This document shows, in pieces, positions 1 to 50,258 of a DNA stretch of 50,258 nucleotides. Each line of letters starts with the position of its first letter. The first letter of the stretch is position 1. Under the pieces are notes generated by a model. It worked only from the letters and a program-made list of their open reading frames with translations. It was not told where the DNA came from and did no database searches. Source of the DNA: Tardiphaga sp. (GTDB lineage: Bacteria > Pseudomonadota > Alphaproteobacteria > Rhizobiales > Xanthobacteraceae); assembly GCA_014377915.1 (NCBI GenBank), contig JACMOT010000548.1, positions 1-50,258 of the forward strand, in the 5' to 3' direction. The position numbers were made by a program, and so were the translations under genes.

Positions 1-758
1 ATGCCGACCCATCCGGACAATATCTGCCACAGGATGCCAGCGCTCAGTTCGCGCCGCAGGGCTTCTTCGGCAATTTGCTCGGTCAGGTCGGTGCGCCGCT
101 TGGCGGCGCCATTGGCGGACGGTTTGGCCACCAAGGTCTCGGTCAGACCATCGGTGGCCTTGCCGGGCAGCTCGGCCGCTTCCTGCCATTCGAGGCAGGT
201 CCTCAATATGCTCCGCAGGGCTATGCCGACCAGTCCGGACAGTACCTGCCGCAGGATGCCGGCGCACAATTCGCCCCGCAGGGCTTCTTCGGTAATCTCA
301 TCAGTGGCATTGCCGGACCGGTGGGAGGAATCGTCGGTGGCCTCGCGGGCAACCGGCGCGCCGGACAGTTCGCCGGTGGAATCGCCGGCAATCTCGCGCG
401 CTTCCTGCCGTTCGAAGCCGGGCCGCAGCTCGATCCCGCCCAGTTCCAGCCCTACGACGCCTCCGCGCAGTTCCTACCGCAGAATTATATTCAGGCGGCG
501 CCGTACCAGCCCTATGAGGCGGGTCCGCAGTTCGCACCGCAAGGTCTGTTCGGAGGCTTCCTCGGCAGCGCGCTGGGCGGGCTCGGTGGCGGCGCGCTCG
601 GGAAAGTACTGGGCAACCGTAATCTCGGTCGTACCATCGGCAGTACGGCTGGTGGCATTCTCGGCGGCATCCTGCCATTCGAGGCGGGCCCTCAATATGT
701 CCCGCAGGGAGCCTACGCGCAGAATTATCCCGTCTATGGCGGGGGCTATCTGGGCTAG
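1..758 (+). CDS. Glycine-zipper/AGPQF-repeat protein, 5' end outside window
   Basis: The reading frame is already open at base 3 and ends at a TAG at 756-758, so about 251 C-terminal residues are present and the true start lies upstream. The TTG at 75 is internal. The protein alternates two modules. One is a Gly/Ala-rich glycine-zipper stretch (GGAIGG, GGIVGGLAG and GGLGGGALG types) that could insert in or associate with membranes. The other is a Pro/Gln-rich block with the heptad [FY]-[DE]-A-[GS]-[PA]-Q-[FYL], often followed by APQG. I count seven heptads, at about 30-50, 189-209, 252-272, 411-431, 453-473, 513-533 and 678-698. I do not recognise a named family. A terminator-like hairpin follows, then the propeptide-like gene and the subtilase, whose tail carries the same heptad. 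Role unknown; a structural, surface or substrate partner of the protease is inference. Confidence 0.75.
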   Translation, partial: ADPSGQYLPQDASAQFAPQGFFGNLLGQVGAPLGGAIGGRFGHQGLGQTIGGLAGQLGRFLPFEAGPQYAPQGYADQSGQYLPQDAGAQFAPQGFFGNLISGIAGPVGGIVGGLAGNRRAGQFAGGIAGNLARFLPFEAGPQLDPAQFQPYDASAQFLPQNYIQAAPYQPYEAGPQFAPQGLFGGFLGSALGGLGGGALGKVLGNRNLGRTIGSTAGGILGGILPFEAGPQYVPQGAYAQNYPVYGGGYLG

Positions 759-825
759 CCGCGGCAGACCGTTGCAAGGAAGCGTGATCCCCTTGCCTGC
801 CACACGACGGACCTGACACATTGAG

Positions 826-859
826 AGCCCCTCCGACCAGTCGATCGGCGCGAGGGGCT
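826..859 (+). terminator. Rho-independent terminator-like hairpin
   Basis: AGCCCCTC (826-833) pairs perfectly with GAGGGGCT (852-859) and is followed directly by TT. It sits 67 bases after the repeat protein stop and just before the strong AGGAGAG ribosome site of the next gene. It probably ends or attenuates transcription between the repeat protein and the protease pair. Confidence 0.6.
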
Positions 860-884
860 TTCATCCAGACAGGAGAGTACCATC

Positions 885-1127
885 ATGCCGAATGGGTCAG
901 GTGATTTCGACCAATTCCTGGTTGCCGCGCGAACCAACGCCAGCGACCTCTCCCGCTTCGAACAACATCTGAAGGACATTCCGGGCGCTCACATCGTGGA
1001 GCGCGCGGGGCGTCCGGATCAGCCGCGCCTGATCGTGAACCTGCCGACCGGTTCGTTCGAGCAATTACGCGCGCATTTCAACGACACCCTGATCATCGAA
1101 CGCAATGCCAAGCTGACCCCGTTTTAG
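885..1127 (+). CDS. Free-standing subtilisin-propeptide (I9)-like protein
   Basis: This 80-residue protein has no signal peptide or membrane segment. Its ATG at 885 is preceded by AGGAGAG (871-877). Residues 27-76 run from an IPGAHIVER segment through a LIVNLP strand to TLIIERNAKL. This order and spacing match residues 70-128 of the downstream subtilase (MPDVRIVRR, then EVVVAEM, then NIIVERDALL), where a propeptide is expected. Stand-alone I9-type domains are known as subtilase inhibitors or folding chaperones in trans. I infer that this protein inhibits or chaperones the protease encoded 55 bases downstream. The family call rests on this local alignment by eye; overall sequence is divergent from classical I9 domains. 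Confidence 0.65.
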   Translation: MPNGSGDFDQFLVAARTNASDLSRFEQHLKDIPGAHIVERAGRPDQPRLIVNLPTGSFEQLRAHFNDTLIIERNAKLTPF

Positions 1128-1182
1128 CTGAAGCGGGACGTGCTTGGATTTCATCCAGCAACCCAAGTCAGAGGAGAACGCC

Positions 1183-3060
1183 ATGGCCGAGCCGACCAAC
1201 AACAATGGCAGCAACAATCAGCCCGCGGCGACGGGCAGCAACAACGGCGCCACACAATCCGGCAATGGTGGAACGCCGTCGCGGCAGACCGTCGAGGCCA
1301 CCGTCGCGGTGCGACCGGAACGCTACCTGGTAGCACCACGGCCGCAGGCCGGCGTTCAGCCAATGGCAGCGGATGTCATTCTCAATACATTGAGCAACAT
1401 GCCGGATGTGCGGATCGTGCGAAGGATGCAGCCGCGCGGCTTCGGCGCATTTTCGGCGGGCGGCGGCGGCGCGGCCGAAGTCGTCGTCGCGGAAATGGAT
1501 CCGGCGCGTGGCGCGGCGCTGGTCGCGTCAGCCGGACCCAATATCATCGTCGAGCGTGATGCCCTGTTGCGACATGCCGATGACGGCGCGATCTCCGCCT
1601 TCAGCAACGCAATGTCGATGCTCCCGGGACCCGGCGTCGATGTCCGAGTCCGCGTCGTCGGCACCAGTGGACGCTTGCTGCCAAGGGCCACAGTCTATGT
1701 CTACGGCCTCGGCTTTCCGGCCCAGGGCCTGACCGACGACAAGGGCGAGGTCACGGTCACCGTATTCGGCGGTTCGATCGAGACCATCCAGGCGATCTAT
1801 ATCAAGCCGTTTGCCGACCACTGGGATCGGATGATCCGGGCGCCATCGCTATCGAGCGGGATCAATACCCTGCAGTTGCGGCCATTGAGCGAGACCTATG
1901 ACGGCTTCCCGCAGACCGGCATGGTCGGCTGGGGCCAGCGCCTGATGAAGCTGGATCAGATCGCGGCTTCGCTGGGCGGACAAGGCGTCAAGATCGGTAT
2001 CATCGATTCCGGCTGCGATAATGCGCATCCGCAGCTGACTCATGTTACCAATGGCGTGGATCTCACCAACAACCGCGACAGTCGCAGCTGGAACCACGAT
2101 ACGATGTCGCACGGCACGCATTGTGCCGGCATCATCACCGCCGCCTCCAATGCGCTTGCCGGCATCCGCGGCTTCGCACCGCTGGCGGAAGTGCATGCGT
2201 TGAAAGTATTTCCAGGCGGCCGCTTCAGCGACCTGCTCGACGCCCTGGACCAGAGCATCGAGCGACGGCTCGACATCGTGAATATGAGCCTGGGCAGCGG
2301 TGAGGCCTCCGAACTCATCGTCAACAAGCTGGCGGAAGCGCGGCGAAGCGGCGTCGCCTGCATCGTCGCAGCTGGCAATGCCAGCGGCCCGGTGCAGTTC
2401 CCCGGCGTGGTGCCATCGGTGTTCACGGTGTCGGCGCTCGGCCAGCTCGATCAGTTTCCGCCCGACAGCTACCATGCGCAAAACGTGGTGCCCGGCCTCG
2501 TCGCCGGACAGATGTTCTCGCCCAAATTCACCTGCTTCGGACCGCAGATCGCGGGCGGCGGTCCTGGCGTGGCGATCATCTCGACCGTGCCGGGCGGCGG
2601 CTACGCCGCCTGGGACGGCACCTCGATGGCAACACCACACGTCACCGGAATGGGCGCTCTGTTGCTGGCGCATCATCCGCTATTACGCGACAGCGCCCGA
2701 ATTCGCGGCGAACAGCGGGTGGCGCAGTTGTTTTCGCTGCTCGCCAATTCCGGTATTCGCTATCTTGGCGACCCGACCCGCGAAGGCGCCGGCATGCCGG
2801 ATCTGCAAAGCGCTGGGCTCGCCGGCGTCACCCAGGTCGCCTCGGCGCAACCGGCCGCCGCGTCGCTCAGCCCTGCCGCAAGCGCCGTATCCCCGTTTGA
2901 CGCCGGTCCGCAATTCGCGTCGGCGGCGTTTCAGGCCAATCCCTTTGCCCAGCCGGTGTCGGCGTTTGGCCCGTTTTCCAATGGATTGCCCCCGGGCTTC
3001 GGCTTCAACCCGGCGCTGATCCAGAGGCTGGCCCAATTGCGCGCCGCGGGCCTGTTGTAA
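1183..3060 (+). CDS. Subtilase (S8 family serine protease) with internal beta-sandwich and AGPQF tail
   Basis: The ATG at 1183 follows GAGGAG with good spacing, so I prefer it to the upstream TTG at 1144. The product is 625 residues. Order of parts: an Asn/Gly/Thr-rich N-terminus without a signal peptide (1-40); a propeptide-like domain (about 45-130); a beta-rich segment resembling a carboxypeptidase-regulatory-like sandwich (about 146-225, with GLTDDKGEVTVTV); the S8 catalytic domain (about 255-540); and a Pro/Ala/Phe-rich tail. The triad is visible: Asp275 in GIIDSG, His310 in SHGTHCAG, Ser481 in GTSMATPHV, with oxyanion Asn399 in AAGNASG. The tail contains PFDAGPQF (571-578), the heptad repeated in the protein encoded upstream. 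Lack of a Sec signal suggests cytoplasmic action or non-Sec export. Substrate unknown. Confidence 0.93.
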   Translation: MAEPTNNNGSNNQPAATGSNNGATQSGNGGTPSRQTVEATVAVRPERYLVAPRPQAGVQPMAADVILNTLSNMPDVRIVRRMQPRGFGAFSAGGGGAAEVVVAEMDPARGAALVASAGPNIIVERDALLRHADDGAISAFSNAMSMLPGPGVDVRVRVVGTSGRLLPRATVYVYGLGFPAQGLTDDKGEVTVTVFGGSIETIQAIYIKPFADHWDRMIRAPSLSSGINTLQLRPLSETYDGFPQTGMVGWGQRLMKLDQIAASLGGQGVKIGIIDSGCDNAHPQLTHVTNGVDLTNNRDSRSWNHDTMSHGTHCAGIITAASNALAGIRGFAPLAEVHALKVFPGGRFSDLLDALDQSIERRLDIVNMSLGSGEASELIVNKLAEARRSGVACIVAAGNASGPVQFPGVVPSVFTVSALGQLDQFPPDSYHAQNVVPGLVAGQMFSPKFTCFGPQIAGGGPGVAIISTVPGGGYAAWDGTSMATPHVTGMGALLLAHHPLLRDSARIRGEQRVAQLFSLLANSGIRYLGDPTREGAGMPDLQSAGLAGVTQVASAQPAAASLSPAASAVSPFDAGPQFASAAFQANPFAQPVSAFGPFSNGLPPGFGFNPALIQRLAQLRAAGLL

Positions 3061-3071
3061 CGTCGCAGCCC

Positions 3072-3104
3072 ATCGATCCGCCGCGGGAGTGGCGGCGGAT
3101 CGAT
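3072..3104. terminator. Perfect 13-bp stem hairpin between convergent genes
   Basis: ATCGATCCGCCGC (3072-3084) pairs with GCGGCGGATCGAT (3092-3104) around a 7-base loop. It lies between the subtilase stop and the stop of the convergent response-regulator gene. There is no long T run on either side, so it may be a terminator or an mRNA 3'-end stabiliser. Confidence 0.55.
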
Positions 3105-3120
3105 TCGCATCAAGAGCGAA

Positions 3121-3831
3121 TCACGAGGCGGAAGGTCGCGCGCGAATGCGATGAGCGGCCTGATTGCGTCGGCTCACCTGCAGCTTTTCCAGAATATTGT
3201 GGACGTGGTTCTTGACAGTGCCGACCTCAATCCGGAGATCGCGGGCGATTTCCTTGTTGGAAAGGCCAAGTTCGATGCATTGTAGGATTTCGCCCTCGCG
3301 CGGTGTGAGATCCGCGACCTCGGTCCTGTTCCTGCCATCGCCATTGGCCAGGTCGGGAGCAATCGAAACCGGGATAGGGCGCACGACCGGCTCGTGGGGG
3401 CGCACCGCCAGACGCTCGATCACGGCAAGAACATCTTCGATCGATCCGTTGCGCGGCACAAAACCGGAAATCCCGCGCAGGGTCGCGGCGATAGCGAGAC
3501 CGGCGATCTCGGGCAACGCGATCGCCACAACTTTCAGCTCCGGTCGCAACGTCACCAGTTTTTGGGCAAGTTCGAGGCCGTGCCAGTCGAACACGTCCAG
3601 CAACACCAGTTCCGGCGCGACGCGCTCGACGTCGAACAATGCCCCCGCGTGGTCGGTAGAGCCCACAATGCTCAGCCACGTATTCCGGTTGAGACTTGCA
3701 GCAAGTGCATCGCGGTACAGCCGGACGTCGCTGACAATCAGCATGCGAAACATGACGGCGTCTTCGTTGGCATGCGGGGTCTGGGTGACGGCCCTCGATG
3801 TCGAATCAGCGTCAGCGGGACGTCGCGGCAT
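3121..3831 (-). CDS. LuxR/NarL-type response regulator with atypical receiver
   Basis: A DNA-binding response regulator of 236 residues. I chose the ATG at 3831 because AGGAGG lies 5 bases upstream; the frame is open further 5' but has no comparable ribosome site. The receiver spans about 28-142, with phosphoacceptor Asp79 in LLLDVFD and acidic pocket residue Asp35. The usual switch Thr/Ser is Ala105 (AIALPE) and the usual Lys is Arg127 (FVPRNGS). The C-terminal LuxR helix-turn-helix spans about 173-230 (LTPREGEIL, SNKEIA, VGTVKNHV). No histidine kinase is next to it. The missing switch residues suggest phosphorylation-independent or altered signalling, which is inference. Targets unknown. 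Confidence 0.85.
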   Translation of the reverse strand: MPRRPADADSTSRAVTQTPHANEDAVMFRMLIVSDVRLYRDALAASLNRNTWLSIVGSTDHAGALFDVERVAPELVLLDVFDWHGLELAQKLVTLRPELKVVAIALPEIAGLAIAATLRGISGFVPRNGSIEDVLAVIERLAVRPHEPVVRPIPVSIAPDLANGDGRNRTEVADLTPREGEILQCIELGLSNKEIARDLRIEVGTVKNHVHNILEKLQVSRRNQAAHRIRARPSAS

Positions 3832-4053
3832 CTGGGCCTCCTGAAATGCGGAGCGATTCGGCGGGGGGCAATTTGGCGGGTAGCCGAAGCCGACTGAACG
3901 ACGGTAAAAACAGCAACCCAGAGCTGCATCATCATCAACAATCATGACAACAACATGGTCGGAGTACCAGTCGAAATCGCCGCAGGCCTGTTTTCGTAGT
4001 TACAGCGGTAAAATCGTTCAAATCAGGTCGATGATACTCCACAACCCTGGGTG

Positions 4054-4078
4054 AACCGCGGCTGGCAACCGCGGCTGG
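4054..4078 (+). repeat. Tandem 12-bp direct repeat upstream of methionine aminopeptidase gene
   Basis: AACCGCGGCTGG occurs at 4054-4065 and 4067-4078. It lies in the 390-base gap between the divergently transcribed response regulator and aminopeptidase genes. It could be a duplicated operator site, or chance; no other feature is evident in the gap. Confidence 0.4.
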
Positions 4079-4221
4079 GTGGATTATTGAGAAAAAACCC
4101 ATTTTATAGGAGCATCCGAACACCGCCAACGTGCTTGCGCTGACGGCGACGATCACTAAATTGGGCTCATGATAGATTTCACGTTCGCTGCCCGCCGCGC
4201 GATCAGCCCGAAGATCACTCC

Positions 4222-5046
4222 ATGAGCTATGTCGACGCCTCCGAAACCTCGCAACGCAAGACCGGGCAGATCAAACTGCACGGTCCCGGTGCCTTTGCCG
4301 GCATGCGCAAGGCCGGTGCACTGACCTCGTTGTGCCTCGACGAGTTGACGGATCTGGTCAAGCCAGGCGTGCTGACTTCCGTAATCGACGATTTCGTCCG
4401 CGATTTCGCTTTCGGGCATGGCGCCTACCCTGCCACCCTCATGTATCGCGGCTATCGCTATTCGACCTGCGTCTCGATCAACCATGTGGTCTGCCACGGC
4501 ATGCCGGGCGACCGCGCGCTGAAGGAGGGTGACATCGTCAATATCGACGTCACTTTTATCGTCGACGGCTGGTACGGCGATTCCAGTCGGATGTACGCGG
4601 TCGGACCGATCGCCCGCAAGGCGGAGCGGCTGGTCGATGTCACCTATGAATCCTTGATGCGCGGCATCGCCGCGGTGAAGCCCGGCGCCACAACAGGCGA
4701 TATCGGTCACGCGATCCAGAGTTTTGTGGAACCGCAGCAAATGAGCGTGGTGCGCGACTTTTGCGGCCACGGTCTCGGTCGCATGTTCCATGACGAACCG
4801 AACATCATCCATGTCGGCCGTCCCGGCGAAGGCGTGCCGCTGAGACCCGGCATGTTCTTCACCATCGAGCCGATGATCAACCTGGGCAAACCGCACGTAA
4901 AAGTGCTGTCGGATGGCTGGACCGCGGTGACGCGCGACCGCTCGCTATCAGCGCAGTTCGAGCACACGGTGGGCGTCACTGCCACCGGCGTGGAAATTTT
5001 TACGCTTTCCAAGCGCCATCAGGAAAAGCCGCCGGCGGTGGATTGA
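4222..5046 (+). CDS. map: Type I methionine aminopeptidase
   Basis: Removes the N-terminal methionine from nascent cytosolic proteins and is normally essential. The product is 274 residues, a usual length for the bacterial type I enzyme. All five metal ligands are visible: Asp109 (NIDVT), Asp120 (YGDSS), His183 (CGHGLG), Glu216 (TIEPM) and Glu247 (QFEHT). His92 sits in the conserved VCHGMP segment. The ATG at 4222 begins MSYVDASE; the ribosome site is weak (GAAGAT). The next gene downstream in the same direction is radC, a pairing seen in many related genomes. Confidence 0.96.
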   Translation: MSYVDASETSQRKTGQIKLHGPGAFAGMRKAGALTSLCLDELTDLVKPGVLTSVIDDFVRDFAFGHGAYPATLMYRGYRYSTCVSINHVVCHGMPGDRALKEGDIVNIDVTFIVDGWYGDSSRMYAVGPIARKAERLVDVTYESLMRGIAAVKPGATTGDIGHAIQSFVEPQQMSVVRDFCGHGLGRMFHDEPNIIHVGRPGEGVPLRPGMFFTIEPMINLGKPHVKVLSDGWTAVTRDRSLSAQFEHTVGVTATGVEIFTLSKRHQEKPPAVD

Positions 5047-5164
5047 TGAGGCGCTCGGGCTTTTTGATCTGATCCAGGGCTTTTCCCCTAGCCTGACAAT
5101 TCCCGGTTGCAAAAGTTGCCGGGCACGGCATGCTGGTGAGTAACGTTCACCGACAGTTGCGTCC

Positions 5165-5884
5165 ATGCCAGCAGATGCCCTCGACCCTCACGAACCGTCA
5201 GGCCTTGCCGAAGCGCCGCATTACCATGGCCATCGCGAGCGGCTGCGCGAGCGATTCCGCGGCGTCGGCGCGGATGCGCTGAGCGATTATGAACTGCTGG
5301 AGATGGTGCTGTTCCGCGCGCAGCCGCGGCGCGACGTCAAACCTCTGGCAAAATCGCTGATCGTCAAGTTCGGCTCGTTCGCCGAAGCGGTCCATGCACC
5401 GGATGCGCGCTTGCGCGAAGTTGTCGGCCTTGGCGAGGCCGCGATCACCGAAATCAAGCTGATCGCCGCCGCCGCGAGCCGGGTCGCCAAGGGACAGTTG
5501 AAGCAACGCACCGTTCTTTCCTCCTGGGCAACGGTGATCGACTATTGCCGCACCGCGATGGCCTTTGCCGACAAGGAGCAATTCCGCATCCTGTTTCTCG
5601 ATAAGCGCAACCAGTTGATTTCCGACGAGGTCCAGCAGGTCGGTACCGTCGACCACACACCGGTCTATCCACGCGAGGTGGTGAAGCGCGCGCTGGAGCT
5701 ATCGGCGACCGCGATCGTCATGGTGCACAACCATCCCTCCGGCGACCCGACGCCGTCGCAGGCCGACGTGCAGATGACGCGTTCGGTCATCGACGTCGCA
5801 AAACCGCTGGGGATCGCGGTGCACGACCACATCATCGTCGGCAAGAACGGACACGCGAGCTTGAAGGGATTGAAGCTGATTTGA
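5165..5884 (+). CDS. radC: RadC family JAB/MPN-domain protein
   Basis: A RadC-type protein of 239 residues. A helix-hairpin-helix-like region (about 75-105, [13 protein letters not shown]) precedes a C-terminal MPN/JAMM domain. The JAMM motif [14 protein letters not shown] gives zinc ligands His188, His190 and Asp201. RadC was named for DNA repair, but its biochemical role is unresolved. It lies 118 bases downstream of map in the same direction; its stop is 3 bases from the stop of the convergent inhibitor gene. Confidence 0.94.
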
Positions 5885-5887
5885 TGA

Positions 5888-6589
5888 TTACTGCCGCACC
5901 AGAATCAGCGAGTCGGCGCTGTCGGGCACGCGGCGCCATTGCGCGTTGTCGTCGGCCTCGAAGTGCCAGATCTCGCCTGACGCGGACATCAACAGCATCT
6001 CGCCGCGCTCCAGCCGCCACTGCGTGGGCTTGAAGCCCGCCACCAGCGGGTCGCAGCGCGGCTTCAGAAACACCGCGAAATTATCCGGCGAGACTTCGGT
6101 GTTGGTCAGCGTCAGACCGCAGATGGTGCGCCCGCTGCCGCGCATGATGGACCAGTCTCCGATCATCTGGTCCATCGACTTGGCCAGGGATCGTGCGGCG
6201 GCAAGGTTCTGCAGGATGTAGACGCCCTCACCCGTGCGCAAGCCTTCGAAAATACCGCTTTCGACTTCGGTGAAATCGATAACCGGCAACCCCGCCGCAT
6301 CCTGCAGCCGGACGATGTCGAGACCCTTGATGGTCCACGCCGCGATATCCCGGGTAAACGGCAGCGCCTTGGGACATCCAGGCTCCAGATCCAGCTTAAG
6401 GCCCTGCGCCGAACTGTCAGGTTTCAGCGTGACCACGCAGGTTTTGCTCCGCTCGGTGGTGGACAGTTCCCATTGCCCGACCATGTCCTTCTTCAAAGTA
6501 GTCGCGTCCTGCGCCCGCAGCGGCGCGCCGAGCATCAGGGCGGCCACGGCCAGCCCGACGATGCTTCGGCGGCGTCCCAACAGGCGCAT
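5888..6589 (-). CDS. Secreted two-domain AprI/Inh-type metalloprotease inhibitor
   Basis: The product is 233 residues starting at the ATG at 6589, two bases after the stop of the upstream dehydrogenase, so the two are probably translationally coupled. Residues 1-26 form a signal peptide (MRLLGRRR, hydrophobic core, cleavage near LRA). Two beta-barrel repeats follow, at about 35-118 and 141-232. Each begins with a GxW motif (MVGQWEL, MIGDWSI) and has a Cys pair (Cys51/Cys72 and Cys157/Cys179), as in the AprI/Inh family. Family members block serralysin-type metalloproteases in the periplasm. Known inhibitors such as AprI usually have a single domain. No serralysin is visible in the window, so the target is unknown. 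Confidence 0.82.
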   Translation of the reverse strand: MRLLGRRRSIVGLAVAALMLGAPLRAQDATTLKKDMVGQWELSTTERSKTCVVTLKPDSSAQGLKLDLEPGCPKALPFTRDIAAWTIKGLDIVRLQDAAGLPVIDFTEVESGIFEGLRTGEGVYILQNLAAARSLAKSMDQMIGDWSIMRGSGRTICGLTLTNTEVSPDNFAVFLKPRCDPLVAGFKPTQWRLERGEMLLMSASGEIWHFEADDNAQWRRVPDSADSLILVRQ

Positions 6590-6591
6590 GG

Positions 6592-7575
6592 TCAGCGGCC
6601 TTTCACCGGGGTCTCCGGCAGCGGTGTCAGCGGTGCCTTTCCGGCAAACCACAGCTTGAGATTGTCGACCACTAATTGATCCATCGCGTTGCGTGTCACC
6701 ACCGACGCCGATCCAATATGCGGCAGCAGCACCACGTTCTGCATGGCGCGGAGTTCATCCGGCACCTTCGGCTCCTGCGCGAAGACATCGAGGCCGGCGG
6801 CAAGAATGGTACCGGATTTCAGCGCTGCGATCAGCGCCGGCTCGTCGATCACCGAACCGCGGGCCACATTGACGATGATGCCGCGGGGGCCGAGCGCGCT
6901 CATGACTTCGGCATTGATCAAATTGGCCGTGGTCGCGCCGCCCGGTGTGATCACGATCAGCGTATCGACCGCCTTCGCCATCTCGATCAGGTTCGGATAG
7001 TGCGTGTAGGCGACACCGGCCGCCGGGTTGCGCGAATGATACACCACCGGCACCAATGAGGCATCGAGACGGCGCCCGATCGCCTGGCCGATACGGCCCA
7101 TGCCGACCATGCCGACCTTGCGGTCGCGCAGCGAACCGACGCTGAGCGGATAAGGCTGTGTCAGCCACAGGCCGGAGCGCAGATAACGATCGGCCGGGAT
7201 GAATTCACGCGCGGTCGCGATGAACAGGCCGAGCGCGGTGTCGGCGACTTCCTCGGTCAGCACATCCGGCGTGTTGGTGACCATGATATTATGCTCGGCT
7301 GCATATCTGGCATCGATATGATCATAGCCGACGCCGAAACTGGAGATGATCTCGAGCTTGGGGTAATGCGCCAGCACCGCGCCGTTGGTCGGCACCAGAC
7401 CGGTCACCGCGATCGCGCGAAGCCGGCCGCGGACATCGGCCGGCAGCCGTTCCAGATCATCCTGGGTCTCGGCTCTGTGCAATACGAACTGGTCGGAAAA
7501 TCCGTTCTCGACCAGCGGCTTTGTCGGTCCGTACACCAGCAGGTCAATTTTTTCCGAAGAGAGTCCCGAAGCCAT
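6592..7575 (-). CDS. D-isomer-specific 2-hydroxyacid dehydrogenase (glyoxylate/hydroxypyruvate reductase type)
   Basis: NAD(P)H-dependent reduction of a 2-oxoacid is the family reaction. The ATG at 7575 overlaps the permease stop as TGATG and has AAAGGAAA upstream, so it is preferred to the adjacent TTG at 7578. In the 327-residue product the nucleotide-binding GxGxxG is at 158-163 (GMGRIG). The catalytic trio is Arg239 (NVARGS), Glu268 (FAQEPK) and His286 (LLPHIGS). It is co-transcribed with the ABC transporter, which suggests it acts on a 2-oxo or 2-hydroxy acid derived from the imported compound. The exact substrate cannot be read from sequence. Confidence 0.9.
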   Translation of the reverse strand: MASGLSSEKIDLLVYGPTKPLVENGFSDQFVLHRAETQDDLERLPADVRGRLRAIAVTGLVPTNGAVLAHYPKLEIISSFGVGYDHIDARYAAEHNIMVTNTPDVLTEEVADTALGLFIATAREFIPADRYLRSGLWLTQPYPLSVGSLRDRKVGMVGMGRIGQAIGRRLDASLVPVVYHSRNPAAGVAYTHYPNLIEMAKAVDTLIVITPGGATTANLINAEVMSALGPRGIIVNVARGSVIDEPALIAALKSGTILAAGLDVFAQEPKVPDELRAMQNVVLLPHIGSASVVTRNAMDQLVVDNLKLWFAGKAPLTPLPETPVKGR

Positions 7576-8411
7576 CAAATTTCCTTTCGCAATGCACTCT
7601 CGTGCCAGCGCCGCAACAGTGAATGCGAGACCAGCGCGAGGAGGCTATAGATGACAACCCCGGCGGCAGAGAGCAACAGCAACGCGGCAAACATGCGGGG
7701 AATGTTGAGGCGATAGCTGGATTCGGAGATCCGGTAGGCCAGTCCGGAGCCGGCGCCGGCCGCGCCGGCGGCGATTTCGGCCGCCACCGCGCCGATCAGC
7801 GACAATCCGCCGGCTATGCGCAACCCGCCGAGGATATACGGCAATGCAGCAGGGAGCATCAGATAGCGCAGCGTCTGACTTCGGGAGGCGCCATAGAGTT
7901 GAAACAGGCCGGCCAGATTGCGGTCCACCGAATTCAGCCCCAGCGTCGTATTGGCCAACACCGGAAAGAACGCCACGATCCAGGCGCAGACCACAACCGC
8001 GGTCTGCTGCGGCAGGTAGATCAGCATCAGCGGCGCGATCGCGATCACCGGCGTGACCTGGAGCACGACCGCATAGGGCAACAGCGAAACTTCCAGCCAG
8101 CGCGAGCGATTGAACAACAGCGCCAATGCGATACCGCCGATCGCCGCGGCGACAAAACCTTCCAGTGCGGTCAGCAGCGTGACCGCCAGCGAGTCCGACA
8201 GGATGGTCCAGTCCGCAATCAGCGTGCGCAGCACCAGCAGCGGCCCCGGCAGCAAATAGGGCGGGATGTCACCGAGACGGACGATCAGGTCCCATGTCAC
8301 GAGGGCAATCGCCAACACCACAAGTGGCGGCACCACGCGCCACCCGCGTGACGTGGCACGCGGAGATGTCGACCCGCGGGTCGCCGATGTGGGCGCAATC
8401 AATCCGGTCAT
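7575..8411 (-). CDS. ABC transporter permease (SsuC/TauC/ThiX type)
   Basis: An inner-membrane permease of 278 residues with about six hydrophobic helices after a basic N-terminus. The binding-protein-dependent permease signature lies around LYGASRSQTLRYLMLPAALP (about 180-200). The ATG at 8411 overlaps the ATPase stop as ATGA, a standard coupled junction; the longer upstream frame has no support. It partners the ATPase at 8408-9196 and the NMT1-type binding protein at 9205-10227. The family covers importers of sulfonates, nitrate, pyrimidine precursors and aromatic acids. Confidence 0.9.
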   Translation of the reverse strand: MTGLIAPTSATRGSTSPRATSRGWRVVPPLVVLAIALVTWDLIVRLGDIPPYLLPGPLLVLRTLIADWTILSDSLAVTLLTALEGFVAAAIGGIALALLFNRSRWLEVSLLPYAVVLQVTPVIAIAPLMLIYLPQQTAVVVCAWIVAFFPVLANTTLGLNSVDRNLAGLFQLYGASRSQTLRYLMLPAALPYILGGLRIAGGLSLIGAVAAEIAAGAAGAGSGLAYRISESSYRLNIPRMFAALLLLSAAGVVIYSLLALVSHSLLRRWHESALRKEI

Positions 8412-9196
8412 GCGCCGCCCCCCGCGTCGCCAGCCTTGACCAGTGCCGACGACACATCGCGGCAGTATTCGGCATAGGCGACCGAGGTGCGGAAGCCGTC
8501 TCCGCGCGGCGCGGGCGCGTTTATGCGGCACTCGGAATCGATGCGGCCGGGCCGCGACGCCATCACGATCACCCGCTGCGACAGATAGACCGACTCGAAT
8601 ACCGAATGGGTGACGAAGATGACGGTCTTGCTAAGCTGGCGCCACAACGTCAGCAGATCGTCGTTGAGCCGGAAGCGGGTGATTTCGTCGAGCGCGGCAA
8701 AGGGTTCGTCCATCAGCAGGATATCCGGGTCGGTGACCAATGCCCGCGCCAGTGATGCCCGCATCTTCATGCCGTCGGACAATTCGCGCGGATAGACTTC
8801 GGCGAAATCCGCGAGCCCAACCTGCGCGAGTGCCCCGGCGACGCGCGCGTCCGACCGGGCGGCTGGCACATGTGCCAGTTTCAACGGCAACCGCACGTTC
8901 TCCCGTACATTACTCCACGGCATCAGCGTCGGCTCCTGAAACACAAAACCGACAGCCTGTCCGCCGCGCGTGGCCACGTCGACCTCGCCCGTGGTCGGCG
9001 GCGTCAGACCAGCGATGATGCGCAGCGCCGTCGATTTTCCGCAGCCCGACGATCCAAGCAAGGAGACGAATTCGCCACGGCGAACGTCCAGATCAAACGG
9101 CCCGAGCGCGACGGTGCCGTTGTCATAGGTCTTCGTGATACCGCGCAGGCTTACCGCGACGTCGACATCGCGAACCGGCATATCGAGACTGGCCAT
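8408..9196 (-). CDS. ABC transporter ATP-binding protein (SsuB/TauB type)
   Basis: The energy-coupling subunit, 262 residues. Walker A is GSSGCGKST (48-56), the Q-loop is FVFQEPT (about 85-91), the signature is LSDGM (139-143), and Walker B is ILLMDEP (159-165) followed by the D-loop AALDE. It starts 8 bases after the binding-protein stop and overlaps the permease by 4 bases, so the three are one operon. Classification to the nitrate/sulfonate/taurine/pyrimidine-precursor subgroup follows from the companion proteins. Confidence 0.93.
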   Translation of the reverse strand: MASLDMPVRDVDVAVSLRGITKTYDNGTVALGPFDLDVRRGEFVSLLGSSGCGKSTALRIIAGLTPPTTGEVDVATRGGQAVGFVFQEPTLMPWSNVRENVRLPLKLAHVPAARSDARVAGALAQVGLADFAEVYPRELSDGMKMRASLARALVTDPDILLMDEPFAALDEITRFRLNDDLLTLWRQLSKTVIFVTHSVFESVYLSQRVIVMASRPGRIDSECRINAPAPRGDGFRTSVAYAEYCRDVSSALVKAGDAGGGA

Positions 9197-9204
9197 GATG
9201 CCGA

Positions 9205-10227
9205 TTATTTCTTCGGCCGCAGATCGACACCGACGCCCTTGTTGACGAATTGCAGCGTGAACGCCTTGCGATAATCGACGTCGCGCTTGACCACCCCGGC
9301 GCGGGACATTTTGTCAAAGAAGCTGGCGACGCGAGCCTCCGTCATGGCACCGATGCCGTCCTTCATAGTGTCGCCGGAATCGACGATGCCATATTCCTTC
9401 ATCTTGCCGGTGGAATAGGCCAACAATTCATCGGTCATCTCGGGGTTCAACTTCTTGATCAGATCATTGGCAGGTTTGTTGTCGCCATACAGGTAGTGAT
9501 ACCAGCCGATCATCGAGGCATCGACGAAGCGCTGTACCAGACCCGGCTTCCTGTCGACCAGATCGCGCCTCGTCTCAATCAGCGTCGAATAACCGTCGAA
9601 GCCGTAATCCGCGAGCAACAGGACGTTCGGTTGAAAGCCGGCCTGCTTCGCGACCACGAACGGTTCCGAGGTCACGTAGCCCTGCATCGCGCTGTTCTTA
9701 TCGACAATGAAGGGCTGGGCATTGAACGTGTAGGGCTTGACGCGGGACTCGCTGAAGCCGAGTTCGGATTTCATCCACTGGAAATAGCCAGCGATGCCTT
9801 CCTTGGAAATCAGCAGCGTAAGCGGCTTGAGGTCTTCAAGCTTGGTGATTCTTGGGTTCGGATGGGTCAGAAAGATCTGTGGATCTTTTTGAAACACAGC
9901 GGCGACCGCGACCGTCGGGACATTGTTGGCGACCGCGTCAAACGACTGCAGCGTGTTCGCGCTCATGTAAAAATCGAGCTTGCCGGCGATCAGCAGGATG
10001 CGGTTGTTCACGTTCGGCCCGCCCGGCACGATGGTGACGTCGAGCCCGTAACTTTTGTAGGTGCCATCGGCCACCGCCTGGAAAAATCCGCCATGTTCGG
10101 CCTCGGCGACCCAGTTGGTGCCGAAACTCACCTTGTCCAGCGGGGCCTCGGCCACGGCCGGCGACATCGCGGCAAACATGGCCGTTGCGGCAAGGATTAC
10201 AACTCGCAGCAGAGAAACCGGGCTCAT
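9205..10227 (-). CDS. NMT1/THI5-like ABC substrate-binding protein
   Basis: A periplasmic solute receptor, 340 residues from the ATG at 10227, which has GGAG six bases upstream; a second ATG lies at 10239. A signal peptide covers about 1-26, ending ...SPAVAEA. The mature start KVSFGTNWVAEAEHGGFFQA is typical of NMT1/THI5 (SsuA/ThiY-like) receptors, as is the SANTLQSFDAVANN segment. It is the first gene of a minus-strand operon with ATPase, permease, dehydrogenase and AprI-type inhibitor. It diverges from the creatininase-family gene across a 134-base gap that must hold both promoters. The ligand is not deducible; related receptors bind pyrimidines, riboflavin or aromatic acids. Confidence 0.9.
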   Translation of the reverse strand: MSPVSLLRVVILAATAMFAAMSPAVAEAPLDKVSFGTNWVAEAEHGGFFQAVADGTYKSYGLDVTIVPGGPNVNNRILLIAGKLDFYMSANTLQSFDAVANNVPTVAVAAVFQKDPQIFLTHPNPRITKLEDLKPLTLLISKEGIAGYFQWMKSELGFSESRVKPYTFNAQPFIVDKNSAMQGYVTSEPFVVAKQAGFQPNVLLLADYGFDGYSTLIETRRDLVDRKPGLVQRFVDASMIGWYHYLYGDNKPANDLIKKLNPEMTDELLAYSTGKMKEYGIVDSGDTMKDGIGAMTEARVASFFDKMSRAGVVKRDVDYRKAFTLQFVNKGVGVDLRPKK

Positions 10228-10361
10228 ATTGGACTCCATTGGCCGTTTCGGCCCATGATGGCAAGCGAACCGGGTGGTACAGGCGTTCGGCCTGACTGGC
10301 TACCCGGCGCCAGGGCTGCTGATAATTACCCTGCTCATTCAGGCAAAGAAACGTCTCCGTA

Positions 10362-11180
10362 ATGACTCCTGCGATGCCACCCCGCGACTGGACCGCGATC
10401 CACTGGCCCGATATCGCCAGGTCCGATGCCTCTGACTGGATCGCCGTGCTGCCACTGGCGGCGACCGAGCAGCATGGCCCGCATCTGCCGTTGGGCACCG
10501 ACATCATGATTGCAGAAGCCTATCTGGCTGAGGTCAGAAAGCTGCTGCCCGACTCGATCCCGGCGATCTTCCTGCCGCTGCAGCCGGTGGGCATTTCCAC
10601 CGAGCATCTCGCCTTCCCGGGCACGCTGACGCTGCCCACCGACGTCGCGCTGCAAAACTGGATGGCGATTGGCGAAAGCGTCTCCCGCGCCGGCATCCAG
10701 AAGCTGGTGATGGTCACCAGCCATGGCGGCAACAGCGCCGCGATGACGCTGGTGGCGCAGGACCTGCGGGCCGAATACGGCATGCTGGCCGTCGCCACCG
10801 GATGGAATCGATTTGGCGCGCCCGACGGGCTGTTCTCGGAGCAGGAGATGCGCCACGGCATTCACGGCGGCGCCGTCGAGACCTCGATAATGCTGGCGCG
10901 CTACCGAGAGCATGTACGCGCCGACAGGATCGCCGACTTTGCCTCCGCGGCAATCACCTCGGATCGCGACTTTCGCTGGCTGTCCGCCTCGCGGCCAGCG
11001 CCATTCGCCTGGCAGGCGGAGGATCTCCATCCCGGTGGCGCGATTGGCGATGCGACGCAGGCTACCGCCGAAAAGGGCGAAATATTGCTTGAATACGGCG
11101 CCGCTGCATTCTGTGAACTGCTGGCCGACGTCGATCGTTTTGATATGGCAGCGCTGGGCAATGGACCGCGCAGCGGCTAG
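10362..11180 (+). CDS. Creatininase-family amidohydrolase
   Basis: A metal-dependent amidohydrolase of 272 residues. The family motif TEQHGPHLPLGTD gives metal ligands Glu36, His38 and Asp47. Further conserved elements are STEHLAFPGT, SHGGN (about 118-122) and GIHGGAVETS (about 166-175, with the Glu ligand). The family includes creatinine amidohydrolase, the riboflavin-pathway enzyme ArfB and the mycofactocin peptidase MftE. It is divergent from the NMT1-type transporter operon, so I infer hydrolysis of a cyclic or linear amide brought in by that transporter. A second ATG at 10374 is possible. Confidence 0.9.
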   Translation: MTPAMPPRDWTAIHWPDIARSDASDWIAVLPLAATEQHGPHLPLGTDIMIAEAYLAEVRKLLPDSIPAIFLPLQPVGISTEHLAFPGTLTLPTDVALQNWMAIGESVSRAGIQKLVMVTSHGGNSAAMTLVAQDLRAEYGMLAVATGWNRFGAPDGLFSEQEMRHGIHGGAVETSIMLARYREHVRADRIADFASAAITSDRDFRWLSASRPAPFAWQAEDLHPGGAIGDATQATAEKGEILLEYGAAAFCELLADVDRFDMAALGNGPRSG

Positions 11181-11344
11181 CCATTCCCTGTCTGATGTCT
11201 CGCGCGCGGCGAGGCATCATGTCGGCCGGCGGGCAAAAATACGGACGTCAAATATCCTCGCCGCGACTCGAACCCGGTTCTCGGAGCCTCCGACCAACTG
11301 ACATGTCGGCCATGATGGTCGCATTCAACGGATGGAGAACTGTC

Positions 11345-11617
11345 ATGACGATCAAGACCCGAATTGCCGCGATCGCACTCGTTGCCCTTGCCGGCGCCGG
11401 CACCATCGCCTCCTCGACGCAGCCGGCTCAGGCCAAGCCCCCGGGTATCGGATTTGGCATCGCCGCTGGCCTGGTCAGCGCCGCCGTGGTCGGCAGCGCG
11501 ATTGCCGCTAATGAGAGTGGGGACGGGTATGGGTATGGCTATCGCCGCTGCGGCTGGGTGCGCCAGTATGACGGGTATGGCAATTATATCGGCCGCGTCC
11601 GCGCCTGTAATTTTTGA
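11345..11617 (+). CDS. Small secreted Gly/Tyr-rich protein
   Basis: The product is 90 residues, from the ATG at 11345 with GGAG ten bases upstream. A signal peptide covers about 1-30 (MTIKTRIAAIALVALAGAG..., cleavage near AQA). The mature part has a small hydrophobic AAGLVSAAVVGSAIAA segment, then GYGYGYRRCG and a C-terminal YDGYGNYIGRVRAC block with two cysteines. Small proteins of this kind are frequent in Bradyrhizobium-like genomes and have no assigned function. It stands alone between the creatininase and porin genes. Confidence 0.75.
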   Translation: MTIKTRIAAIALVALAGAGTIASSTQPAQAKPPGIGFGIAAGLVSAAVVGSAIAANESGDGYGYGYRRCGWVRQYDGYGNYIGRVRACNF

Positions 11618-11820
11618 TCTTTGACCGACCGCGCTGGAGTTGCGTCCGGCGCGGGCGCCTCATCCACCCGTGTCGCGCCTGACCTGCCCCGATCCACCGC
11701 CGGGGCGGGACTTCCGACGTTATCCGACCGTCATATTCTGATGTCACACAGCGCGGACGCCACACTCCCGATCCGTCGCGGCAAGATGCGGCGAATAGCG
11801 GTGACAAGCCGGCGAATCCG

Positions 11821-13911
11821 TTGTTTTTGTGGAATATTAGGTGGTTCGCCCTCAGCCGGCGAACCGACGCGACGGAGAATGATCCCCTGCTTAAAGCGCC
11901 CCAGCCCACCGTACGAGCCGTCATCACGCACGCCCTTGCCGGGCTGGCGCTGGGTGTGCTCGCAATCGATGGACCCGCCGTCGCGGCGGACCTTGCGGAC
12001 GGGGCTGCGGTGAAGACGTCTCGTCCTTTGCCAATCTATGACTGGACCGGACTTTATCTGGGCGGCCATTTTGGCTACGGCGGTGGCAGTTTTGGGCCGG
12101 GCAGTCATGCGCTCCCCTCACAGGGCGTGCTGTTCCCGTCGACGGTCACGGGCCTGCTCGGCGGTTACCAGATCGGCTATAATCGGCAGCTCGACAATCA
12201 TGTCGTGCTCGGCGTCGAGGCGGACGTCAGTTTCGGCAGTCCTCCAGACACCGCGCGGCCGACCCCGACACCCTACAACACAGCGCTCGACTATACGGCG
12301 ACGGCGCGTGGCCGGGTGGGCTATGCTTTCGGCGCGTTAATGCCTTACGTGACCGGCGGCGTGGCGTGGGGGCGCAGCAAGCTCAATCTTAACGATGCTG
12401 ACGGCGATCTGATCCTGTCGGCGAGCCGCGATCATCTCGGCTGGACCGCCGGCGCGGGCGTTGAATTCGCCGTCGGCGGCAACTGGACCGCCAAGGTCGA
12501 ATACGCCTATCTCGATCTGATGCGGCAGAGCTACGACCTTGCCAGTCGCGGACTGCCTGATGTTGCGGTCGATCCGACCACTCACTCTCTCAGGGTTGGC
12601 ATGAATTACCGACTCGGCGAAACGCCGTCGTGGCTCCCATCATCGCCCGTCGCCAGGCCGGCGCTTGCGCAATCGGCGGACTGGAACATCCACGGCCAAA
12701 CGACCTTCATCGCCACGGCCTATCCTGCCATTCGTTCGCCCTATCAGGGCACCGACAGCCTTTCCGGCGGCGCGCAAGCGCGGGAGACCTTCACAACCAC
12801 CGCGTTTCTCGGCTGGCGGCTGTGGCAGGGCGGCGAGCTCTATCTCAATCCCGAGCTAGCGCAGGGCTTTGGTTTCAACGGCACCACGGGTATCGCCGGC
12901 TTCCCCAATGGCGAGGCGCAGAAGGCCGGCGGCACCTATCCGAAAATCCGCCCGCAGCGCTATTACTTCCGCCAGACCTTCGGGCTGGGCGGCGAGCAGG
13001 AAGACGTGCCGGACGCCGCCAACCAGCTGGCCGGCAAGCGCGACATCGACCGCATCACCCTGACGGTCGGCCGTTTCGCGGTCGGCGATTTCTTCGACGG
13101 CAACTCCTACGCCAAGGACCCGCGCGCCGACTTCATGAACTGGGCGATGTGGTCATCGGCGGCCTATGACTTCCCCGCTGACCTGCCGGGCTTCACCCGC
13201 GGCGCAGTCGTCGAGCTGAACCGCAAGGGCTGGGCGGTCCGCGCCGGCCTGTTTCAGGTGCCGTCGCGCCCCAACAGCGATATCCTCACTTTCCACACCG
13301 GCGGCGCCGTCGTCGAATTCGAGGAGCGGCACCAACTCTTCGATCAGCCCGGCAAATTGCGGGTTGGCGCTTTCGCCAACCGCGGCAACACCGGCAATTT
13401 TCGAGACGTGCTGACCTTCGAGGGGCTCGATCCGACCCTCGACATCAATGATGTGATGGCCAGCCTTCGCCGCGACAATCTGAAATACGGGTTTTATCTC
13501 AATGGTGAGCAGCAGATCGCGCCGGAAGTGGGGCTGTTCGCGCGTGCCAGCTGGAACGACGGCCAGAACGAAAGCCTGTCATTTACCGACATCGACCGCA
13601 GCGTCTCCGCTGGTCTCTCGATCAAGGGCAGTCGCTGGGGCCGCGCCAATGACATGATCGGCCTCGGCGGCGCCATCAACGGCCTGTCCGCCGCGCACCG
13701 CGACTTCCTGGCCGCCGGCGGCATCGGCTTGATGATCGGCGACGGTCGGCTGAACTACGGTACCGAACGCATCCTGGAAAGCTACTACGCCTACGCCATC
13801 GACAAGAACTATAGCTTCACCGCCGATTACCAGCTGATCGCCAATCCTGCCTATAACCGCGATCGCGGTCCGGTATCGATCTTCTCCGGTCGCCTGCACG
13901 GCGAGTTCTGA
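11821..13911 (+). CDS. Two-barrel outer-membrane protein: Omp25-like N-terminus plus OprB-type porin
   Basis: Up to 696 residues. A signal peptide-like stretch (VRAVITHALAGLALGVLAI, cleavage near AVAA) is followed by a small beta-barrel of the Omp25/31-RopB type (about 70-265; DWTGLYLGGHFGYG, GGYQIGYNRQ, MNYRLG). A larger domain (about 285-696; WNIHGQTTFIAT, GELYLNPELAQGFGF) matches carbohydrate-selective OprB porins and ends in a Phe, as outer-membrane barrels do. The start is unresolved: no in-frame ATG or GTG precedes the signal peptide. TTG codons at 11821 and 11827 are the only usual candidates, and neither has a good ribosome site. A start-region frameshift is possible. Likely role is passive sugar or solute uptake across the outer membrane. 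Confidence 0.85.
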   Translation: MFLWNIRWFALSRRTDATENDPLLKAPQPTVRAVITHALAGLALGVLAIDGPAVAADLADGAAVKTSRPLPIYDWTGLYLGGHFGYGGGSFGPGSHALPSQGVLFPSTVTGLLGGYQIGYNRQLDNHVVLGVEADVSFGSPPDTARPTPTPYNTALDYTATARGRVGYAFGALMPYVTGGVAWGRSKLNLNDADGDLILSASRDHLGWTAGAGVEFAVGGNWTAKVEYAYLDLMRQSYDLASRGLPDVAVDPTTHSLRVGMNYRLGETPSWLPSSPVARPALAQSADWNIHGQTTFIATAYPAIRSPYQGTDSLSGGAQARETFTTTAFLGWRLWQGGELYLNPELAQGFGFNGTTGIAGFPNGEAQKAGGTYPKIRPQRYYFRQTFGLGGEQEDVPDAANQLAGKRDIDRITLTVGRFAVGDFFDGNSYAKDPRADFMNWAMWSSAAYDFPADLPGFTRGAVVELNRKGWAVRAGLFQVPSRPNSDILTFHTGGAVVEFEERHQLFDQPGKLRVGAFANRGNTGNFRDVLTFEGLDPTLDINDVMASLRRDNLKYGFYLNGEQQIAPEVGLFARASWNDGQNESLSFTDIDRSVSAGLSIKGSRWGRANDMIGLGGAINGLSAAHRDFLAAGGIGLMIGDGRLNYGTERILESYYAYAIDKNYSFTADYQLIANPAYNRDRGPVSIFSGRLHGEF

Positions 13912-13917
13912 AAAACT

Positions 13918-15543
13918 TCACCCCGCCGCGGCAAACGTGTCGGCCCGCGCCATGTCCCAGGCTTCGCGAAAGCGCGCATCGCCGGTGCCTTCGAGCAGCT
14001 CTCCGGGCCGCAACGACGGATACAGCCGCGTGAACGACAGCACGTCGGTGCCGGAGGCACGGTGCGAAAAATGCACCGGCCGGATCTGCTGCGGATGATC
14101 GAGCCCCGCCGCGGCGATGATTTCCGCCAGCGCATGCAGCGTCGCGCGATGATAGTTATGAACCCGCTCGGTCTTGAGCGGCACGACAAGGGCGCGGCTG
14201 CGCAACGGGTCCTGCGTGGTGACGCCGGTCGGGCAGCGATCAGTGTGGCAGCTCAGCGACTGGATGCAGCCGAGCGAGAACATGAAGCCACGCGCCGAGT
14301 TGCACCAGTCAGCACCAAGCGCCATCGCCCGAGCGATATCGAAGGCGGTCGCGACCTTGCCGGACGCGCCGATCTTGACGCGGTCGCGCGCGCCGATACC
14401 GACCAACGCGTTGTGAACGAAATTGACGCCCTCGCGCATCGGCATGCCGAGATGATCCATGAATTCCAGCGGTGCCGCGCCGGTGCCCCCCTCATTGCCA
14501 TCGACGACAATGAAATCCGGATAGATTCCGGTCTGCAGCATCGCCTTGCAGATCGCCAGGAACTCCCAGGGATGGCCGATGCATAGTTTGAAACCGGCCG
14601 GCTTGCCGCCCGACAGCCGGCGCATTTCGCCGATGAATTCCATCATCTGCAACGGCGTCGAAAACGCTTTGTGATAGGCCGGTGAAATGCAGTCCTCGCC
14701 CATCGCGACGCCGCGGATGCGGGAGATTTCCTCCGACACCTTGGCGGCCGGCAGCACCCCACCATGGCCGGGTTTGGCGCCCTGGCTGACCTTGAGTTCG
14801 ACCATCTTGATCTGATCGATCGTGGCGAGACGGGCGAAGGCGTCGGGGTTGAACGAGCCGTCGGGGTTGCGGCAGCCGAAATAGCCGGAGCCGACTTCCC
14901 AGATCAGGTCGCCGCCCATTTCCTGGTGATACGGGCTGACACCACCCTCACCCGTATCATGGGCAAAGCCGCCCTGCTTGGCACCCGCATTGAGCGCGCG
15001 CACGGCATTGGGGCTGAGCGCCCCGAAACTCATGGCGGAAATATTGAACACCGAGGCCGAATACGGCTTCAGGCAATCCGGACCGCCGATCGTAATCCGG
15101 AACGCTTCGGTGGCCTGCGGGCGCGGCGCTACCGAATGGTGCATCCATTCATAGCCTTCGGCGTAGACATCTTCCTGGGTACCGAACGGGCGCTTGTCGA
15201 GCACCATCTTGGCGCGCTGATACACCACGGCGCGGGTATCGCGGCTGAACGGCATGCCATCCTTCTCGCTCTCGAAAAAATACTGCCGCATCTCCGGCCG
15301 GATTTCTTCGAGCAGGAACCGCATATGCGCCGAGATCGGGTAACTGCGCAGAACGGCATGGTCCTTCTGCAGGATATCGTGAATGCCGAGCGCGGTGAGC
15401 CCGCCAAACACTAGAATCGGGATCACAACCAGATTAATCACCTGATGATCGACCGCGCCTATACCGAGCAGCAATAGCGTTGCAACGCTGCAGATCGTTA
15501 GAACGATGTAGCGAGGCGAAAAGGGTAGCAATATCGTTTCCAT
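13918..15543 (-). CDS. FMN-binding glutamate synthase-family protein, membrane-anchored
   Basis: The product is 541 residues. Two N-terminal transmembrane helices (about 10-50) precede a GltB-type FMN/TIM-barrel domain. Visible family elements are SFGALSPNAVRALNAGA, a GGVSPYH/GGDLIWEVGSG region, KVSQGAKPGHGG, DGNEGGTGAAP, and the cysteine cluster CIQSLSCHTDRCPTG that binds the iron-sulfur centre. It has no glutaminase domain, so it is not the full GOGAT large subunit. Members are widespread and largely uncharacterised. It converges on the porin gene with only 6 bases between stops. Ferredoxin-NADP reductase lies upstream on the same strand and might supply electrons, which is inference. Confidence 0.88.
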   Translation of the reverse strand: METILLPFSPRYIVLTICSVATLLLLGIGAVDHQVINLVVIPILVFGGLTALGIHDILQKDHAVLRSYPISAHMRFLLEEIRPEMRQYFFESEKDGMPFSRDTRAVVYQRAKMVLDKRPFGTQEDVYAEGYEWMHHSVAPRPQATEAFRITIGGPDCLKPYSASVFNISAMSFGALSPNAVRALNAGAKQGGFAHDTGEGGVSPYHQEMGGDLIWEVGSGYFGCRNPDGSFNPDAFARLATIDQIKMVELKVSQGAKPGHGGVLPAAKVSEEISRIRGVAMGEDCISPAYHKAFSTPLQMMEFIGEMRRLSGGKPAGFKLCIGHPWEFLAICKAMLQTGIYPDFIVVDGNEGGTGAAPLEFMDHLGMPMREGVNFVHNALVGIGARDRVKIGASGKVATAFDIARAMALGADWCNSARGFMFSLGCIQSLSCHTDRCPTGVTTQDPLRSRALVVPLKTERVHNYHRATLHALAEIIAAAGLDHPQQIRPVHFSHRASGTDVLSFTRLYPSLRPGELLEGTGDARFREAWDMARADTFAAAG

Positions 15544-15627
15544 AAAACCCCGCTCTGAAATGATTTCACCATGCTTACACCATTTCTCATGACGCCGGCA
15601 TCACGACGCGCAGGCGGCCGAAACGAA

Positions 15628-15653
15628 AAAACCCGCGCAGGAGCGCGGGTTTT
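15628..15653. terminator. Bidirectional Rho-independent terminator
   Basis: ACCCGCGC (15631-15638) pairs with GCGCGGGT (15643-15650) around AGGA. It is flanked by A6 on the left and T4 on the right, so it can work on both strands. It lies 30 bases after the ferredoxin reductase stop and about 85 bases before the start of the glutamate synthase-like gene. Confidence 0.85.
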
Positions 15654-15683
15654 GCAATGCGAAATAGACGGGACCGGCGGATA

Positions 15684-16457
15684 TCAGCGCTCAACGAACG
15701 CCTTCTCGATGACGAAATGCCCGGGCGTATTATGGCTGCCCTCGGTGAAGCCGCGCGCTTCGAACAGCACCTTGAGGTCCTCCAGCATATGCGGGCTACC
15801 GCACAACATGATACGATCGGTCTCGATATCGAGCGGCGGCAGGCCGATGTCCTCGAACAGTTGCTCGGATGTAATGAGATCGGTGATGCGGCCACGGTTG
15901 CGGAACGGCTCACGGGTCACGGTGGGATAATAGATGAATTTGTCCTTCATCAACTCGCCGAACAACTCATCCTCGACCAGATTTTTCACCACCTGCTCGC
16001 CGTAAGCGAGTTCCGAGACCTGGCGGCAGCCATGGACCAGCACAACATGTTCGAAGCGCTCGTAGATGTCGGGATCCTTGATCAGGCTGGCAAATGGCGC
16101 GAGGCCGGTACCGGTCGACAGCAGCAGCAACCGCTTGCCGGGCAAAAGATTATCGGCGATCAGCGTGCCGACAGCCTTGCGACCGACCAAGATAGTGTCG
16201 CCTTCCTTGATCTTCTGCAGCCGCGAGGTCAGCGGGCCGTTGGGAACCTTGATGCTGAAGAATTCCAGCGATTCTTCGTGGTTGGCGCTCGCCATGCTGT
16301 AGGCGCGCAGCAGCGGCTTGCCGTCGACTTCCAGGCCGATCATGGCGAACTGGCCGTTCTGGAAGCGAAAGCTGGCATCACGGGTGGCGGTGAAGCTGAA
16401 CAGCGTGTCCGTCCAGTGCTTGACGGAAAGAACTTTCTCTCGATGGAAGGCGCTCAT
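15684..16457 (-). CDS. fpr: Ferredoxin--NADP+ reductase
   Basis: A 257-residue FAD protein moving electrons between NADPH and ferredoxin or flavodoxin. The FAD-binding RAYSMAS is at about 51-57, and the NADP-binding part has LLSTGTGLAPFASL (about 111-124) and MLCGSPHML (about 217-225). The C-terminus EKAFVER, without a terminal aromatic stacking on the flavin, is the bacterial plant-type subclass I pattern seen in Rhodobacter and Bradyrhizobium. It is monocistronic, with a strong terminator downstream and a long AT-rich leader upstream. Confidence 0.93.
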   Translation of the reverse strand: MSAFHREKVLSVKHWTDTLFSFTATRDASFRFQNGQFAMIGLEVDGKPLLRAYSMASANHEESLEFFSIKVPNGPLTSRLQKIKEGDTILVGRKAVGTLIADNLLPGKRLLLLSTGTGLAPFASLIKDPDIYERFEHVVLVHGCRQVSELAYGEQVVKNLVEDELFGELMKDKFIYYPTVTREPFRNRGRITDLITSEQLFEDIGLPPLDIETDRIMLCGSPHMLEDLKVLFEARGFTEGSHNTPGHFVIEKAFVER

Positions 16458-16832
16458 GAGATCTGATTTCCAGTACGGGCTTCTTTAGAAAAAATGCATC
16501 GTCGGGGTGCTGTGAGCCGCCGAGAAACCCTTGCGGCTATTGGCGATTTCAGCTTCTCGCACCTGCGAGTTGACAGTTAGTCAAAGAACCCTTGAAGCGC
16601 AATTGCGGACTCAAAGAGGCGGTCAATTAATTTGCTAAGCAGGTTACCCATGCGAGAGCGAGGGATAACAACCGGACATTAAATTACGTTAATTAATACA
16701 GGGATACCTTTTAATTACGCGATTGATGGTCCGACACATGCTGGATCGGCCGCCGCCAATCCGGTACGGTCTCGTTTGAACCCCTGAAATCGGCGCGGAG
16801 CAATCCGCGGCTAGTCGCCAAGCTCAGAGCTC
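16458..16832. promoter_or_regulatory. AT-rich intergenic region between divergent fpr and ATP-grasp genes
   Basis: These 375 bases hold no supported gene. The local base composition drops sharply at about 16620-16730. An imperfect 20-base palindrome, ATTAAATTACGTTAATTAAT, lies at 16678-16697. Both flanking genes point away, so at least two promoters are expected here; specific -35/-10 boxes cannot be assigned with confidence. Confidence 0.4.
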
Positions 16833-17834
16833 ATGCCAGTCCTTTCTGATATCCGGGCGGCGAGGCCGGCCTTTTATCCCGACCAGTCGATCTACGCCGA
16901 ATATGCCTGCACGGCATTCGGTCTGCGGTTCGAGGATATCGACGACGGCAGCGGACTGATCTTCACTGTAAGCTCCGGCCGCAAGGCGGTTTCATTCGCG
17001 GCTGGCCGCGGCTCGTTCTTCCCGCAAAACAACGCCACCGCGGCGACGCTGGCCAACGACAAATATGTCGCCAACGGCGTGCTGGAGCATTTCGGCGTGG
17101 CAACGCTGGGGGGCCGGTACTTCTTCCTGCATGACCGGCACCGCGCCCGACGCGCGCCCGGCCATGAGCGCACCGACGCCATCGCCTATTTCCACCAGCT
17201 GGGCGGGGCAGTATTCGTCAAACCGCTGATCGGATCGCGTGGCGACTTCGCGCAACTGGTCGATAACGCCGCCGCGCTGGCGCAATATCTCGACGACGTG
17301 TCGCGCTTTTACGATGCCGTGCTGATGCAGCGTATCATTACCGGACGGGAATACCGGATTTTCCTGCTCGACGACGAGGTCGTCTATTGCGCCCGAAAAC
17401 ATCCACCGTCCCTGCTCGGCGACGGCGTTCACAGCATCGCTGAATTGCTGATCCAGGACGAAACGACACTGCAGTCACGCGGCATCTCATCTGCCGTCAG
17501 ACCTACGGAAGCATTCGCCAAGGTCCTGCCGCATGGCGAGCGATGGTGTTTGCCGGGCCGGATGAACCGCAGCGCCGGCGGCACCATGAAGTTTGATCGG
17601 CCCGACGACGCGGAAGCTGCCTTCCTCCTGGCGCGGCGCGCAGCCCGCGCGCTTGGCCTGCGCGCCGCCGGTATCGATCTGTTCACCGATATCGCCGGCG
17701 AAGGCCCCGCGATGCGAGTCATCGAGGTCAACGCCAATCCATCGATCCGCTTTCTCGAGGACAGCGGCCGCACCGATCTGATCCTCGATATCTGGCGCCA
17801 CACGTTCACAGCCGTTGGACTCCTCGATGTTTAA
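16833..17834 (+). CDS. ATP-grasp ligase (RimK/cyanophycin-synthetase-like)
   Basis: The product is 333 residues. The N-terminal third resembles the pre-ATP-grasp and lid region of cyanophycin synthetase or glutathione synthetase-like enzymes (NNATAATLANDKYVANGVL, GAVFVKPLIGSRG). The ATP-grasp core follows: FVKPL lysine at about 130, YRIFLLDDEVVYCARK at about 172-187, and Mg-binding Glu298 and Asn300 in VIEVNANPS. Such enzymes form amide bonds through an acylphosphate. Its last 8 bases overlap the start of the FolC/Mur-like ligase gene, so the two should be made together. I infer a two-ligase system adding amino acids to a carrier or peptide. The acceptor is unknown. Confidence 0.85.
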   Translation: MPVLSDIRAARPAFYPDQSIYAEYACTAFGLRFEDIDDGSGLIFTVSSGRKAVSFAAGRGSFFPQNNATAATLANDKYVANGVLEHFGVATLGGRYFFLHDRHRARRAPGHERTDAIAYFHQLGGAVFVKPLIGSRGDFAQLVDNAAALAQYLDDVSRFYDAVLMQRIITGREYRIFLLDDEVVYCARKHPPSLLGDGVHSIAELLIQDETTLQSRGISSAVRPTEAFAKVLPHGERWCLPGRMNRSAGGTMKFDRPDDAEAAFLLARRAARALGLRAAGIDLFTDIAGEGPAMRVIEVNANPSIRFLEDSGRTDLILDIWRHTFTAVGLLDV

Positions 17835-19146
17835 CCTGCCCAAATATGGCTCTGGCCTATGCCTGGCGCGGCTGACCGCTCTACTTGATGCGCTGGCGAT
17901 TGATCGCGCCCGGCTGCAGCGCCATTCCGTCGTCGTCACCGGTTCAAATGGCAAAGGCAGCACGGCGGCTTTTTTGGCCAGCATCGGCCAGGCCCGCGGC
18001 TTGCGCACCGGCCTGTTCTCCTCGCCGCACCTGTATCGCTTCCATGAGCGATTTCGCATCGACGGCGTCGAGATCGGCGACGATGCCCTGACCGACCTCG
18101 TGCTGCGGGTGGCGACCGCGATTGCCGATCTCACGCGGCATGGCGTGCATGAGACGTTCGGAGCGTTCGAGGCCCAGTTCGCGCTGGCGTGTCTGTATTT
18201 CCAGGAAGCCGAATGCGAATTCGCCGTCTTCGAGGCGGGCATTGGTGGCCGCTACGATCCGGTCCGGCTGGTGGGCGCTTCCATCATTTGCGTGAGTTCG
18301 GTGGATTACGAGCACGTCGACCTCCTTGGCGGCTCGCTCGAATTGATCGCCTCCGACAAGAGCGACGCCTGCGCCGCCGGCGGCACCATCATTTATGGCG
18401 AGAATTGCCGGCCGCTGCGGCAGCACCTTGCCGCCTATAACCGTTCCCGTAACGTCACCGGCCTGTTCGTACGGAGCGAGATCGGCATCGGCAACGAGGC
18501 GATGTCGGCGACCGGCCAGCAGTTCGACCTGTCGTTTGGTGACAGCCGGATCGACGCGCTCGAAATGCGCCTGCTCGGCGATTTCCAGTTCAACAATGCC
18601 GCGATCGCCGCCGCGCTATTCATGCTGTGGTCGGGGGGGACTCACCCAAGACAGACCCCTGCGACGGTCGACGCGGCCATTCGTCGTGGCCTGCGCCAGA
18701 CCCGATGGCCGGGTCGGCTCGAGATCGTTCAGGAGACACCGCTCACCATCATCGATGTCGGCCATACCCCGGATGGCGTCCAGCAGGCGCTGGCCAGCCT
18801 GCGTGCAATCCATGGCGTGGACGACTGGGTGCTGGTGCTGGGCGTTTCCGGCGACAAAAATGTGAATGACATAGCTGGCCATCTCGCGCCGTCTTTTCAC
18901 AACGTCATCTGCACCAGCGCGTATCACAAGGGCGCCGATGCGCGCGTCGTCGGCGCAGCGGCGCGCAAGGCCAATGCCGGCGCCAAAATCCATGTCGCCA
19001 ATACGATCGAGGCGGCGGTGCGGATCAGCCAGCAACTAGCGCGGACCTCAGGCCAGAAAATCTACGTCGCAGGCGGGCTGTTCGTCGCCATCGAATACGC
19101 CACCGTCCTGCGCGGCGGCCGCGCCCAGGAGCTGCGGTTTTTTTGA
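17827..19146 (+). CDS. FolC/Mur-type amino-acid ligase
   Basis: The product is 439 residues, starting at the ATG at 17827 inside the 3' end of the ATP-grasp gene (8-base overlap); the TTG at 17815 is an alternative. The P-loop TGSNGKGST is at 38-46. The FolC-like EAGIGGRYD and the ADP-binding end IIDVGHTPDGVQQAL and GVSGDKNV are present. FolC adds gamma-glutamate to folates, but the coupled ATP-grasp partner is not part of a folate operon. The same two domain types are fused in cyanophycin synthetase. A specialised peptide or polyamino-acid ligase is therefore as likely as a second FolC. Confidence 0.82.
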   Translation: MFNLPKYGSGLCLARLTALLDALAIDRARLQRHSVVVTGSNGKGSTAAFLASIGQARGLRTGLFSSPHLYRFHERFRIDGVEIGDDALTDLVLRVATAIADLTRHGVHETFGAFEAQFALACLYFQEAECEFAVFEAGIGGRYDPVRLVGASIICVSSVDYEHVDLLGGSLELIASDKSDACAAGGTIIYGENCRPLRQHLAAYNRSRNVTGLFVRSEIGIGNEAMSATGQQFDLSFGDSRIDALEMRLLGDFQFNNAAIAAALFMLWSGGTHPRQTPATVDAAIRRGLRQTRWPGRLEIVQETPLTIIDVGHTPDGVQQALASLRAIHGVDDWVLVLGVSGDKNVNDIAGHLAPSFHNVICTSAYHKGADARVVGAAARKANAGAKIHVANTIEAAVRISQQLARTSGQKIYVAGGLFVAIEYATVLRGGRAQELRFF

Positions 19147-19307
19147 GGAGCGCCCTGATCCATCAAAGCAATCCTTCTCTCGTAAAACGCATTGTGCGAG
19201 ATGGCGTGGCCTAATAGCCTCAGCGCAGACTATAAAAACTGTGCAGTTGATTGTTTTTTACGCGGCGACTGCAACAAACAACGACAAAGTTCGAGGAGCG
19301 AGTTTCA

Positions 19308-20309
19308 ATGAATGCCACCGTCAATCGTCAGGTATTGCTAGTCGAGAAGCCCACGAGAAAACTGGGACTTGAGCACTTCAAACTAGTCGAAGGCGCCATG
19401 CCGGAGCCGAAAGACGGCGAAGCCTTGCTGCGCGTACACTACATTTCGCTGGATGCCGCCAACCGGGCATGGATGCATGGTGCCACCTATCGCGCAGCGG
19501 TCGAGACCAACACCGTGATGGCCGGCGGCGGCATCGCCGAGGTGATCGCGTCGAACTCGCCATCGCTCAAGCCAGGCGACATCGTGTTCGGCGACACCGG
19601 ATGGCAGGACTACGCCGCGGTGCCTGCGAAACACCTCACCAAGATGCCACGGCTGGAGCCGATGACCCACCTGCTCAGCATCTATGGGATTGCCGGGCTG
19701 ACGGCCTATTTCGGCCTGCTCGACATCGGCAAGCCCAAGGCCGGCGAGACCGTGGTGGTTTCCGCGGCGGCCGGCTCTGTCGGTTCAATCGTCGGCCAGA
19801 TTGCCAAGATCAAGGGCTGCCGCGTGGTCGGCATTGCCGGAGGCAAGGACAAATGCGACTGGCTGACGTCCGAACTAGGCTTCGACGCCGCGGTCGACTA
19901 CAAGGACGGCGCGATATTCAAGGCGCTGAGGGCGGCAGCGCCCGACGGGATCGACGTCTATTTCGACAATGTCGGCGGCGACATTCTGGAAGCCTGCTTG
20001 GCGCAGATGAACCTGCGCGGCCGCATCGCCTGCTGTGGTGCGATCTCGCAATATGATGGCGCACCGTCAGCCTCCGGCCCGCGCGGCGTACCCGGCTTGA
20101 TCGTGGTGAAGCGGCTCACCATGCAGGGCTTCATCGTGATGGACTACATGGCGAAGCGCGATGAGGCCCTCGCCGAGCTGCAGGCCTGGGTGGCGTCCGG
20201 ACAGATCAAGGTACGGGAGGACGTCATCGACGGGCTGGAAAACACGCCTCAGGCGCTGATCGGGCTGCTGGCGGGCGACAACCGCGGCAAGCGGATGATC
20301 CGGGTGTGA
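19308..20309 (+). CDS. Zinc-free MDR NADP-dependent oxidoreductase (CurA/YncB type)
   Basis: The product is 333 residues from the ATG at 19308 (GAGGAG upstream). It has the medium-chain reductase layout without the zinc-ligand cysteines. The N-terminal EGAMPEPKDGEALLRVHYISLD is typical of the NADP-dependent enone/leukotriene B4 12-hydroxydehydrogenase-like family. The cofactor motif is SAAAGSVGSIVGQIAK (about 165-180), and YFDNVGGDILEA is the family hallmark near 222-233. It likely reduces an alpha,beta-unsaturated carbonyl with NADPH. It is monocistronic, and the downstream gene remnant is convergent. Confidence 0.92.
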   Translation: MNATVNRQVLLVEKPTRKLGLEHFKLVEGAMPEPKDGEALLRVHYISLDAANRAWMHGATYRAAVETNTVMAGGGIAEVIASNSPSLKPGDIVFGDTGWQDYAAVPAKHLTKMPRLEPMTHLLSIYGIAGLTAYFGLLDIGKPKAGETVVVSAAAGSVGSIVGQIAKIKGCRVVGIAGGKDKCDWLTSELGFDAAVDYKDGAIFKALRAAAPDGIDVYFDNVGGDILEACLAQMNLRGRIACCGAISQYDGAPSASGPRGVPGLIVVKRLTMQGFIVMDYMAKRDEALAELQAWVASGQIKVREDVIDGLENTPQALIGLLAGDNRGKRMIRV

Positions 20310-20333
20310 CCGTCGCTGCGACGGCGCCCGGGA

Positions 20334-21292
20334 TTACGGCGTCGTCGCCAGCGAGCTTCGTCGATCGGCCACCGCGCTCGCGACCACCGGCGGTGCGGCG
20401 TTGCCCCAGCTGGTACGGATATAAGTGAGCACCGCCGCGACCTGCGCATCGTTGAGCCGCCAGTCAAAGGACGACATGGCCGGACTGGTCGGCGCGCCAT
20501 CGGTTGCGACCGCGCGGGTGCCGTTCAGCACCACATGGGCCAACGTGGTCGGGTCGTCCGAATGCACCAGCGCGCTGCCGGCCAGTTTCGGAAACAGCCG
20601 GGCCTCGCCGGAGCCGCTGTCCTTGTGGCAGGCAGCACAGCTATCCTTGTAGGTCGTATCGAGGTCGAGATAGCAGTCGCGATAGCTATAGGAGCTGCCA
20701 TGGGTCGAGAGGCTGAATGCCCTGTTATAGGTCTCGGCCGTCGCCTTCTTCCACTGCGCGCCCCATTTCGGCGTAGCGGCCGGCACTGGCCGGGTCTGGA
20801 TCGGACGTGCGCCGGTCTGCCCAGCCCCCATGAAGCCGCCACCGACGAAGCCGAGGTCGCTATGGTCGAAATTGTCGCCGTTGAAATCATCGATCATCAT
20901 GCCGCGGGCTCTGGTGGCGGAAACGGCGTGTGGCCGACCTTTCGCGCGGCATCTGCGAACAGAGTAGCGCCAAGCCCCTGCTTCAGCGGCGACGTCGGAT
21001 ATTCCGACGAGCGCCAGCCTTCGAACGGATTGCCGCCGGCCTGGATCTGGCCATTGAGGTTGCCGGCCTTGCCGGAGGTCCCGCATAACTTCTCGAAGCG
21101 ATCGTAATAGGGCTCGAGATCATCGTAGCTGACCGGCCAGTCCTGCATGGTCGTGTCGACCAGCAGCATCTCTTTGCCATAGCGGCCTTCGAGATGGCTC
21201 TTGAGCCTGAAATCGCTGGGCAGGAACCGCCAGGTCTGGCCGTTTCAGTGCACGCCCGCGCCGCCAACGCCGTTGTTGCGGCGCGGGCCCGA
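20334..21292 (-). pseudogene. Degraded gluconate-dehydrogenase-type GMC oxidoreductase fused to a cytochrome c remnant
   Basis: Reading the minus strand from about 21292: RRNNGVGGAGVH is followed by a TGA (21247-21245) where family members have Trp. The same frame then continues NGQTWRFLPSDF to DLEPYYDRFEKLCG and on to HTPFPPP near 20915. After that a different frame carries GMMIDDFNGDNFDHSDLGFVGGGF, then YRDCYLDLDTTYKD. This joins directly to SCAACHKDSG, a class I cytochrome c heme site, and a C-terminal cytochrome segment to 20334. In intact gene sets the GMC flavoprotein and the cytochrome subunit are separate genes. So there is an N-terminal truncation, a nonsense codon, an internal frameshifting deletion of (by family comparison) over 100 codons, and a fusion deletion. 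No start codon or signal peptide remains. Confidence 0.88.
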
Positions 21293-21422
21293 ATCATTAC
21301 CGGCGGAATGCCCAGGGAGCCGGGCATTGCGAACTACGACAGCTCTTACGTTGCGTCGGAATCAGGACATATAGCCATTATATTGATGACGTCGCCATGC
21401 ATGGCTGGACTGAGCGACGATC

Positions 21423-21671
21423 CTAATCGATGTCGAACGCCACGCCGATCCGGGTTTCCTTGCGCCAGACCACGTGACAACGCTGGCTGAGCTTGTCGCC
21501 TGGCACCATCAGCGTGAACTCGTTCGGAATTCCGAGCGGACTGACGACATCGAGCGCGGCGCCCGTCTTGGAAATGTTCCGGACGGTGCAGTCGATGGCA
21601 CCGCCGTCAAAATAGATCGACCCGCCCTTCAGCGTGCGGTTGCGAGGATCGATGCGGCTTTCCGAAGACAT
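21423..21671 (-). CDS. PilZ-domain protein
   Basis: A single-domain PilZ protein of 82 residues from the ATG at 21671 (GAGAAGAA upstream). The RxxxR-like start RIDPRNR and the later NISKTGAAL (the DxSxxG-type motif, here NISKTG with Asn for Asp) indicate c-di-GMP binding; VVWRKETRIGVAFD is the usual C-terminal strand. It lies 26 bases downstream of the chemoreceptor gene on the same strand, suggesting co-transcription and a role in c-di-GMP-linked motility or adhesion. Confidence 0.88.
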   Translation of the reverse strand: MSSESRIDPRNRTLKGGSIYFDGGAIDCTVRNISKTGAALDVVSPLGIPNEFTLMVPGDKLSQRCHVVWRKETRIGVAFDID

Positions 21672-21697
21672 TTCTTCTCGTAGCAAGTTCCAAACCG

Positions 21698-23365
21698 TTA
21701 CGCTAGTTCGGAGGCCGCCCGGTGCATGTTGGCCGACATGTCCGACGTCACCGTGCTTTGCTCCTCGACCGCCGCGGCTGTCGAGGTGACGTATTCGTTG
21801 ACGTGTTCAATCGCCTGCTTGATGGCGACCAACGCGCCCGCGACATCACCGGAAATGCCGTTCAGTGCATCAATTTCGTCGCTGATCTTGTCGGTAGCGA
21901 GCTTGGCCTGGTTGGCGAGATTCTTCACCTCCGACGCCACCACCGCAAAGCCCCGTCCGGCCTCGCCCGCGCGCGCGGATTCGATCGTTGCATTCAGCGC
22001 CAGCAGGTTGATCTGACCCGTAATGTCGCCGATCAGACCGACGATCCCGCCCATCGAAAGCGCCGCGTCGGTCAGGCGCTGCGCCTGGGCGTCGGCCATC
22101 TCGACCTGACGCACAGCGGATTCGGCGGTTTGCCGCGACTTTACCATGGTCTCTGAAATTTCCCGGATCGATGCATTCATCTCCTCACTGCCGGCGGCGA
22201 CCGACTCGATCAGCGAGCGCGCACGCTCGACCTTAAGGCGTGCCATCACCTGCGGGGTCATGTCGGTAGCGTATTTCACGACCTTGAATGGCTTGCCGTT
22301 AAGATCGAAGATCGGATTGTAGGACGCCTGGATCCAGACCTGCCTGCCACCCTTGCCGATCCGCCTGAACTCGCCAGCCTGGTAAGCGCCATGGTTCAGG
22401 CTGGCCCAGAATTCACCATAGGCCGCGGACGTCCGCTCCGACGGATCGACGAAGATGCTGTGATGTCTTCCCTTGATCTCATCCAGCGTATAGCCGACCG
22501 CGTCGAGGAAATTCGGGTTGGCCGTCATGATCGTGCCATCCATGCTGAACTCGATCACGGCTTGCGACTTGCGGATGGCAGCCATCTGGCCGTTGCTGTC
22601 CGCGGCGGCCAGCTTCTGCGGGGTAATATCGGTGGCAAATTTGACCACCTTGAAGGGCTTTCCGGTCTCGTTGAGAATCGGATTATAGGTCGCCAGAATC
22701 CAGACTTCCTTGCCGCCCTTGCCGATCCGCTTGTATTCGGCGGCTTGGTAGTCGCCGCGGTTGAGGCACGCCCACAATTCGCGGTAGGCCGCGCTGTCGC
22801 GATCGGCCGGCGGCACAAACATGCTGTGATGCCGGCCCAGAACCTCCGCCAGCGTGTAGCCCATGGCCGTGAGGAAATTTTCGTTCGCCGCCAGGATGGC
22901 TCCGTCCATGCCGAATTCAATGACTGCCTGGGCGCGGTTGATCGCGGAAATCTTGCCACTAGCCTCCATGCCATCGATCATCTGCCTCGTGATATCGGTG
23001 GCGATTTTAATGACCTTGCACGGCTTGCCGCGACTATCCAGAATTGGATTATAGGATGCCTGGATCCAGACCTCGCGGCCACCCTTGGCAATTCGCTTGT
23101 ACTGCGCCGCTTGGAATTCACCCCGGTTGAGAATAGTCCAAAAATCACGATAGGCGGCACTGGCGCGAACGGCGGGATCGACGAAAATGCCGTGATGCTT
23201 GCCCTTGATTTCCTCGAGCGTATAGCCGAGCGTTTTGAGAAAATTGGCGTTCGCAGTGATGATCGTGCCGTCCATGTTGAATTCGATGACGGCCTGCGAT
23301 CGACTGATGGCCGTGGCTTGCGCCAATGCATCACGCACATCGGCTTTCCACTGACGATTGAACAT
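21698..23365 (-). CDS. Soluble methyl-accepting chemotaxis protein with three tandem PAS domains
   Basis: A cytoplasmic chemoreceptor of 555 residues with no transmembrane segment. Three near-identical PAS-PAC units lie at about 22-128, 144-250 and 266-372. Each has the pattern QAVIEFxMDGxI, NxNFL, GYTLxE, HHxxFVxP, SAAYxxFW and YNPI, and ends ATD[IM]T. The signalling domain (about 385-555) contains the hairpin tip LIGDITGQINLLALNATIES and GRGFAVVASEVKNLA. There is no C-terminal CheR-binding pentapeptide. PAS domains of this group may bind heme or flavin, but ligands cannot be read here. The hairpin upstream separates it from the ribbon-helix-helix gene. Confidence 0.95.
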   Translation of the reverse strand: MFNRQWKADVRDALAQATAISRSQAVIEFNMDGTIITANANFLKTLGYTLEEIKGKHHGIFVDPAVRASAAYRDFWTILNRGEFQAAQYKRIAKGGREVWIQASYNPILDSRGKPCKVIKIATDITRQMIDGMEASGKISAINRAQAVIEFGMDGAILAANENFLTAMGYTLAEVLGRHHSMFVPPADRDSAAYRELWACLNRGDYQAAEYKRIGKGGKEVWILATYNPILNETGKPFKVVKFATDITPQKLAAADSNGQMAAIRKSQAVIEFSMDGTIMTANPNFLDAVGYTLDEIKGRHHSIFVDPSERTSAAYGEFWASLNHGAYQAGEFRRIGKGGRQVWIQASYNPIFDLNGKPFKVVKYATDMTPQVMARLKVERARSLIESVAAGSEEMNASIREISETMVKSRQTAESAVRQVEMADAQAQRLTDAALSMGGIVGLIGDITGQINLLALNATIESARAGEAGRGFAVVASEVKNLANQAKLATDKISDEIDALNGISGDVAGALVAIKQAIEHVNEYVTSTAAAVEEQSTVTSDMSANMHRAASELA

Positions 23366-23418
23366 TGGTCACTCCCTGGCCAAAAGCCAGCACTGAAAAA
23401 AAGGCATGATGCGTCGTC

Positions 23419-23438
23419 GCGGCACCCTCGGGTGCCGC
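23419..23438 (-). terminator. Terminator-like perfect 9-bp hairpin
   Basis: GCGGCACCC (23419-23427) pairs with GGGTGCCGC (23430-23438) with a 2-base centre. On the minus strand it lies 40 bases after the ribbon-helix-helix stop, and a T8 tract follows about 20 bases later. It probably ends that transcript before the chemoreceptor gene. Confidence 0.55.
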
Positions 23439-23478
23439 TATCAATATCGAGCAGGAAGAAGGTGGAACTTGCCGGTTA

Positions 23479-23853
23479 TTAGGTCGGGAGCGGTTCCTTG
23501 GCGTCGAGCTTATTCCAGTACGCCACGACCTTCTCGGCCGATTCGCCATGGTGGTCCTGGTACGGCGAGACGCCGCCGGTCGCGTCCGAGGTGCTCGACA
23601 CAATGCTGCGCGCCGCGATCTGCTGGAAGTATTCGAGCACGGCGATCCGCAGGTTCGACGACAGATTGGGCGTCTCGCGCTTGCGTTCGATCTTTTCGAT
23701 GTAGTGCTCGATGGTGGTGTTTTCCATCCGGACAATCGCCTGCAGGCTTACCCAGAAGCTGTCTTCCAGGCTCACGCTGGTGCGCTTCTTGGAAACCACC
23801 ACCGAGCGCTTGCGGTTCACATTCGGGCGTAGCGTTGCTGCTTCATGTCCCAT
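23479..23853 (-). CDS. Ribbon-helix-helix DNA-binding protein
   Basis: The product is 124 residues from the ATG at 23853. After a basic N-terminus (NVNRKRSVVVSKKRTSVSLED), residues about 24-62 fit the ribbon-helix-helix pattern of RHH_4-type proteins (TSVSLEDSFWVSLQAIVRMENTT, split here as strand, helix, helix). The following LSSNLRIAVLEYFQQ helix is also typical. The C-terminal 40 residues are polar and unassigned. Likely a transcriptional repressor. It lies between the Tad-like genes and the chemoreceptor, all on one strand, so regulation of either is plausible but unproven. Confidence 0.8.
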   Translation of the reverse strand: MGHEAATLRPNVNRKRSVVVSKKRTSVSLEDSFWVSLQAIVRMENTTIEHYIEKIERKRETPNLSSNLRIAVLEYFQQIAARSIVSSTSDATGGVSPYQDHHGESAEKVVAYWNKLDAKEPLPT

Positions 23854-23900
23854 GATCGTTCTCACTATCTGTTATTGGTTGAAAAATACGCAGTACACAT

Positions 23901-25565
23901 TCAGTTCACCAGTACCGCGCCGTCACAGCGGATACCGGATACCCAGACGTCGGCCTGTCCAATGCCGACACCAAGGCTGGCGAGTGTCGCGGCCAGCAAG
24001 GTGTCAATCGAACCGGTGGCGCCGCTGATGATGCTTGTCACCAGCGGCCCGAGCCCGGGCGGCACGATGGGCAGACCGACGACGTTGATATCGATCGCGA
24101 GGTCGCCAAGCAGGCTTCCCGTCAGCGAGGATGTGAAATTGGTCGAATTCACCGTCTTTTTTGTCTGCGCGGTGATCTCCGCATAGGTGAACGGAACGGT
24201 GACCGGCGTGGTATTTCCCATTCCGGCATGCGAGCGTCCAGTTACCGTGATCAGGCCGAGTAGATTTACCAGTGTGGCGGCGGGAGGGCTGGGCTTGGTG
24301 CTGGTATTGTTGAGATCGGCGACGGTGACATTGCCGATCAAGGCATCGACGATACCCGGCGTCACACCCAGGGTGGCACTCGAAGTGCTGATGTCCGGAT
24401 ATCCGCAGCTAACATTGTTCAACGTCGCCGTGCCCGAGGCGACCTCGATGTAGATCGGCAGATTGACCATCGCCGCGGCGCCACTGCCAATCAACTGGAT
24501 CGACAGCAATACGCGGGTCTGCGCGGTGTGCACGCTGGCGCCCTGTGTGCCTACAGCGACCCAGCCCGATCCGGGCGGGCGGGCGCCGGTCACGGCCGTC
24601 AGCGTTGCACTGGCGATGCCGGGAAGACCGAGACTCACCGGAAGCGCGATCTGGTTGGTGCCGTTGGCGACCCCGGCAGTCGCCTGCAGCAGGTCGTAAA
24701 GCGAAAGGCTGACGCCGGTCTTCGGCTTCAGGCCAATTTTCAAGTCGGAATAGGGTCCGGTATCGATCAACGAGCTGGGAGCGATCCTGGTGATCACCGA
24801 ATTCGCGGCTGTTACGATGGTCGACAAGGCCGTGGTTGCGGTGCCGCCGCCATTGGCGGTGTTCTGCACATTGAGCGCGGCAGCCAGGATGTCACTGACC
24901 TTGATGTTGGAACTGAGCAGGGCATCATAAGTCCCGGTGCTCAGACCTACGCGGCTCGCCAATTCGTTGAGAAAACCAAAGGCGTCGATTTTCGCACTTA
25001 GAAGCGCGGTATAGTCCATCACCGACAGCGACAGCGTCGTGCCTAGCATTGCCCCCAGGACATTGTTGAGCAATCCGCCGTTCAGCGAGGCCAGCCGTGA
25101 GCCGATCGAGAACGACGCCATCGCCGTGGTGGTCGCCGTCGCCGTCGCATTGATCTTGAAACTGCTACTGCCGGTAAAGAAGTGACTGAAATACAGCGGG
25201 GTCTCGGTCTGCAGCACCACCCGCGCGGCGTTCGCCACGCCGGTAGCCGGCGTGACGAAGCGGTTCTGCGAAGCCACGGCTTCGTTCGCTGTGTAAGTGC
25301 CAAGTACGACGCTCACCAGCGCACTGGCGGGAAGGTTGTTCTGGGTCACGGCGGAAGTCGCGGCGTTGCTGGCATTGCTGAGGTTGCTGGCCGCTACAAT
25401 GGCGGCGAGATCAGCGGAGCTTTGCGACTTGCGGCGATCGGCCGAGATCGTTCCGATATCGATTCCCAACGCCGCGCAGCAGACCGCCAGCACCATGCCG
25501 CCGGCAGCCATGATCGCGATATTACCGCGCTGATCAGACCGGAACCTCGTCAGCAAATGTCGCAT
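23901..25565 (-). CDS. TadG-like pilus assembly protein
   Basis: The product is 554 residues from the ATG at 25565; the frame is open further upstream, but that part overlaps TadE and is its shadow. The N-terminus FRSDQRGNIAIMAAGGMVLAVCCAALGIDIG is the TadG/pseudopilin-like anchor. It is followed by RRKSQSSADLAAIVAA, the conserved start of TadG-type proteins. The remainder is a long Ser/Thr/Ala-rich predicted extracytoplasmic region with a late Cys pair and no von Willebrand MIDAS motif that I can see. It follows the TadE-like gene by 11 bases. No other tad/cpa genes (ATPase, secretin, prepilin) are in the window. Confidence 0.87.
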   Translation of the reverse strand: MRHLLTRFRSDQRGNIAIMAAGGMVLAVCCAALGIDIGTISADRRKSQSSADLAAIVAASNLSNASNAATSAVTQNNLPASALVSVVLGTYTANEAVASQNRFVTPATGVANAARVVLQTETPLYFSHFFTGSSSFKINATATATTTAMASFSIGSRLASLNGGLLNNVLGAMLGTTLSLSVMDYTALLSAKIDAFGFLNELASRVGLSTGTYDALLSSNIKVSDILAAALNVQNTANGGGTATTALSTIVTAANSVITRIAPSSLIDTGPYSDLKIGLKPKTGVSLSLYDLLQATAGVANGTNQIALPVSLGLPGIASATLTAVTGARPPGSGWVAVGTQGASVHTAQTRVLLSIQLIGSGAAAMVNLPIYIEVASGTATLNNVSCGYPDISTSSATLGVTPGIVDALIGNVTVADLNNTSTKPSPPAATLVNLLGLITVTGRSHAGMGNTTPVTVPFTYAEITAQTKKTVNSTNFTSSLTGSLLGDLAIDINVVGLPIVPPGLGPLVTSIISGATGSIDTLLAATLASLGVGIGQADVWVSGIRCDGAVLVN

Positions 25566-25576
25566 CGAGGTCACCC

Positions 25577-26011
25577 TCAAAATCCGCCATAGGGGATGGC
25601 CGCGGACCGCGCGATCAGCGTCGGTGGCATCGGCACGAACGGCAGCGAATAGATGAACATGCTGGATGCGTCGTAATTTACTGTGACGACAAACACGTTG
25701 GCATTGGCGCCGGAAGTCGCGGCATTGACGCTGAGATGCGTCTTGTCGATCAGCGGATAGGTATCGGCGTTCGCGGAAACGTAGGATTTCGCCAGCGTCC
25801 CCCGTTCGGTCTCGCTCATACCGGCTACGGATGACCGCGCCGCCTCGGCGGCAAGCTGCTGGACCCCGTGAATGACAGCGAGATACGAGCCGAACACCAC
25901 GATTCCGAACACGATGGTCAGGAATACGGGCAGCACCATTGCGAACTCGACGGCGGACGCGCCGCGTCGACACAAAAGTAACCGGATCATCAAAGCCTCG
26001 AATCTCAACAT
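25577..26011 (-). CDS. TadE-like pilus assembly protein
   Basis: The product is 144 residues. The hallmark CRRGASAVEFAMVLPVFLTIVFGIV (about 14-38) is the TadE prepilin-like anchor, with Glu at the position typical of type IV pilin-like processing sites. The rest is a periplasmic domain. The ATG at 25990 (MIRLLL) is an alternative start. It is the first gene of a two-gene unit with the TadG-like gene; the upstream 143 bases to the LysR gene carry the presumed promoter. Confidence 0.87.
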   Translation of the reverse strand: MLRFEALMIRLLLCRRGASAVEFAMVLPVFLTIVFGIVVFGSYLAVIHGVQQLAAEAARSSVAGMSETERGTLAKSYVSANADTYPLIDKTHLSVNAATSGANANVFVVTVNYDASSMFIYSLPFVPMPPTLIARSAAIPYGGF

Positions 26012-26154
26012 CGATTGAGCTTCTCAGGCCTGCGTGAAAACTACCTATACAATTTGTGTTACGCGTAGAGGGACCTGATCATCTCCGATACCGAGATGAC
26101 AGTCGCTCACTGCATCATATTTTATGGATACATAATCGTAGGTGATGGTCAGGG

Positions 26155-27018
26155 TCAGGACGCGATGAAACGAGCCTGCAGGTCATCGAGAAGTTTCGCA
26201 TGCTTCTGGCGAAATCCCGGACGGGCGCAAAGCAGCACTTTCGGCGAACTCGGCGCCGGGAGATAATATTCGCTAGCCGCCATCAGCGGGACAGGCACCA
26301 GCCGCTTGGGCAAAACAGTAAGCCCGATACCGGCCTTGGCCGCGTCGATCCGCGCATGGTAATCCGGGCTTGAGAAAGCGATACGATACACCATTCCCTT
26401 GCGTTCGAGGGCCTGAACCATCAGATCGTGCGTGATCTGGCCGGGCCATGTCAACAATGGAACGGGCGCTCCTGGGCTCAGCGTGAAATCTGTCGAGCGC
26501 ACCCAGGTGACTTCTTCCTCACGCTGCGCGACCACTTCAAGACTGGATTCTAGCGGCACCTCCGACATGCTCATGAAAATCCCGACATCGATATAGCCAT
26601 CGAGCAAGCCTTTGGTAATTTCCGCGGAATTATCCGCGTAGATGCAGATGCCGGCCAGTTCGGCCCTGCTCATGACCTCCAGCACCTTCTGCGAATAAAT
26701 ATTGCTGAGTCCAAGACGAATGGAATGGTCGTCGTTCAAAGCGCCGCGCAGCATCAGCAACTGGTCATTGGCCTCGAGAATCTTGCGGGCCTGGGTGAGC
26801 ACAAGTTTCCCCAGTTCCGTGGTAGCAGAACCGTTCGCGGATTTCTGAAAGATACTACCGCCGACCGCATGCTCGATCCGCTTGATCTGCGAGCTGATCG
26901 CAGGCTGGCTGAGACCCAGCAACTTGGCAGCCTTGGTGATGCTGCCAGCTTCGGATATTCCGACCACCGAGCGCATGATTTCCGTTGGAATACTGAGGTG
27001 TTGATAACGGCGGTGCAT
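26155..27018 (-). CDS. LysR-type transcriptional regulator
   Basis: The product is 287 residues from the ATG at 27018, preceded by AAAGGACG. The winged helix-turn-helix covers about 8-66 (SEAGSITKAAKLLGLSQPAISSQIKRIE, in family order). The effector domain follows, with the usual IRLGLSN, YIDVGIFM and LLTWPG strands. No clearly co-regulated operon is adjacent: an AT-rich gap of nearly 480 bases lies upstream and the Tad-like pair lies downstream. Effector and targets unknown. Confidence 0.92.
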   Translation of the reverse strand: MHRRYQHLSIPTEIMRSVVGISEAGSITKAAKLLGLSQPAISSQIKRIEHAVGGSIFQKSANGSATTELGKLVLTQARKILEANDQLLMLRGALNDDHSIRLGLSNIYSQKVLEVMSRAELAGICIYADNSAEITKGLLDGYIDVGIFMSMSEVPLESSLEVVAQREEEVTWVRSTDFTLSPGAPVPLLTWPGQITHDLMVQALERKGMVYRIAFSSPDYHARIDAAKAGIGLTVLPKRLVPVPLMAASEYYLPAPSSPKVLLCARPGFRQKHAKLLDDLQARFIAS

Positions 27019-27496
27019 GATACGTCGTCCTTTGAGATCGACGCCTGTCCACGTCACGGCATTGTACGCTTCCAAGACGTCACACCAAAGTCTGCGGCAA
27101 TCGACTTGTCGCGACCATAACGTCGCCATGCCCTATAATTTCAAGGCAAGCGAGCGCTAGTGATATGGTTGTATCGATCAAACTTTACACAAGCCAAGTA
27201 AATCGTTCTGGTGTTTTGCATTACGGCACTAATGGTATCTTGATCGCCCCATATGGTGCTAAAATACCTGCTATGATTTTGAAAAACTCCAGCACGAACT
27301 ATCATTCGCAAGATCCACATGCATGCATGATTTTCGATCATGATTGATTCGTCGGCAGATACGGATCGAGCGATCGCCAAGCCACATGTCATCTAACGGT
27401 CTGCTGAGGAATTCCGGTGCCGAGCGTCAAAACCGTGAATGGAACGCAGTCCAAACGGAATGGAACCGCGGCGGAATTGAGTTTTTTTGTGGACTT
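27019..27496. other. AT-rich intergenic region without a supported gene
   Basis: The 478 bases between the LysR start and the VanZ-like stop are noticeably AT-richer than the neighbours, mainly at 27130-27350. A nested ATGCATGCAT palindrome lies near 27319-27330. Short frames here have no ribosome sites or family features. It probably carries the LysR promoter; the composition hints at acquired or decayed DNA. Confidence 0.4.
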
Positions 27497-27889
27497 CTAG
27501 GCGGATTTTGTCGGCTTGCTATGTCTTCCGCGCTCTGAGAGGCCGAGCCAGAGGTTGATCAGAAGCGAGATACCGACGCCGACAGCGCCACCGACAAATT
27601 TGAGGAGAGCATCCGGAATCTCGCCGTGGCGGTCGGGCGTGAGGCGCTGCAGCGCCTCCAGCAGGAGCGCCGTGCCGACCACCAGGATCAATACCAGCCA
27701 GAAGCGTTTCGGATAGGCCACCCCGAACAGCAGGCCGACCAGAGCAAACGCGCCGAAGCGCTCGACGCCAACGCCGCCGATATGCGGGCGCAGGCCGATC
27801 GGCGACAGAGTCGCGAAAACAATGAAAGCGAGGGCGGCCCAAGCGAGCATGATGGCGGGTTTGCGGAACATGGCCGCTTCATAGCCCAT
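27497..27889 (-). CDS. VanZ-like small membrane protein
   Basis: The product is 130 residues, with an alternative ATG at 27871. Four hydrophobic helices are visible (WAALAFIVFATLSPIGLRP, the F-A-L-V-G-L-L-F-G segment, a W-L-V-L-I-L-V-V-G segment, and the VGGAVGVGISLLINLWLGL end). The pattern of ERFGAFALVGLLFG and LLEALQRLTPDRHGEIPDALLKFVGG is characteristic of the VanZ-like family (compare the E-x-Q-x-x-xPxRxxxxxD core). Function in the envelope is unknown. It lies downstream of the catabolic gene train on the same strand, separated by 79 bases. Confidence 0.8.
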   Translation of the reverse strand: MGYEAAMFRKPAIMLAWAALAFIVFATLSPIGLRPHIGGVGVERFGAFALVGLLFGVAYPKRFWLVLILVVGTALLLEALQRLTPDRHGEIPDALLKFVGGAVGVGISLLINLWLGLSERGRHSKPTKSA

Positions 27890-27968
27890 CTTCGACGTAC
27901 TGCCATTCCCGTTTTTGTAAAATTTGTCGTCGCGTTGGTAACGATTGCTGGCGCAAGGCGAACCACCA

Positions 27969-28607
27969 TCAGCGATCGCCGCGCGCCTGCCACGTCTCGA
28001 ACGTGTCCGGCTTGATCTCGAAGCGATCCTGCATCCGGGCATACATCGTTCCAGCGACGCGCCCGACCGGCAGATATTGCTCGTAATCGGTCCGCAGGGT
28101 CTCGGGATCGACGACACCGTCACGAACCTGGATTCCGAGAACCTCGCCGACCAATAGATCGCGTTCGGCGCCGAAATTCATCAACGTCACCTTGCGGCAT
28201 TCCAGCGCCGCCGGAGCGCCCGCGAGATGCGGAACGGCGACGTGAACCCCTGCGGCCATTGGTAGCTGCAACGCCTCGGGCTCGCCGACATCGGCGGGGA
28301 ACCCGATGGAGCAATCGACCATGGCGCCCGCCAGTGCCTCATCCACCATGTTGATGACGAACAGACCGTTGGCGCGGACGTTTCGTGTGGTGTCCTTCAG
28401 CGACAGGTCGGACTTTGCCTGCAGGCCAACAATCACCAGCGGCGGTTTTTCCGAGAACACGTTGAAAAACGAGAACGGCGCGGCGTTGACGATCCCGGCA
28501 TCGGAAATGGTGGTGATCAACGCGATCGGGCGCGGCACGACGAGGCCGCACAGCAGCTTGTAGCGCTGCGCGGCGCTGAGGGTGGCAAAATCGAAGTTGA
28601 TCGTCAT
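27969..28607 (-). CDS. Flavin reductase-like (DIM6/NTAB) FMN protein
   Basis: The product is 212 residues. The flavin reductase-like fold is indicated by VVPRPIALITTISDAGIVNAAP near the N-terminus, the PPLVIVGL strand, KDTTRNVRANGLFVINM (about 73-89) and the GRVAGTMYAR segment. Members bind FMN and either supply reduced flavin to a monooxygenase or are of unknown role. No flavin-dependent monooxygenase is in this gene train. It is the last metabolic gene of the train, 39 bases after the ACMSD-type amidohydrolase. Confidence 0.88.
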   Translation of the reverse strand: MTINFDFATLSAAQRYKLLCGLVVPRPIALITTISDAGIVNAAPFSFFNVFSEKPPLVIVGLQAKSDLSLKDTTRNVRANGLFVINMVDEALAGAMVDCSIGFPADVGEPEALQLPMAAGVHVAVPHLAGAPAALECRKVTLMNFGAERDLLVGEVLGIQVRDGVVDPETLRTDYEQYLPVGRVAGTMYARMQDRFEIKPDTFETWQARGDR

Positions 28608-28646
28608 CGCGACGGGGCTTTCTATGCGCGCCGCCGGAATGGGCGC

Positions 28647-29636
28647 TCAGGAAATCTTGAACAGTCGGCTGGCATTGCCGGATAGGATTTTTTCGCGGTC
28701 AATGTCCGACAGCTTCGCCTGCTTGACCAGCCCCACCGGATCCTGATCCCCCATGTCAAATGGATAATCCGACCCCATCATCACCCGGTCCGCACCAGCC
28801 ACGTCGACCAGCACCTCGATCAAATCGGCCGAGAACACGCAGGTGTCGAACCAGAGCCGCTTCAGATAGGTCGACGGCGGCTCGGCGATGAGCTTGCGCA
28901 GCTCGGGCCGCACCTTCCAGGCGTGATCCATGCGGCCGGTATAGAACGGCAGGAACCCGCCGCCATGGGCGACAACCACCTTGAGCTCGGGATGCCGGTC
29001 GAGCACACCGCCCATGATGAAATGCGAAATCGCGATGCCTTCCTCGACCGGCTGGCCGAGGCTGTTGACCATGAAGAAGTCGCCGAGGCGTTGGCCATGC
29101 GAGAACCCCAGCGGATGCACGAACAGCGGCGCGCCGAGCGTCGCCAGACGCGCGTAGAGCGGATCAAAAGCAGCGTCGGAGAGCTCGCGCTTCTCCACCC
29201 GCGTATCGATCTGGAAGCCACGCAGACCGAGCTGCTCGACGGCATGGACCGCTTCCTCGATGGCGCGGGCCGGAAACCGCATCGGCAGCGTGCCGATGCC
29301 AGCAAAATGCGCGGGGTCCTGCGCCACCAGCGCCGCGACATCCTCGTTCTGCACCCGCGACAGCGCGCCCTGCAGGTCCTGATCGGCCCAATAATGCTGC
29401 TGCGCCGGTGCCGGCGCTACCATCTGGAAATCGACGCCCATGCGCCGCATCACCTCGCGGCGCGTTGCGATGTCGAGCATCAGCTTCGGCAGCAGCTTGC
29501 CCTGCTCGGCATCGGTTTCGCGGCTCGCCGGCGACATGTCGCGCCGATAGGGATTTTCCATCGGATCGTAATGGCCGGTGACCAGCGGCTCGACGCGCTT
29601 GCTGATCGTGTGGGTGTGCATATCGATGACGCGCAT
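28647..29636 (-). CDS. ACMSD-type metal-dependent amidohydrolase/decarboxylase
   Basis: The product is 329 residues from the ATG at 29636. It is a TIM-barrel amidohydrolase of the amidohydrolase-2 (aminocarboxymuconate semialdehyde decarboxylase-like) group. His7 and His9 come from DMHTH, a further His from LFVHPLG, the FPELKVVVAHGGGFLP-type strand, and the catalytic Asp from GSDYPFD near the end. Family members perform non-oxidative decarboxylation or hydrolysis on ring-cleavage products. The gene starts 11 bases after the amidase stop, inside the catabolic train. Confidence 0.9.
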   Translation of the reverse strand: MRVIDMHTHTISKRVEPLVTGHYDPMENPYRRDMSPASRETDAEQGKLLPKLMLDIATRREVMRRMGVDFQMVAPAPAQQHYWADQDLQGALSRVQNEDVAALVAQDPAHFAGIGTLPMRFPARAIEEAVHAVEQLGLRGFQIDTRVEKRELSDAAFDPLYARLATLGAPLFVHPLGFSHGQRLGDFFMVNSLGQPVEEGIAISHFIMGGVLDRHPELKVVVAHGGGFLPFYTGRMDHAWKVRPELRKLIAEPPSTYLKRLWFDTCVFSADLIEVLVDVAGADRVMMGSDYPFDMGDQDPVGLVKQAKLSDIDREKILSGNASRLFKIS

Positions 29637-29647
29637 GGGATTCTGGC

Positions 29648-31033
29648 TCAGTTCAGTTCGGCGGCGGCCGGCACGCGGAGTTGCCAGTCGGTCGCGCCTT
29701 GATAGGCATGGGCGGCACGCAGGATGGCGGCCTCGGCATAGGGACGGCCGACGAGCTGAAAGCCGACAGGCATGCCAGCGGCATCGAAGCCGCAGGGCAC
29801 CGACGCCCCCGGCAGGCCGAGATAATTGATGCCGCGGGTGCAGTGGGTGAGCTGGCCAATGACGCCGGCGACGTCTGCCGGGGCGCCTTCGGTGGTGGCC
29901 TTGATGGTCGGAACCGGAATCGAGAGCGTTGGCAGCAACGCCAGGTCTGCCGCCCCCATGCACGACGCGATCCACTGCTCGGAGATCTGCGCGCGCAGCG
30001 ACAGCGCCTCGACATAGCGCGTCGCCGGATAGAACAGGCCTGGCTCGATCCGCGAACGCACCTGGTCGGCATAATCCTGCGGCCGCTCGATCAGCCAGCG
30101 GCGATGAATGGTGGCGGCCTCCACGCTCATCAGCACCTGCATCAGCGCATTGATGATCGCCATGTCCGGCGGCGCGGTTTCGATGATGGTGACGCCAAGT
30201 GTCCTGAAGGTTTTCACCGCCTCGTCCAGCCGTGCCGCGATCACCGGATCGAGCCGTTCGCGATAATAGCCACCGGGGATCGCCACCGTCAGGCCGGCGA
30301 CGCCGTCGCCGATCGTCGCCTCGTAATCGCGGCCGGCGATCACCGAGAGCAGGCGTGCGGCGTCGCGCGCGGTGCGCGCCAGCGGCCCGGTGCAATCCAG
30401 CGACGCCGACAGCGGCATCACGCCATCGGTCGGCACCAGCCCCCAGGTTGGCTTCAGCCCGACCAGCCCGCACATCGCGCCGGGATGGCGCAACGAACCG
30501 CCGGTATCGGTACCGAGCGAACCAGCCACCAGCCGCGCGGCAACGGCGACGCCCGAACCGGAGGACGAGCCGCCCGGAACATGCGCCGGATTCCACGGAT
30601 TGAGCGCGTGGCCGTGATGTTCGTTGTAGCCGGTCGGGCTCATCGCGAATTCAGCCAGCTGCAGCCGGCCGAGGTCAAGTGCGCCCGACGCATCGAGGCG
30701 CGACATCACGGTCGCGGTGACGTCGGCGCGGAAATCGGCCCGGATCTTTGAGCCGCCTGCCGATAGATCGCCAGCACGATAGAACAGGTCCTTATGCGCC
30801 AGCGGCACGCCGTGCAGCGGCGACAGCCGTGCGCCACCGCGGCGCAGCTTGTCGGCGTCCTCCGCCGCTTCCAGCGCACGGGCGCCGTCGAGCCGCACCA
30901 CGGCATTCAGCTTGCGGCCGACGGTTTCGAGCCGCCGCAGCGCCACGGTGGTCGCAGCGACCGACGTGACCTCGCCGGTGGCAATGGCATCGGCAAGCGC
31001 GCAGAGGTCAAGAGCCGCTATGGAATTTTCCAT
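29648..31033 (-). CDS. Amidase-signature hydrolase (AtzE/GatA type)
   Basis: The product is 461 residues with the amidase-signature Ser-cisSer-Lys triad: Lys81 (PLAHKD), the cis-Ser within GGSSSGSG (156-158) and nucleophile Ser180 (GTDTGGS). The start ATG overlaps the stop of the tiny upstream gene as TGATG. That small protein looks like an AtzG/GatC-type partner, which points to the AtzE (1-carboxybiuret hydrolase) and GatA side of the family rather than stand-alone amidases. Likely hydrolyses an acyl-urea, carbamoyl or amide intermediate in the pathway served by the neighbouring Liv-type importer. Confidence 0.92.
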   Translation of the reverse strand: MENSIAALDLCALADAIATGEVTSVAATTVALRRLETVGRKLNAVVRLDGARALEAAEDADKLRRGGARLSPLHGVPLAHKDLFYRAGDLSAGGSKIRADFRADVTATVMSRLDASGALDLGRLQLAEFAMSPTGYNEHHGHALNPWNPAHVPGGSSSGSGVAVAARLVAGSLGTDTGGSLRHPGAMCGLVGLKPTWGLVPTDGVMPLSASLDCTGPLARTARDAARLLSVIAGRDYEATIGDGVAGLTVAIPGGYYRERLDPVIAARLDEAVKTFRTLGVTIIETAPPDMAIINALMQVLMSVEAATIHRRWLIERPQDYADQVRSRIEPGLFYPATRYVEALSLRAQISEQWIASCMGAADLALLPTLSIPVPTIKATTEGAPADVAGVIGQLTHCTRGINYLGLPGASVPCGFDAAGMPVGFQLVGRPYAEAAILRAAHAYQGATDWQLRVPAAAELN

Positions 31034-31230
31034 CAGGTGCGGTCCGCGGCGGCGAGCCAGCTCTGAAAGCCGTAGGGCGAGGAATCGAACGGCAGGCTTT
31101 GAACCGACTCCGCCGCGATGCGGTTGTTGTTCTCTTCGACCAGCGTCTTCAGGCGTCCGACGCGCCCGGCGGCCCGCGGCGCGCCATTCAGTTCGGCGGC
31201 AATGCCGCGCAACAGAGCTTCATCCATCAT
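31033..31230 (-). CDS. AtzG/GatC-like small amidase partner
   Basis: Sixty-five residues from the ATG at 31230. A GTG at 31239 that overlaps the livF stop as GTGA would add three residues. The N-terminal half is helical (DEALLRGIAAELNG, GRLKTLVEENNNRIAAE); the C-terminal half is an extended SLPFDSSPYGF segment. This is the layout of AtzG (DUF4089) and GatC: a helix pair followed by a chain that wraps around the amidase. Position immediately before, and overlapping, the amidase gene supports this. Sequence identity is low, so the call rests on size, layout and context. Confidence 0.62.
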   Translation of the reverse strand: MMDEALLRGIAAELNGAPRAAGRVGRLKTLVEENNNRIAAESVQSLPFDSSPYGFQSWLAAADRT

Positions 31231-31235
31231 ATTTC

Positions 31236-31940
31236 TCACTGCACGCCAAGGCGCTGGAACAACAGGTCGGTCTGCTGGCTCAATTCTTTCGCGTCACCCT
31301 GATGCACGATCTGCCCGGTCTCCAGGATGTAGACCCGATCGGCGACAGCCAGCGCGCTGTACAGGTTCTGTTCGACCAGCAGGATCGACAGTCCCTCGCG
31401 CTTGAGATCGAGGATGATCTCCTCAAGATGCTGCACCATCACCGGCGCCAGGCCTTCGGAGGGCTCATCCATCAGGATCAGCTGCGGATCGATCATCAGC
31501 GCGCGCCCCACGGCCAGCATGCCGCGTTCGCCCCCGGACAATTGCCCGCCGCGGTGATGGCGGCGCTCCTTGAGCCGTGGAAAGATTCCGAACACGCGAT
31601 CGATGGTCCAGCCATCCTTGGCCCGCGGGCTCTTCAGCATCGTCAGATGCTCGGTCACGGTCAGCGACGGAAACAGCCGGCGGCCCTGCGGCACGATGGC
31701 GATCTTTCGCGCGGCGATGTCGTGCGGCTTCATCCCGACCAGATTCTCGCCGCGCCACGTAATGGTGCCGGAGCGGATCTGCGGCGGCACCAGCCCCATG
31801 ATCGAACGGATGAAGGTGGTCTTGCCCATGCCGTTGCGGCCGAGCAACGCCACGATCTCACCGGGGGCAACCTCAAGCGAGACGCCGCGCACCACGATCG
31901 CCTCGCCATAGCCGCTGTGCAGATCCCTGACCTCAAGCAT
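31236..31940 (-). CDS. livF: Branched-chain amino acid-type ABC transporter ATPase LivF
   Basis: The product is 234 residues. Walker A is GRNGMGKTT (about 34-42), the signature is LSGGERGM (about 134-141), and Walker B is LILMDEPSEGL (about 154-164). The end of the sequence (VYILETGQIVHQGDAKEL) is typical of LivF. It overlaps livG by 8 bases. LivF-family ATPases serve importers of amino acids and also of amides, urea and aromatic acids; the surrounding hydrolases make a non-amino-acid substrate likely. Confidence 0.94.
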   Translation of the reverse strand: MLEVRDLHSGYGEAIVVRGVSLEVAPGEIVALLGRNGMGKTTFIRSIMGLVPPQIRSGTITWRGENLVGMKPHDIAARKIAIVPQGRRLFPSLTVTEHLTMLKSPRAKDGWTIDRVFGIFPRLKERRHHRGGQLSGGERGMLAVGRALMIDPQLILMDEPSEGLAPVMVQHLEEIILDLKREGLSILLVEQNLYSALAVADRVYILETGQIVHQGDAKELSQQTDLLFQRLGVQ

Positions 31941-32688
31941 GACGCGGCTTCCCGAGATAGACTTCCTGGACCTGGCTGTTACGACGGATACCTTCCGGCG
32001 GCTGCTCGACCAGCACCCGGCCCTCGAACATGCAGGTGACGTAATCGACCAGGCCGAGCGCCAGGTCCATGTCGTGCTCGATCAGCACCACGGTGATGTC
32101 GCGGCTGAGCGAGCGGATCACCTCCGCGATCATCGAGCGCTCCGATGGCGACAGCCCGGCGGCGGGCTCGTCCAGCAGCAGCATGGTTGGCGTGGTGACC
32201 AGCGAAATCGCGATCTCGAGCTGGCGCTGCTCGCCATAGGACATTTCCTTGACGATGACATTCGCACGCTCGCCGATACGGGCGGCGGTCAGCGCGGCGG
32301 CAATGCGCGGCGCCTCGGTGGCATCGGTATCGGACGAGCCGAACAGCGAGAATTTCCGCGGGCTGAGGCCGCGCAGCGCCAGGATCATGTTGTCCTGCAC
32401 GGTCAACGTCGGAAACAGGTTGGTGATCTGAAAAGTCCGCGAGATGCCGAGCTGCGCGCGGCGGTGCGGCGGCAGTCGTGTCACATCATGCCCGTCGAAC
32501 AGGATCTTGCCGGAGGTCGGCGGCACCGCGCCAGCGATGGCATTGAACAGCGTGGTCTTGCCGGCCCCGTTGGGGCCGATGATGGCGCGACGCTGCCCGC
32601 GCGGCACGGTCAGGCTGACGCCATCGACCGCCCGCAAGGCGTCGAAGGCCACCACCACATCGGTCAGAGTCAGGATCGGTTCGGACAC
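31933..32688 (-). CDS. livG: Branched-chain amino acid-type ABC transporter ATPase LivG
   Basis: The product is 251 residues with a GTG start at 32688. Walker A is GPNGAGKTT (about 38-46); the signature region is SYGEQRQLEIA (about 145-155), with the Liv-type GEQR rather than SGGQ. Walker B is MLLLDEPAAGL. The LivG-specific insert after Walker A (VPPTSGKILFDGHDVT, GISRTFQ) is present. A complex palindromic element separates it from the binding-protein gene upstream. Confidence 0.94.
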   Translation of the reverse strand: MSEPILTLTDVVVAFDALRAVDGVSLTVPRGQRRAIIGPNGAGKTTLFNAIAGAVPPTSGKILFDGHDVTRLPPHRRAQLGISRTFQITNLFPTLTVQDNMILALRGLSPRKFSLFGSSDTDATEAPRIAAALTAARIGERANVIVKEMSYGEQRQLEIAISLVTTPTMLLLDEPAAGLSPSERSMIAEVIRSLSRDITVVLIEHDMDLALGLVDYVTCMFEGRVLVEQPPEGIRRNSQVQEVYLGKPRHA

Positions 32689-32734
32689 AGATAATTCCTA
32701 GAAATCGATCCATCAGGATCGGAGCATTTTCAGT

Positions 32735-32896
32735 CTTGTCCCGGACGCGTTGCGGCATTTCAGGCGATGCACTTGCATCGCCGCAATGCCGCTCCGCAGA
32801 GCCGGGACCGTAACAGGCGCCGGAGTTTGTGAAGGTCCCGGCTCTGCAGTGCACTACGCCCCCTGCGGAGGCGCAGTTCACTGCGTCCGGGACAAG
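32735..32896. repeat. Nested mosaic palindromic element between livK and livG
   Basis: Outer 14-bp arms CTTGTCCCGGACGC (32735-32748) and GCGTCCGGGACAAG (32883-32896) are perfect inverted repeats. Inside lies a second perfect pair, GCAGAGCCGGGACC (32796-32809) and GGTCCCGGCTCTGC (32834-32847). Between the left arms is GGCGATGCA/TGCATCGCC (32763-32771, 32774-32782), flanked by GCGGCATT/AATGCCGC. The whole folds into a branched structure. It resembles the intergenic mosaic or MITE-like repeats of rhizobial genomes. In the operon it could stabilise the upstream binding-protein mRNA or reduce read-through into livG. Confidence 0.8.
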
Positions 32897-32910
32897 CAAG
32901 CGACGATTAA

Positions 32911-34170
32911 TCAGGCCTTCTTGATGCCCTGGAAGGTGCGCGAATAAGGCGGCTGCTTCATGTAGGTTTCCGGATCGTACTTCCAGAACTGCGACACTTC
33001 CGGATAGGTCTGGATCGGCACGTTCCAGAACTTTCCGTCGGCACGCTTCACCACCTTGCGGATGTAGACGTCATAGACCGGGTTGCCATAGGCATCGAAC
33101 TTCACGGTCTTGCCGAGCGGCGAACCGTCGAGTTCGGTCTTCAGCACGGTCTCGATGAAGGCCTCGCGGTCCTCGACCTTGCCGCCCACCTTCTTCAGCG
33201 CCGCATCGATCCACATCATGCCCGAGAACATCGAGAAGCCGTACAGCGACGGGATCTTGCTGTACTTGGTTTCATAGTCCTTGACGAACTTCGCGGTGAC
33301 CGCGTTGTCCGAACCTTCGGCGAAATGCGCCGGCGCGATAATGCCCTCGCAATCCTCGCCGAGGGTACGGATCACCGACTGGTCGGTGGCGTTCATCGCG
33401 GCGATCAGCGGCGTCTTCGCCTTCAGGCCGAACGCGGCATATTGCTGGAAGAAGCGTGTGGCGTCGGCGCCGGTTTCCATCGCGAAGACGGCATCGAGCT
33501 TCATCTCGGCGATCTGGCCGAGATAGGGGCTGAAGTCCGCGGTGTTCAACGGATGCCAGAACTGCTGCACGATCGTGCCGCCGCCCTCGGTGAACACCTG
33601 GGCGAGGCCGCCGCACTGCTCATGGCCGAACGTATAGTCCTGGCTGATCGTGGCGATGCGCTTGTAGCCCTGCTTCAGGCACCAGTCGCCGAGCGGATGG
33701 GTGAAGGCACTGGCGGTGTAGCCGGCGACGCGGATCACGTTCTTGATGCGCGCCCGCTGGGTCAGGTCATCCGCCGCGATGATCGGAATGAAATACGGGG
33801 TGCCGGTGCCCTTGACGTAATTGGCGACGGCGAGGCCGGTATTGGCCAGCAGATTGCCGATCAGCATGTGGCAATTGCCCTGCTCGACCAGGCGGCGGGC
33901 CTTCTGCAGCGCGGTGTCGGGGTTCGAGGCGTCGTCCTCGATCACCAGCTCGACCTTGCGTCCGCCCATCTCGTTCTTGACGGAATCCAGATAGAATTGC
34001 ACGCCCTCGACCATTTCCTTGCCGCCGGAGGCGACCACGCCGGTCAGCGGCGCCAGCAGGCCGATCTTGATCGGGCCGGCCTGCGCCGACGCGTGATGCC
34101 AGGGCGCGGTGCCGATGCCGGCCGCCGCGAAGGCTGCCGTGGAATTCTTCAGAAATTGCCTGCGGTCCAT
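32911..34170 (-). CDS. livK: Liv-type ABC substrate-binding protein
   Basis: The product is 419 residues from the ATG at 34170 (AAAGGATAT upstream). The N-terminus MDRRQFLKNSTAAFAAAG is a twin-arginine signal, cleaved near ASA. The mature protein begins GPIKIGLLAPLTG and contains LVIEDDASNPDTALQKARRL, the periplasmic-binding type I layout of LivK, AmiC and urea- or aromatic-binding relatives. Export by Tat rather than Sec is common for this family in rhizobia. The ligand is unknown; the operon's amide and C-C hydrolases suggest an amide-containing heterocycle. Confidence 0.92.
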   Translation of the reverse strand: MDRRQFLKNSTAAFAAAGIGTAPWHHASAQAGPIKIGLLAPLTGVVASGGKEMVEGVQFYLDSVKNEMGGRKVELVIEDDASNPDTALQKARRLVEQGNCHMLIGNLLANTGLAVANYVKGTGTPYFIPIIAADDLTQRARIKNVIRVAGYTASAFTHPLGDWCLKQGYKRIATISQDYTFGHEQCGGLAQVFTEGGGTIVQQFWHPLNTADFSPYLGQIAEMKLDAVFAMETGADATRFFQQYAAFGLKAKTPLIAAMNATDQSVIRTLGEDCEGIIAPAHFAEGSDNAVTAKFVKDYETKYSKIPSLYGFSMFSGMMWIDAALKKVGGKVEDREAFIETVLKTELDGSPLGKTVKFDAYGNPVYDVYIRKVVKRADGKFWNVPIQTYPEVSQFWKYDPETYMKQPPYSRTFQGIKKA

Positions 34171-34198
34171 CTCGATATCCTTTCGGGGAAGCATTCGA

Positions 34199-35161
34199 TT
34201 AACGCACCTTGCGTGACAACATGCCGCGCAGCTTGCCTATGATGCCCTCGGGGGCAAAAATCATGATCAGAACGAAGGTGAGGCCGAGTACCATCTGCCA
34301 GCGCTCGGTATAGGCGCTGACCGTGTTCTCCAGAGCGATGATGGCCGCGGCGCCGACGAAGGCACCGAACAGGGTGCCGACGCCGCCGACAATGGCCATC
34401 AGCACGCCTTCGACCGATTGCGCCAGCGCCACCGTGGAGGGCGAAACGAAGTTGTTGAACATGGCATAAAGCGCACCGGCGACGCCGGCAAAAAAGCCGG
34501 ACACCGTGAAGCCGATGAACAGATGCAGCGGCACATTGTAGCCGAGGCTGCGCATCCGGCTTTCGCTGTCGCGGATGCCGCGCAGCGTCAGACCGAATGG
34601 CGAGCGCACGAAACGCCACATCGCAAACGACACCACCGTCGCGCCGGCCAGCACCGCCCAGTAGAACGCGCTGTGCGCCATCAGTATCACCGGCCGCACA
34701 TCGGCGCGCATGCCGTTCTCGCCGCCGGTCACTTGTGTCCAGCGCAGGCAGACGCCCCACACGATCATGCCAAGCGCCAGCGTCAGCAGCAGGAAATAGA
34801 CGCCGGAGGTGCGCACCGCGAGCAGCGCGAAGATCGAGGCGACGATGGTGGCAGCGACAACGCCGAGCGCGAAGGCCGCGACCGGCGACATTCCCATCTG
34901 TGCCGTGCAATAGACGACGACATAGGTGGAGACCCCGAAGATGGCGCCGTGGCCGAGCGAGGTACGCCCGGCGAAGCCGGCCAGGATATCGATCGACATC
35001 GCCAGGATTCCGAAGATCAGCATCTCGGTGACGAGACCGACCTGGTAGTTCGACAGCACCAGCGGCAAAGCGGCCGCCATGGCGACGACAAGGCCCGCGA
35101 TTAAAGCGGCGCGGCCGCTCATGCCGGCGAGACGAGAGGATTTTGGCGTGGGCGACGTCAT
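34199..35161 (-). CDS. livM: Liv-type ABC permease LivM
   Basis: An integral inner-membrane protein of 320 residues with about nine hydrophobic helices. LivM hallmarks are AGFAGRTSLGHGAIFGVSTY (about 64-83), the LRGIRDSESRMRSLGYNV coupling loop (about 196-213) and the VEGVLMAIVGGVGTLFGAFVG segment (about 249-270). It starts with an ATGA overlap on the livH stop and is followed 28 bases later by livK. Confidence 0.94.
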   Translation of the reverse strand: MTSPTPKSSRLAGMSGRAALIAGLVVAMAAALPLVLSNYQVGLVTEMLIFGILAMSIDILAGFAGRTSLGHGAIFGVSTYVVVYCTAQMGMSPVAAFALGVVAATIVASIFALLAVRTSGVYFLLLTLALGMIVWGVCLRWTQVTGGENGMRADVRPVILMAHSAFYWAVLAGATVVSFAMWRFVRSPFGLTLRGIRDSESRMRSLGYNVPLHLFIGFTVSGFFAGVAGALYAMFNNFVSPSTVALAQSVEGVLMAIVGGVGTLFGAFVGAAAIIALENTVSAYTERWQMVLGLTFVLIMIFAPEGIIGKLRGMLSRKVR

Positions 35162-36009
35162 GTGGCACGTCCGAACAGGCCGAGCGGACGGAATGCCAGC
35201 AGCACCGCCATCGGGCCGAAAATGACAAAGTAGGCCAGCTCCGGAAACATCACCTGCCCCAGCGTATTGAGCAGGCCGACCAGCAGGCTGCCGACCGCGA
35301 CACCGACCAGGCTGCCGCGACCGCCGATGATCACCACCGCGAGGCTGAAGGTCAGGATTTCGGCGTCGGCGGAGGGATAAAGCGACAGGAAGGCGCCGCC
35401 CATCAGGCCGCCGAGCCCGGCCAGCGCCGATCCGAACAGGAAGGTGAAGAGGAAGACGCGCTGGATGTTGACGCCGGAGGCCTCGACCATTTCGGCGTCG
35501 TCAACGCCGGCGCGGATCAGGGCGCCCAGCCGGGTGCGATTGAGCAGCAGCCAGAGTCCGACGAACACCACGATCCCGGTCACCAGCACGAACAACCGAT
35601 AGGTCGGATAGAACGTGCCGAACACCTTCATGCCGCCCCGCAGCAATTGCGGGATCGGCACCGTGAAACTGTCGCCGCCAAAGATCACCAGCGACAGATC
35701 ATTCAGGAAGAAGGCGACGCCCAGCGTCAGCAGTACCTGGCGCAGCTCGTTGCCGCGGACGAATCGCAGCAGGCCCTGGTCGAGCACAAAGCCGATCGCG
35801 GCGATCGCCAGCATCGCGCCGATGCCGCCGAGCACGAAGCTGCCGGTATAGGTCGCGACCGTATAGCCAACATAGCCACCGAACAGATAGAGCGCACCAT
35901 GGGCCAGGTTGACGATCCGCAACAGGCCGAAGATCAACGTGAAGCCGCTGGCCACCACGAACAGCAGCGCCGCGAAGGTCAGGCCGTTGAGGATTTGAAA
36001 GAAGCTCAT
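35158..36009 (-). CDS. livH: Liv-type ABC permease LivH
   Basis: The product is 283 residues, almost entirely hydrophobic helices. It shows the LivH elements FTLIFGLLRIVNLAHGALYLFGGY (in order, about 23-46), GALIRAGVDDAEMVEASGVN (coupling loop) and GGLMGGAFLSLYPSADAEI. It starts 12 bases after the deacetylase-like gene and overlaps livM by 4 bases, so the hydrolases and transporter are one transcriptional unit. Confidence 0.94.
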   Translation of the reverse strand: MSFFQILNGLTFAALLFVVASGFTLIFGLLRIVNLAHGALYLFGGYVGYTVATYTGSFVLGGIGAMLAIAAIGFVLDQGLLRFVRGNELRQVLLTLGVAFFLNDLSLVIFGGDSFTVPIPQLLRGGMKVFGTFYPTYRLFVLVTGIVVFVGLWLLLNRTRLGALIRAGVDDAEMVEASGVNIQRVFLFTFLFGSALAGLGGLMGGAFLSLYPSADAEILTFSLAVVIIGGRGSLVGVAVGSLLVGLLNTLGQVMFPELAYFVIFGPMAVLLAFRPLGLFGRAT

Positions 36010-36021
36010 TCCTGATCTTGC

Positions 36022-36900
36022 CTATGGTGCCGCTGGACCGACCGTGAGGTACCAGTCCAGAATCTGCTCGCCGGTCATGAAGACCACATCCGATTTCTGC
36101 TGGATGGTTTCGAAGATGCGGCGGAAATGCTTCAGGCGATGCGGTGCGCCCATGATGTAGGGATGCACAACCAGTGCCATGATCCGGGCTGAATCGACTG
36201 AGTCTTCATAAATCTGCTCGAACTGGTCGATGGCCCGGTCGTAATATTCGGATGCCTTGTGGTGCTGGATCAGCATCATCGCGACGTCGTTGCATTCCTG
36301 CGTATAGGGGACGTTGACGATCGGCGTCGTGGTGGTCTTCAGCCATACCGGCTGGTCGTCGAGCACCCAGTCGGCGACATAGTCGTAGCCTTCGAGCTTC
36401 AACAGATCCGGGGTTTCCCAGGTCTCGGTCAGGCCAGGACCGAGCCAGCCGCGCGGCCGCTTGCCGGTAGCGGCCTCGATCACATCGGCGGTCTTGCGGA
36501 TGTCGTCGCGCTCGTTCTCGACCTTCTGCATGTTGCGCTGGGTGAAGCCGTGCCCCATGAATTCCCAGTTGCGCGCCTTCGCCGCGTCCACGATCGGCGG
36601 ATAGGCGGCGATCGCCGCGCCGTTGATCGCCAGCGCCGCCGGAATTTTGTAGTCGTCGAACACTTTCAGCAGGCGCCAGAACCCGACGCGATTGCCGTAT
36701 TCGTGCCAGGCCCAGTTCGGAATGTCCGGCGTCGGCGAGCCGCCCGCCGGCGGCGTCAGCACGGTACGCGGCATGGTCTGCGTCGCATCCCATTCCTCGA
36801 CATTGACGATTACCCACACCGCCATGCGGTTGCCATTCGGCAGCTTGAGCGGCGCGCGCGTCGCGATCGGCGAATAGGCAATACGTTCGGTCGGCAGCAT
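36022..36900 (-). CDS. PuuE-type polysaccharide-deacetylase-fold hydrolase, copy 1
   Basis: The product is 292 residues; the ATG at 36900 overlaps the upstream FAH-type stop as TGATG. The NodB-like fold is seen in VIVNVEEWD (about 28-36), WAWHEYGNRVGFWRLL (about 62-77), EFMGHGFTQRN, RPRGWLGPGLTETWETP and the final VVHPYIMG. This layout matches PuuE-type allantoinases and related ring-amide hydrolases rather than sugar deacetylases. A paralogue lies at 37607-38506. I infer ring-opening of a cyclic amide, imide or ureide; the true substrate is open. Confidence 0.85.
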   Translation of the reverse strand: MLPTERIAYSPIATRAPLKLPNGNRMAVWVIVNVEEWDATQTMPRTVLTPPAGGSPTPDIPNWAWHEYGNRVGFWRLLKVFDDYKIPAALAINGAAIAAYPPIVDAAKARNWEFMGHGFTQRNMQKVENERDDIRKTADVIEAATGKRPRGWLGPGLTETWETPDLLKLEGYDYVADWVLDDQPVWLKTTTTPIVNVPYTQECNDVAMMLIQHHKASEYYDRAIDQFEQIYEDSVDSARIMALVVHPYIMGAPHRLKHFRRIFETIQQKSDVVFMTGEQILDWYLTVGPAAP

Positions 36901-37610
36901 CAATAGGGCTCCGGCGAGGTGATGGTGATACCGAGTGACGGCAGCCCCTCGATGCGGGCGTCGATCACGTCGCCGGGCACGATCGGACCGACGCCGGCGG
37001 GGGTGCCGGTATAAATCAGATCGCCCGGCTCGAGCTTCATCTGCTGCGACAGCTGCGCCACGATTTCCGGCACGGTCCAGATCATCTGGCCGATGTCGCC
37101 GCGCTGCTTTTCGATGCCATTGACCGACAGCGTGATGGCGCAGCCACTGAAGTGCCGGGCGTCGCGCGCCGGCGCGATCGCGCCACACGGCGCGGACGCA
37201 TCAAAACTCTTGCCGGCTTCCCACGGCAGCTTGAGGTCACGCGCCTCGCGCTGACGGTCGCGGCGGGTCAGATCGATGCCAACCGCATAGCCCCAGATAT
37301 ATTCCAGCGCTTCCTCGGCATCGATGTTGCGCCCGGCACGGCCGATCGCGATCACCAGCTCGACCTCGAACTGGAAATCGTCGGTAAAGGGAGGATACGG
37401 CACGCGCGAACCATCCGGCACCACGGAATCACGTGGCTCCTGGAAAAAGAACGGCGGATCGCGCTCGTCTGCCTCGCCCATCTCACGAATATGGTCGAGA
37501 TAGTTGCGGCCGACGCAGTAGACGCGGCGCACCGGAAAAAAGCCGCCACCCACCACCGGCACGCCGGTGACGGGAATGGCGCGGAGCATCTGCTGCGAGG
37601 TCACGTTCAC
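36900..37610 (-). CDS. Fumarylacetoacetate hydrolase-family protein
   Basis: The product is 236 residues from a GTG at 37610 that overlaps the upstream stop as GTGA; the frame extends further 5' only as shadow. FAH-fold motifs are RVYCVGRNYLDHIREMG (about 30-46), PPFFFQEP, the metal ligands in FEVELVIAIG (about 81-90) and a later Asp in GYAVGIDLTRRDRQ, and the ending GDLIYTGTPAGVGP. The family cleaves C-C bonds in beta-diketo acids or decarboxylates and hydrolyses acylpyruvates. It lies between the two deacetylase-fold genes, with overlaps on both sides. Confidence 0.9.
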   Translation of the reverse strand: MNVTSQQMLRAIPVTGVPVVGGGFFPVRRVYCVGRNYLDHIREMGEADERDPPFFFQEPRDSVVPDGSRVPYPPFTDDFQFEVELVIAIGRAGRNIDAEEALEYIWGYAVGIDLTRRDRQREARDLKLPWEAGKSFDASAPCGAIAPARDARHFSGCAITLSVNGIEKQRGDIGQMIWTVPEIVAQLSQQMKLEPGDLIYTGTPAGVGPIVPGDVIDARIEGLPSLGITITSPEPY

Positions 37611-38506
37611 GCCCCGGATTCCATCTCGGCCTTCTGGCCCTGGTACCAGTCGAGGATCTGCTCGCCGTTCCAATGCACGACGCCTTCGTGCTGGTTGAAA
37701 TAGTCGTAGAGCTCTTCGAGATATTTGATACGGAATGGCTGGCCGGAGATGTAGGGGTGGATCGCCAGCGACACGATCTTCGGACGCTCGGCGCTCTCCA
37801 GGTACAGCCGGTCGAAGGTGTCGATCGCCCGCTTCTTGAAATGGTCGCTCTCGTGGTGCTGCACCATCATCATCGGGATGTCGTTCAACTCCACCGTATA
37901 GGGCAGCGTCACCAGCGGGCCCTTGGCGGTGTTGATGGTGGTCGGCTCATCGTCATAGACCCAGTCGCCGATATATTTGACGCCAGCCTCGGCAAGATAT
38001 TCCGGCGTGTCCAGCGTCTGCGTCAGGCCGGGTCCGAGCCAGCCCACCGGGCGCTTGCCGGTGAAATTCTCGATCACGTTCATGGCGCGGTCGATCATCG
38101 CCCGCTGGTCCGGCTCCTTGTGAATGGGGCCCTGCTCATAGGCGTGGCCCATGAATTCCCAGCCGGCATCCTTGGCGGCCTGGGCCACGCGCGGATAATC
38201 CTCGCAGACCCGGGCGTTGATCGACAGCGTCGGCGCGATGCCATGCTTCTTGTAGAGGTCGAAGAAGCGCCAGACACCGACGCGCATGCCGTATTCGTGC
38301 CAGCTCCAGTTCGGCACGTCGGGCAGCAGCGCCACGCCGGTCGGCGCCGGGATCACCTGCCGTGCCATCGGCTTGGCAATGTCCCAGACTTCCAGATTGA
38401 CGATGGTCCAGATGATGATCTTGGCGCCGCCGGGCAGCTTCATCCTGGGGCGGTCGACAATCGCGGAATAGTCGCAGCGTTCGCGCGGAAGCATGGGGCC
38501 GGTCAT
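37607..38506 (-). CDS. PuuE-type polysaccharide-deacetylase-fold hydrolase, copy 2
   Basis: The product is 299 residues from the ATG at 38506 (AAAGGGAA upstream). It matches copy 1 along its length: IVNLEVWD, WSWHEYGMRVGVWRFF, EFMGHAYEQGP, RPVGWLGPGLTQTLDTPEYL, LAIHPYISGQP and NGEQILDWY. The two copies have diverged substantially, which suggests two different ring or amide substrates, or a heteromer, rather than a recent duplication. It begins the second half of the train, 111 bases after the isochorismatase-type gene; that gap could hold a secondary promoter. Confidence 0.85.
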   Translation of the reverse strand: MTGPMLPRERCDYSAIVDRPRMKLPGGAKIIIWTIVNLEVWDIAKPMARQVIPAPTGVALLPDVPNWSWHEYGMRVGVWRFFDLYKKHGIAPTLSINARVCEDYPRVAQAAKDAGWEFMGHAYEQGPIHKEPDQRAMIDRAMNVIENFTGKRPVGWLGPGLTQTLDTPEYLAEAGVKYIGDWVYDDEPTTINTAKGPLVTLPYTVELNDIPMMMVQHHESDHFKKRAIDTFDRLYLESAERPKIVSLAIHPYISGQPFRIKYLEELYDYFNQHEGVVHWNGEQILDWYQGQKAEMESGA

Positions 38507-38617
38507 GGGTTGGTTCCCTTTGGGGTGATATTGTTTGGATGGATCACGCCGCCTTGGCGGTGACGATCCGCGGAACGCGCGAGTGCCGATGCCGCGGACA
38601 GTTCGCGGCGAGAGGCT

Positions 38618-39280
38618 TCAACCATGGGCAGCAGCCTTGTTCGCAGCCAAACCGTCCAGTTTCATCACCGCGTCGGTGTCCATCACCAGGCCAAAGGCGG
38701 TGCGGATGCAGGCCAGACCCGCTTCATGCAGCGCCGGCCCATCCATGCTGTCGACGCAGTCCTCGACCACGATCACCGCGTAATCCCGTACGTTGGCCGC
38801 CGTGGTGGTTGCCAGCACGCAGGAATTGGTGTTCACGCCGGTGATCAGGAGCGTGTTGATGCGGTGCGAGCGCAGCAGGAAATCGAGATCGGTGCCGAGA
38901 AAGCAGTCGTAGCGCTTCTTGGTATCGACGATGAAATCGCGGGGATCGAGCAGATCCGGCATCACCGTGCAGCCTGGGCCGCCGGCGATGTTGTGGCGCA
39001 TCACGTTTTTGCGCGTCGCCCGCGGATCTTCCGCGCGGGTCCGCCAGAACGGGTTGGCGCGAATTTCCTTTGCGTCGCGATAGGACGTGACCTGATGGAT
39101 CACCGGAATGTCGACTGAGCGACACCAGTCAAACAATCGCTTGTTGGCCGCGATGATCCTTGTCGCCACATCCGGCGTGGTCGGCATCGTTGCGACCGAC
39201 ATGTCGAGATGACCGCGATGCAGGTCGATCGCGACGACGGCAGCCTTGATGTGTTCAACGCCGAGATTCATGATCATCAT
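38618..39280 (-). CDS. Isochorismatase-type cysteine amidohydrolase
   Basis: The product is 220 residues; the ATG at 39280 overlaps the upstream stop as ATGA, and ATGs at 39277 and 39271 also fit. The catalytic trio is visible: Asp19 (VAIDLHRG), Lys121 (DTKKRYDCF) and Cys154 (GVNTNSCVLAT), with the cis-peptide ITGVNT. The family includes N-carbamoylsarcosine amidase, RutB ureidoacrylate amidohydrolase, nicotinamidase and maleamate amidohydrolase. In this operon it is a good candidate for releasing ammonia or carbamate from a ring-opened intermediate. Confidence 0.92.
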   Translation of the reverse strand: MMIMNLGVEHIKAAVVAIDLHRGHLDMSVATMPTTPDVATRIIAANKRLFDWCRSVDIPVIHQVTSYRDAKEIRANPFWRTRAEDPRATRKNVMRHNIAGGPGCTVMPDLLDPRDFIVDTKKRYDCFLGTDLDFLLRSHRINTLLITGVNTNSCVLATTTAANVRDYAVIVVEDCVDSMDGPALHEAGLACIRTAFGLVMDTDAVMKLDGLAANKAAAHG

Positions 39281-40518
39281 ACCAGCGGGTTGAACGAAGT
39301 CTTGAGCAGCGCACGCTGATCGATCCCGAACTTGTCGGCAAGCCAGTCGGCCAGCACCTCCTGCCCGATGGTCGGGTTGTCATGCTGGCAATGCTCGGCA
39401 CCGGTCTCATCCGGTTCGAGCACGCGCATCGTGGCATCGACGCCGTTGGCAATGGCATGATCATAGGTAGAGCGCGCCGCGGTCACCGTCAGCACGTCGT
39501 GGCCGCCATGCAGCACCAGATAGGGACACTTCATATGCTCGAGATGGCCCTTCAGGGTGAACGGCTTCATTAATTCATGCGCATCCTTCATGGTCTTGAC
39601 GCCAAACACCCAGCGGATGTGCATCGCCAGCCCGAAATCGTCGCCCTTCTGGCCCCACATGTCGTGAACCGACCATACCGCGCCATGCGAGATCGTCGCC
39701 GCCAACCGCGGCTCGTAGCAGCCGGCGCGCGCGGCATAGTAGCCGCCCATGCTGGAGCCACACACCGCGATCTTGGAGGCGTCGACATCGGCGCGCCGCG
39801 CCAGCCAGTCGATGCATTTGCCGACCGGCACTTCGGAATCGGCGCGGGTGGTAAGACCATGACGTCGCAGCGTACCGCCCTGACCGGGCAGATCGACCAT
39901 CAGCACCGAGATGCCGCGTTGCAGACAGCCATGGGCCTGCATGAACCACATCTCATCCTTGATGGAATCGAGGCCACCCATGCAGATCAGCACTGGCAAT
40001 TTCTTGCCGGAAAACGGGGCGCGGATGAAATAGCCGCACATCGGCTTGCCGTCCTCGTACGGGATGTCGACCACTTCGCCGGGCGGATTGAGATAGGAAA
40101 TGAATTTGTGCGAGCAGGCCTCCATCTTCTCGAAGGTCGGCAGCCGGCGCGGGTCGATCGGCTCGAGGTGGAATTCGGCCTGGCGGTAGTAGTCGGCGGC
40201 ACGGAGGAAGCAGTTCATCGCGGTGCGGATGTGACCGAGCTTTTCCTCGGCCAGGCCGCGCTGCCAATTGTTATCGGCAATCACCATCCATTCCTTGTGC
40301 CAGCTCTCGAAATCGCCGGGGATCATTCGGGATCCCGCCAGCATGATCTCGCTGACGCTGCCGCCACCTTCCTGGCTTTCGCCGAGGCCGCGGCGAAACT
40401 GGTAGGCCAGCCAGGGGTGCTCCGGCCAGTGATGCCATCCGAATGGCTCGTAATGCGGGCCGCGATCGGCGGTGATCTCCTCGATCGCGTTTTCGTTGAT
40501 GGGCTTCACGGCTGCCAT
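39277..40518 (-). CDS. Alpha/beta hydrolase, 2,6-dihydroxypseudooxynicotine-hydrolase-like
   Basis: The product is 413 residues from the ATG at 40518. It has a helical N-terminal region (about 1-150; a cap involving WHKEWMVIADNNWQRG) and a C-terminal alpha/beta-hydrolase domain. The nucleophile is Ser256 in GSSMGG; the acid is Asp341 (HGGHD) and the base is His376 or His379 (AEHCQHDN). This layout is that of the C-C bond hydrolase of nicotine degradation and related esterases. It is the first gene of the train, facing the GntR regulator across 229 bases. Probable role is C-C or ester cleavage of the imported compound or a metabolite. Confidence 0.87.
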   Translation of the reverse strand: MAAVKPINENAIEEITADRGPHYEPFGWHHWPEHPWLAYQFRRGLGESQEGGGSVSEIMLAGSRMIPGDFESWHKEWMVIADNNWQRGLAEEKLGHIRTAMNCFLRAADYYRQAEFHLEPIDPRRLPTFEKMEACSHKFISYLNPPGEVVDIPYEDGKPMCGYFIRAPFSGKKLPVLICMGGLDSIKDEMWFMQAHGCLQRGISVLMVDLPGQGGTLRRHGLTTRADSEVPVGKCIDWLARRADVDASKIAVCGSSMGGYYAARAGCYEPRLAATISHGAVWSVHDMWGQKGDDFGLAMHIRWVFGVKTMKDAHELMKPFTLKGHLEHMKCPYLVLHGGHDVLTVTAARSTYDHAIANGVDATMRVLEPDETGAEHCQHDNPTIGQEVLADWLADKFGIDQRALLKTSFNPLV

Positions 40519-40747
40519 GGACGTACACACCTCTAGCTTCGTTAGGGTGCGTGCATCTTTGCGATACAAGGCCGGGAGTCAACGACAATTACATACACTT
40601 TATCCGCAGCACACCATTTAAGCGTCACGCTCTATTTTTAGGCGGCATTTTTTGCCAGATAAATAGCGCTTTCTTGTTGTGGGAAAAATGTCCAGACTGA
40701 AGTAAATCGAAACTGTATTCACTCGTCCGGTCCGGGAGGACTATCTG
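40519..40747. promoter_or_regulatory. Divergent promoter region of the catabolic train and its GntR regulator
   Basis: These 229 bases between divergent starts are AT-rich at about 40590-40720. They contain GATACAAG (40561-40568), ATACAC (40594-40599) and TGTATTCAC near 40712-40720, short sequences that could be half-sites for the GntR protein. A strong GGGAGG ribosome site (40733-40738) precedes the regulator. No operator can be assigned with certainty from a single sequence. Confidence 0.45.
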
Positions 40748-41500
40748 ATGCTTGATCCGTCCGTCCCGCCCGAAGCTTCCGCGCTGATCCGCGCTGGCAA
40801 TCGCTCGCTATCCGTCATGGATCATATCCGCGAGGCGATCCTGAACGGCTCGGTCAGCGCCGGAGAACGCATCAACGAGGTCCGGGTCAGCAAAACACTG
40901 GCGGTTTCCCGGACGCCAGTCCGCGCCGCGCTACAGGCGCTGGCAGGCGAAGGCTTGCTGGACTATGCGCCGAACCGGGGCTTCACGGTGCGCGAGTTTC
41001 CGCTGGATGCGATCGTCGACGCCTATGAAATCCGTGCTTCGCTGGAAGGCGTGGCCGCCCGCTTCGCGGCCGAGCGCGGGCTGAGCACCGAGGAACGCGC
41101 CGTCATCGAACAAAGCCTCGCCGCCGGCGACAGACTGCTGGCGCGAGGCACGCTGGAATCCGGCGACATCACGATCTATCGCGACATCAACGGCGACTTC
41201 CACGACGCACTGCTGCTCGCCGCCCGCAACCGCATGCTCGCGGAGATGATCCGGATCTGCCACCATGTCCCGGTGTCGTCGAGCCGCAACATTGTCGTGT
41301 TCGAATATCGCGACGTCCGCCGCCGCCATGACGACCACCATCGCATTTTCGAGGCCATTCTGGCGCAAGAGCCGCACCGCGCGGAAATGCTGATGCGCGA
41401 GCACGTCTCCGGCGTGAAGGCGTCGCTGGTGAGGTCGCTTACCGGGCATGATGCCAGCACAAACCGGGTCAATCGCCCGGTGCCCGCGGCGACCGAATAG
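40748..41500 (+). CDS. GntR family regulator, FCD subfamily
   Basis: The product is 250 residues. The winged helix-turn-helix covers about 20-88 (VMDHIREAILNGSVSAGERI, VSRTPVRAALQALAGEGLL). The helical FCD ligand-binding domain covers about 95-225 (YEIRASLEGVAARFAAERG, with Asp/His metal-site residues in INGDFHDALL and DDHHRIFEAI). Such regulators usually repress a divergent catabolic operon and respond to a substrate or intermediate, here probably the 40518-27969 train. A tRNA-Arg gene follows on the opposite strand. Confidence 0.93.
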   Translation: MLDPSVPPEASALIRAGNRSLSVMDHIREAILNGSVSAGERINEVRVSKTLAVSRTPVRAALQALAGEGLLDYAPNRGFTVREFPLDAIVDAYEIRASLEGVAARFAAERGLSTEERAVIEQSLAAGDRLLARGTLESGDITIYRDINGDFHDALLLAARNRMLAEMIRICHHVPVSSSRNIVVFEYRDVRRRHDDHHRIFEAILAQEPHRAEMLMREHVSGVKASLVRSLTGHDASTNRVNRPVPAATE

Positions 41501-41625
41501 CAATACGGTCTATAAACCCGAGTTGCTGGCCCGGCCCGCCATCCGGAGCCTCGCGGCTGAATTCGGCTTCGCCAGGCGCGCACAAACGCACTTCGAAACT
41601 GGCTATGCCGCTAAGGCTGGAAAGA

Positions 41626-41702
41626 TGGCGATCCCGGCATGACTCGAACATGCGACCTACGGTTTAGGAAACCGTCGCTCTATCCGGCTGAGCTACGGGA
41701 CC
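41626..41702 (-). tRNA. tRNA-Arg (anticodon CCT)
   Basis: The minus strand from 41702 reads GGTCCCGTAGCTCAGCCGG, the usual acceptor and D-arm start. The anticodon arm is ACGGT-TTCCTAA-ACCGT with anticodon CCT, and the T arm is GCATGTTCGAGTCATGC. The acceptor stem closes seven pairs with CGGGATC, and G-CCA is encoded at the 3' end. tRNA genes are common integration sites; the disturbed DNA to its right is noted separately. Confidence 0.95.
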
Positions 41703-41925
41703 GCGAACCCGCGCGATGAGCGGGCACATCGGAAATTGCATACCAGAGCTCTGGCGATATCGCCAGCCCACGACAGCGATGTCGCCACGTTTCTGCCATC
41801 GGCAAGCGCCGCGCCCAGCGACCTCATACCGGTTTGAAGACCCCTGCCGTCCATGCTCGGAACATGGGGCGCGGCGCGAGTTCGCCCATCATCATTTGAG
41901 AACCCCGTCGAAAAGAAGAGGCTCG

Positions 41926-42155
41926 ATGAACAGGATCATACTTCCTGCCACCGCCGCCGTGGCGGCCGGACTGGCGTAGCTCACGTTCTCGCGCAGGACC
42001 CCGTGCACCGGCATGCCGCGGTGAGCCAGTCCTACGCTTATGGTCCTGGTGACTATGGCTATCGCGATTGCGGCTTCTGGAATGCAGATGTCGCGGCGGG
42101 AATTGTTGGCACTGCCGGCGCCATCGCCGCCGCGGCTTTCCAGGAATTCCCATGA
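41926..42155 (+). pseudogene. Frame-disrupted small secreted protein
   Basis: An ATG at 41926 (AAGAGG upstream) begins MNRIILPATAAVAAGLA, a good signal peptide start, but meets TAG after 17 codons. A different frame then carries AQDPVHRHAAVSQSYAYG, GDYGYRDCGFWNADVAAGIVG and TAGAIAAAAFQEFP to 42155. Joined by a frameshift and with the stop removed, these would form a roughly 75-residue secreted Gly/Ala/Tyr-rich protein. A sequencing error could explain one lesion, but two are needed. Confidence 0.6.
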
Positions 42156-42278
42156 TCGGCCGGTCTAAACTCGAGACTCCTACGCGCGTAGTAATGATTT
42201 GCTGTGTCAGCCCGGCAGGTGGCTCCGCTGCGAGCGTGGTAATCGACTCATCTGCCCGTCAGGATTGCAGATTAGTTG

Positions 42279-42308
42279 CGGATAAGCGGCCAGCCGCCCG
42301 CTTATCCG
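42279..42308 (+). terminator. Terminator-like hairpin
   Basis: CGGATAAGCGG (42279-42289) pairs perfectly with CCGCTTATCCG (42298-42308), followed by TTT. It lies downstream of the disrupted secreted-protein gene in a 300-base stretch that otherwise shows no feature. Confidence 0.6.
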
Positions 42309-42456
42309 TTTCCCAATGGCCACACCCGGACACCGCATCGCGCCACATCGCTAAAATCGTCGATAAATTGTTGTCGGCCAGTTGAAAACGGCCGTGATAA
42401 TAGCGACAAGAAATGTGTGGTATCTTTCTCCCGATCTTTGTTTGGATTAACTGATT

Positions 42457-43062
42457 TTGGCGATAGCGAAAAAAAAGACGCTGCTGGTTGGCGGCTGGCT
42501 ATGCAGCCTGGCGCTGTTGTCGACGCAGGCGCAGGCGCAGTGGTGGACGGCCGCCCCTGCCGATTATGAAGAATGCGCCGAGCGCGTGGAAAGTTCTTCG
42601 GCGTCGCGCCCCGACAGGACGACGCTTTTGTCGGATTGTGACAGCAAGTTTGCCGGACGGCGAAAGCCCGGCGGCGGGTACACATATTTCGATTTCATGC
42701 ACAACCGTAGCTTTGATATTGCCGGTCCGAATCCGACCACCACCGAGCAGCGAGCGATCGACGAGCAATACACCAGTTATCTCGACACCCATCGCCGCAG
42801 CTTCATGGCCGATGCCGCCGCCGAGAAGCAAAGAGAGCAGCAGCAGGCCTCGCTCCAAACCGAACCGGTCGTCGCGCCGGCGCTCGTTCCGCCCAAAGAA
42901 GCCAAGGTGGCTAGTGTGCCCCGGGCCAAGCCGCGCCCCAAGGGACCCGACTGCACGGTGGAGCCGCTGGCCTGCGGCTGGTCCAAGCTTTCCTCGGGGT
43001 TAAAAAACATTACGGGTTCGTTGTTCGGGACCCCCTCTTCCGAAAAACAAAAACGGATCTGA
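42457..43062 (+). CDS. Secreted hypothetical protein
   Basis: The product is 201 residues from a TTG at 42457; there is no better start before the signal peptide (MAIAKKKTLLVGGWLCSLALLSTQAQAQ, cut near AQA). The mature part has an early conserved-looking CAERVESSSASRPDRTTLLSDC segment with two cysteines, an FDFMHNRSFDIAGPNPT patch, a Pro/Lys linker and a C-terminal Cys pair (DCTVEPLACGW). I do not recognise a family. Its stop is 6 bases from the stop of the convergent CAP-domain gene. Confidence 0.72.
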   Translation: MAIAKKKTLLVGGWLCSLALLSTQAQAQWWTAAPADYEECAERVESSSASRPDRTTLLSDCDSKFAGRRKPGGGYTYFDFMHNRSFDIAGPNPTTTEQRAIDEQYTSYLDTHRRSFMADAAAEKQREQQQASLQTEPVVAPALVPPKEAKVASVPRAKPRPKGPDCTVEPLACGWSKLSSGLKNITGSLFGTPSSEKQKRI

Positions 43063-43068
43063 CTCTGC

Positions 43069-43551
43069 CTAGTCTGTAATGACCATCGCCCAGAACATCC
43101 GATAGGGCGATTTGGAGTTGGCGACCGAAGCGACGCCAACTTTGCGAGCGCCCGGCATCAGCAGATTCTCACGGTGCCCGGCGCTGTTTTCCCATTCGCG
43201 CAGCGTTTCCGGAAAAGTCAGGAAGCCCGCCGCGATATTCTCCGCCGCTTTCGACATGCGCAGTTTTGCCACCCGAACCGAAAACAATCCGCCAATTTCA
43301 TGGCTGACCTTGCCGCTGACCGACATGGCCATGGCCTGCTGCAGGGCGACCGCGTTGAGACGGCCGTCCAGCGCAACGCTCGACAAGCCATGGGCCCTGC
43401 GGAACATGCTGATCTGGCTGGCGTAGTCGGCTGCGATGCAAGGGCTGACCCCACATGCCAGGGCCGCCATGACGACAAGCGACTTCCAGGAAGTCGCCGC
43501 TGCAGAAATATCGCGAAATAGAATATTGAAAATGCCCGGAATGATTCGCAC
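43069..43551 (-). CDS. Secreted CAP-domain (SCP/PR-1-like) protein
   Basis: The product is 160 residues. A hydrophobic signal region (about 20-40, ending CIAAD) precedes a CAP domain: MFRRAHGLSSVALDGRLNAVALQQA, then SVSGKVSHE, the AENIAAGFLTFPETLREWENSAGHRENLLMPG core (in order) and a final MFWAMVITD strand. The two His of the CAP cavity (His in KVSHE and AGHRENL) are present. Bacterial CAP proteins are secreted and mostly of unknown role. Confidence 0.88.
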   Translation of the reverse strand: MRIIPGIFNILFRDISAAATSWKSLVVMAALACGVSPCIAADYASQISMFRRAHGLSSVALDGRLNAVALQQAMAMSVSGKVSHEIGGLFSVRVAKLRMSKAAENIAAGFLTFPETLREWENSAGHRENLLMPGARKVGVASVANSKSPYRMFWAMVITD

Positions 43552-43576
43552 CGGCGCGCACCTCGGGTGATGACCA

Positions 43577-43610
43577 TGTCCGCCTGAAAGCGCGCGCGCC
43601 CAGGCGGACA
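43577..43610 (-). terminator. Hairpin downstream of H1-like gene
   Basis: TGTCCGCCTG (43577-43586) and CAGGCGGACA (43601-43610) form a perfect 10-bp stem with a GC-rich loop, 17 bases after the H1-like stop on the minus strand. No T run follows, so it may be a Rho-independent terminator of weak type or a stabilising stem. Confidence 0.5.
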
Positions 43611-43627
43611 GGGTGAACTAGTTGAGC

Positions 43628-43915
43628 TTATTTCTTGGCCTTCTTGGCCTTGCTCACCTTGGCCTTGGCGACCTTCGGCGCTGCCTTGGAGGCGGCCTTG
43701 GACACGGCCTTGACTACCTTCTTCGCCTTGCGACGGCGATGACCCAGCGGGATGCCGAGCTTGATGGCCTTCTGACGCAGCGAACCGCCGGTACGCTTCA
43801 TGGCCTTGGAAATCTTCTCCAGCGGCGTCTGGGCCTTGGAATGCTCCTTCAGCGTCTTGACGTCTTCCTTGGTGTATTCACGACGAACGAGTTTCTTCTT
43901 TACTGCCTTGGCCAT
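43628..43915 (-). CDS. Histone H1-like DNA-binding protein with N-terminal helix-turn-helix-like domain
   Basis: The product is 95 residues from the ATG at 43915. The N-terminal part (about 1-58) has a helical pattern, YTKEDVKTLKEHSKAQTPLEKISKAMKRTGGSLRQKAIKLG in order, resembling a small helix-turn-helix. The last 38 residues are almost entirely Lys, Ala and Val in AxxKAxK repeats, ending KAKKAKK, as in bacterial histone H1-like tails. It is likely a nucleoid-associated protein. The codon use of the tail is regular, so the repeat is not a sequencing artefact. It is monocistronic. Confidence 0.8.
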   Translation of the reverse strand: MAKAVKKKLVRREYTKEDVKTLKEHSKAQTPLEKISKAMKRTGGSLRQKAIKLGIPLGHRRRKAKKVVKAVSKAASKAAPKVAKAKVSKAKKAKK

Positions 43916-44285
43916 TGTAGCTCCGATTCTTACGTTGAAGTGGTCGATCGGCACACATGGCACCGATGATAGGAAGGATCAAACGTCCGGTTTGACGCGC
44001 AATTGCGTTCACCACCGTCAAATCACATCGCTATCTATACTAAAGATATGCGGAATGACATAGCCCTTGACGTCACAGATGGATGTTCTTCATCGCACAT
44101 GTTTTGTTCTCCAGGTGGTCGAAAAACGATTCGCGCGCGAAAATCGCCATGATTGCTACTAATTGATGGTTATCAGCGAACTAATGCACGCCTCCGGGGC
44201 CGATGGTTCGATAGCAAACATTCGCTGATCTCCGACAGGGGCATCAGACTACCTTTGCCGAATCTATAGCTGGAGTAATCCAGCG
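43916..44285. other. Intergenic region with no supported gene
   Basis: These 370 bases hold the leader and promoter of the H1-like gene and the 3' flank of the ketopantoate reductase-type gene. The composition is AT-richer than the neighbours. I see no gene, RNA fold or repeat that I can support. Confidence 0.4.
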
Positions 44286-45290
44286 TTACGACTCACGAAT
44301 ATCCGCCGCTGTGAGTCCGGGGGAGCCCTTGCCGGCCTGCTCCGCGCGCCTGATCAGATTGACAACATGTCGCGTCAGCGGGATCCGCAGACCGGTCCGG
44401 CCGGCCAGTTCGACGACTACACCCTGCAGATAGTCGATCTCGGTGCGACGTCCGTCCTGCAAATCCTCCCACATCGATGAACGCGCGCTGGCGTCGATCT
44501 TCATGGTTCGCCCGAGTACCAGGGCGAACAGAGCATCCGGCAGCCGCAGCAAGGCCGGAGTCATTTTCGCAGGTACAGGGGTTGGCGAAACCGGCCGGAT
44601 GCCCGCCGCCTTCAGCACCGCGAGCGCCTCCATCATCTGATCGGCGATCAGGACACGCCAGGCGCGCTGCGCCAGTTGTTCACGCAACGGCAGACCGGAC
44701 AGGGCATTCAGGGCGTTGTTCAAATTGATGAGCAACTTGCCCCATTGCACTCCAATGATGTCATCGGTCGGCCGCACCGCAAAATTCGGGACCGACAGAG
44801 CCGCGGCGGTGCCGGCGGCGTCGTGCTCAACAATGACGGCGCCGGATGTCGCGCGATGGAAGTGCGCATCGCTCAGGGACATGACGTTGAACGGCACCAT
44901 GCCGCCGAGCACGACCCGGCCGGGCAACCGCTCGCTGAGCACTGCGACATTGCCGACACCATTCTGCAGGCTGACAATCACGGCGTCGTCCGGCGCGTGG
45001 CGCGCTATCAGCCCGGCGATCTCCGCCGTATCGGCACTCTTGACCGTGACCAGGACCGCACCGACCCCCTGCATCAGTTCAGCCGTGTCCGACAACCGCA
45101 ACTGACGCGCGGCGACGCGACAATCAAGCCCGTCGATATCGGTGACCCGCAGTCCGTGGCTCAGGATCTGTTCGATGATGCGCGGCCGGGCCAGCAAACG
45201 GACGTCCCTGCCCGCCGCGGCCAGTACCCCGCCCGCAAAGCAGCCGATGCTACCCGCGCCCGCGATACAAATGGACTTTGTTGCGATCAC
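44286..45290 (-). CDS. 2-dehydropantoate 2-reductase family protein
   Basis: The product is 334 residues. The N-terminal Rossmann motif is GAGSIGCFAGG (about 11-21), VTVKSADTAEIAGLI carries the conserved Lys region, and NGVGN (about 110-114) and the C-terminal KLLINLNNALNALSG (about 187-201) and SMWEDLQDGRRTEIDYLQG (about 273-291) are family signatures. Ketopantoate reductase (PanE) acts in pantothenate and CoA synthesis, but many paralogues exist, and the lack of pan genes nearby means the substrate is uncertain. Confidence 0.9.
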   Translation of the reverse strand: MIATKSICIAGAGSIGCFAGGVLAAAGRDVRLLARPRIIEQILSHGLRVTDIDGLDCRVAARQLRLSDTAELMQGVGAVLVTVKSADTAEIAGLIARHAPDDAVIVSLQNGVGNVAVLSERLPGRVVLGGMVPFNVMSLSDAHFHRATSGAVIVEHDAAGTAAALSVPNFAVRPTDDIIGVQWGKLLINLNNALNALSGLPLREQLAQRAWRVLIADQMMEALAVLKAAGIRPVSPTPVPAKMTPALLRLPDALFALVLGRTMKIDASARSSMWEDLQDGRRTEIDYLQGVVVELAGRTGLRIPLTRHVVNLIRRAEQAGKGSPGLTAADIRES

Positions 45291-45425
45291 TTCATCACCC
45301 GTTCATGGCGCAATCGGTAGTAACAAAATGCCGCTACGATGACTATCGTGCGGAACCGGGGCGCCTTGTAAGCGTCATACCGCATCGCTATGTTCCGTCT
45401 TGGGCTATCACCACAGGAGATCACC

Positions 45426-46049
45426 ATGGGTTTGCTCGATATCCTCAACGGCATGCAGAATGGCCCGCGCGGCCCCAGCGATCCCAATGATACGAGCGGC
45501 GGAATGTCGCCGATCACCATGGCGATCCTGGCGATGCTCGCCTACAAGGGCTACAAGCACTTCACCGGTAATCAGAATGCGCCGGTCAATATTCCATCAT
45601 CCTCGAATGCTACACAAGCCAGCCTGCCTGAACATGGTGCGTCGGGTGGCCTGGGCGAGATTCTCGGTGGCCTGTTCGGCGGACATCCCGGCCAGCCCCA
45701 GAGCGGCGGCCTCGGTGATCTGTTGAAGGGCGGGCTTGGCGGCCTGCTCGCGGGCGGCGCTGCCGGCGGACTGATCAATGGCGGGCTCGGTGACCTGCTC
45801 AAGCAATTCCAGCAGAATGGCCAGGGAGAAACGGCGAATTCCTGGGTCGCCAATGGCCCCAACAAGCCGATCGCGCCAAATGATCTGGGCGCGGCGCTTG
45901 GAGCCGAACAGATCGATCAGCTGACGGCGCGAACCGGTATGTCGCGGGACCAACTGCTGTCCGAATTAAGCAATGAGCTGCCCGATGCGATCAATCACTT
46001 CACGCCGCACGGCCGCCTGCCGACCGACGACGAAGCCACAAGACTTTAA
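45426..46049 (+). CDS. YidB/DUF937-type protein
   Basis: The product is 207 residues from the ATG at 45426 (AGGAGA upstream). It starts GLLDILNGMQNGPRG, has a hydrophobic AILAMLAYKGYK segment, and a central Gly-rich zone of GGLGDLL(K) repeats (about 75-130). The C-terminal block NKPIAPNDLGAALGAEQIDQLTARTGMSRDQLLSELSNELPDAI fits the YidB/DUF937 domain. Function unknown; it is often linked to envelope stress. It is followed 34 bases later by a YeaQ-type membrane protein gene. Confidence 0.87.
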   Translation: MGLLDILNGMQNGPRGPSDPNDTSGGMSPITMAILAMLAYKGYKHFTGNQNAPVNIPSSSNATQASLPEHGASGGLGEILGGLFGGHPGQPQSGGLGDLLKGGLGGLLAGGAAGGLINGGLGDLLKQFQQNGQGETANSWVANGPNKPIAPNDLGAALGAEQIDQLTARTGMSRDQLLSELSNELPDAINHFTPHGRLPTDDEATRL

Positions 46050-46083
46050 CCCGTAGCCAACCATTATTTACAGGGAGAGCACC

Positions 46084-46350
46084 ATGCTCTGGATTCTCTT
46101 CATCGGCTTCGTCGCGGGCATCATCGCCCGGATGCTATCGCCCGGCCCCAACAATCCCAGCGGATTCATCCTGACCACCGTGCTGGGCATTGCCGGCGCG
46201 TTTCTGGCAACCTTCATCGGCCAGCAGATCGGCCATTACGGCCCCAATCAGGGCGCCGGCTTCATCACCGCCACGCTCGGCGCTCTGGTGGTACTGTTCA
46301 TCTGGAACAGGCTGGTGGCGCGCCGGGTGATTTCCGACCCGGGCGCATAG
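46084..46350 (+). CDS. GlsB/YeaQ/YmgE-type stress membrane protein
   Basis: The product is 88 residues with three hydrophobic helices. The family features are the FVAGIIARMLSPGPNNPSGF start, GIAGAFLATFIGQQIG and a final TLGALVVLFIWN. A good ribosome site (AGGGAGAG) precedes the ATG at 46084. It is likely co-transcribed with the YidB-type gene and ends before a strong terminator. Members are induced by general stress. Confidence 0.9.
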   Translation: MLWILFIGFVAGIIARMLSPGPNNPSGFILTTVLGIAGAFLATFIGQQIGHYGPNQGAGFITATLGALVVLFIWNRLVARRVISDPGA

Positions 46351-46371
46351 CCAGACTTCAATTGTTCACGA

Positions 46372-46403
46372 AAGAAGCCCCGGGTCGCGAACTGGGGCTT
46401 CTT
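46372..46403. terminator. Rho-independent terminator between convergent genes
   Basis: AAGAAGCCCC (46372-46381) pairs with GGGGCTTCTT (46394-46403). Upstream A and downstream T residues allow use in both directions. It lies between the YeaQ-type gene and the SDR gene, 15 bases from the SDR stop. Confidence 0.85.
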
Positions 46404-46417
46404 ACTGTCGCGGCGCG

Positions 46418-47200
46418 TCAGCTGAGGTGCATCCCCGCATCCATGCGGACGATTTCGCCGGTCATGTGACCCGACGGCGCGGTAGCAAGGAAGCAGATCA
46501 GATTGGCGATGTCCTCGGCCGTCGATGCCATCTTCAGCGGCACCCGCGCGATCACGGATGCGCGCACTTTCGCAGCGGCTTCGGCACCACGGCCCTTGGT
46601 GAACCATGGCGTATCGATATAGCCGGGACATACCGTATTGACGCGGATCAGCGGCGCCAGCGCCCGGGCCAGCGACAGCGTGACCGAATTCAACGCGCCC
46701 TTGCTGGCGGCGTAAGCGACCGACGATCCCGCCCCGGTCAGGCCCGCGATCGACGATACATTGACGACGGCCGCGGCGCGGGTGGAAGCCTTGGCACCGG
46801 CTTCCAGCAACGACCGCGCCGCGCGCACCATCTGGTATGGCCCGATGGTGTTGACGGCATAGATGCGCTGGAAGTCTTCGGCCGACAAACCGTCGAGATC
46901 ATCATGCGGCACGTGCTTGGTGGTTCCGGCATTGTTGATCAGCGCGTCGATGCGGCCCCATGGCGCGGCGGCGGCAATGATCTTGCGGCAATCCTCGTCC
47001 TTCGAGACATCGCCCTGCACCACGACGACCTCCGCGGCGCCCGCCTTGCGACACAGTTCGGCGGTCGCTTCGGCTTCGTTCTGGCTTGAGGAGTAATTGA
47101 TCACGATGCGGGCACCGTCCCGGGCAAGAATAGCCGCGGTGGCCGCGCCAAGTCCGGACGCAGATCCCGTAATCACGACGCACAAACCATCCTTCGACAT
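46418..47200 (-). CDS. Short-chain dehydrogenase/reductase
   Basis: The product is 260 residues from the ATG at 47200, chosen because GAGG lies 8 bases upstream; ATGs further 5' are poorly spaced. The cofactor motif is TGSASGLG (about 11-18), NNAGT is near 90, the catalytic Ser is in VNVSSIAG and Tyr-Lys in YAASK (about 155-159). The end VRMDAGMHLS is the usual classical SDR terminus. It is divergent from the acyl-CoA dehydrogenase set across 253 bases, so it might act in the same beta-oxidation-like route, for instance on a 3-hydroxyacyl-CoA. Confidence 0.9.
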   Translation of the reverse strand: MSKDGLCVVITGSASGLGAATAAILARDGARIVINYSSSQNEAEATAELCRKAGAAEVVVVQGDVSKDEDCRKIIAAAAPWGRIDALINNAGTTKHVPHDDLDGLSAEDFQRIYAVNTIGPYQMVRAARSLLEAGAKASTRAAAVVNVSSIAGLTGAGSSVAYAASKGALNSVTLSLARALAPLIRVNTVCPGYIDTPWFTKGRGAEAAAKVRASVIARVPLKMASTAEDIANLICFLATAPSGHMTGEIVRMDAGMHLS

Positions 47201-47453
47201 CTGCATTTCCTCTGTCCATTTGTTGATCGTCGTTGCGATGTACCATGGCGACGGTCGGCCGGTATACAAGCGGCGCAACTCCGCTCCGCGGAATAAGGCC
47301 GGTTGGCCGGCGACCTCATGCCGTCACCGCAGGACGCCCTGCGGCGATCCGGCTTGTCTTCGCTCCGGCTTTTCCGCATCATCGATCGCAACAACATCAG
47401 CGCCCCATGCCCGGCATCCAGCCGAATGAGACGAGCGCCCACAAGGAAACGCA

Positions 47454-48518
47454 GTGACCGATACCGACAACATTGTGGCCGAGACCGCGCAGCGCATCTT
47501 CGCCGATTTTGCCGACGCGCAGACCATCAACCACAGCAAGGATGGCGCCTGGAAAGCGCCGCTGTGGCATGCGCTGACCGAGGCCGGCCTGCCTTTGTCA
47601 TGGGTGCCGGAAGAGTGCGACGGCTCCGGCATCAGCATGGCCGAGGGATTTGCCGTGCTTAGCGCCGCCGGCCGTTTCGGCCTCGCCGTGCCGCTAGCCG
47701 AGACCATGCTGGCGGGCTGGTTGCTGGCGCGGGCCGGGATCGCCTCGCCGGAAGGCAAGATGACGGTGGCCCCGCCCAGCCCGAAGGACCGCATCACCCT
47801 CAATGCCGACGGCACCCTCAGCGGTCGCGCCCGCGGCGTGCCATTTGCCGGCGACGCCGCGCATATCGCGGTGATCGCCACCGGCATCGGCGGCGCCTCG
47901 ATCGCGCTGGTCGCTTGCGGCGACTGCCGGATCGAAGCTGGACTTAATCTGGCGAATGATGCGTCGGACACCGTCAGCTTCGGCAATGTACGGCCGGTCG
48001 CTATCCAGCCGGCGCCAGCCGGCTGCGACCAAAACGCCTTGATGCTAATGGGCGCGCTGGCGCGCAGCCTGCAGATCGCCGGGACGCTGGAATCCATGCT
48101 CGATATCAGCGTGCGCTATTCAGGCGACCGCGTCGCCTTCGAGAAGAAGATCTCGAAATTCCAGGCCGTGCAGCACAACCTCGCGAGACTGGCAGGGGAG
48201 ACCTCCGCCGCGCTGGCTGCCGCCGGCTCCGCCGCCGATGCGCTGTCAAACAGCACGACGTTCGATGACGCGATCTTTCTCGAAGTGGCTTCCGCCAAGA
48301 TCCGCTGCTCGGAGGCCGCCGAAAAAGGTGCCGCCATCGCGCACCAGGTGCATGGCGCGATCGGCTTCACCCAGGAGCACATCCTGCATCGCTTCACGCT
48401 GCGTGCGCTGGCATGGCGCGATGATTTCGGCAGCGAGAGCTACTGGGCCGTCGAACTCGGCAAGCTGATAGCTGCCCGCGGCGCTGACGAGCTGTGGCCG
48501 CTGGTCGCTTCGCGCTGA
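47454..48518 (+). CDS. Acyl-CoA dehydrogenase family protein, short partner
   Basis: The product is 354 residues from the GTG at 47454 (AAGGAAAC upstream). The acyl-CoA dehydrogenase fold is divergent in the N-terminal half (LPLSWVPEECDGSGISMAEGF) and clearer at the end, with AHQVHGAIGFTQEHILHRFTLRALAW in order (about 300-325). Pairs of dissimilar acyl-CoA dehydrogenases that form alpha2beta2 heterotetramers are known for steroid and aromatic acyl-CoA oxidation; the second gene lies 37 bases downstream. I infer a heteromer with that partner. Confidence 0.88.
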   Translation: MTDTDNIVAETAQRIFADFADAQTINHSKDGAWKAPLWHALTEAGLPLSWVPEECDGSGISMAEGFAVLSAAGRFGLAVPLAETMLAGWLLARAGIASPEGKMTVAPPSPKDRITLNADGTLSGRARGVPFAGDAAHIAVIATGIGGASIALVACGDCRIEAGLNLANDASDTVSFGNVRPVAIQPAPAGCDQNALMLMGALARSLQIAGTLESMLDISVRYSGDRVAFEKKISKFQAVQHNLARLAGETSAALAAAGSAADALSNSTTFDDAIFLEVASAKIRCSEAAEKGAAIAHQVHGAIGFTQEHILHRFTLRALAWRDDFGSESYWAVELGKLIAARGADELWPLVASR

Positions 48519-48555
48519 TCCCGACATATAGATTTCTTGAAGAAGCGAGATTTTC

Positions 48556-49716
48556 ATGACCGCAGCCCTGCATTTCGATCCCATCCGCCTGCCTCCGGAA
48601 TGCGAGGTGCTTCGCCAGGAAGTGCGTGCCTTCCTCGCCGAGGAAATCGCCGCCGGCACCTTCGACCCGCACAAGCCGCAGCGCGAGGATTCCGACGCAC
48701 CGGAATTCTCCCGTCGCGTCGGCGAGCGCGGCTGGCTCGGCATGACCTGGCCGAAGCAATATGGCGGCCATGAGCGCAGCTTTCTGGAGCGCTACGTCAT
48801 CACCGAGGAAATGCGCGTGGCGAATGCGCCGACGCGGCGCTTCTTCGTTGCCGACCGGCAGAGCGGCCCGGTGCTGCTCAAATACGCCCCCGAGCACATC
48901 AAGATGGATATCCTGCCGCGCATCTGCCGCGGCGAGGTCTGCTTCTCGATCGGCATGAGCGAGCCGAATTCCGGTTCCGACCTGTTCGCCGCCAACACCA
49001 AGGCCACCAAGACCGACGGCGGCTGGCTGATTAACGGCAGCAAGATCTGGACGACCTCGGCGCATATCGCCGACTACATGATCGCGATCTTCCGCACCTC
49101 GCCTTCCACCAAGGAAAACCGCCGCCACGGCCTGACCCAGTTCCTGGTCAATATGAAAAAGCCAGGCATCGCGGTGAACCCGATCGCGCAGATTACCGGG
49201 CAGTATGAATTCAACGAGGTGGTATTCACCAATCATTTCGTGCCCGACGACCACATGCTCGGCGAGCTCGACAGCGCCTGGAAGCAGGCGACCTCCGAAC
49301 TGGCCTATGAGCGCTCCGGCCCGGAACGCTTTCTCGAAACCTATTACGTGCTCACTGAGCTGGTGCGCGCAGTCGGCAAGAACCCCGATACAAGGAGCGC
49401 GGAAGGCATTGGCCGCCTCGTGGCGCAGCTGCACACGATGCGGCGAATGTCGGTGTCGGTGGCCGGGATGCTGCAGGCCGGCAAGGAGCCGGTGGTGGAA
49501 GCCTCCATCGTCAAGGACATCGGCACCATCTGGGAGCAGCAGCTGCCGCACCGCGTCCGTGAACTCGCCGCCTTCGTCGACGCCGACGCGACCAATCACG
49601 CCACGCTGGACGAAATGCTGTCCTTCGCCATCAAGGTGGCGCCGAAACTGACGATTCAGGGCGGTACCACCGAAGTGCTGCGCGGCATTATCGCGCGCGG
49701 TTTGGGGCTGCGGTGA
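48556..49716 (+). CDS. Acyl-CoA dehydrogenase family protein, long partner
   Basis: The product is 386 residues. Signatures present are GWLGMTWPKQYGG (about 58-70), ICRGEVCFSIGMSEPNSGSDL (about 124-144, the FAD/acyl-binding loop), INGSKIWTTSAHIADYM and the C-terminal IQGGTTEVLRGIIARGLGLR. This form is close to the larger member of paired acyl-CoA dehydrogenases. It is 37 bases downstream of its likely partner and upstream of an enoyl-CoA hydratase gene, which gives a dehydrogenation-hydration pair. Confidence 0.93.
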   Translation: MTAALHFDPIRLPPECEVLRQEVRAFLAEEIAAGTFDPHKPQREDSDAPEFSRRVGERGWLGMTWPKQYGGHERSFLERYVITEEMRVANAPTRRFFVADRQSGPVLLKYAPEHIKMDILPRICRGEVCFSIGMSEPNSGSDLFAANTKATKTDGGWLINGSKIWTTSAHIADYMIAIFRTSPSTKENRRHGLTQFLVNMKKPGIAVNPIAQITGQYEFNEVVFTNHFVPDDHMLGELDSAWKQATSELAYERSGPERFLETYYVLTELVRAVGKNPDTRSAEGIGRLVAQLHTMRRMSVSVAGMLQAGKEPVVEASIVKDIGTIWEQQLPHRVRELAAFVDADATNHATLDEMLSFAIKVAPKLTIQGGTTEVLRGIIARGLGLR

Positions 49717-49719
49717 TCT

Positions 49720-49831
49720 GTCATTCCGGGGCGCGAGGGCGCGGCCCGAGCGAACCCGGAACCTCGACATAATTGAACACATCCAGATTCCGGATGCGCA
49801 CTCGGCCGCGCCGTGCGCGCCCCGGAATGAC
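49720..49831. repeat. Bradyrhizobial-type intergenic palindromic element
   Basis: GTCATTCCGGGGCGCG (49720-49735) and CGCGCCCCGGAATGAC (49816-49831) are perfect 16-bp inverted repeats enclosing the AGCGAACCCGGAA core and further GC-rich short pairs. Elements with this terminal sequence are abundant in Bradyrhizobium and Rhodopseudomonas intergenic regions. It starts 4 bases after the acyl-CoA dehydrogenase stop and ends 22 bases before the next start, so it is transcribed within the operon. Confidence 0.82.
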
Positions 49832-49853
49832 GACCATCAGAATGAGGAACACC

Positions 49854-50258
49854 ATGACCACCTACAAAGACATCGCCGTTGAGACCCGCGGCCATATTGC
49901 GATCATCGAGATCCGCAAGCCGCCATTCAACTTCTTCGACATCCTGCTGATCCAGCAGATAGCCGATGCGCTTGACGGGATCGACGCCAATCCGGAAATC
50001 CGCGCGACGGTGCTGTGCGCCCAGGGCAAGGCATTCTGCGCCGGCGCCGATTTCAGCGATCCGAACCGCAAGGAGACCGAAGCCGCGGCCAAGAGCGGCG
50101 ACCCCGCCGACAATCTCGGCTCGATCGGCCATCTCTATATGGAGGCGGTACGCATCTTTCGCGCTAAAAAGCCGATCGTCGCGGCGGTGCAGGGCGCGGC
50201 GATCGGCGGGGGGGTTGGCCCCCGGGTGGCGGCTGGTTTTCGCCGGGCCTGCCCCGGG
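49854..50258 (+). CDS. Enoyl-CoA hydratase/isomerase, 3' end outside window
   Basis: The ATG at 49854 (GAGGAAC upstream) opens 135 codons to the window edge with no stop. Crotonase features are HIAIIEIRKPPFNFFD, the oxyanion-hole Ala-Gly-Ala in FCAGADFSD (about 62-70), and KPIVAAVQGAAIGGG with the second oxyanion Gly. After GGG the usual LGLALVADFRVA continuation is replaced by VGPRVAAGFRRA, matching an expected sequence only with several base changes, so the last ~55 bases are suspect. Likely hydrates the enoyl-CoA formed by the upstream dehydrogenases. Confidence 0.88.
   Translation, partial: MTTYKDIAVETRGHIAIIEIRKPPFNFFDILLIQQIADALDGIDANPEIRATVLCAQGKAFCAGADFSDPNRKETEAAAKSGDPADNLGSIGHLYMEAVRIFRAKKPIVAAVQGAAIGGGVGPRVAAGFRRACPG

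Follow-up and report, generated by a model that had tools for sequence, protein, structure and literature searches.

A conserved operon of hydrolases and a Liv-type importer in Tardiphaga sp., probably for the catabolism of a small cyclic nitrogen compound

In fungal nicotinate breakdown in Aspergillus nidulans, HxnM, an imide hydrolase of a family related to the PuuE-like proteins considered here, works together with the amide hydrolase HxnN (PMC9304392): the imide ring is opened by a deacetylase-fold enzyme, after which an amide hydrolase frees ammonia. The HxnM-related HpPgdA holds its metal through an Asp and a His-x3-His motif (PMC3084791). Both gene kinds of the fungal pair are present at the locus described below, but the fungal route contains redox steps, and in the available part of PMC9304392 there are no Liv, FAH, ABH or ISO genes. 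Partial likenesses also exist to PuuE allantoinases, to AtzE-AtzG of cyanurate breakdown and to nicotine breakdown in Arthrobacter. A search of literature titles and the beginnings of abstracts, beyond whose reach lay most subscription papers and bioRxiv, found no description of this gene set.

The locus lies in a window of 50,258 nucleotides, by which we mean the whole stretch of DNA analysed. Fourteen ORFs occupy one strand at 27969-40518, and 5 of the 13 junctions between them overlap; the ORF coordinates thus bear out the same-strand train with overlapping junctions reported in the first-pass annotation, and the domain content bears out its divergent FCD-type GntR gene. Its "six different hydrolases" are indeed six genes, but the domain search places them in five families, and its ACMSD-type enzyme stands, with the start corrected to 29636. 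From the 5' end of the operon, with the regulator last, the genes are:

39277..40518, minus strand: ABH, FrsA-like alpha/beta hydrolase (PF06500; GSSMG, HGGHD and EHCQHD motifs); overlaps ISO by 4 nt
38618..39280, minus strand: ISO, isochorismatase-type cysteine hydrolase (PF00857; Asp, Lys and Cys motifs present); gap of 111 nt to PuuE1
37607..38506, minus strand: PuuE1, PuuE-like polysaccharide-deacetylase-fold hydrolase (PF01522, Polysacc_deac_1); gap of 2 to FAH
36900..37604, minus strand: FAH, fumarylacetoacetate-hydrolase-family protein (PF01557, FAA_hydrolase, 205.8 bits; family motifs); overlaps PuuE2 by 1
36022..36900, minus strand: PuuE2, second PuuE-like hydrolase (PF01522, Polysacc_deac_1); gap of 12 to LivH
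35158..36009, minus strand: LivH permease (PF02653, BPD_transp_2); overlaps LivM by 4
34199..35161, minus strand: LivM permease (PF02653, BPD_transp_2); gap of 4 to LivK
32911..34194, minus strand: LivK substrate-binding protein (PF13458, Peripla_BP_6; Tat-type RRQFLK motif); gap of 222 nt to LivG
31933..32688, minus strand: LivG ATPase (PF00005, ABC_tran); overlaps LivF by 8
31236..31940, minus strand: LivF ATPase (PF00005, ABC_tran); gap of 5 to the small ORF
31033..31230, minus strand: small conserved protein of 65 residues without a named family (no Pfam match); overlaps the amidase by 1, its stop lying over the amidase start
29648..31033, minus strand: amidase-signature amidase (PF01425, 295.7 bits; Lys and Ser motifs); gap of 11 to the ACMSD-like gene
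28647..29636, minus strand: ACMSD-like amidohydrolase-2 (PF04909, Amidohydro_2; metal-ligand motifs); gap of 39 to the flavin reductase gene
27969..28607, minus strand: flavin-reductase-domain protein, peripheral (PF01613, Flavin_Reduct)
40748..41500, plus strand: GntR/FCD regulator, divergent from the operon (GntR 50.2 bits, FCD 70.1 bits)

PuuE1 and PuuE2, which are 44% identical to each other, have PuuE allantoinases (3cl6, 1z7a) as their nearest PDB structures. Allantoinase identity was nevertheless rejected for both, as their scores (115 and 130 bits) lie far under the TIGR03212 cut-off of 424.6. The second metal His is missing here as it is in the allantoinases, but where these carry a Trp the window proteins have a Gln, seen in GHAYEQ and GHGFTQ, which is at least 98% conserved among 69 PuuE1 and 87 PuuE2 sequences; the cluster also differs in that no urate-pathway neighbours were seen. 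The His-x3-His metal motif of the HpPgdA/HxnM kind is absent from both proteins, while the conserved His, the Asn-Asp and the C-terminal His are retained. It is the gene context alone that suggests a likeness in action to a cyclic imide hydrolase.

The substrate cannot be read off from the remaining enzymes either, because none of the ten cluster proteins scanned reaches an NCBIfam equivalog cut-off. The nearest PDB entry to ABH is 2jbw, 2,6-dihydroxypseudooxynicotine (DHPON) hydrolase (E 9e-26), a remote similarity in which the Ser-Asp-His catalytic motifs align. This is a likeness to nicotine breakdown in Arthrobacter, as is the molybdenum subunit beside a Limnohabitans cluster, whose best PDB match is 7dqx (6-hydroxypseudooxynicotine dehydrogenase, E 2e-12), with other Mo enzymes scoring nearly as high; but no nicotine-specific gene was seen at the locus, and the Arthrobacter pathway is not known to include PuuE, ISO or FAH. 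ISO scores best with the NCBIfam models for biuret hydrolase (BiuH; 65.9 against a cut-off of 370) and RutB (58.6 against 377.95), under the cut-off in both cases. The ACMSD-like protein is nearest to ACMSD itself (4igm, E 1.5e-50).

As in AtzE-AtzG, a small ORF overlaps an amidase of the AtzE kind, but the window amidase scores under the AtzE cut-offs (251.2 against 425.75 and 265.6 against 461) and the small protein is not AtzG-like. Pfam searches found no match to PF13318, the AtzG-type small subunit, and hhalign against AtzG gave a probability of 0.15%; AtzG identity was therefore rejected, and the small ORF is not recognisable as the amidase small subunit that it had been taken for. In eight relatives, the PF13318 genes lie away from the cluster. 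The small protein has 30 homologues and is present in 18 of 19 LivF-amidase junctions; a three-sequence search with the small proteins beside the amidases of loci L188, L193 and L194 gave no convincing profile match (best E 0.0047).

To see how the cluster fares in relatives, we used 80 loci fetched with PuuE2, 24 of which carry ABH at 70% or more. The conserved unit consists of the GntR gene and, divergent from it, ABH-ISO-PuuE1-FAH-PuuE2-LivHMKGF, with every core gene present in 20 to 24 of the loci that carry ABH. Break-up into unrelated pieces had been named beforehand as the outcome that would speak against the cluster, and the core stays together; since the gene order recurs in other genera, it is not due to chance. 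Identity correlations drawn from the loci table may stem from shared ancestry. The fourteen genes do not form one fixed unit, as had been supposed: the 3' end (small ORF, amidase, ACMSD-like and flavin reductase genes) is modular, with the amidase in 14, the ACMSD-like gene in 10 and the flavin reductase gene in 4 of the 24. PuuE2 occurs alone, with no other cluster gene, in 20 of the 80 loci.

The regulator scores under every NCBIfam regulator cut-off. The gap between its gene and the operon holds a conserved palindrome, approximately AAGTGTATACACTT, which together with the GntR and FCD domains makes for a candidate local operator, in line with the likely GntR repressor proposed earlier. The sites are:

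40711..40724, minus strand: operator-like site 1, GAGTGAATACAGTT, near the GntR start; 11/14 match to the consensus
40587..40600, minus strand: operator-like site 2, AAGTGTATGTAATT; 68 nt before the ABH start codon
40577..40582, minus strand: TTGACT, adjoining site 2, a putative -35-like hexamer; TTGAC is the same in all 19 aligned sequences

Site 2, with the adjoining TTGAC, is invariant in these 19 sequences (17 distinct loci); site 1 has a shuffle P of ~0.09 when taken alone, and aligns with a conserved site in relatives. All 14 of the 14 cluster-bearing genomes tested have the Tardiphaga form of the palindrome immediately upstream of the operon and almost nowhere else; in a second test an operator-like palindrome stood at the cluster in 9 of 10 genomes and was rare elsewhere in them. 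Its position and near-uniqueness per genome therefore suggest that regulation of the operon is local and dedicated. A scattered regulon was rejected, because tblastn with the cluster proteins at seven extra sites, fetched from the operator search of genomes, found only weak Liv matches of 25-35% (L185) and, in L179, a GntR gene sharing 36% identity with the cluster regulator. No riboswitch was found, the sole gathering-score match in 27000-42000 being a tRNA.

We suggest, with a probability of roughly 0.6, that the operon is devoted to the catabolism of a small cyclic nitrogen compound and is under local control; the likeliest substrate is a cyclic imide or lactam, perhaps one derived from an N-heteroaromatic ring. 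We infer the substrate class, each reaction and their order as follows: the compound would enter through the Liv-type ABC importer and have its ring opened at a C-N bond by the PuuE-like hydrolases; ISO, joined by the amidase in clusters that have one, would hydrolyse the amides so formed, setting ammonia free; the ACMSD-like enzyme would decarboxylate; and C-C cleavage by ABH and FAH would yield small acids. The GntR/FCD protein, as a presumed repressor, would bind the palindromes between both transcripts and be released by the substrate or an intermediate. The probable amide/N-heterocycle pathway proposed earlier is partly supported, by the conserved core, the operator-like palindrome and the neighbours of related genes; the fixed fourteen-gene unit and the amidase subunit are not supported.

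It is unlikely that the substrate is a cyclic ureide (hydantoin, pyrimidine or purine products), whose ring the PuuE-like enzymes would open and whose carbamoyl group ISO would remove, the amidase acting as in cyanurate breakdown. The allantoinase and biuret hydrolase/RutB matches point this way, as does a FAH-PuuE form in Variovorax and Streptomyces that comes with an aminohydrolase of heterocycle-deaminase type; but those matches are far under their cut-offs, in the window region we saw no gene of the urate, hydantoinase or urea kind, and ABH, FAH and the ACMSD-like enzyme have no obvious place. We are similarly doubtful of a route for aromatic compounds or acyl amides that involves no ring opening at nitrogen. 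Here LivK would take in an aromatic acid or amide, linear amides would be the substrates of the amidases and the PuuE-like proteins, and the ACMSD-like enzyme, ABH and FAH would have the roles that such enzymes have in meta-cleavage pathways. LivK is nearest in the PDB to 4zpj, 4ey3 and 4evq, the last two of which we take to be proteins binding aromatic acids, and judging from these relatives an aromatic ligand would fit as well; FAH gives scores with HpaG-type models, some clusters are accompanied by genes for an HpaI-type aldolase and ALDH, and an ACMSD-like enzyme is present. Against this, the clusters examined showed no recognisable gene for a ring-cleaving dioxygenase, and two PuuE-type genes plus several amide hydrolases exceed what such a route needs.

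That the Liv genes are transcribed apart from the hydrolases and merely adjoin them we consider very improbable. The gaps at LivK/LivG and ISO/PuuE1, the variable 3' genes, and relatives in which FAH-PuuE or ABH genes have an MFS or another transporter as neighbour would fit, but each Liv gene accompanies ABH in 22 to 24 of the 24 loci (L002 and L029 are short contigs), and the Liv genes sit between PuuE2 and the amidase in every tabulated locus with both.

The operon for a cyclic nitrogen compound that we favour would mean that soil and plant-associated Xanthobacteraceae and at least one Limnohabitans share an unrecognised ring-nitrogen route, present in reduced FAH-PuuE form on Variovorax and Streptomyces plasmids. 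It would also give a function to a large protein group now labelled allantoinase or polysaccharide deacetylase; at least 8000 sequences, all of the 8000 candidates scored, match PuuE1 at E 0.001. The conserved operator-like site is a direct handle on the inducer.

Neighbours of related genes back the amide and N-heterocycle chemistry that had been proposed. Of 13 annotated plasmid regions examined, 10 have an amidase, isochorismatase, asparaginase or similar gene no more than 5 kb from a PuuE relative (a raw count), and in the other 3 (L082, L187, L197) no amide hydrolase was found near it. A few PuuE relatives adjoin molybdenum hydroxylases; such domains lie next to the cluster in L070 and L078 and next to a PuuE pair in L189, the genes standing beside only 2 of 25 complete clusters. 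In L191, ISO-PuuE-PuuE lies beside aconitase- and isocitrate-lyase-type enzymes. A rather speculative extension takes the core to be a general catabolic module not described before: its metal-independent PuuE-like hydrolases would open cyclic imides, with natural substrates including substituted maleimides, for example from tetrapyrrole decay; PuuE would convert the imide to the half-amide and ISO this to the substituted maleate, to be hydrated and cleaved at a C-C bond by aconitase- and isocitrate-lyase-type enzymes. Among distant relatives, PuuE-like proteins are often paired, with one partner degenerate.

The 14 open reading frames of the operon lie on one strand (minus, 27969-40518), in the order ABH (FrsA-like alpha/beta hydrolase), ISO (isochorismatase-type hydrolase), PuuE1, FAH (fumarylacetoacetate-hydrolase-family protein), PuuE2 (like PuuE1 a PuuE-like hydrolase of the polysaccharide-deacetylase fold), the Liv-type importer genes LivH, LivM, LivK, LivG and LivF, a small ORF of 65 residues, amidase, an ACMSD-like gene and a flavin-reductase-domain protein; the labels are our own, and the families come from domain matches. 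Five of the 13 junctions overlap; ISO/PuuE1 (111 nt) and LivK/LivG (222 nt) are the two wider gaps. Two features are added here:

40748-41500, divergent from the 14 ORFs, GntR/FCD gene, from domain matches
31033-31230, minus strand, between LivF and amidase, small protein whose family (with relatives) has no Pfam entry

The first-pass annotation had treated this gene train as one unit with a likely repressor of its own. The unit is indeed real and conserved, the core genes ABH to LivF recurring with ABH in 20-24 of 24 loci, and its separate regulation is putatively borne out by the divergent GntR/FCD gene and a conserved palindrome at the cluster. Catabolism of ring-nitrogen compounds is the best supported reading of the operon, mainly by association; no description of the gene set was found in the literature searched.

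The 24 loci derive from a PuuE2 search of representative genomes, which gave at least 584 relatives, the best 80 being kept; the closest PuuE2 among the matches listed is from a Tardiphaga MAG (93%). ABH is present at ≥70% identity in 24 of these 80 loci, two of them (L002, L029) being 12-kb contigs, together with GntR (21), ISO (20), FAH (20), PuuE2 (24), LivH (24), LivM (23), LivK (22), LivG (22) and LivF (22), and with the 3' genes amidase (14), ACMSD-like (10) and flavin reductase (4). PuuE1 reaches 70% in 20 of the 24 in a non-overlapping match table; an alternative count of 22 may contain cross-matches to PuuE2. Over 25 loci, FAH, PuuE2, LivH, LivM, LivK and LivF have pairwise identities that correlate at 0.86-0.94, shared ancestry not being controlled for. 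Counting against a conserved unit are 20 of the best 80 loci, 6 of them shorter than 8 kb, where PuuE2 stands without any other cluster gene; the neighbours of many of these are ATP-synthase and ordinary transporter genes.

Among the carriers are Tardiphaga, Bradyrhizobium, Pseudolabrys, Azorhizobium, Aquabacter, Beijerinckia and, from the betaproteobacteria, Limnohabitans. When the Tardiphaga family was sampled evenly, ABH was matched at E 1e-120 or better in 31 of 296 genomes, only 22 of them at 75-94% identity; the other 9 hold 60-67% relatives. Eight of these nine have a locus, with no other core gene near ABH, and one of the nine (G008) holds the cluster without a close ABH (L069). The query genome itself was the sole match among 299 genomes of the Limnohabitans family and, at E 1e-190, among 385 of the Tardiphaga class; for PuuE2 the same held among 369 genomes of the Limnohabitans class (E 1e-130). 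The cluster is therefore mostly a feature of one family and uncommon outside it. Around the 23 ABH loci (≥70%; ~4 kb each) drawn from the Tardiphaga-family and Limnohabitans-family samples we found GntR in 18, ISO in 19 and PuuE1 (≥60%) in 19.

The intergenic sequence separating GntR from the first operon gene was taken from 54 loci, giving 44 non-identical sequences including the window, with at least four loci fetched twice (L004/L088, L006/L089, L024/L105, L053/L107). The palindrome AWRTGTATACAYTW is matched at ≥12 of 14 positions in 40 of the 44, its consensus having been read from the same sequences and the control being a mononucleotide shuffle; site 1 of the window (40711-40724) reaches only 11 matches (P ~0.09), as do L009, L010 and L037. 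In all 19 aligned Tardiphaga-Bradyrhizobium-group sequences, which represent 17 distinct loci, AAGTGTATGTAATT is present unchanged and is followed by TTGAC. All 14 genomes examined, selected as cluster carriers, have this 14-mer at the cluster; away from it the same genomes contain 1 further exact copy and 3 with one mismatch (reversed control pattern, 3). RTGTATACAY occurs at 16 places in 10 other cluster genomes (control, 7), and 9 of the 10 genomes have one such site at the cluster. Among 7 extra operator-like sites fetched, none is accompanied by the hydrolase genes of the cluster, and one pair is, by eye, next to a GntR paralogue and a GcvT-like gene. This distribution would fit a predicted autoregulated repressor with essentially one target. 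Two RTGTATACAY copies in L179 (6001 and 7900) have as neighbours a GcvT-like gene and a GntR gene that shares 36% identity with the cluster regulator.

PuuE1 and PuuE2 are 44% identical to each other; in the PDB both match PuuE allantoinase best (3cl6, 1z7a), but their scores are far below the cut-off of the PuuE model. According to the HpPgdA study, the metal ligands of that enzyme are Asp14, His86 and His90 (PMC3084791), whereas the window copies carry Gln at the position of the second metal His (His90). This Gln is ≥98% conserved (69 PuuE1 and 87 PuuE2 sequences), as are the first His, the Asn-Asp and the C-terminal His. Because Gln replaces the second His while the other residues are kept, both copies look active and metal-independent, and in this they resemble PuuE, which is metal-independent. 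In five distant tandem pairs (L188, L189, L191, L193 and L194; Terrarubrum, Arthrobacter, B. plantarii, Agrobacterium, Salipiger) the second partner lacks one or both conserved His, its PuuE-likeness resting partly on alignment (that of L189 has no Pfam match, that of L188 falls just below cut-off); such pairs are possibly heteromers with a non-catalytic subunit. ABH has intact Ser, Asp and His motifs, with 2,6-dihydroxypseudooxynicotine hydrolase as its nearest PDB match. ISO, FAH, the amidase and the ACMSD-like protein have the expected motifs, which we take to be those of their families; none of the 10 proteins scanned reached an NCBIfam cut-off.

A small ORF of ~61-80 residues is present in 18 of 19 distinct LivF-amidase junctions (21 less the repeats L134 = L078 and L137 = L024); the Limnohabitans junction lacks it. 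An 18-row alignment (window and 17 loci, L015 having the ORF and being left out) contains one invariant Pro. No Pfam family fits, and a profile search scored 30 homologues among 7990 candidates, the named ones all hypothetical. By gene position only, the protein may be a partner of the amidase. An identity with AtzG, the small amidase subunit of cyanurate breakdown, was rejected (0.15% probability against AtzG segments).

PuuE1 matches 542 plasmid records; 14 regions were chosen for inspection from 30 listed, 1 without annotation. In 10 of the 13 annotated regions an amidase, asparaginase, isochorismatase, N-carbamoylsarcosine amidohydrolase or nitrilase gene lies ≤5 kb from a PuuE gene, a figure without a background count; such a gene is absent at that distance from L082, L187 and L197. 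ISO lies directly upstream of a PuuE pair in L188, L191 and L194; in L191, genes for both aconitase-type subunits (large and small) and for an isocitrate-lyase/PEP-mutase are divergent to ISO-PuuE-PuuE. On one strand of L189 a molybdenum hydroxylase of three subunits is encoded together with two PuuE-type genes and an asparaginase. Mo-hydroxylase domains are also encoded after the amidase or the ACMSD-like gene in 2 of 25 complete clusters (L078/L134 and L070/L135), in the former as Fer2 and MoCoBD, with MoCoBD split over two ORFs. Three ABH plasmid regions inspected (one unannotated) show no such cluster.

Among the tabulated loci of the PuuE2 scan (best 80), an HpcH/HpaI aldolase gene occurs in 11 and an ALDH gene in 5, and OsmC-, DAO- and PrpB-like genes are present in a few. 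A reduced form, GntR divergent to FAH-PuuE2 without Liv genes, is found in L072 and L077, and FAH-PuuE-MFS-SafE-aminohydrolase sets occur on Variovorax and Streptomyces plasmids (PuuE 73% and 69% identical to PuuE2, respectively). Mainly in Pseudolabrys, PuuE pairs are combined with another Liv importer, and some of these also with an amidase. ABH relatives (62-68%) are paired ~4-5 kb apart around an ABC-ATPase gene, without PuuE, in L124-L127 and L130; in L119 and L123, ABH/FAH-type genes adjoin an acetamidase/formamidase-family gene, another PuuE relative and a different ABC transporter.

Elsewhere in the window, a D-2-hydroxyacid dehydrogenase, an NMT1-type ABC transporter and a divergent creatininase-family gene (6592-11180) are perhaps a second nitrogen-compound cluster. 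A tRNA-Arg (CCT) gene (41626-41702, minus strand) lies beside the GntR gene and is likewise near the cluster in L001, L003, L004 and L006; it is a possible insertion point.
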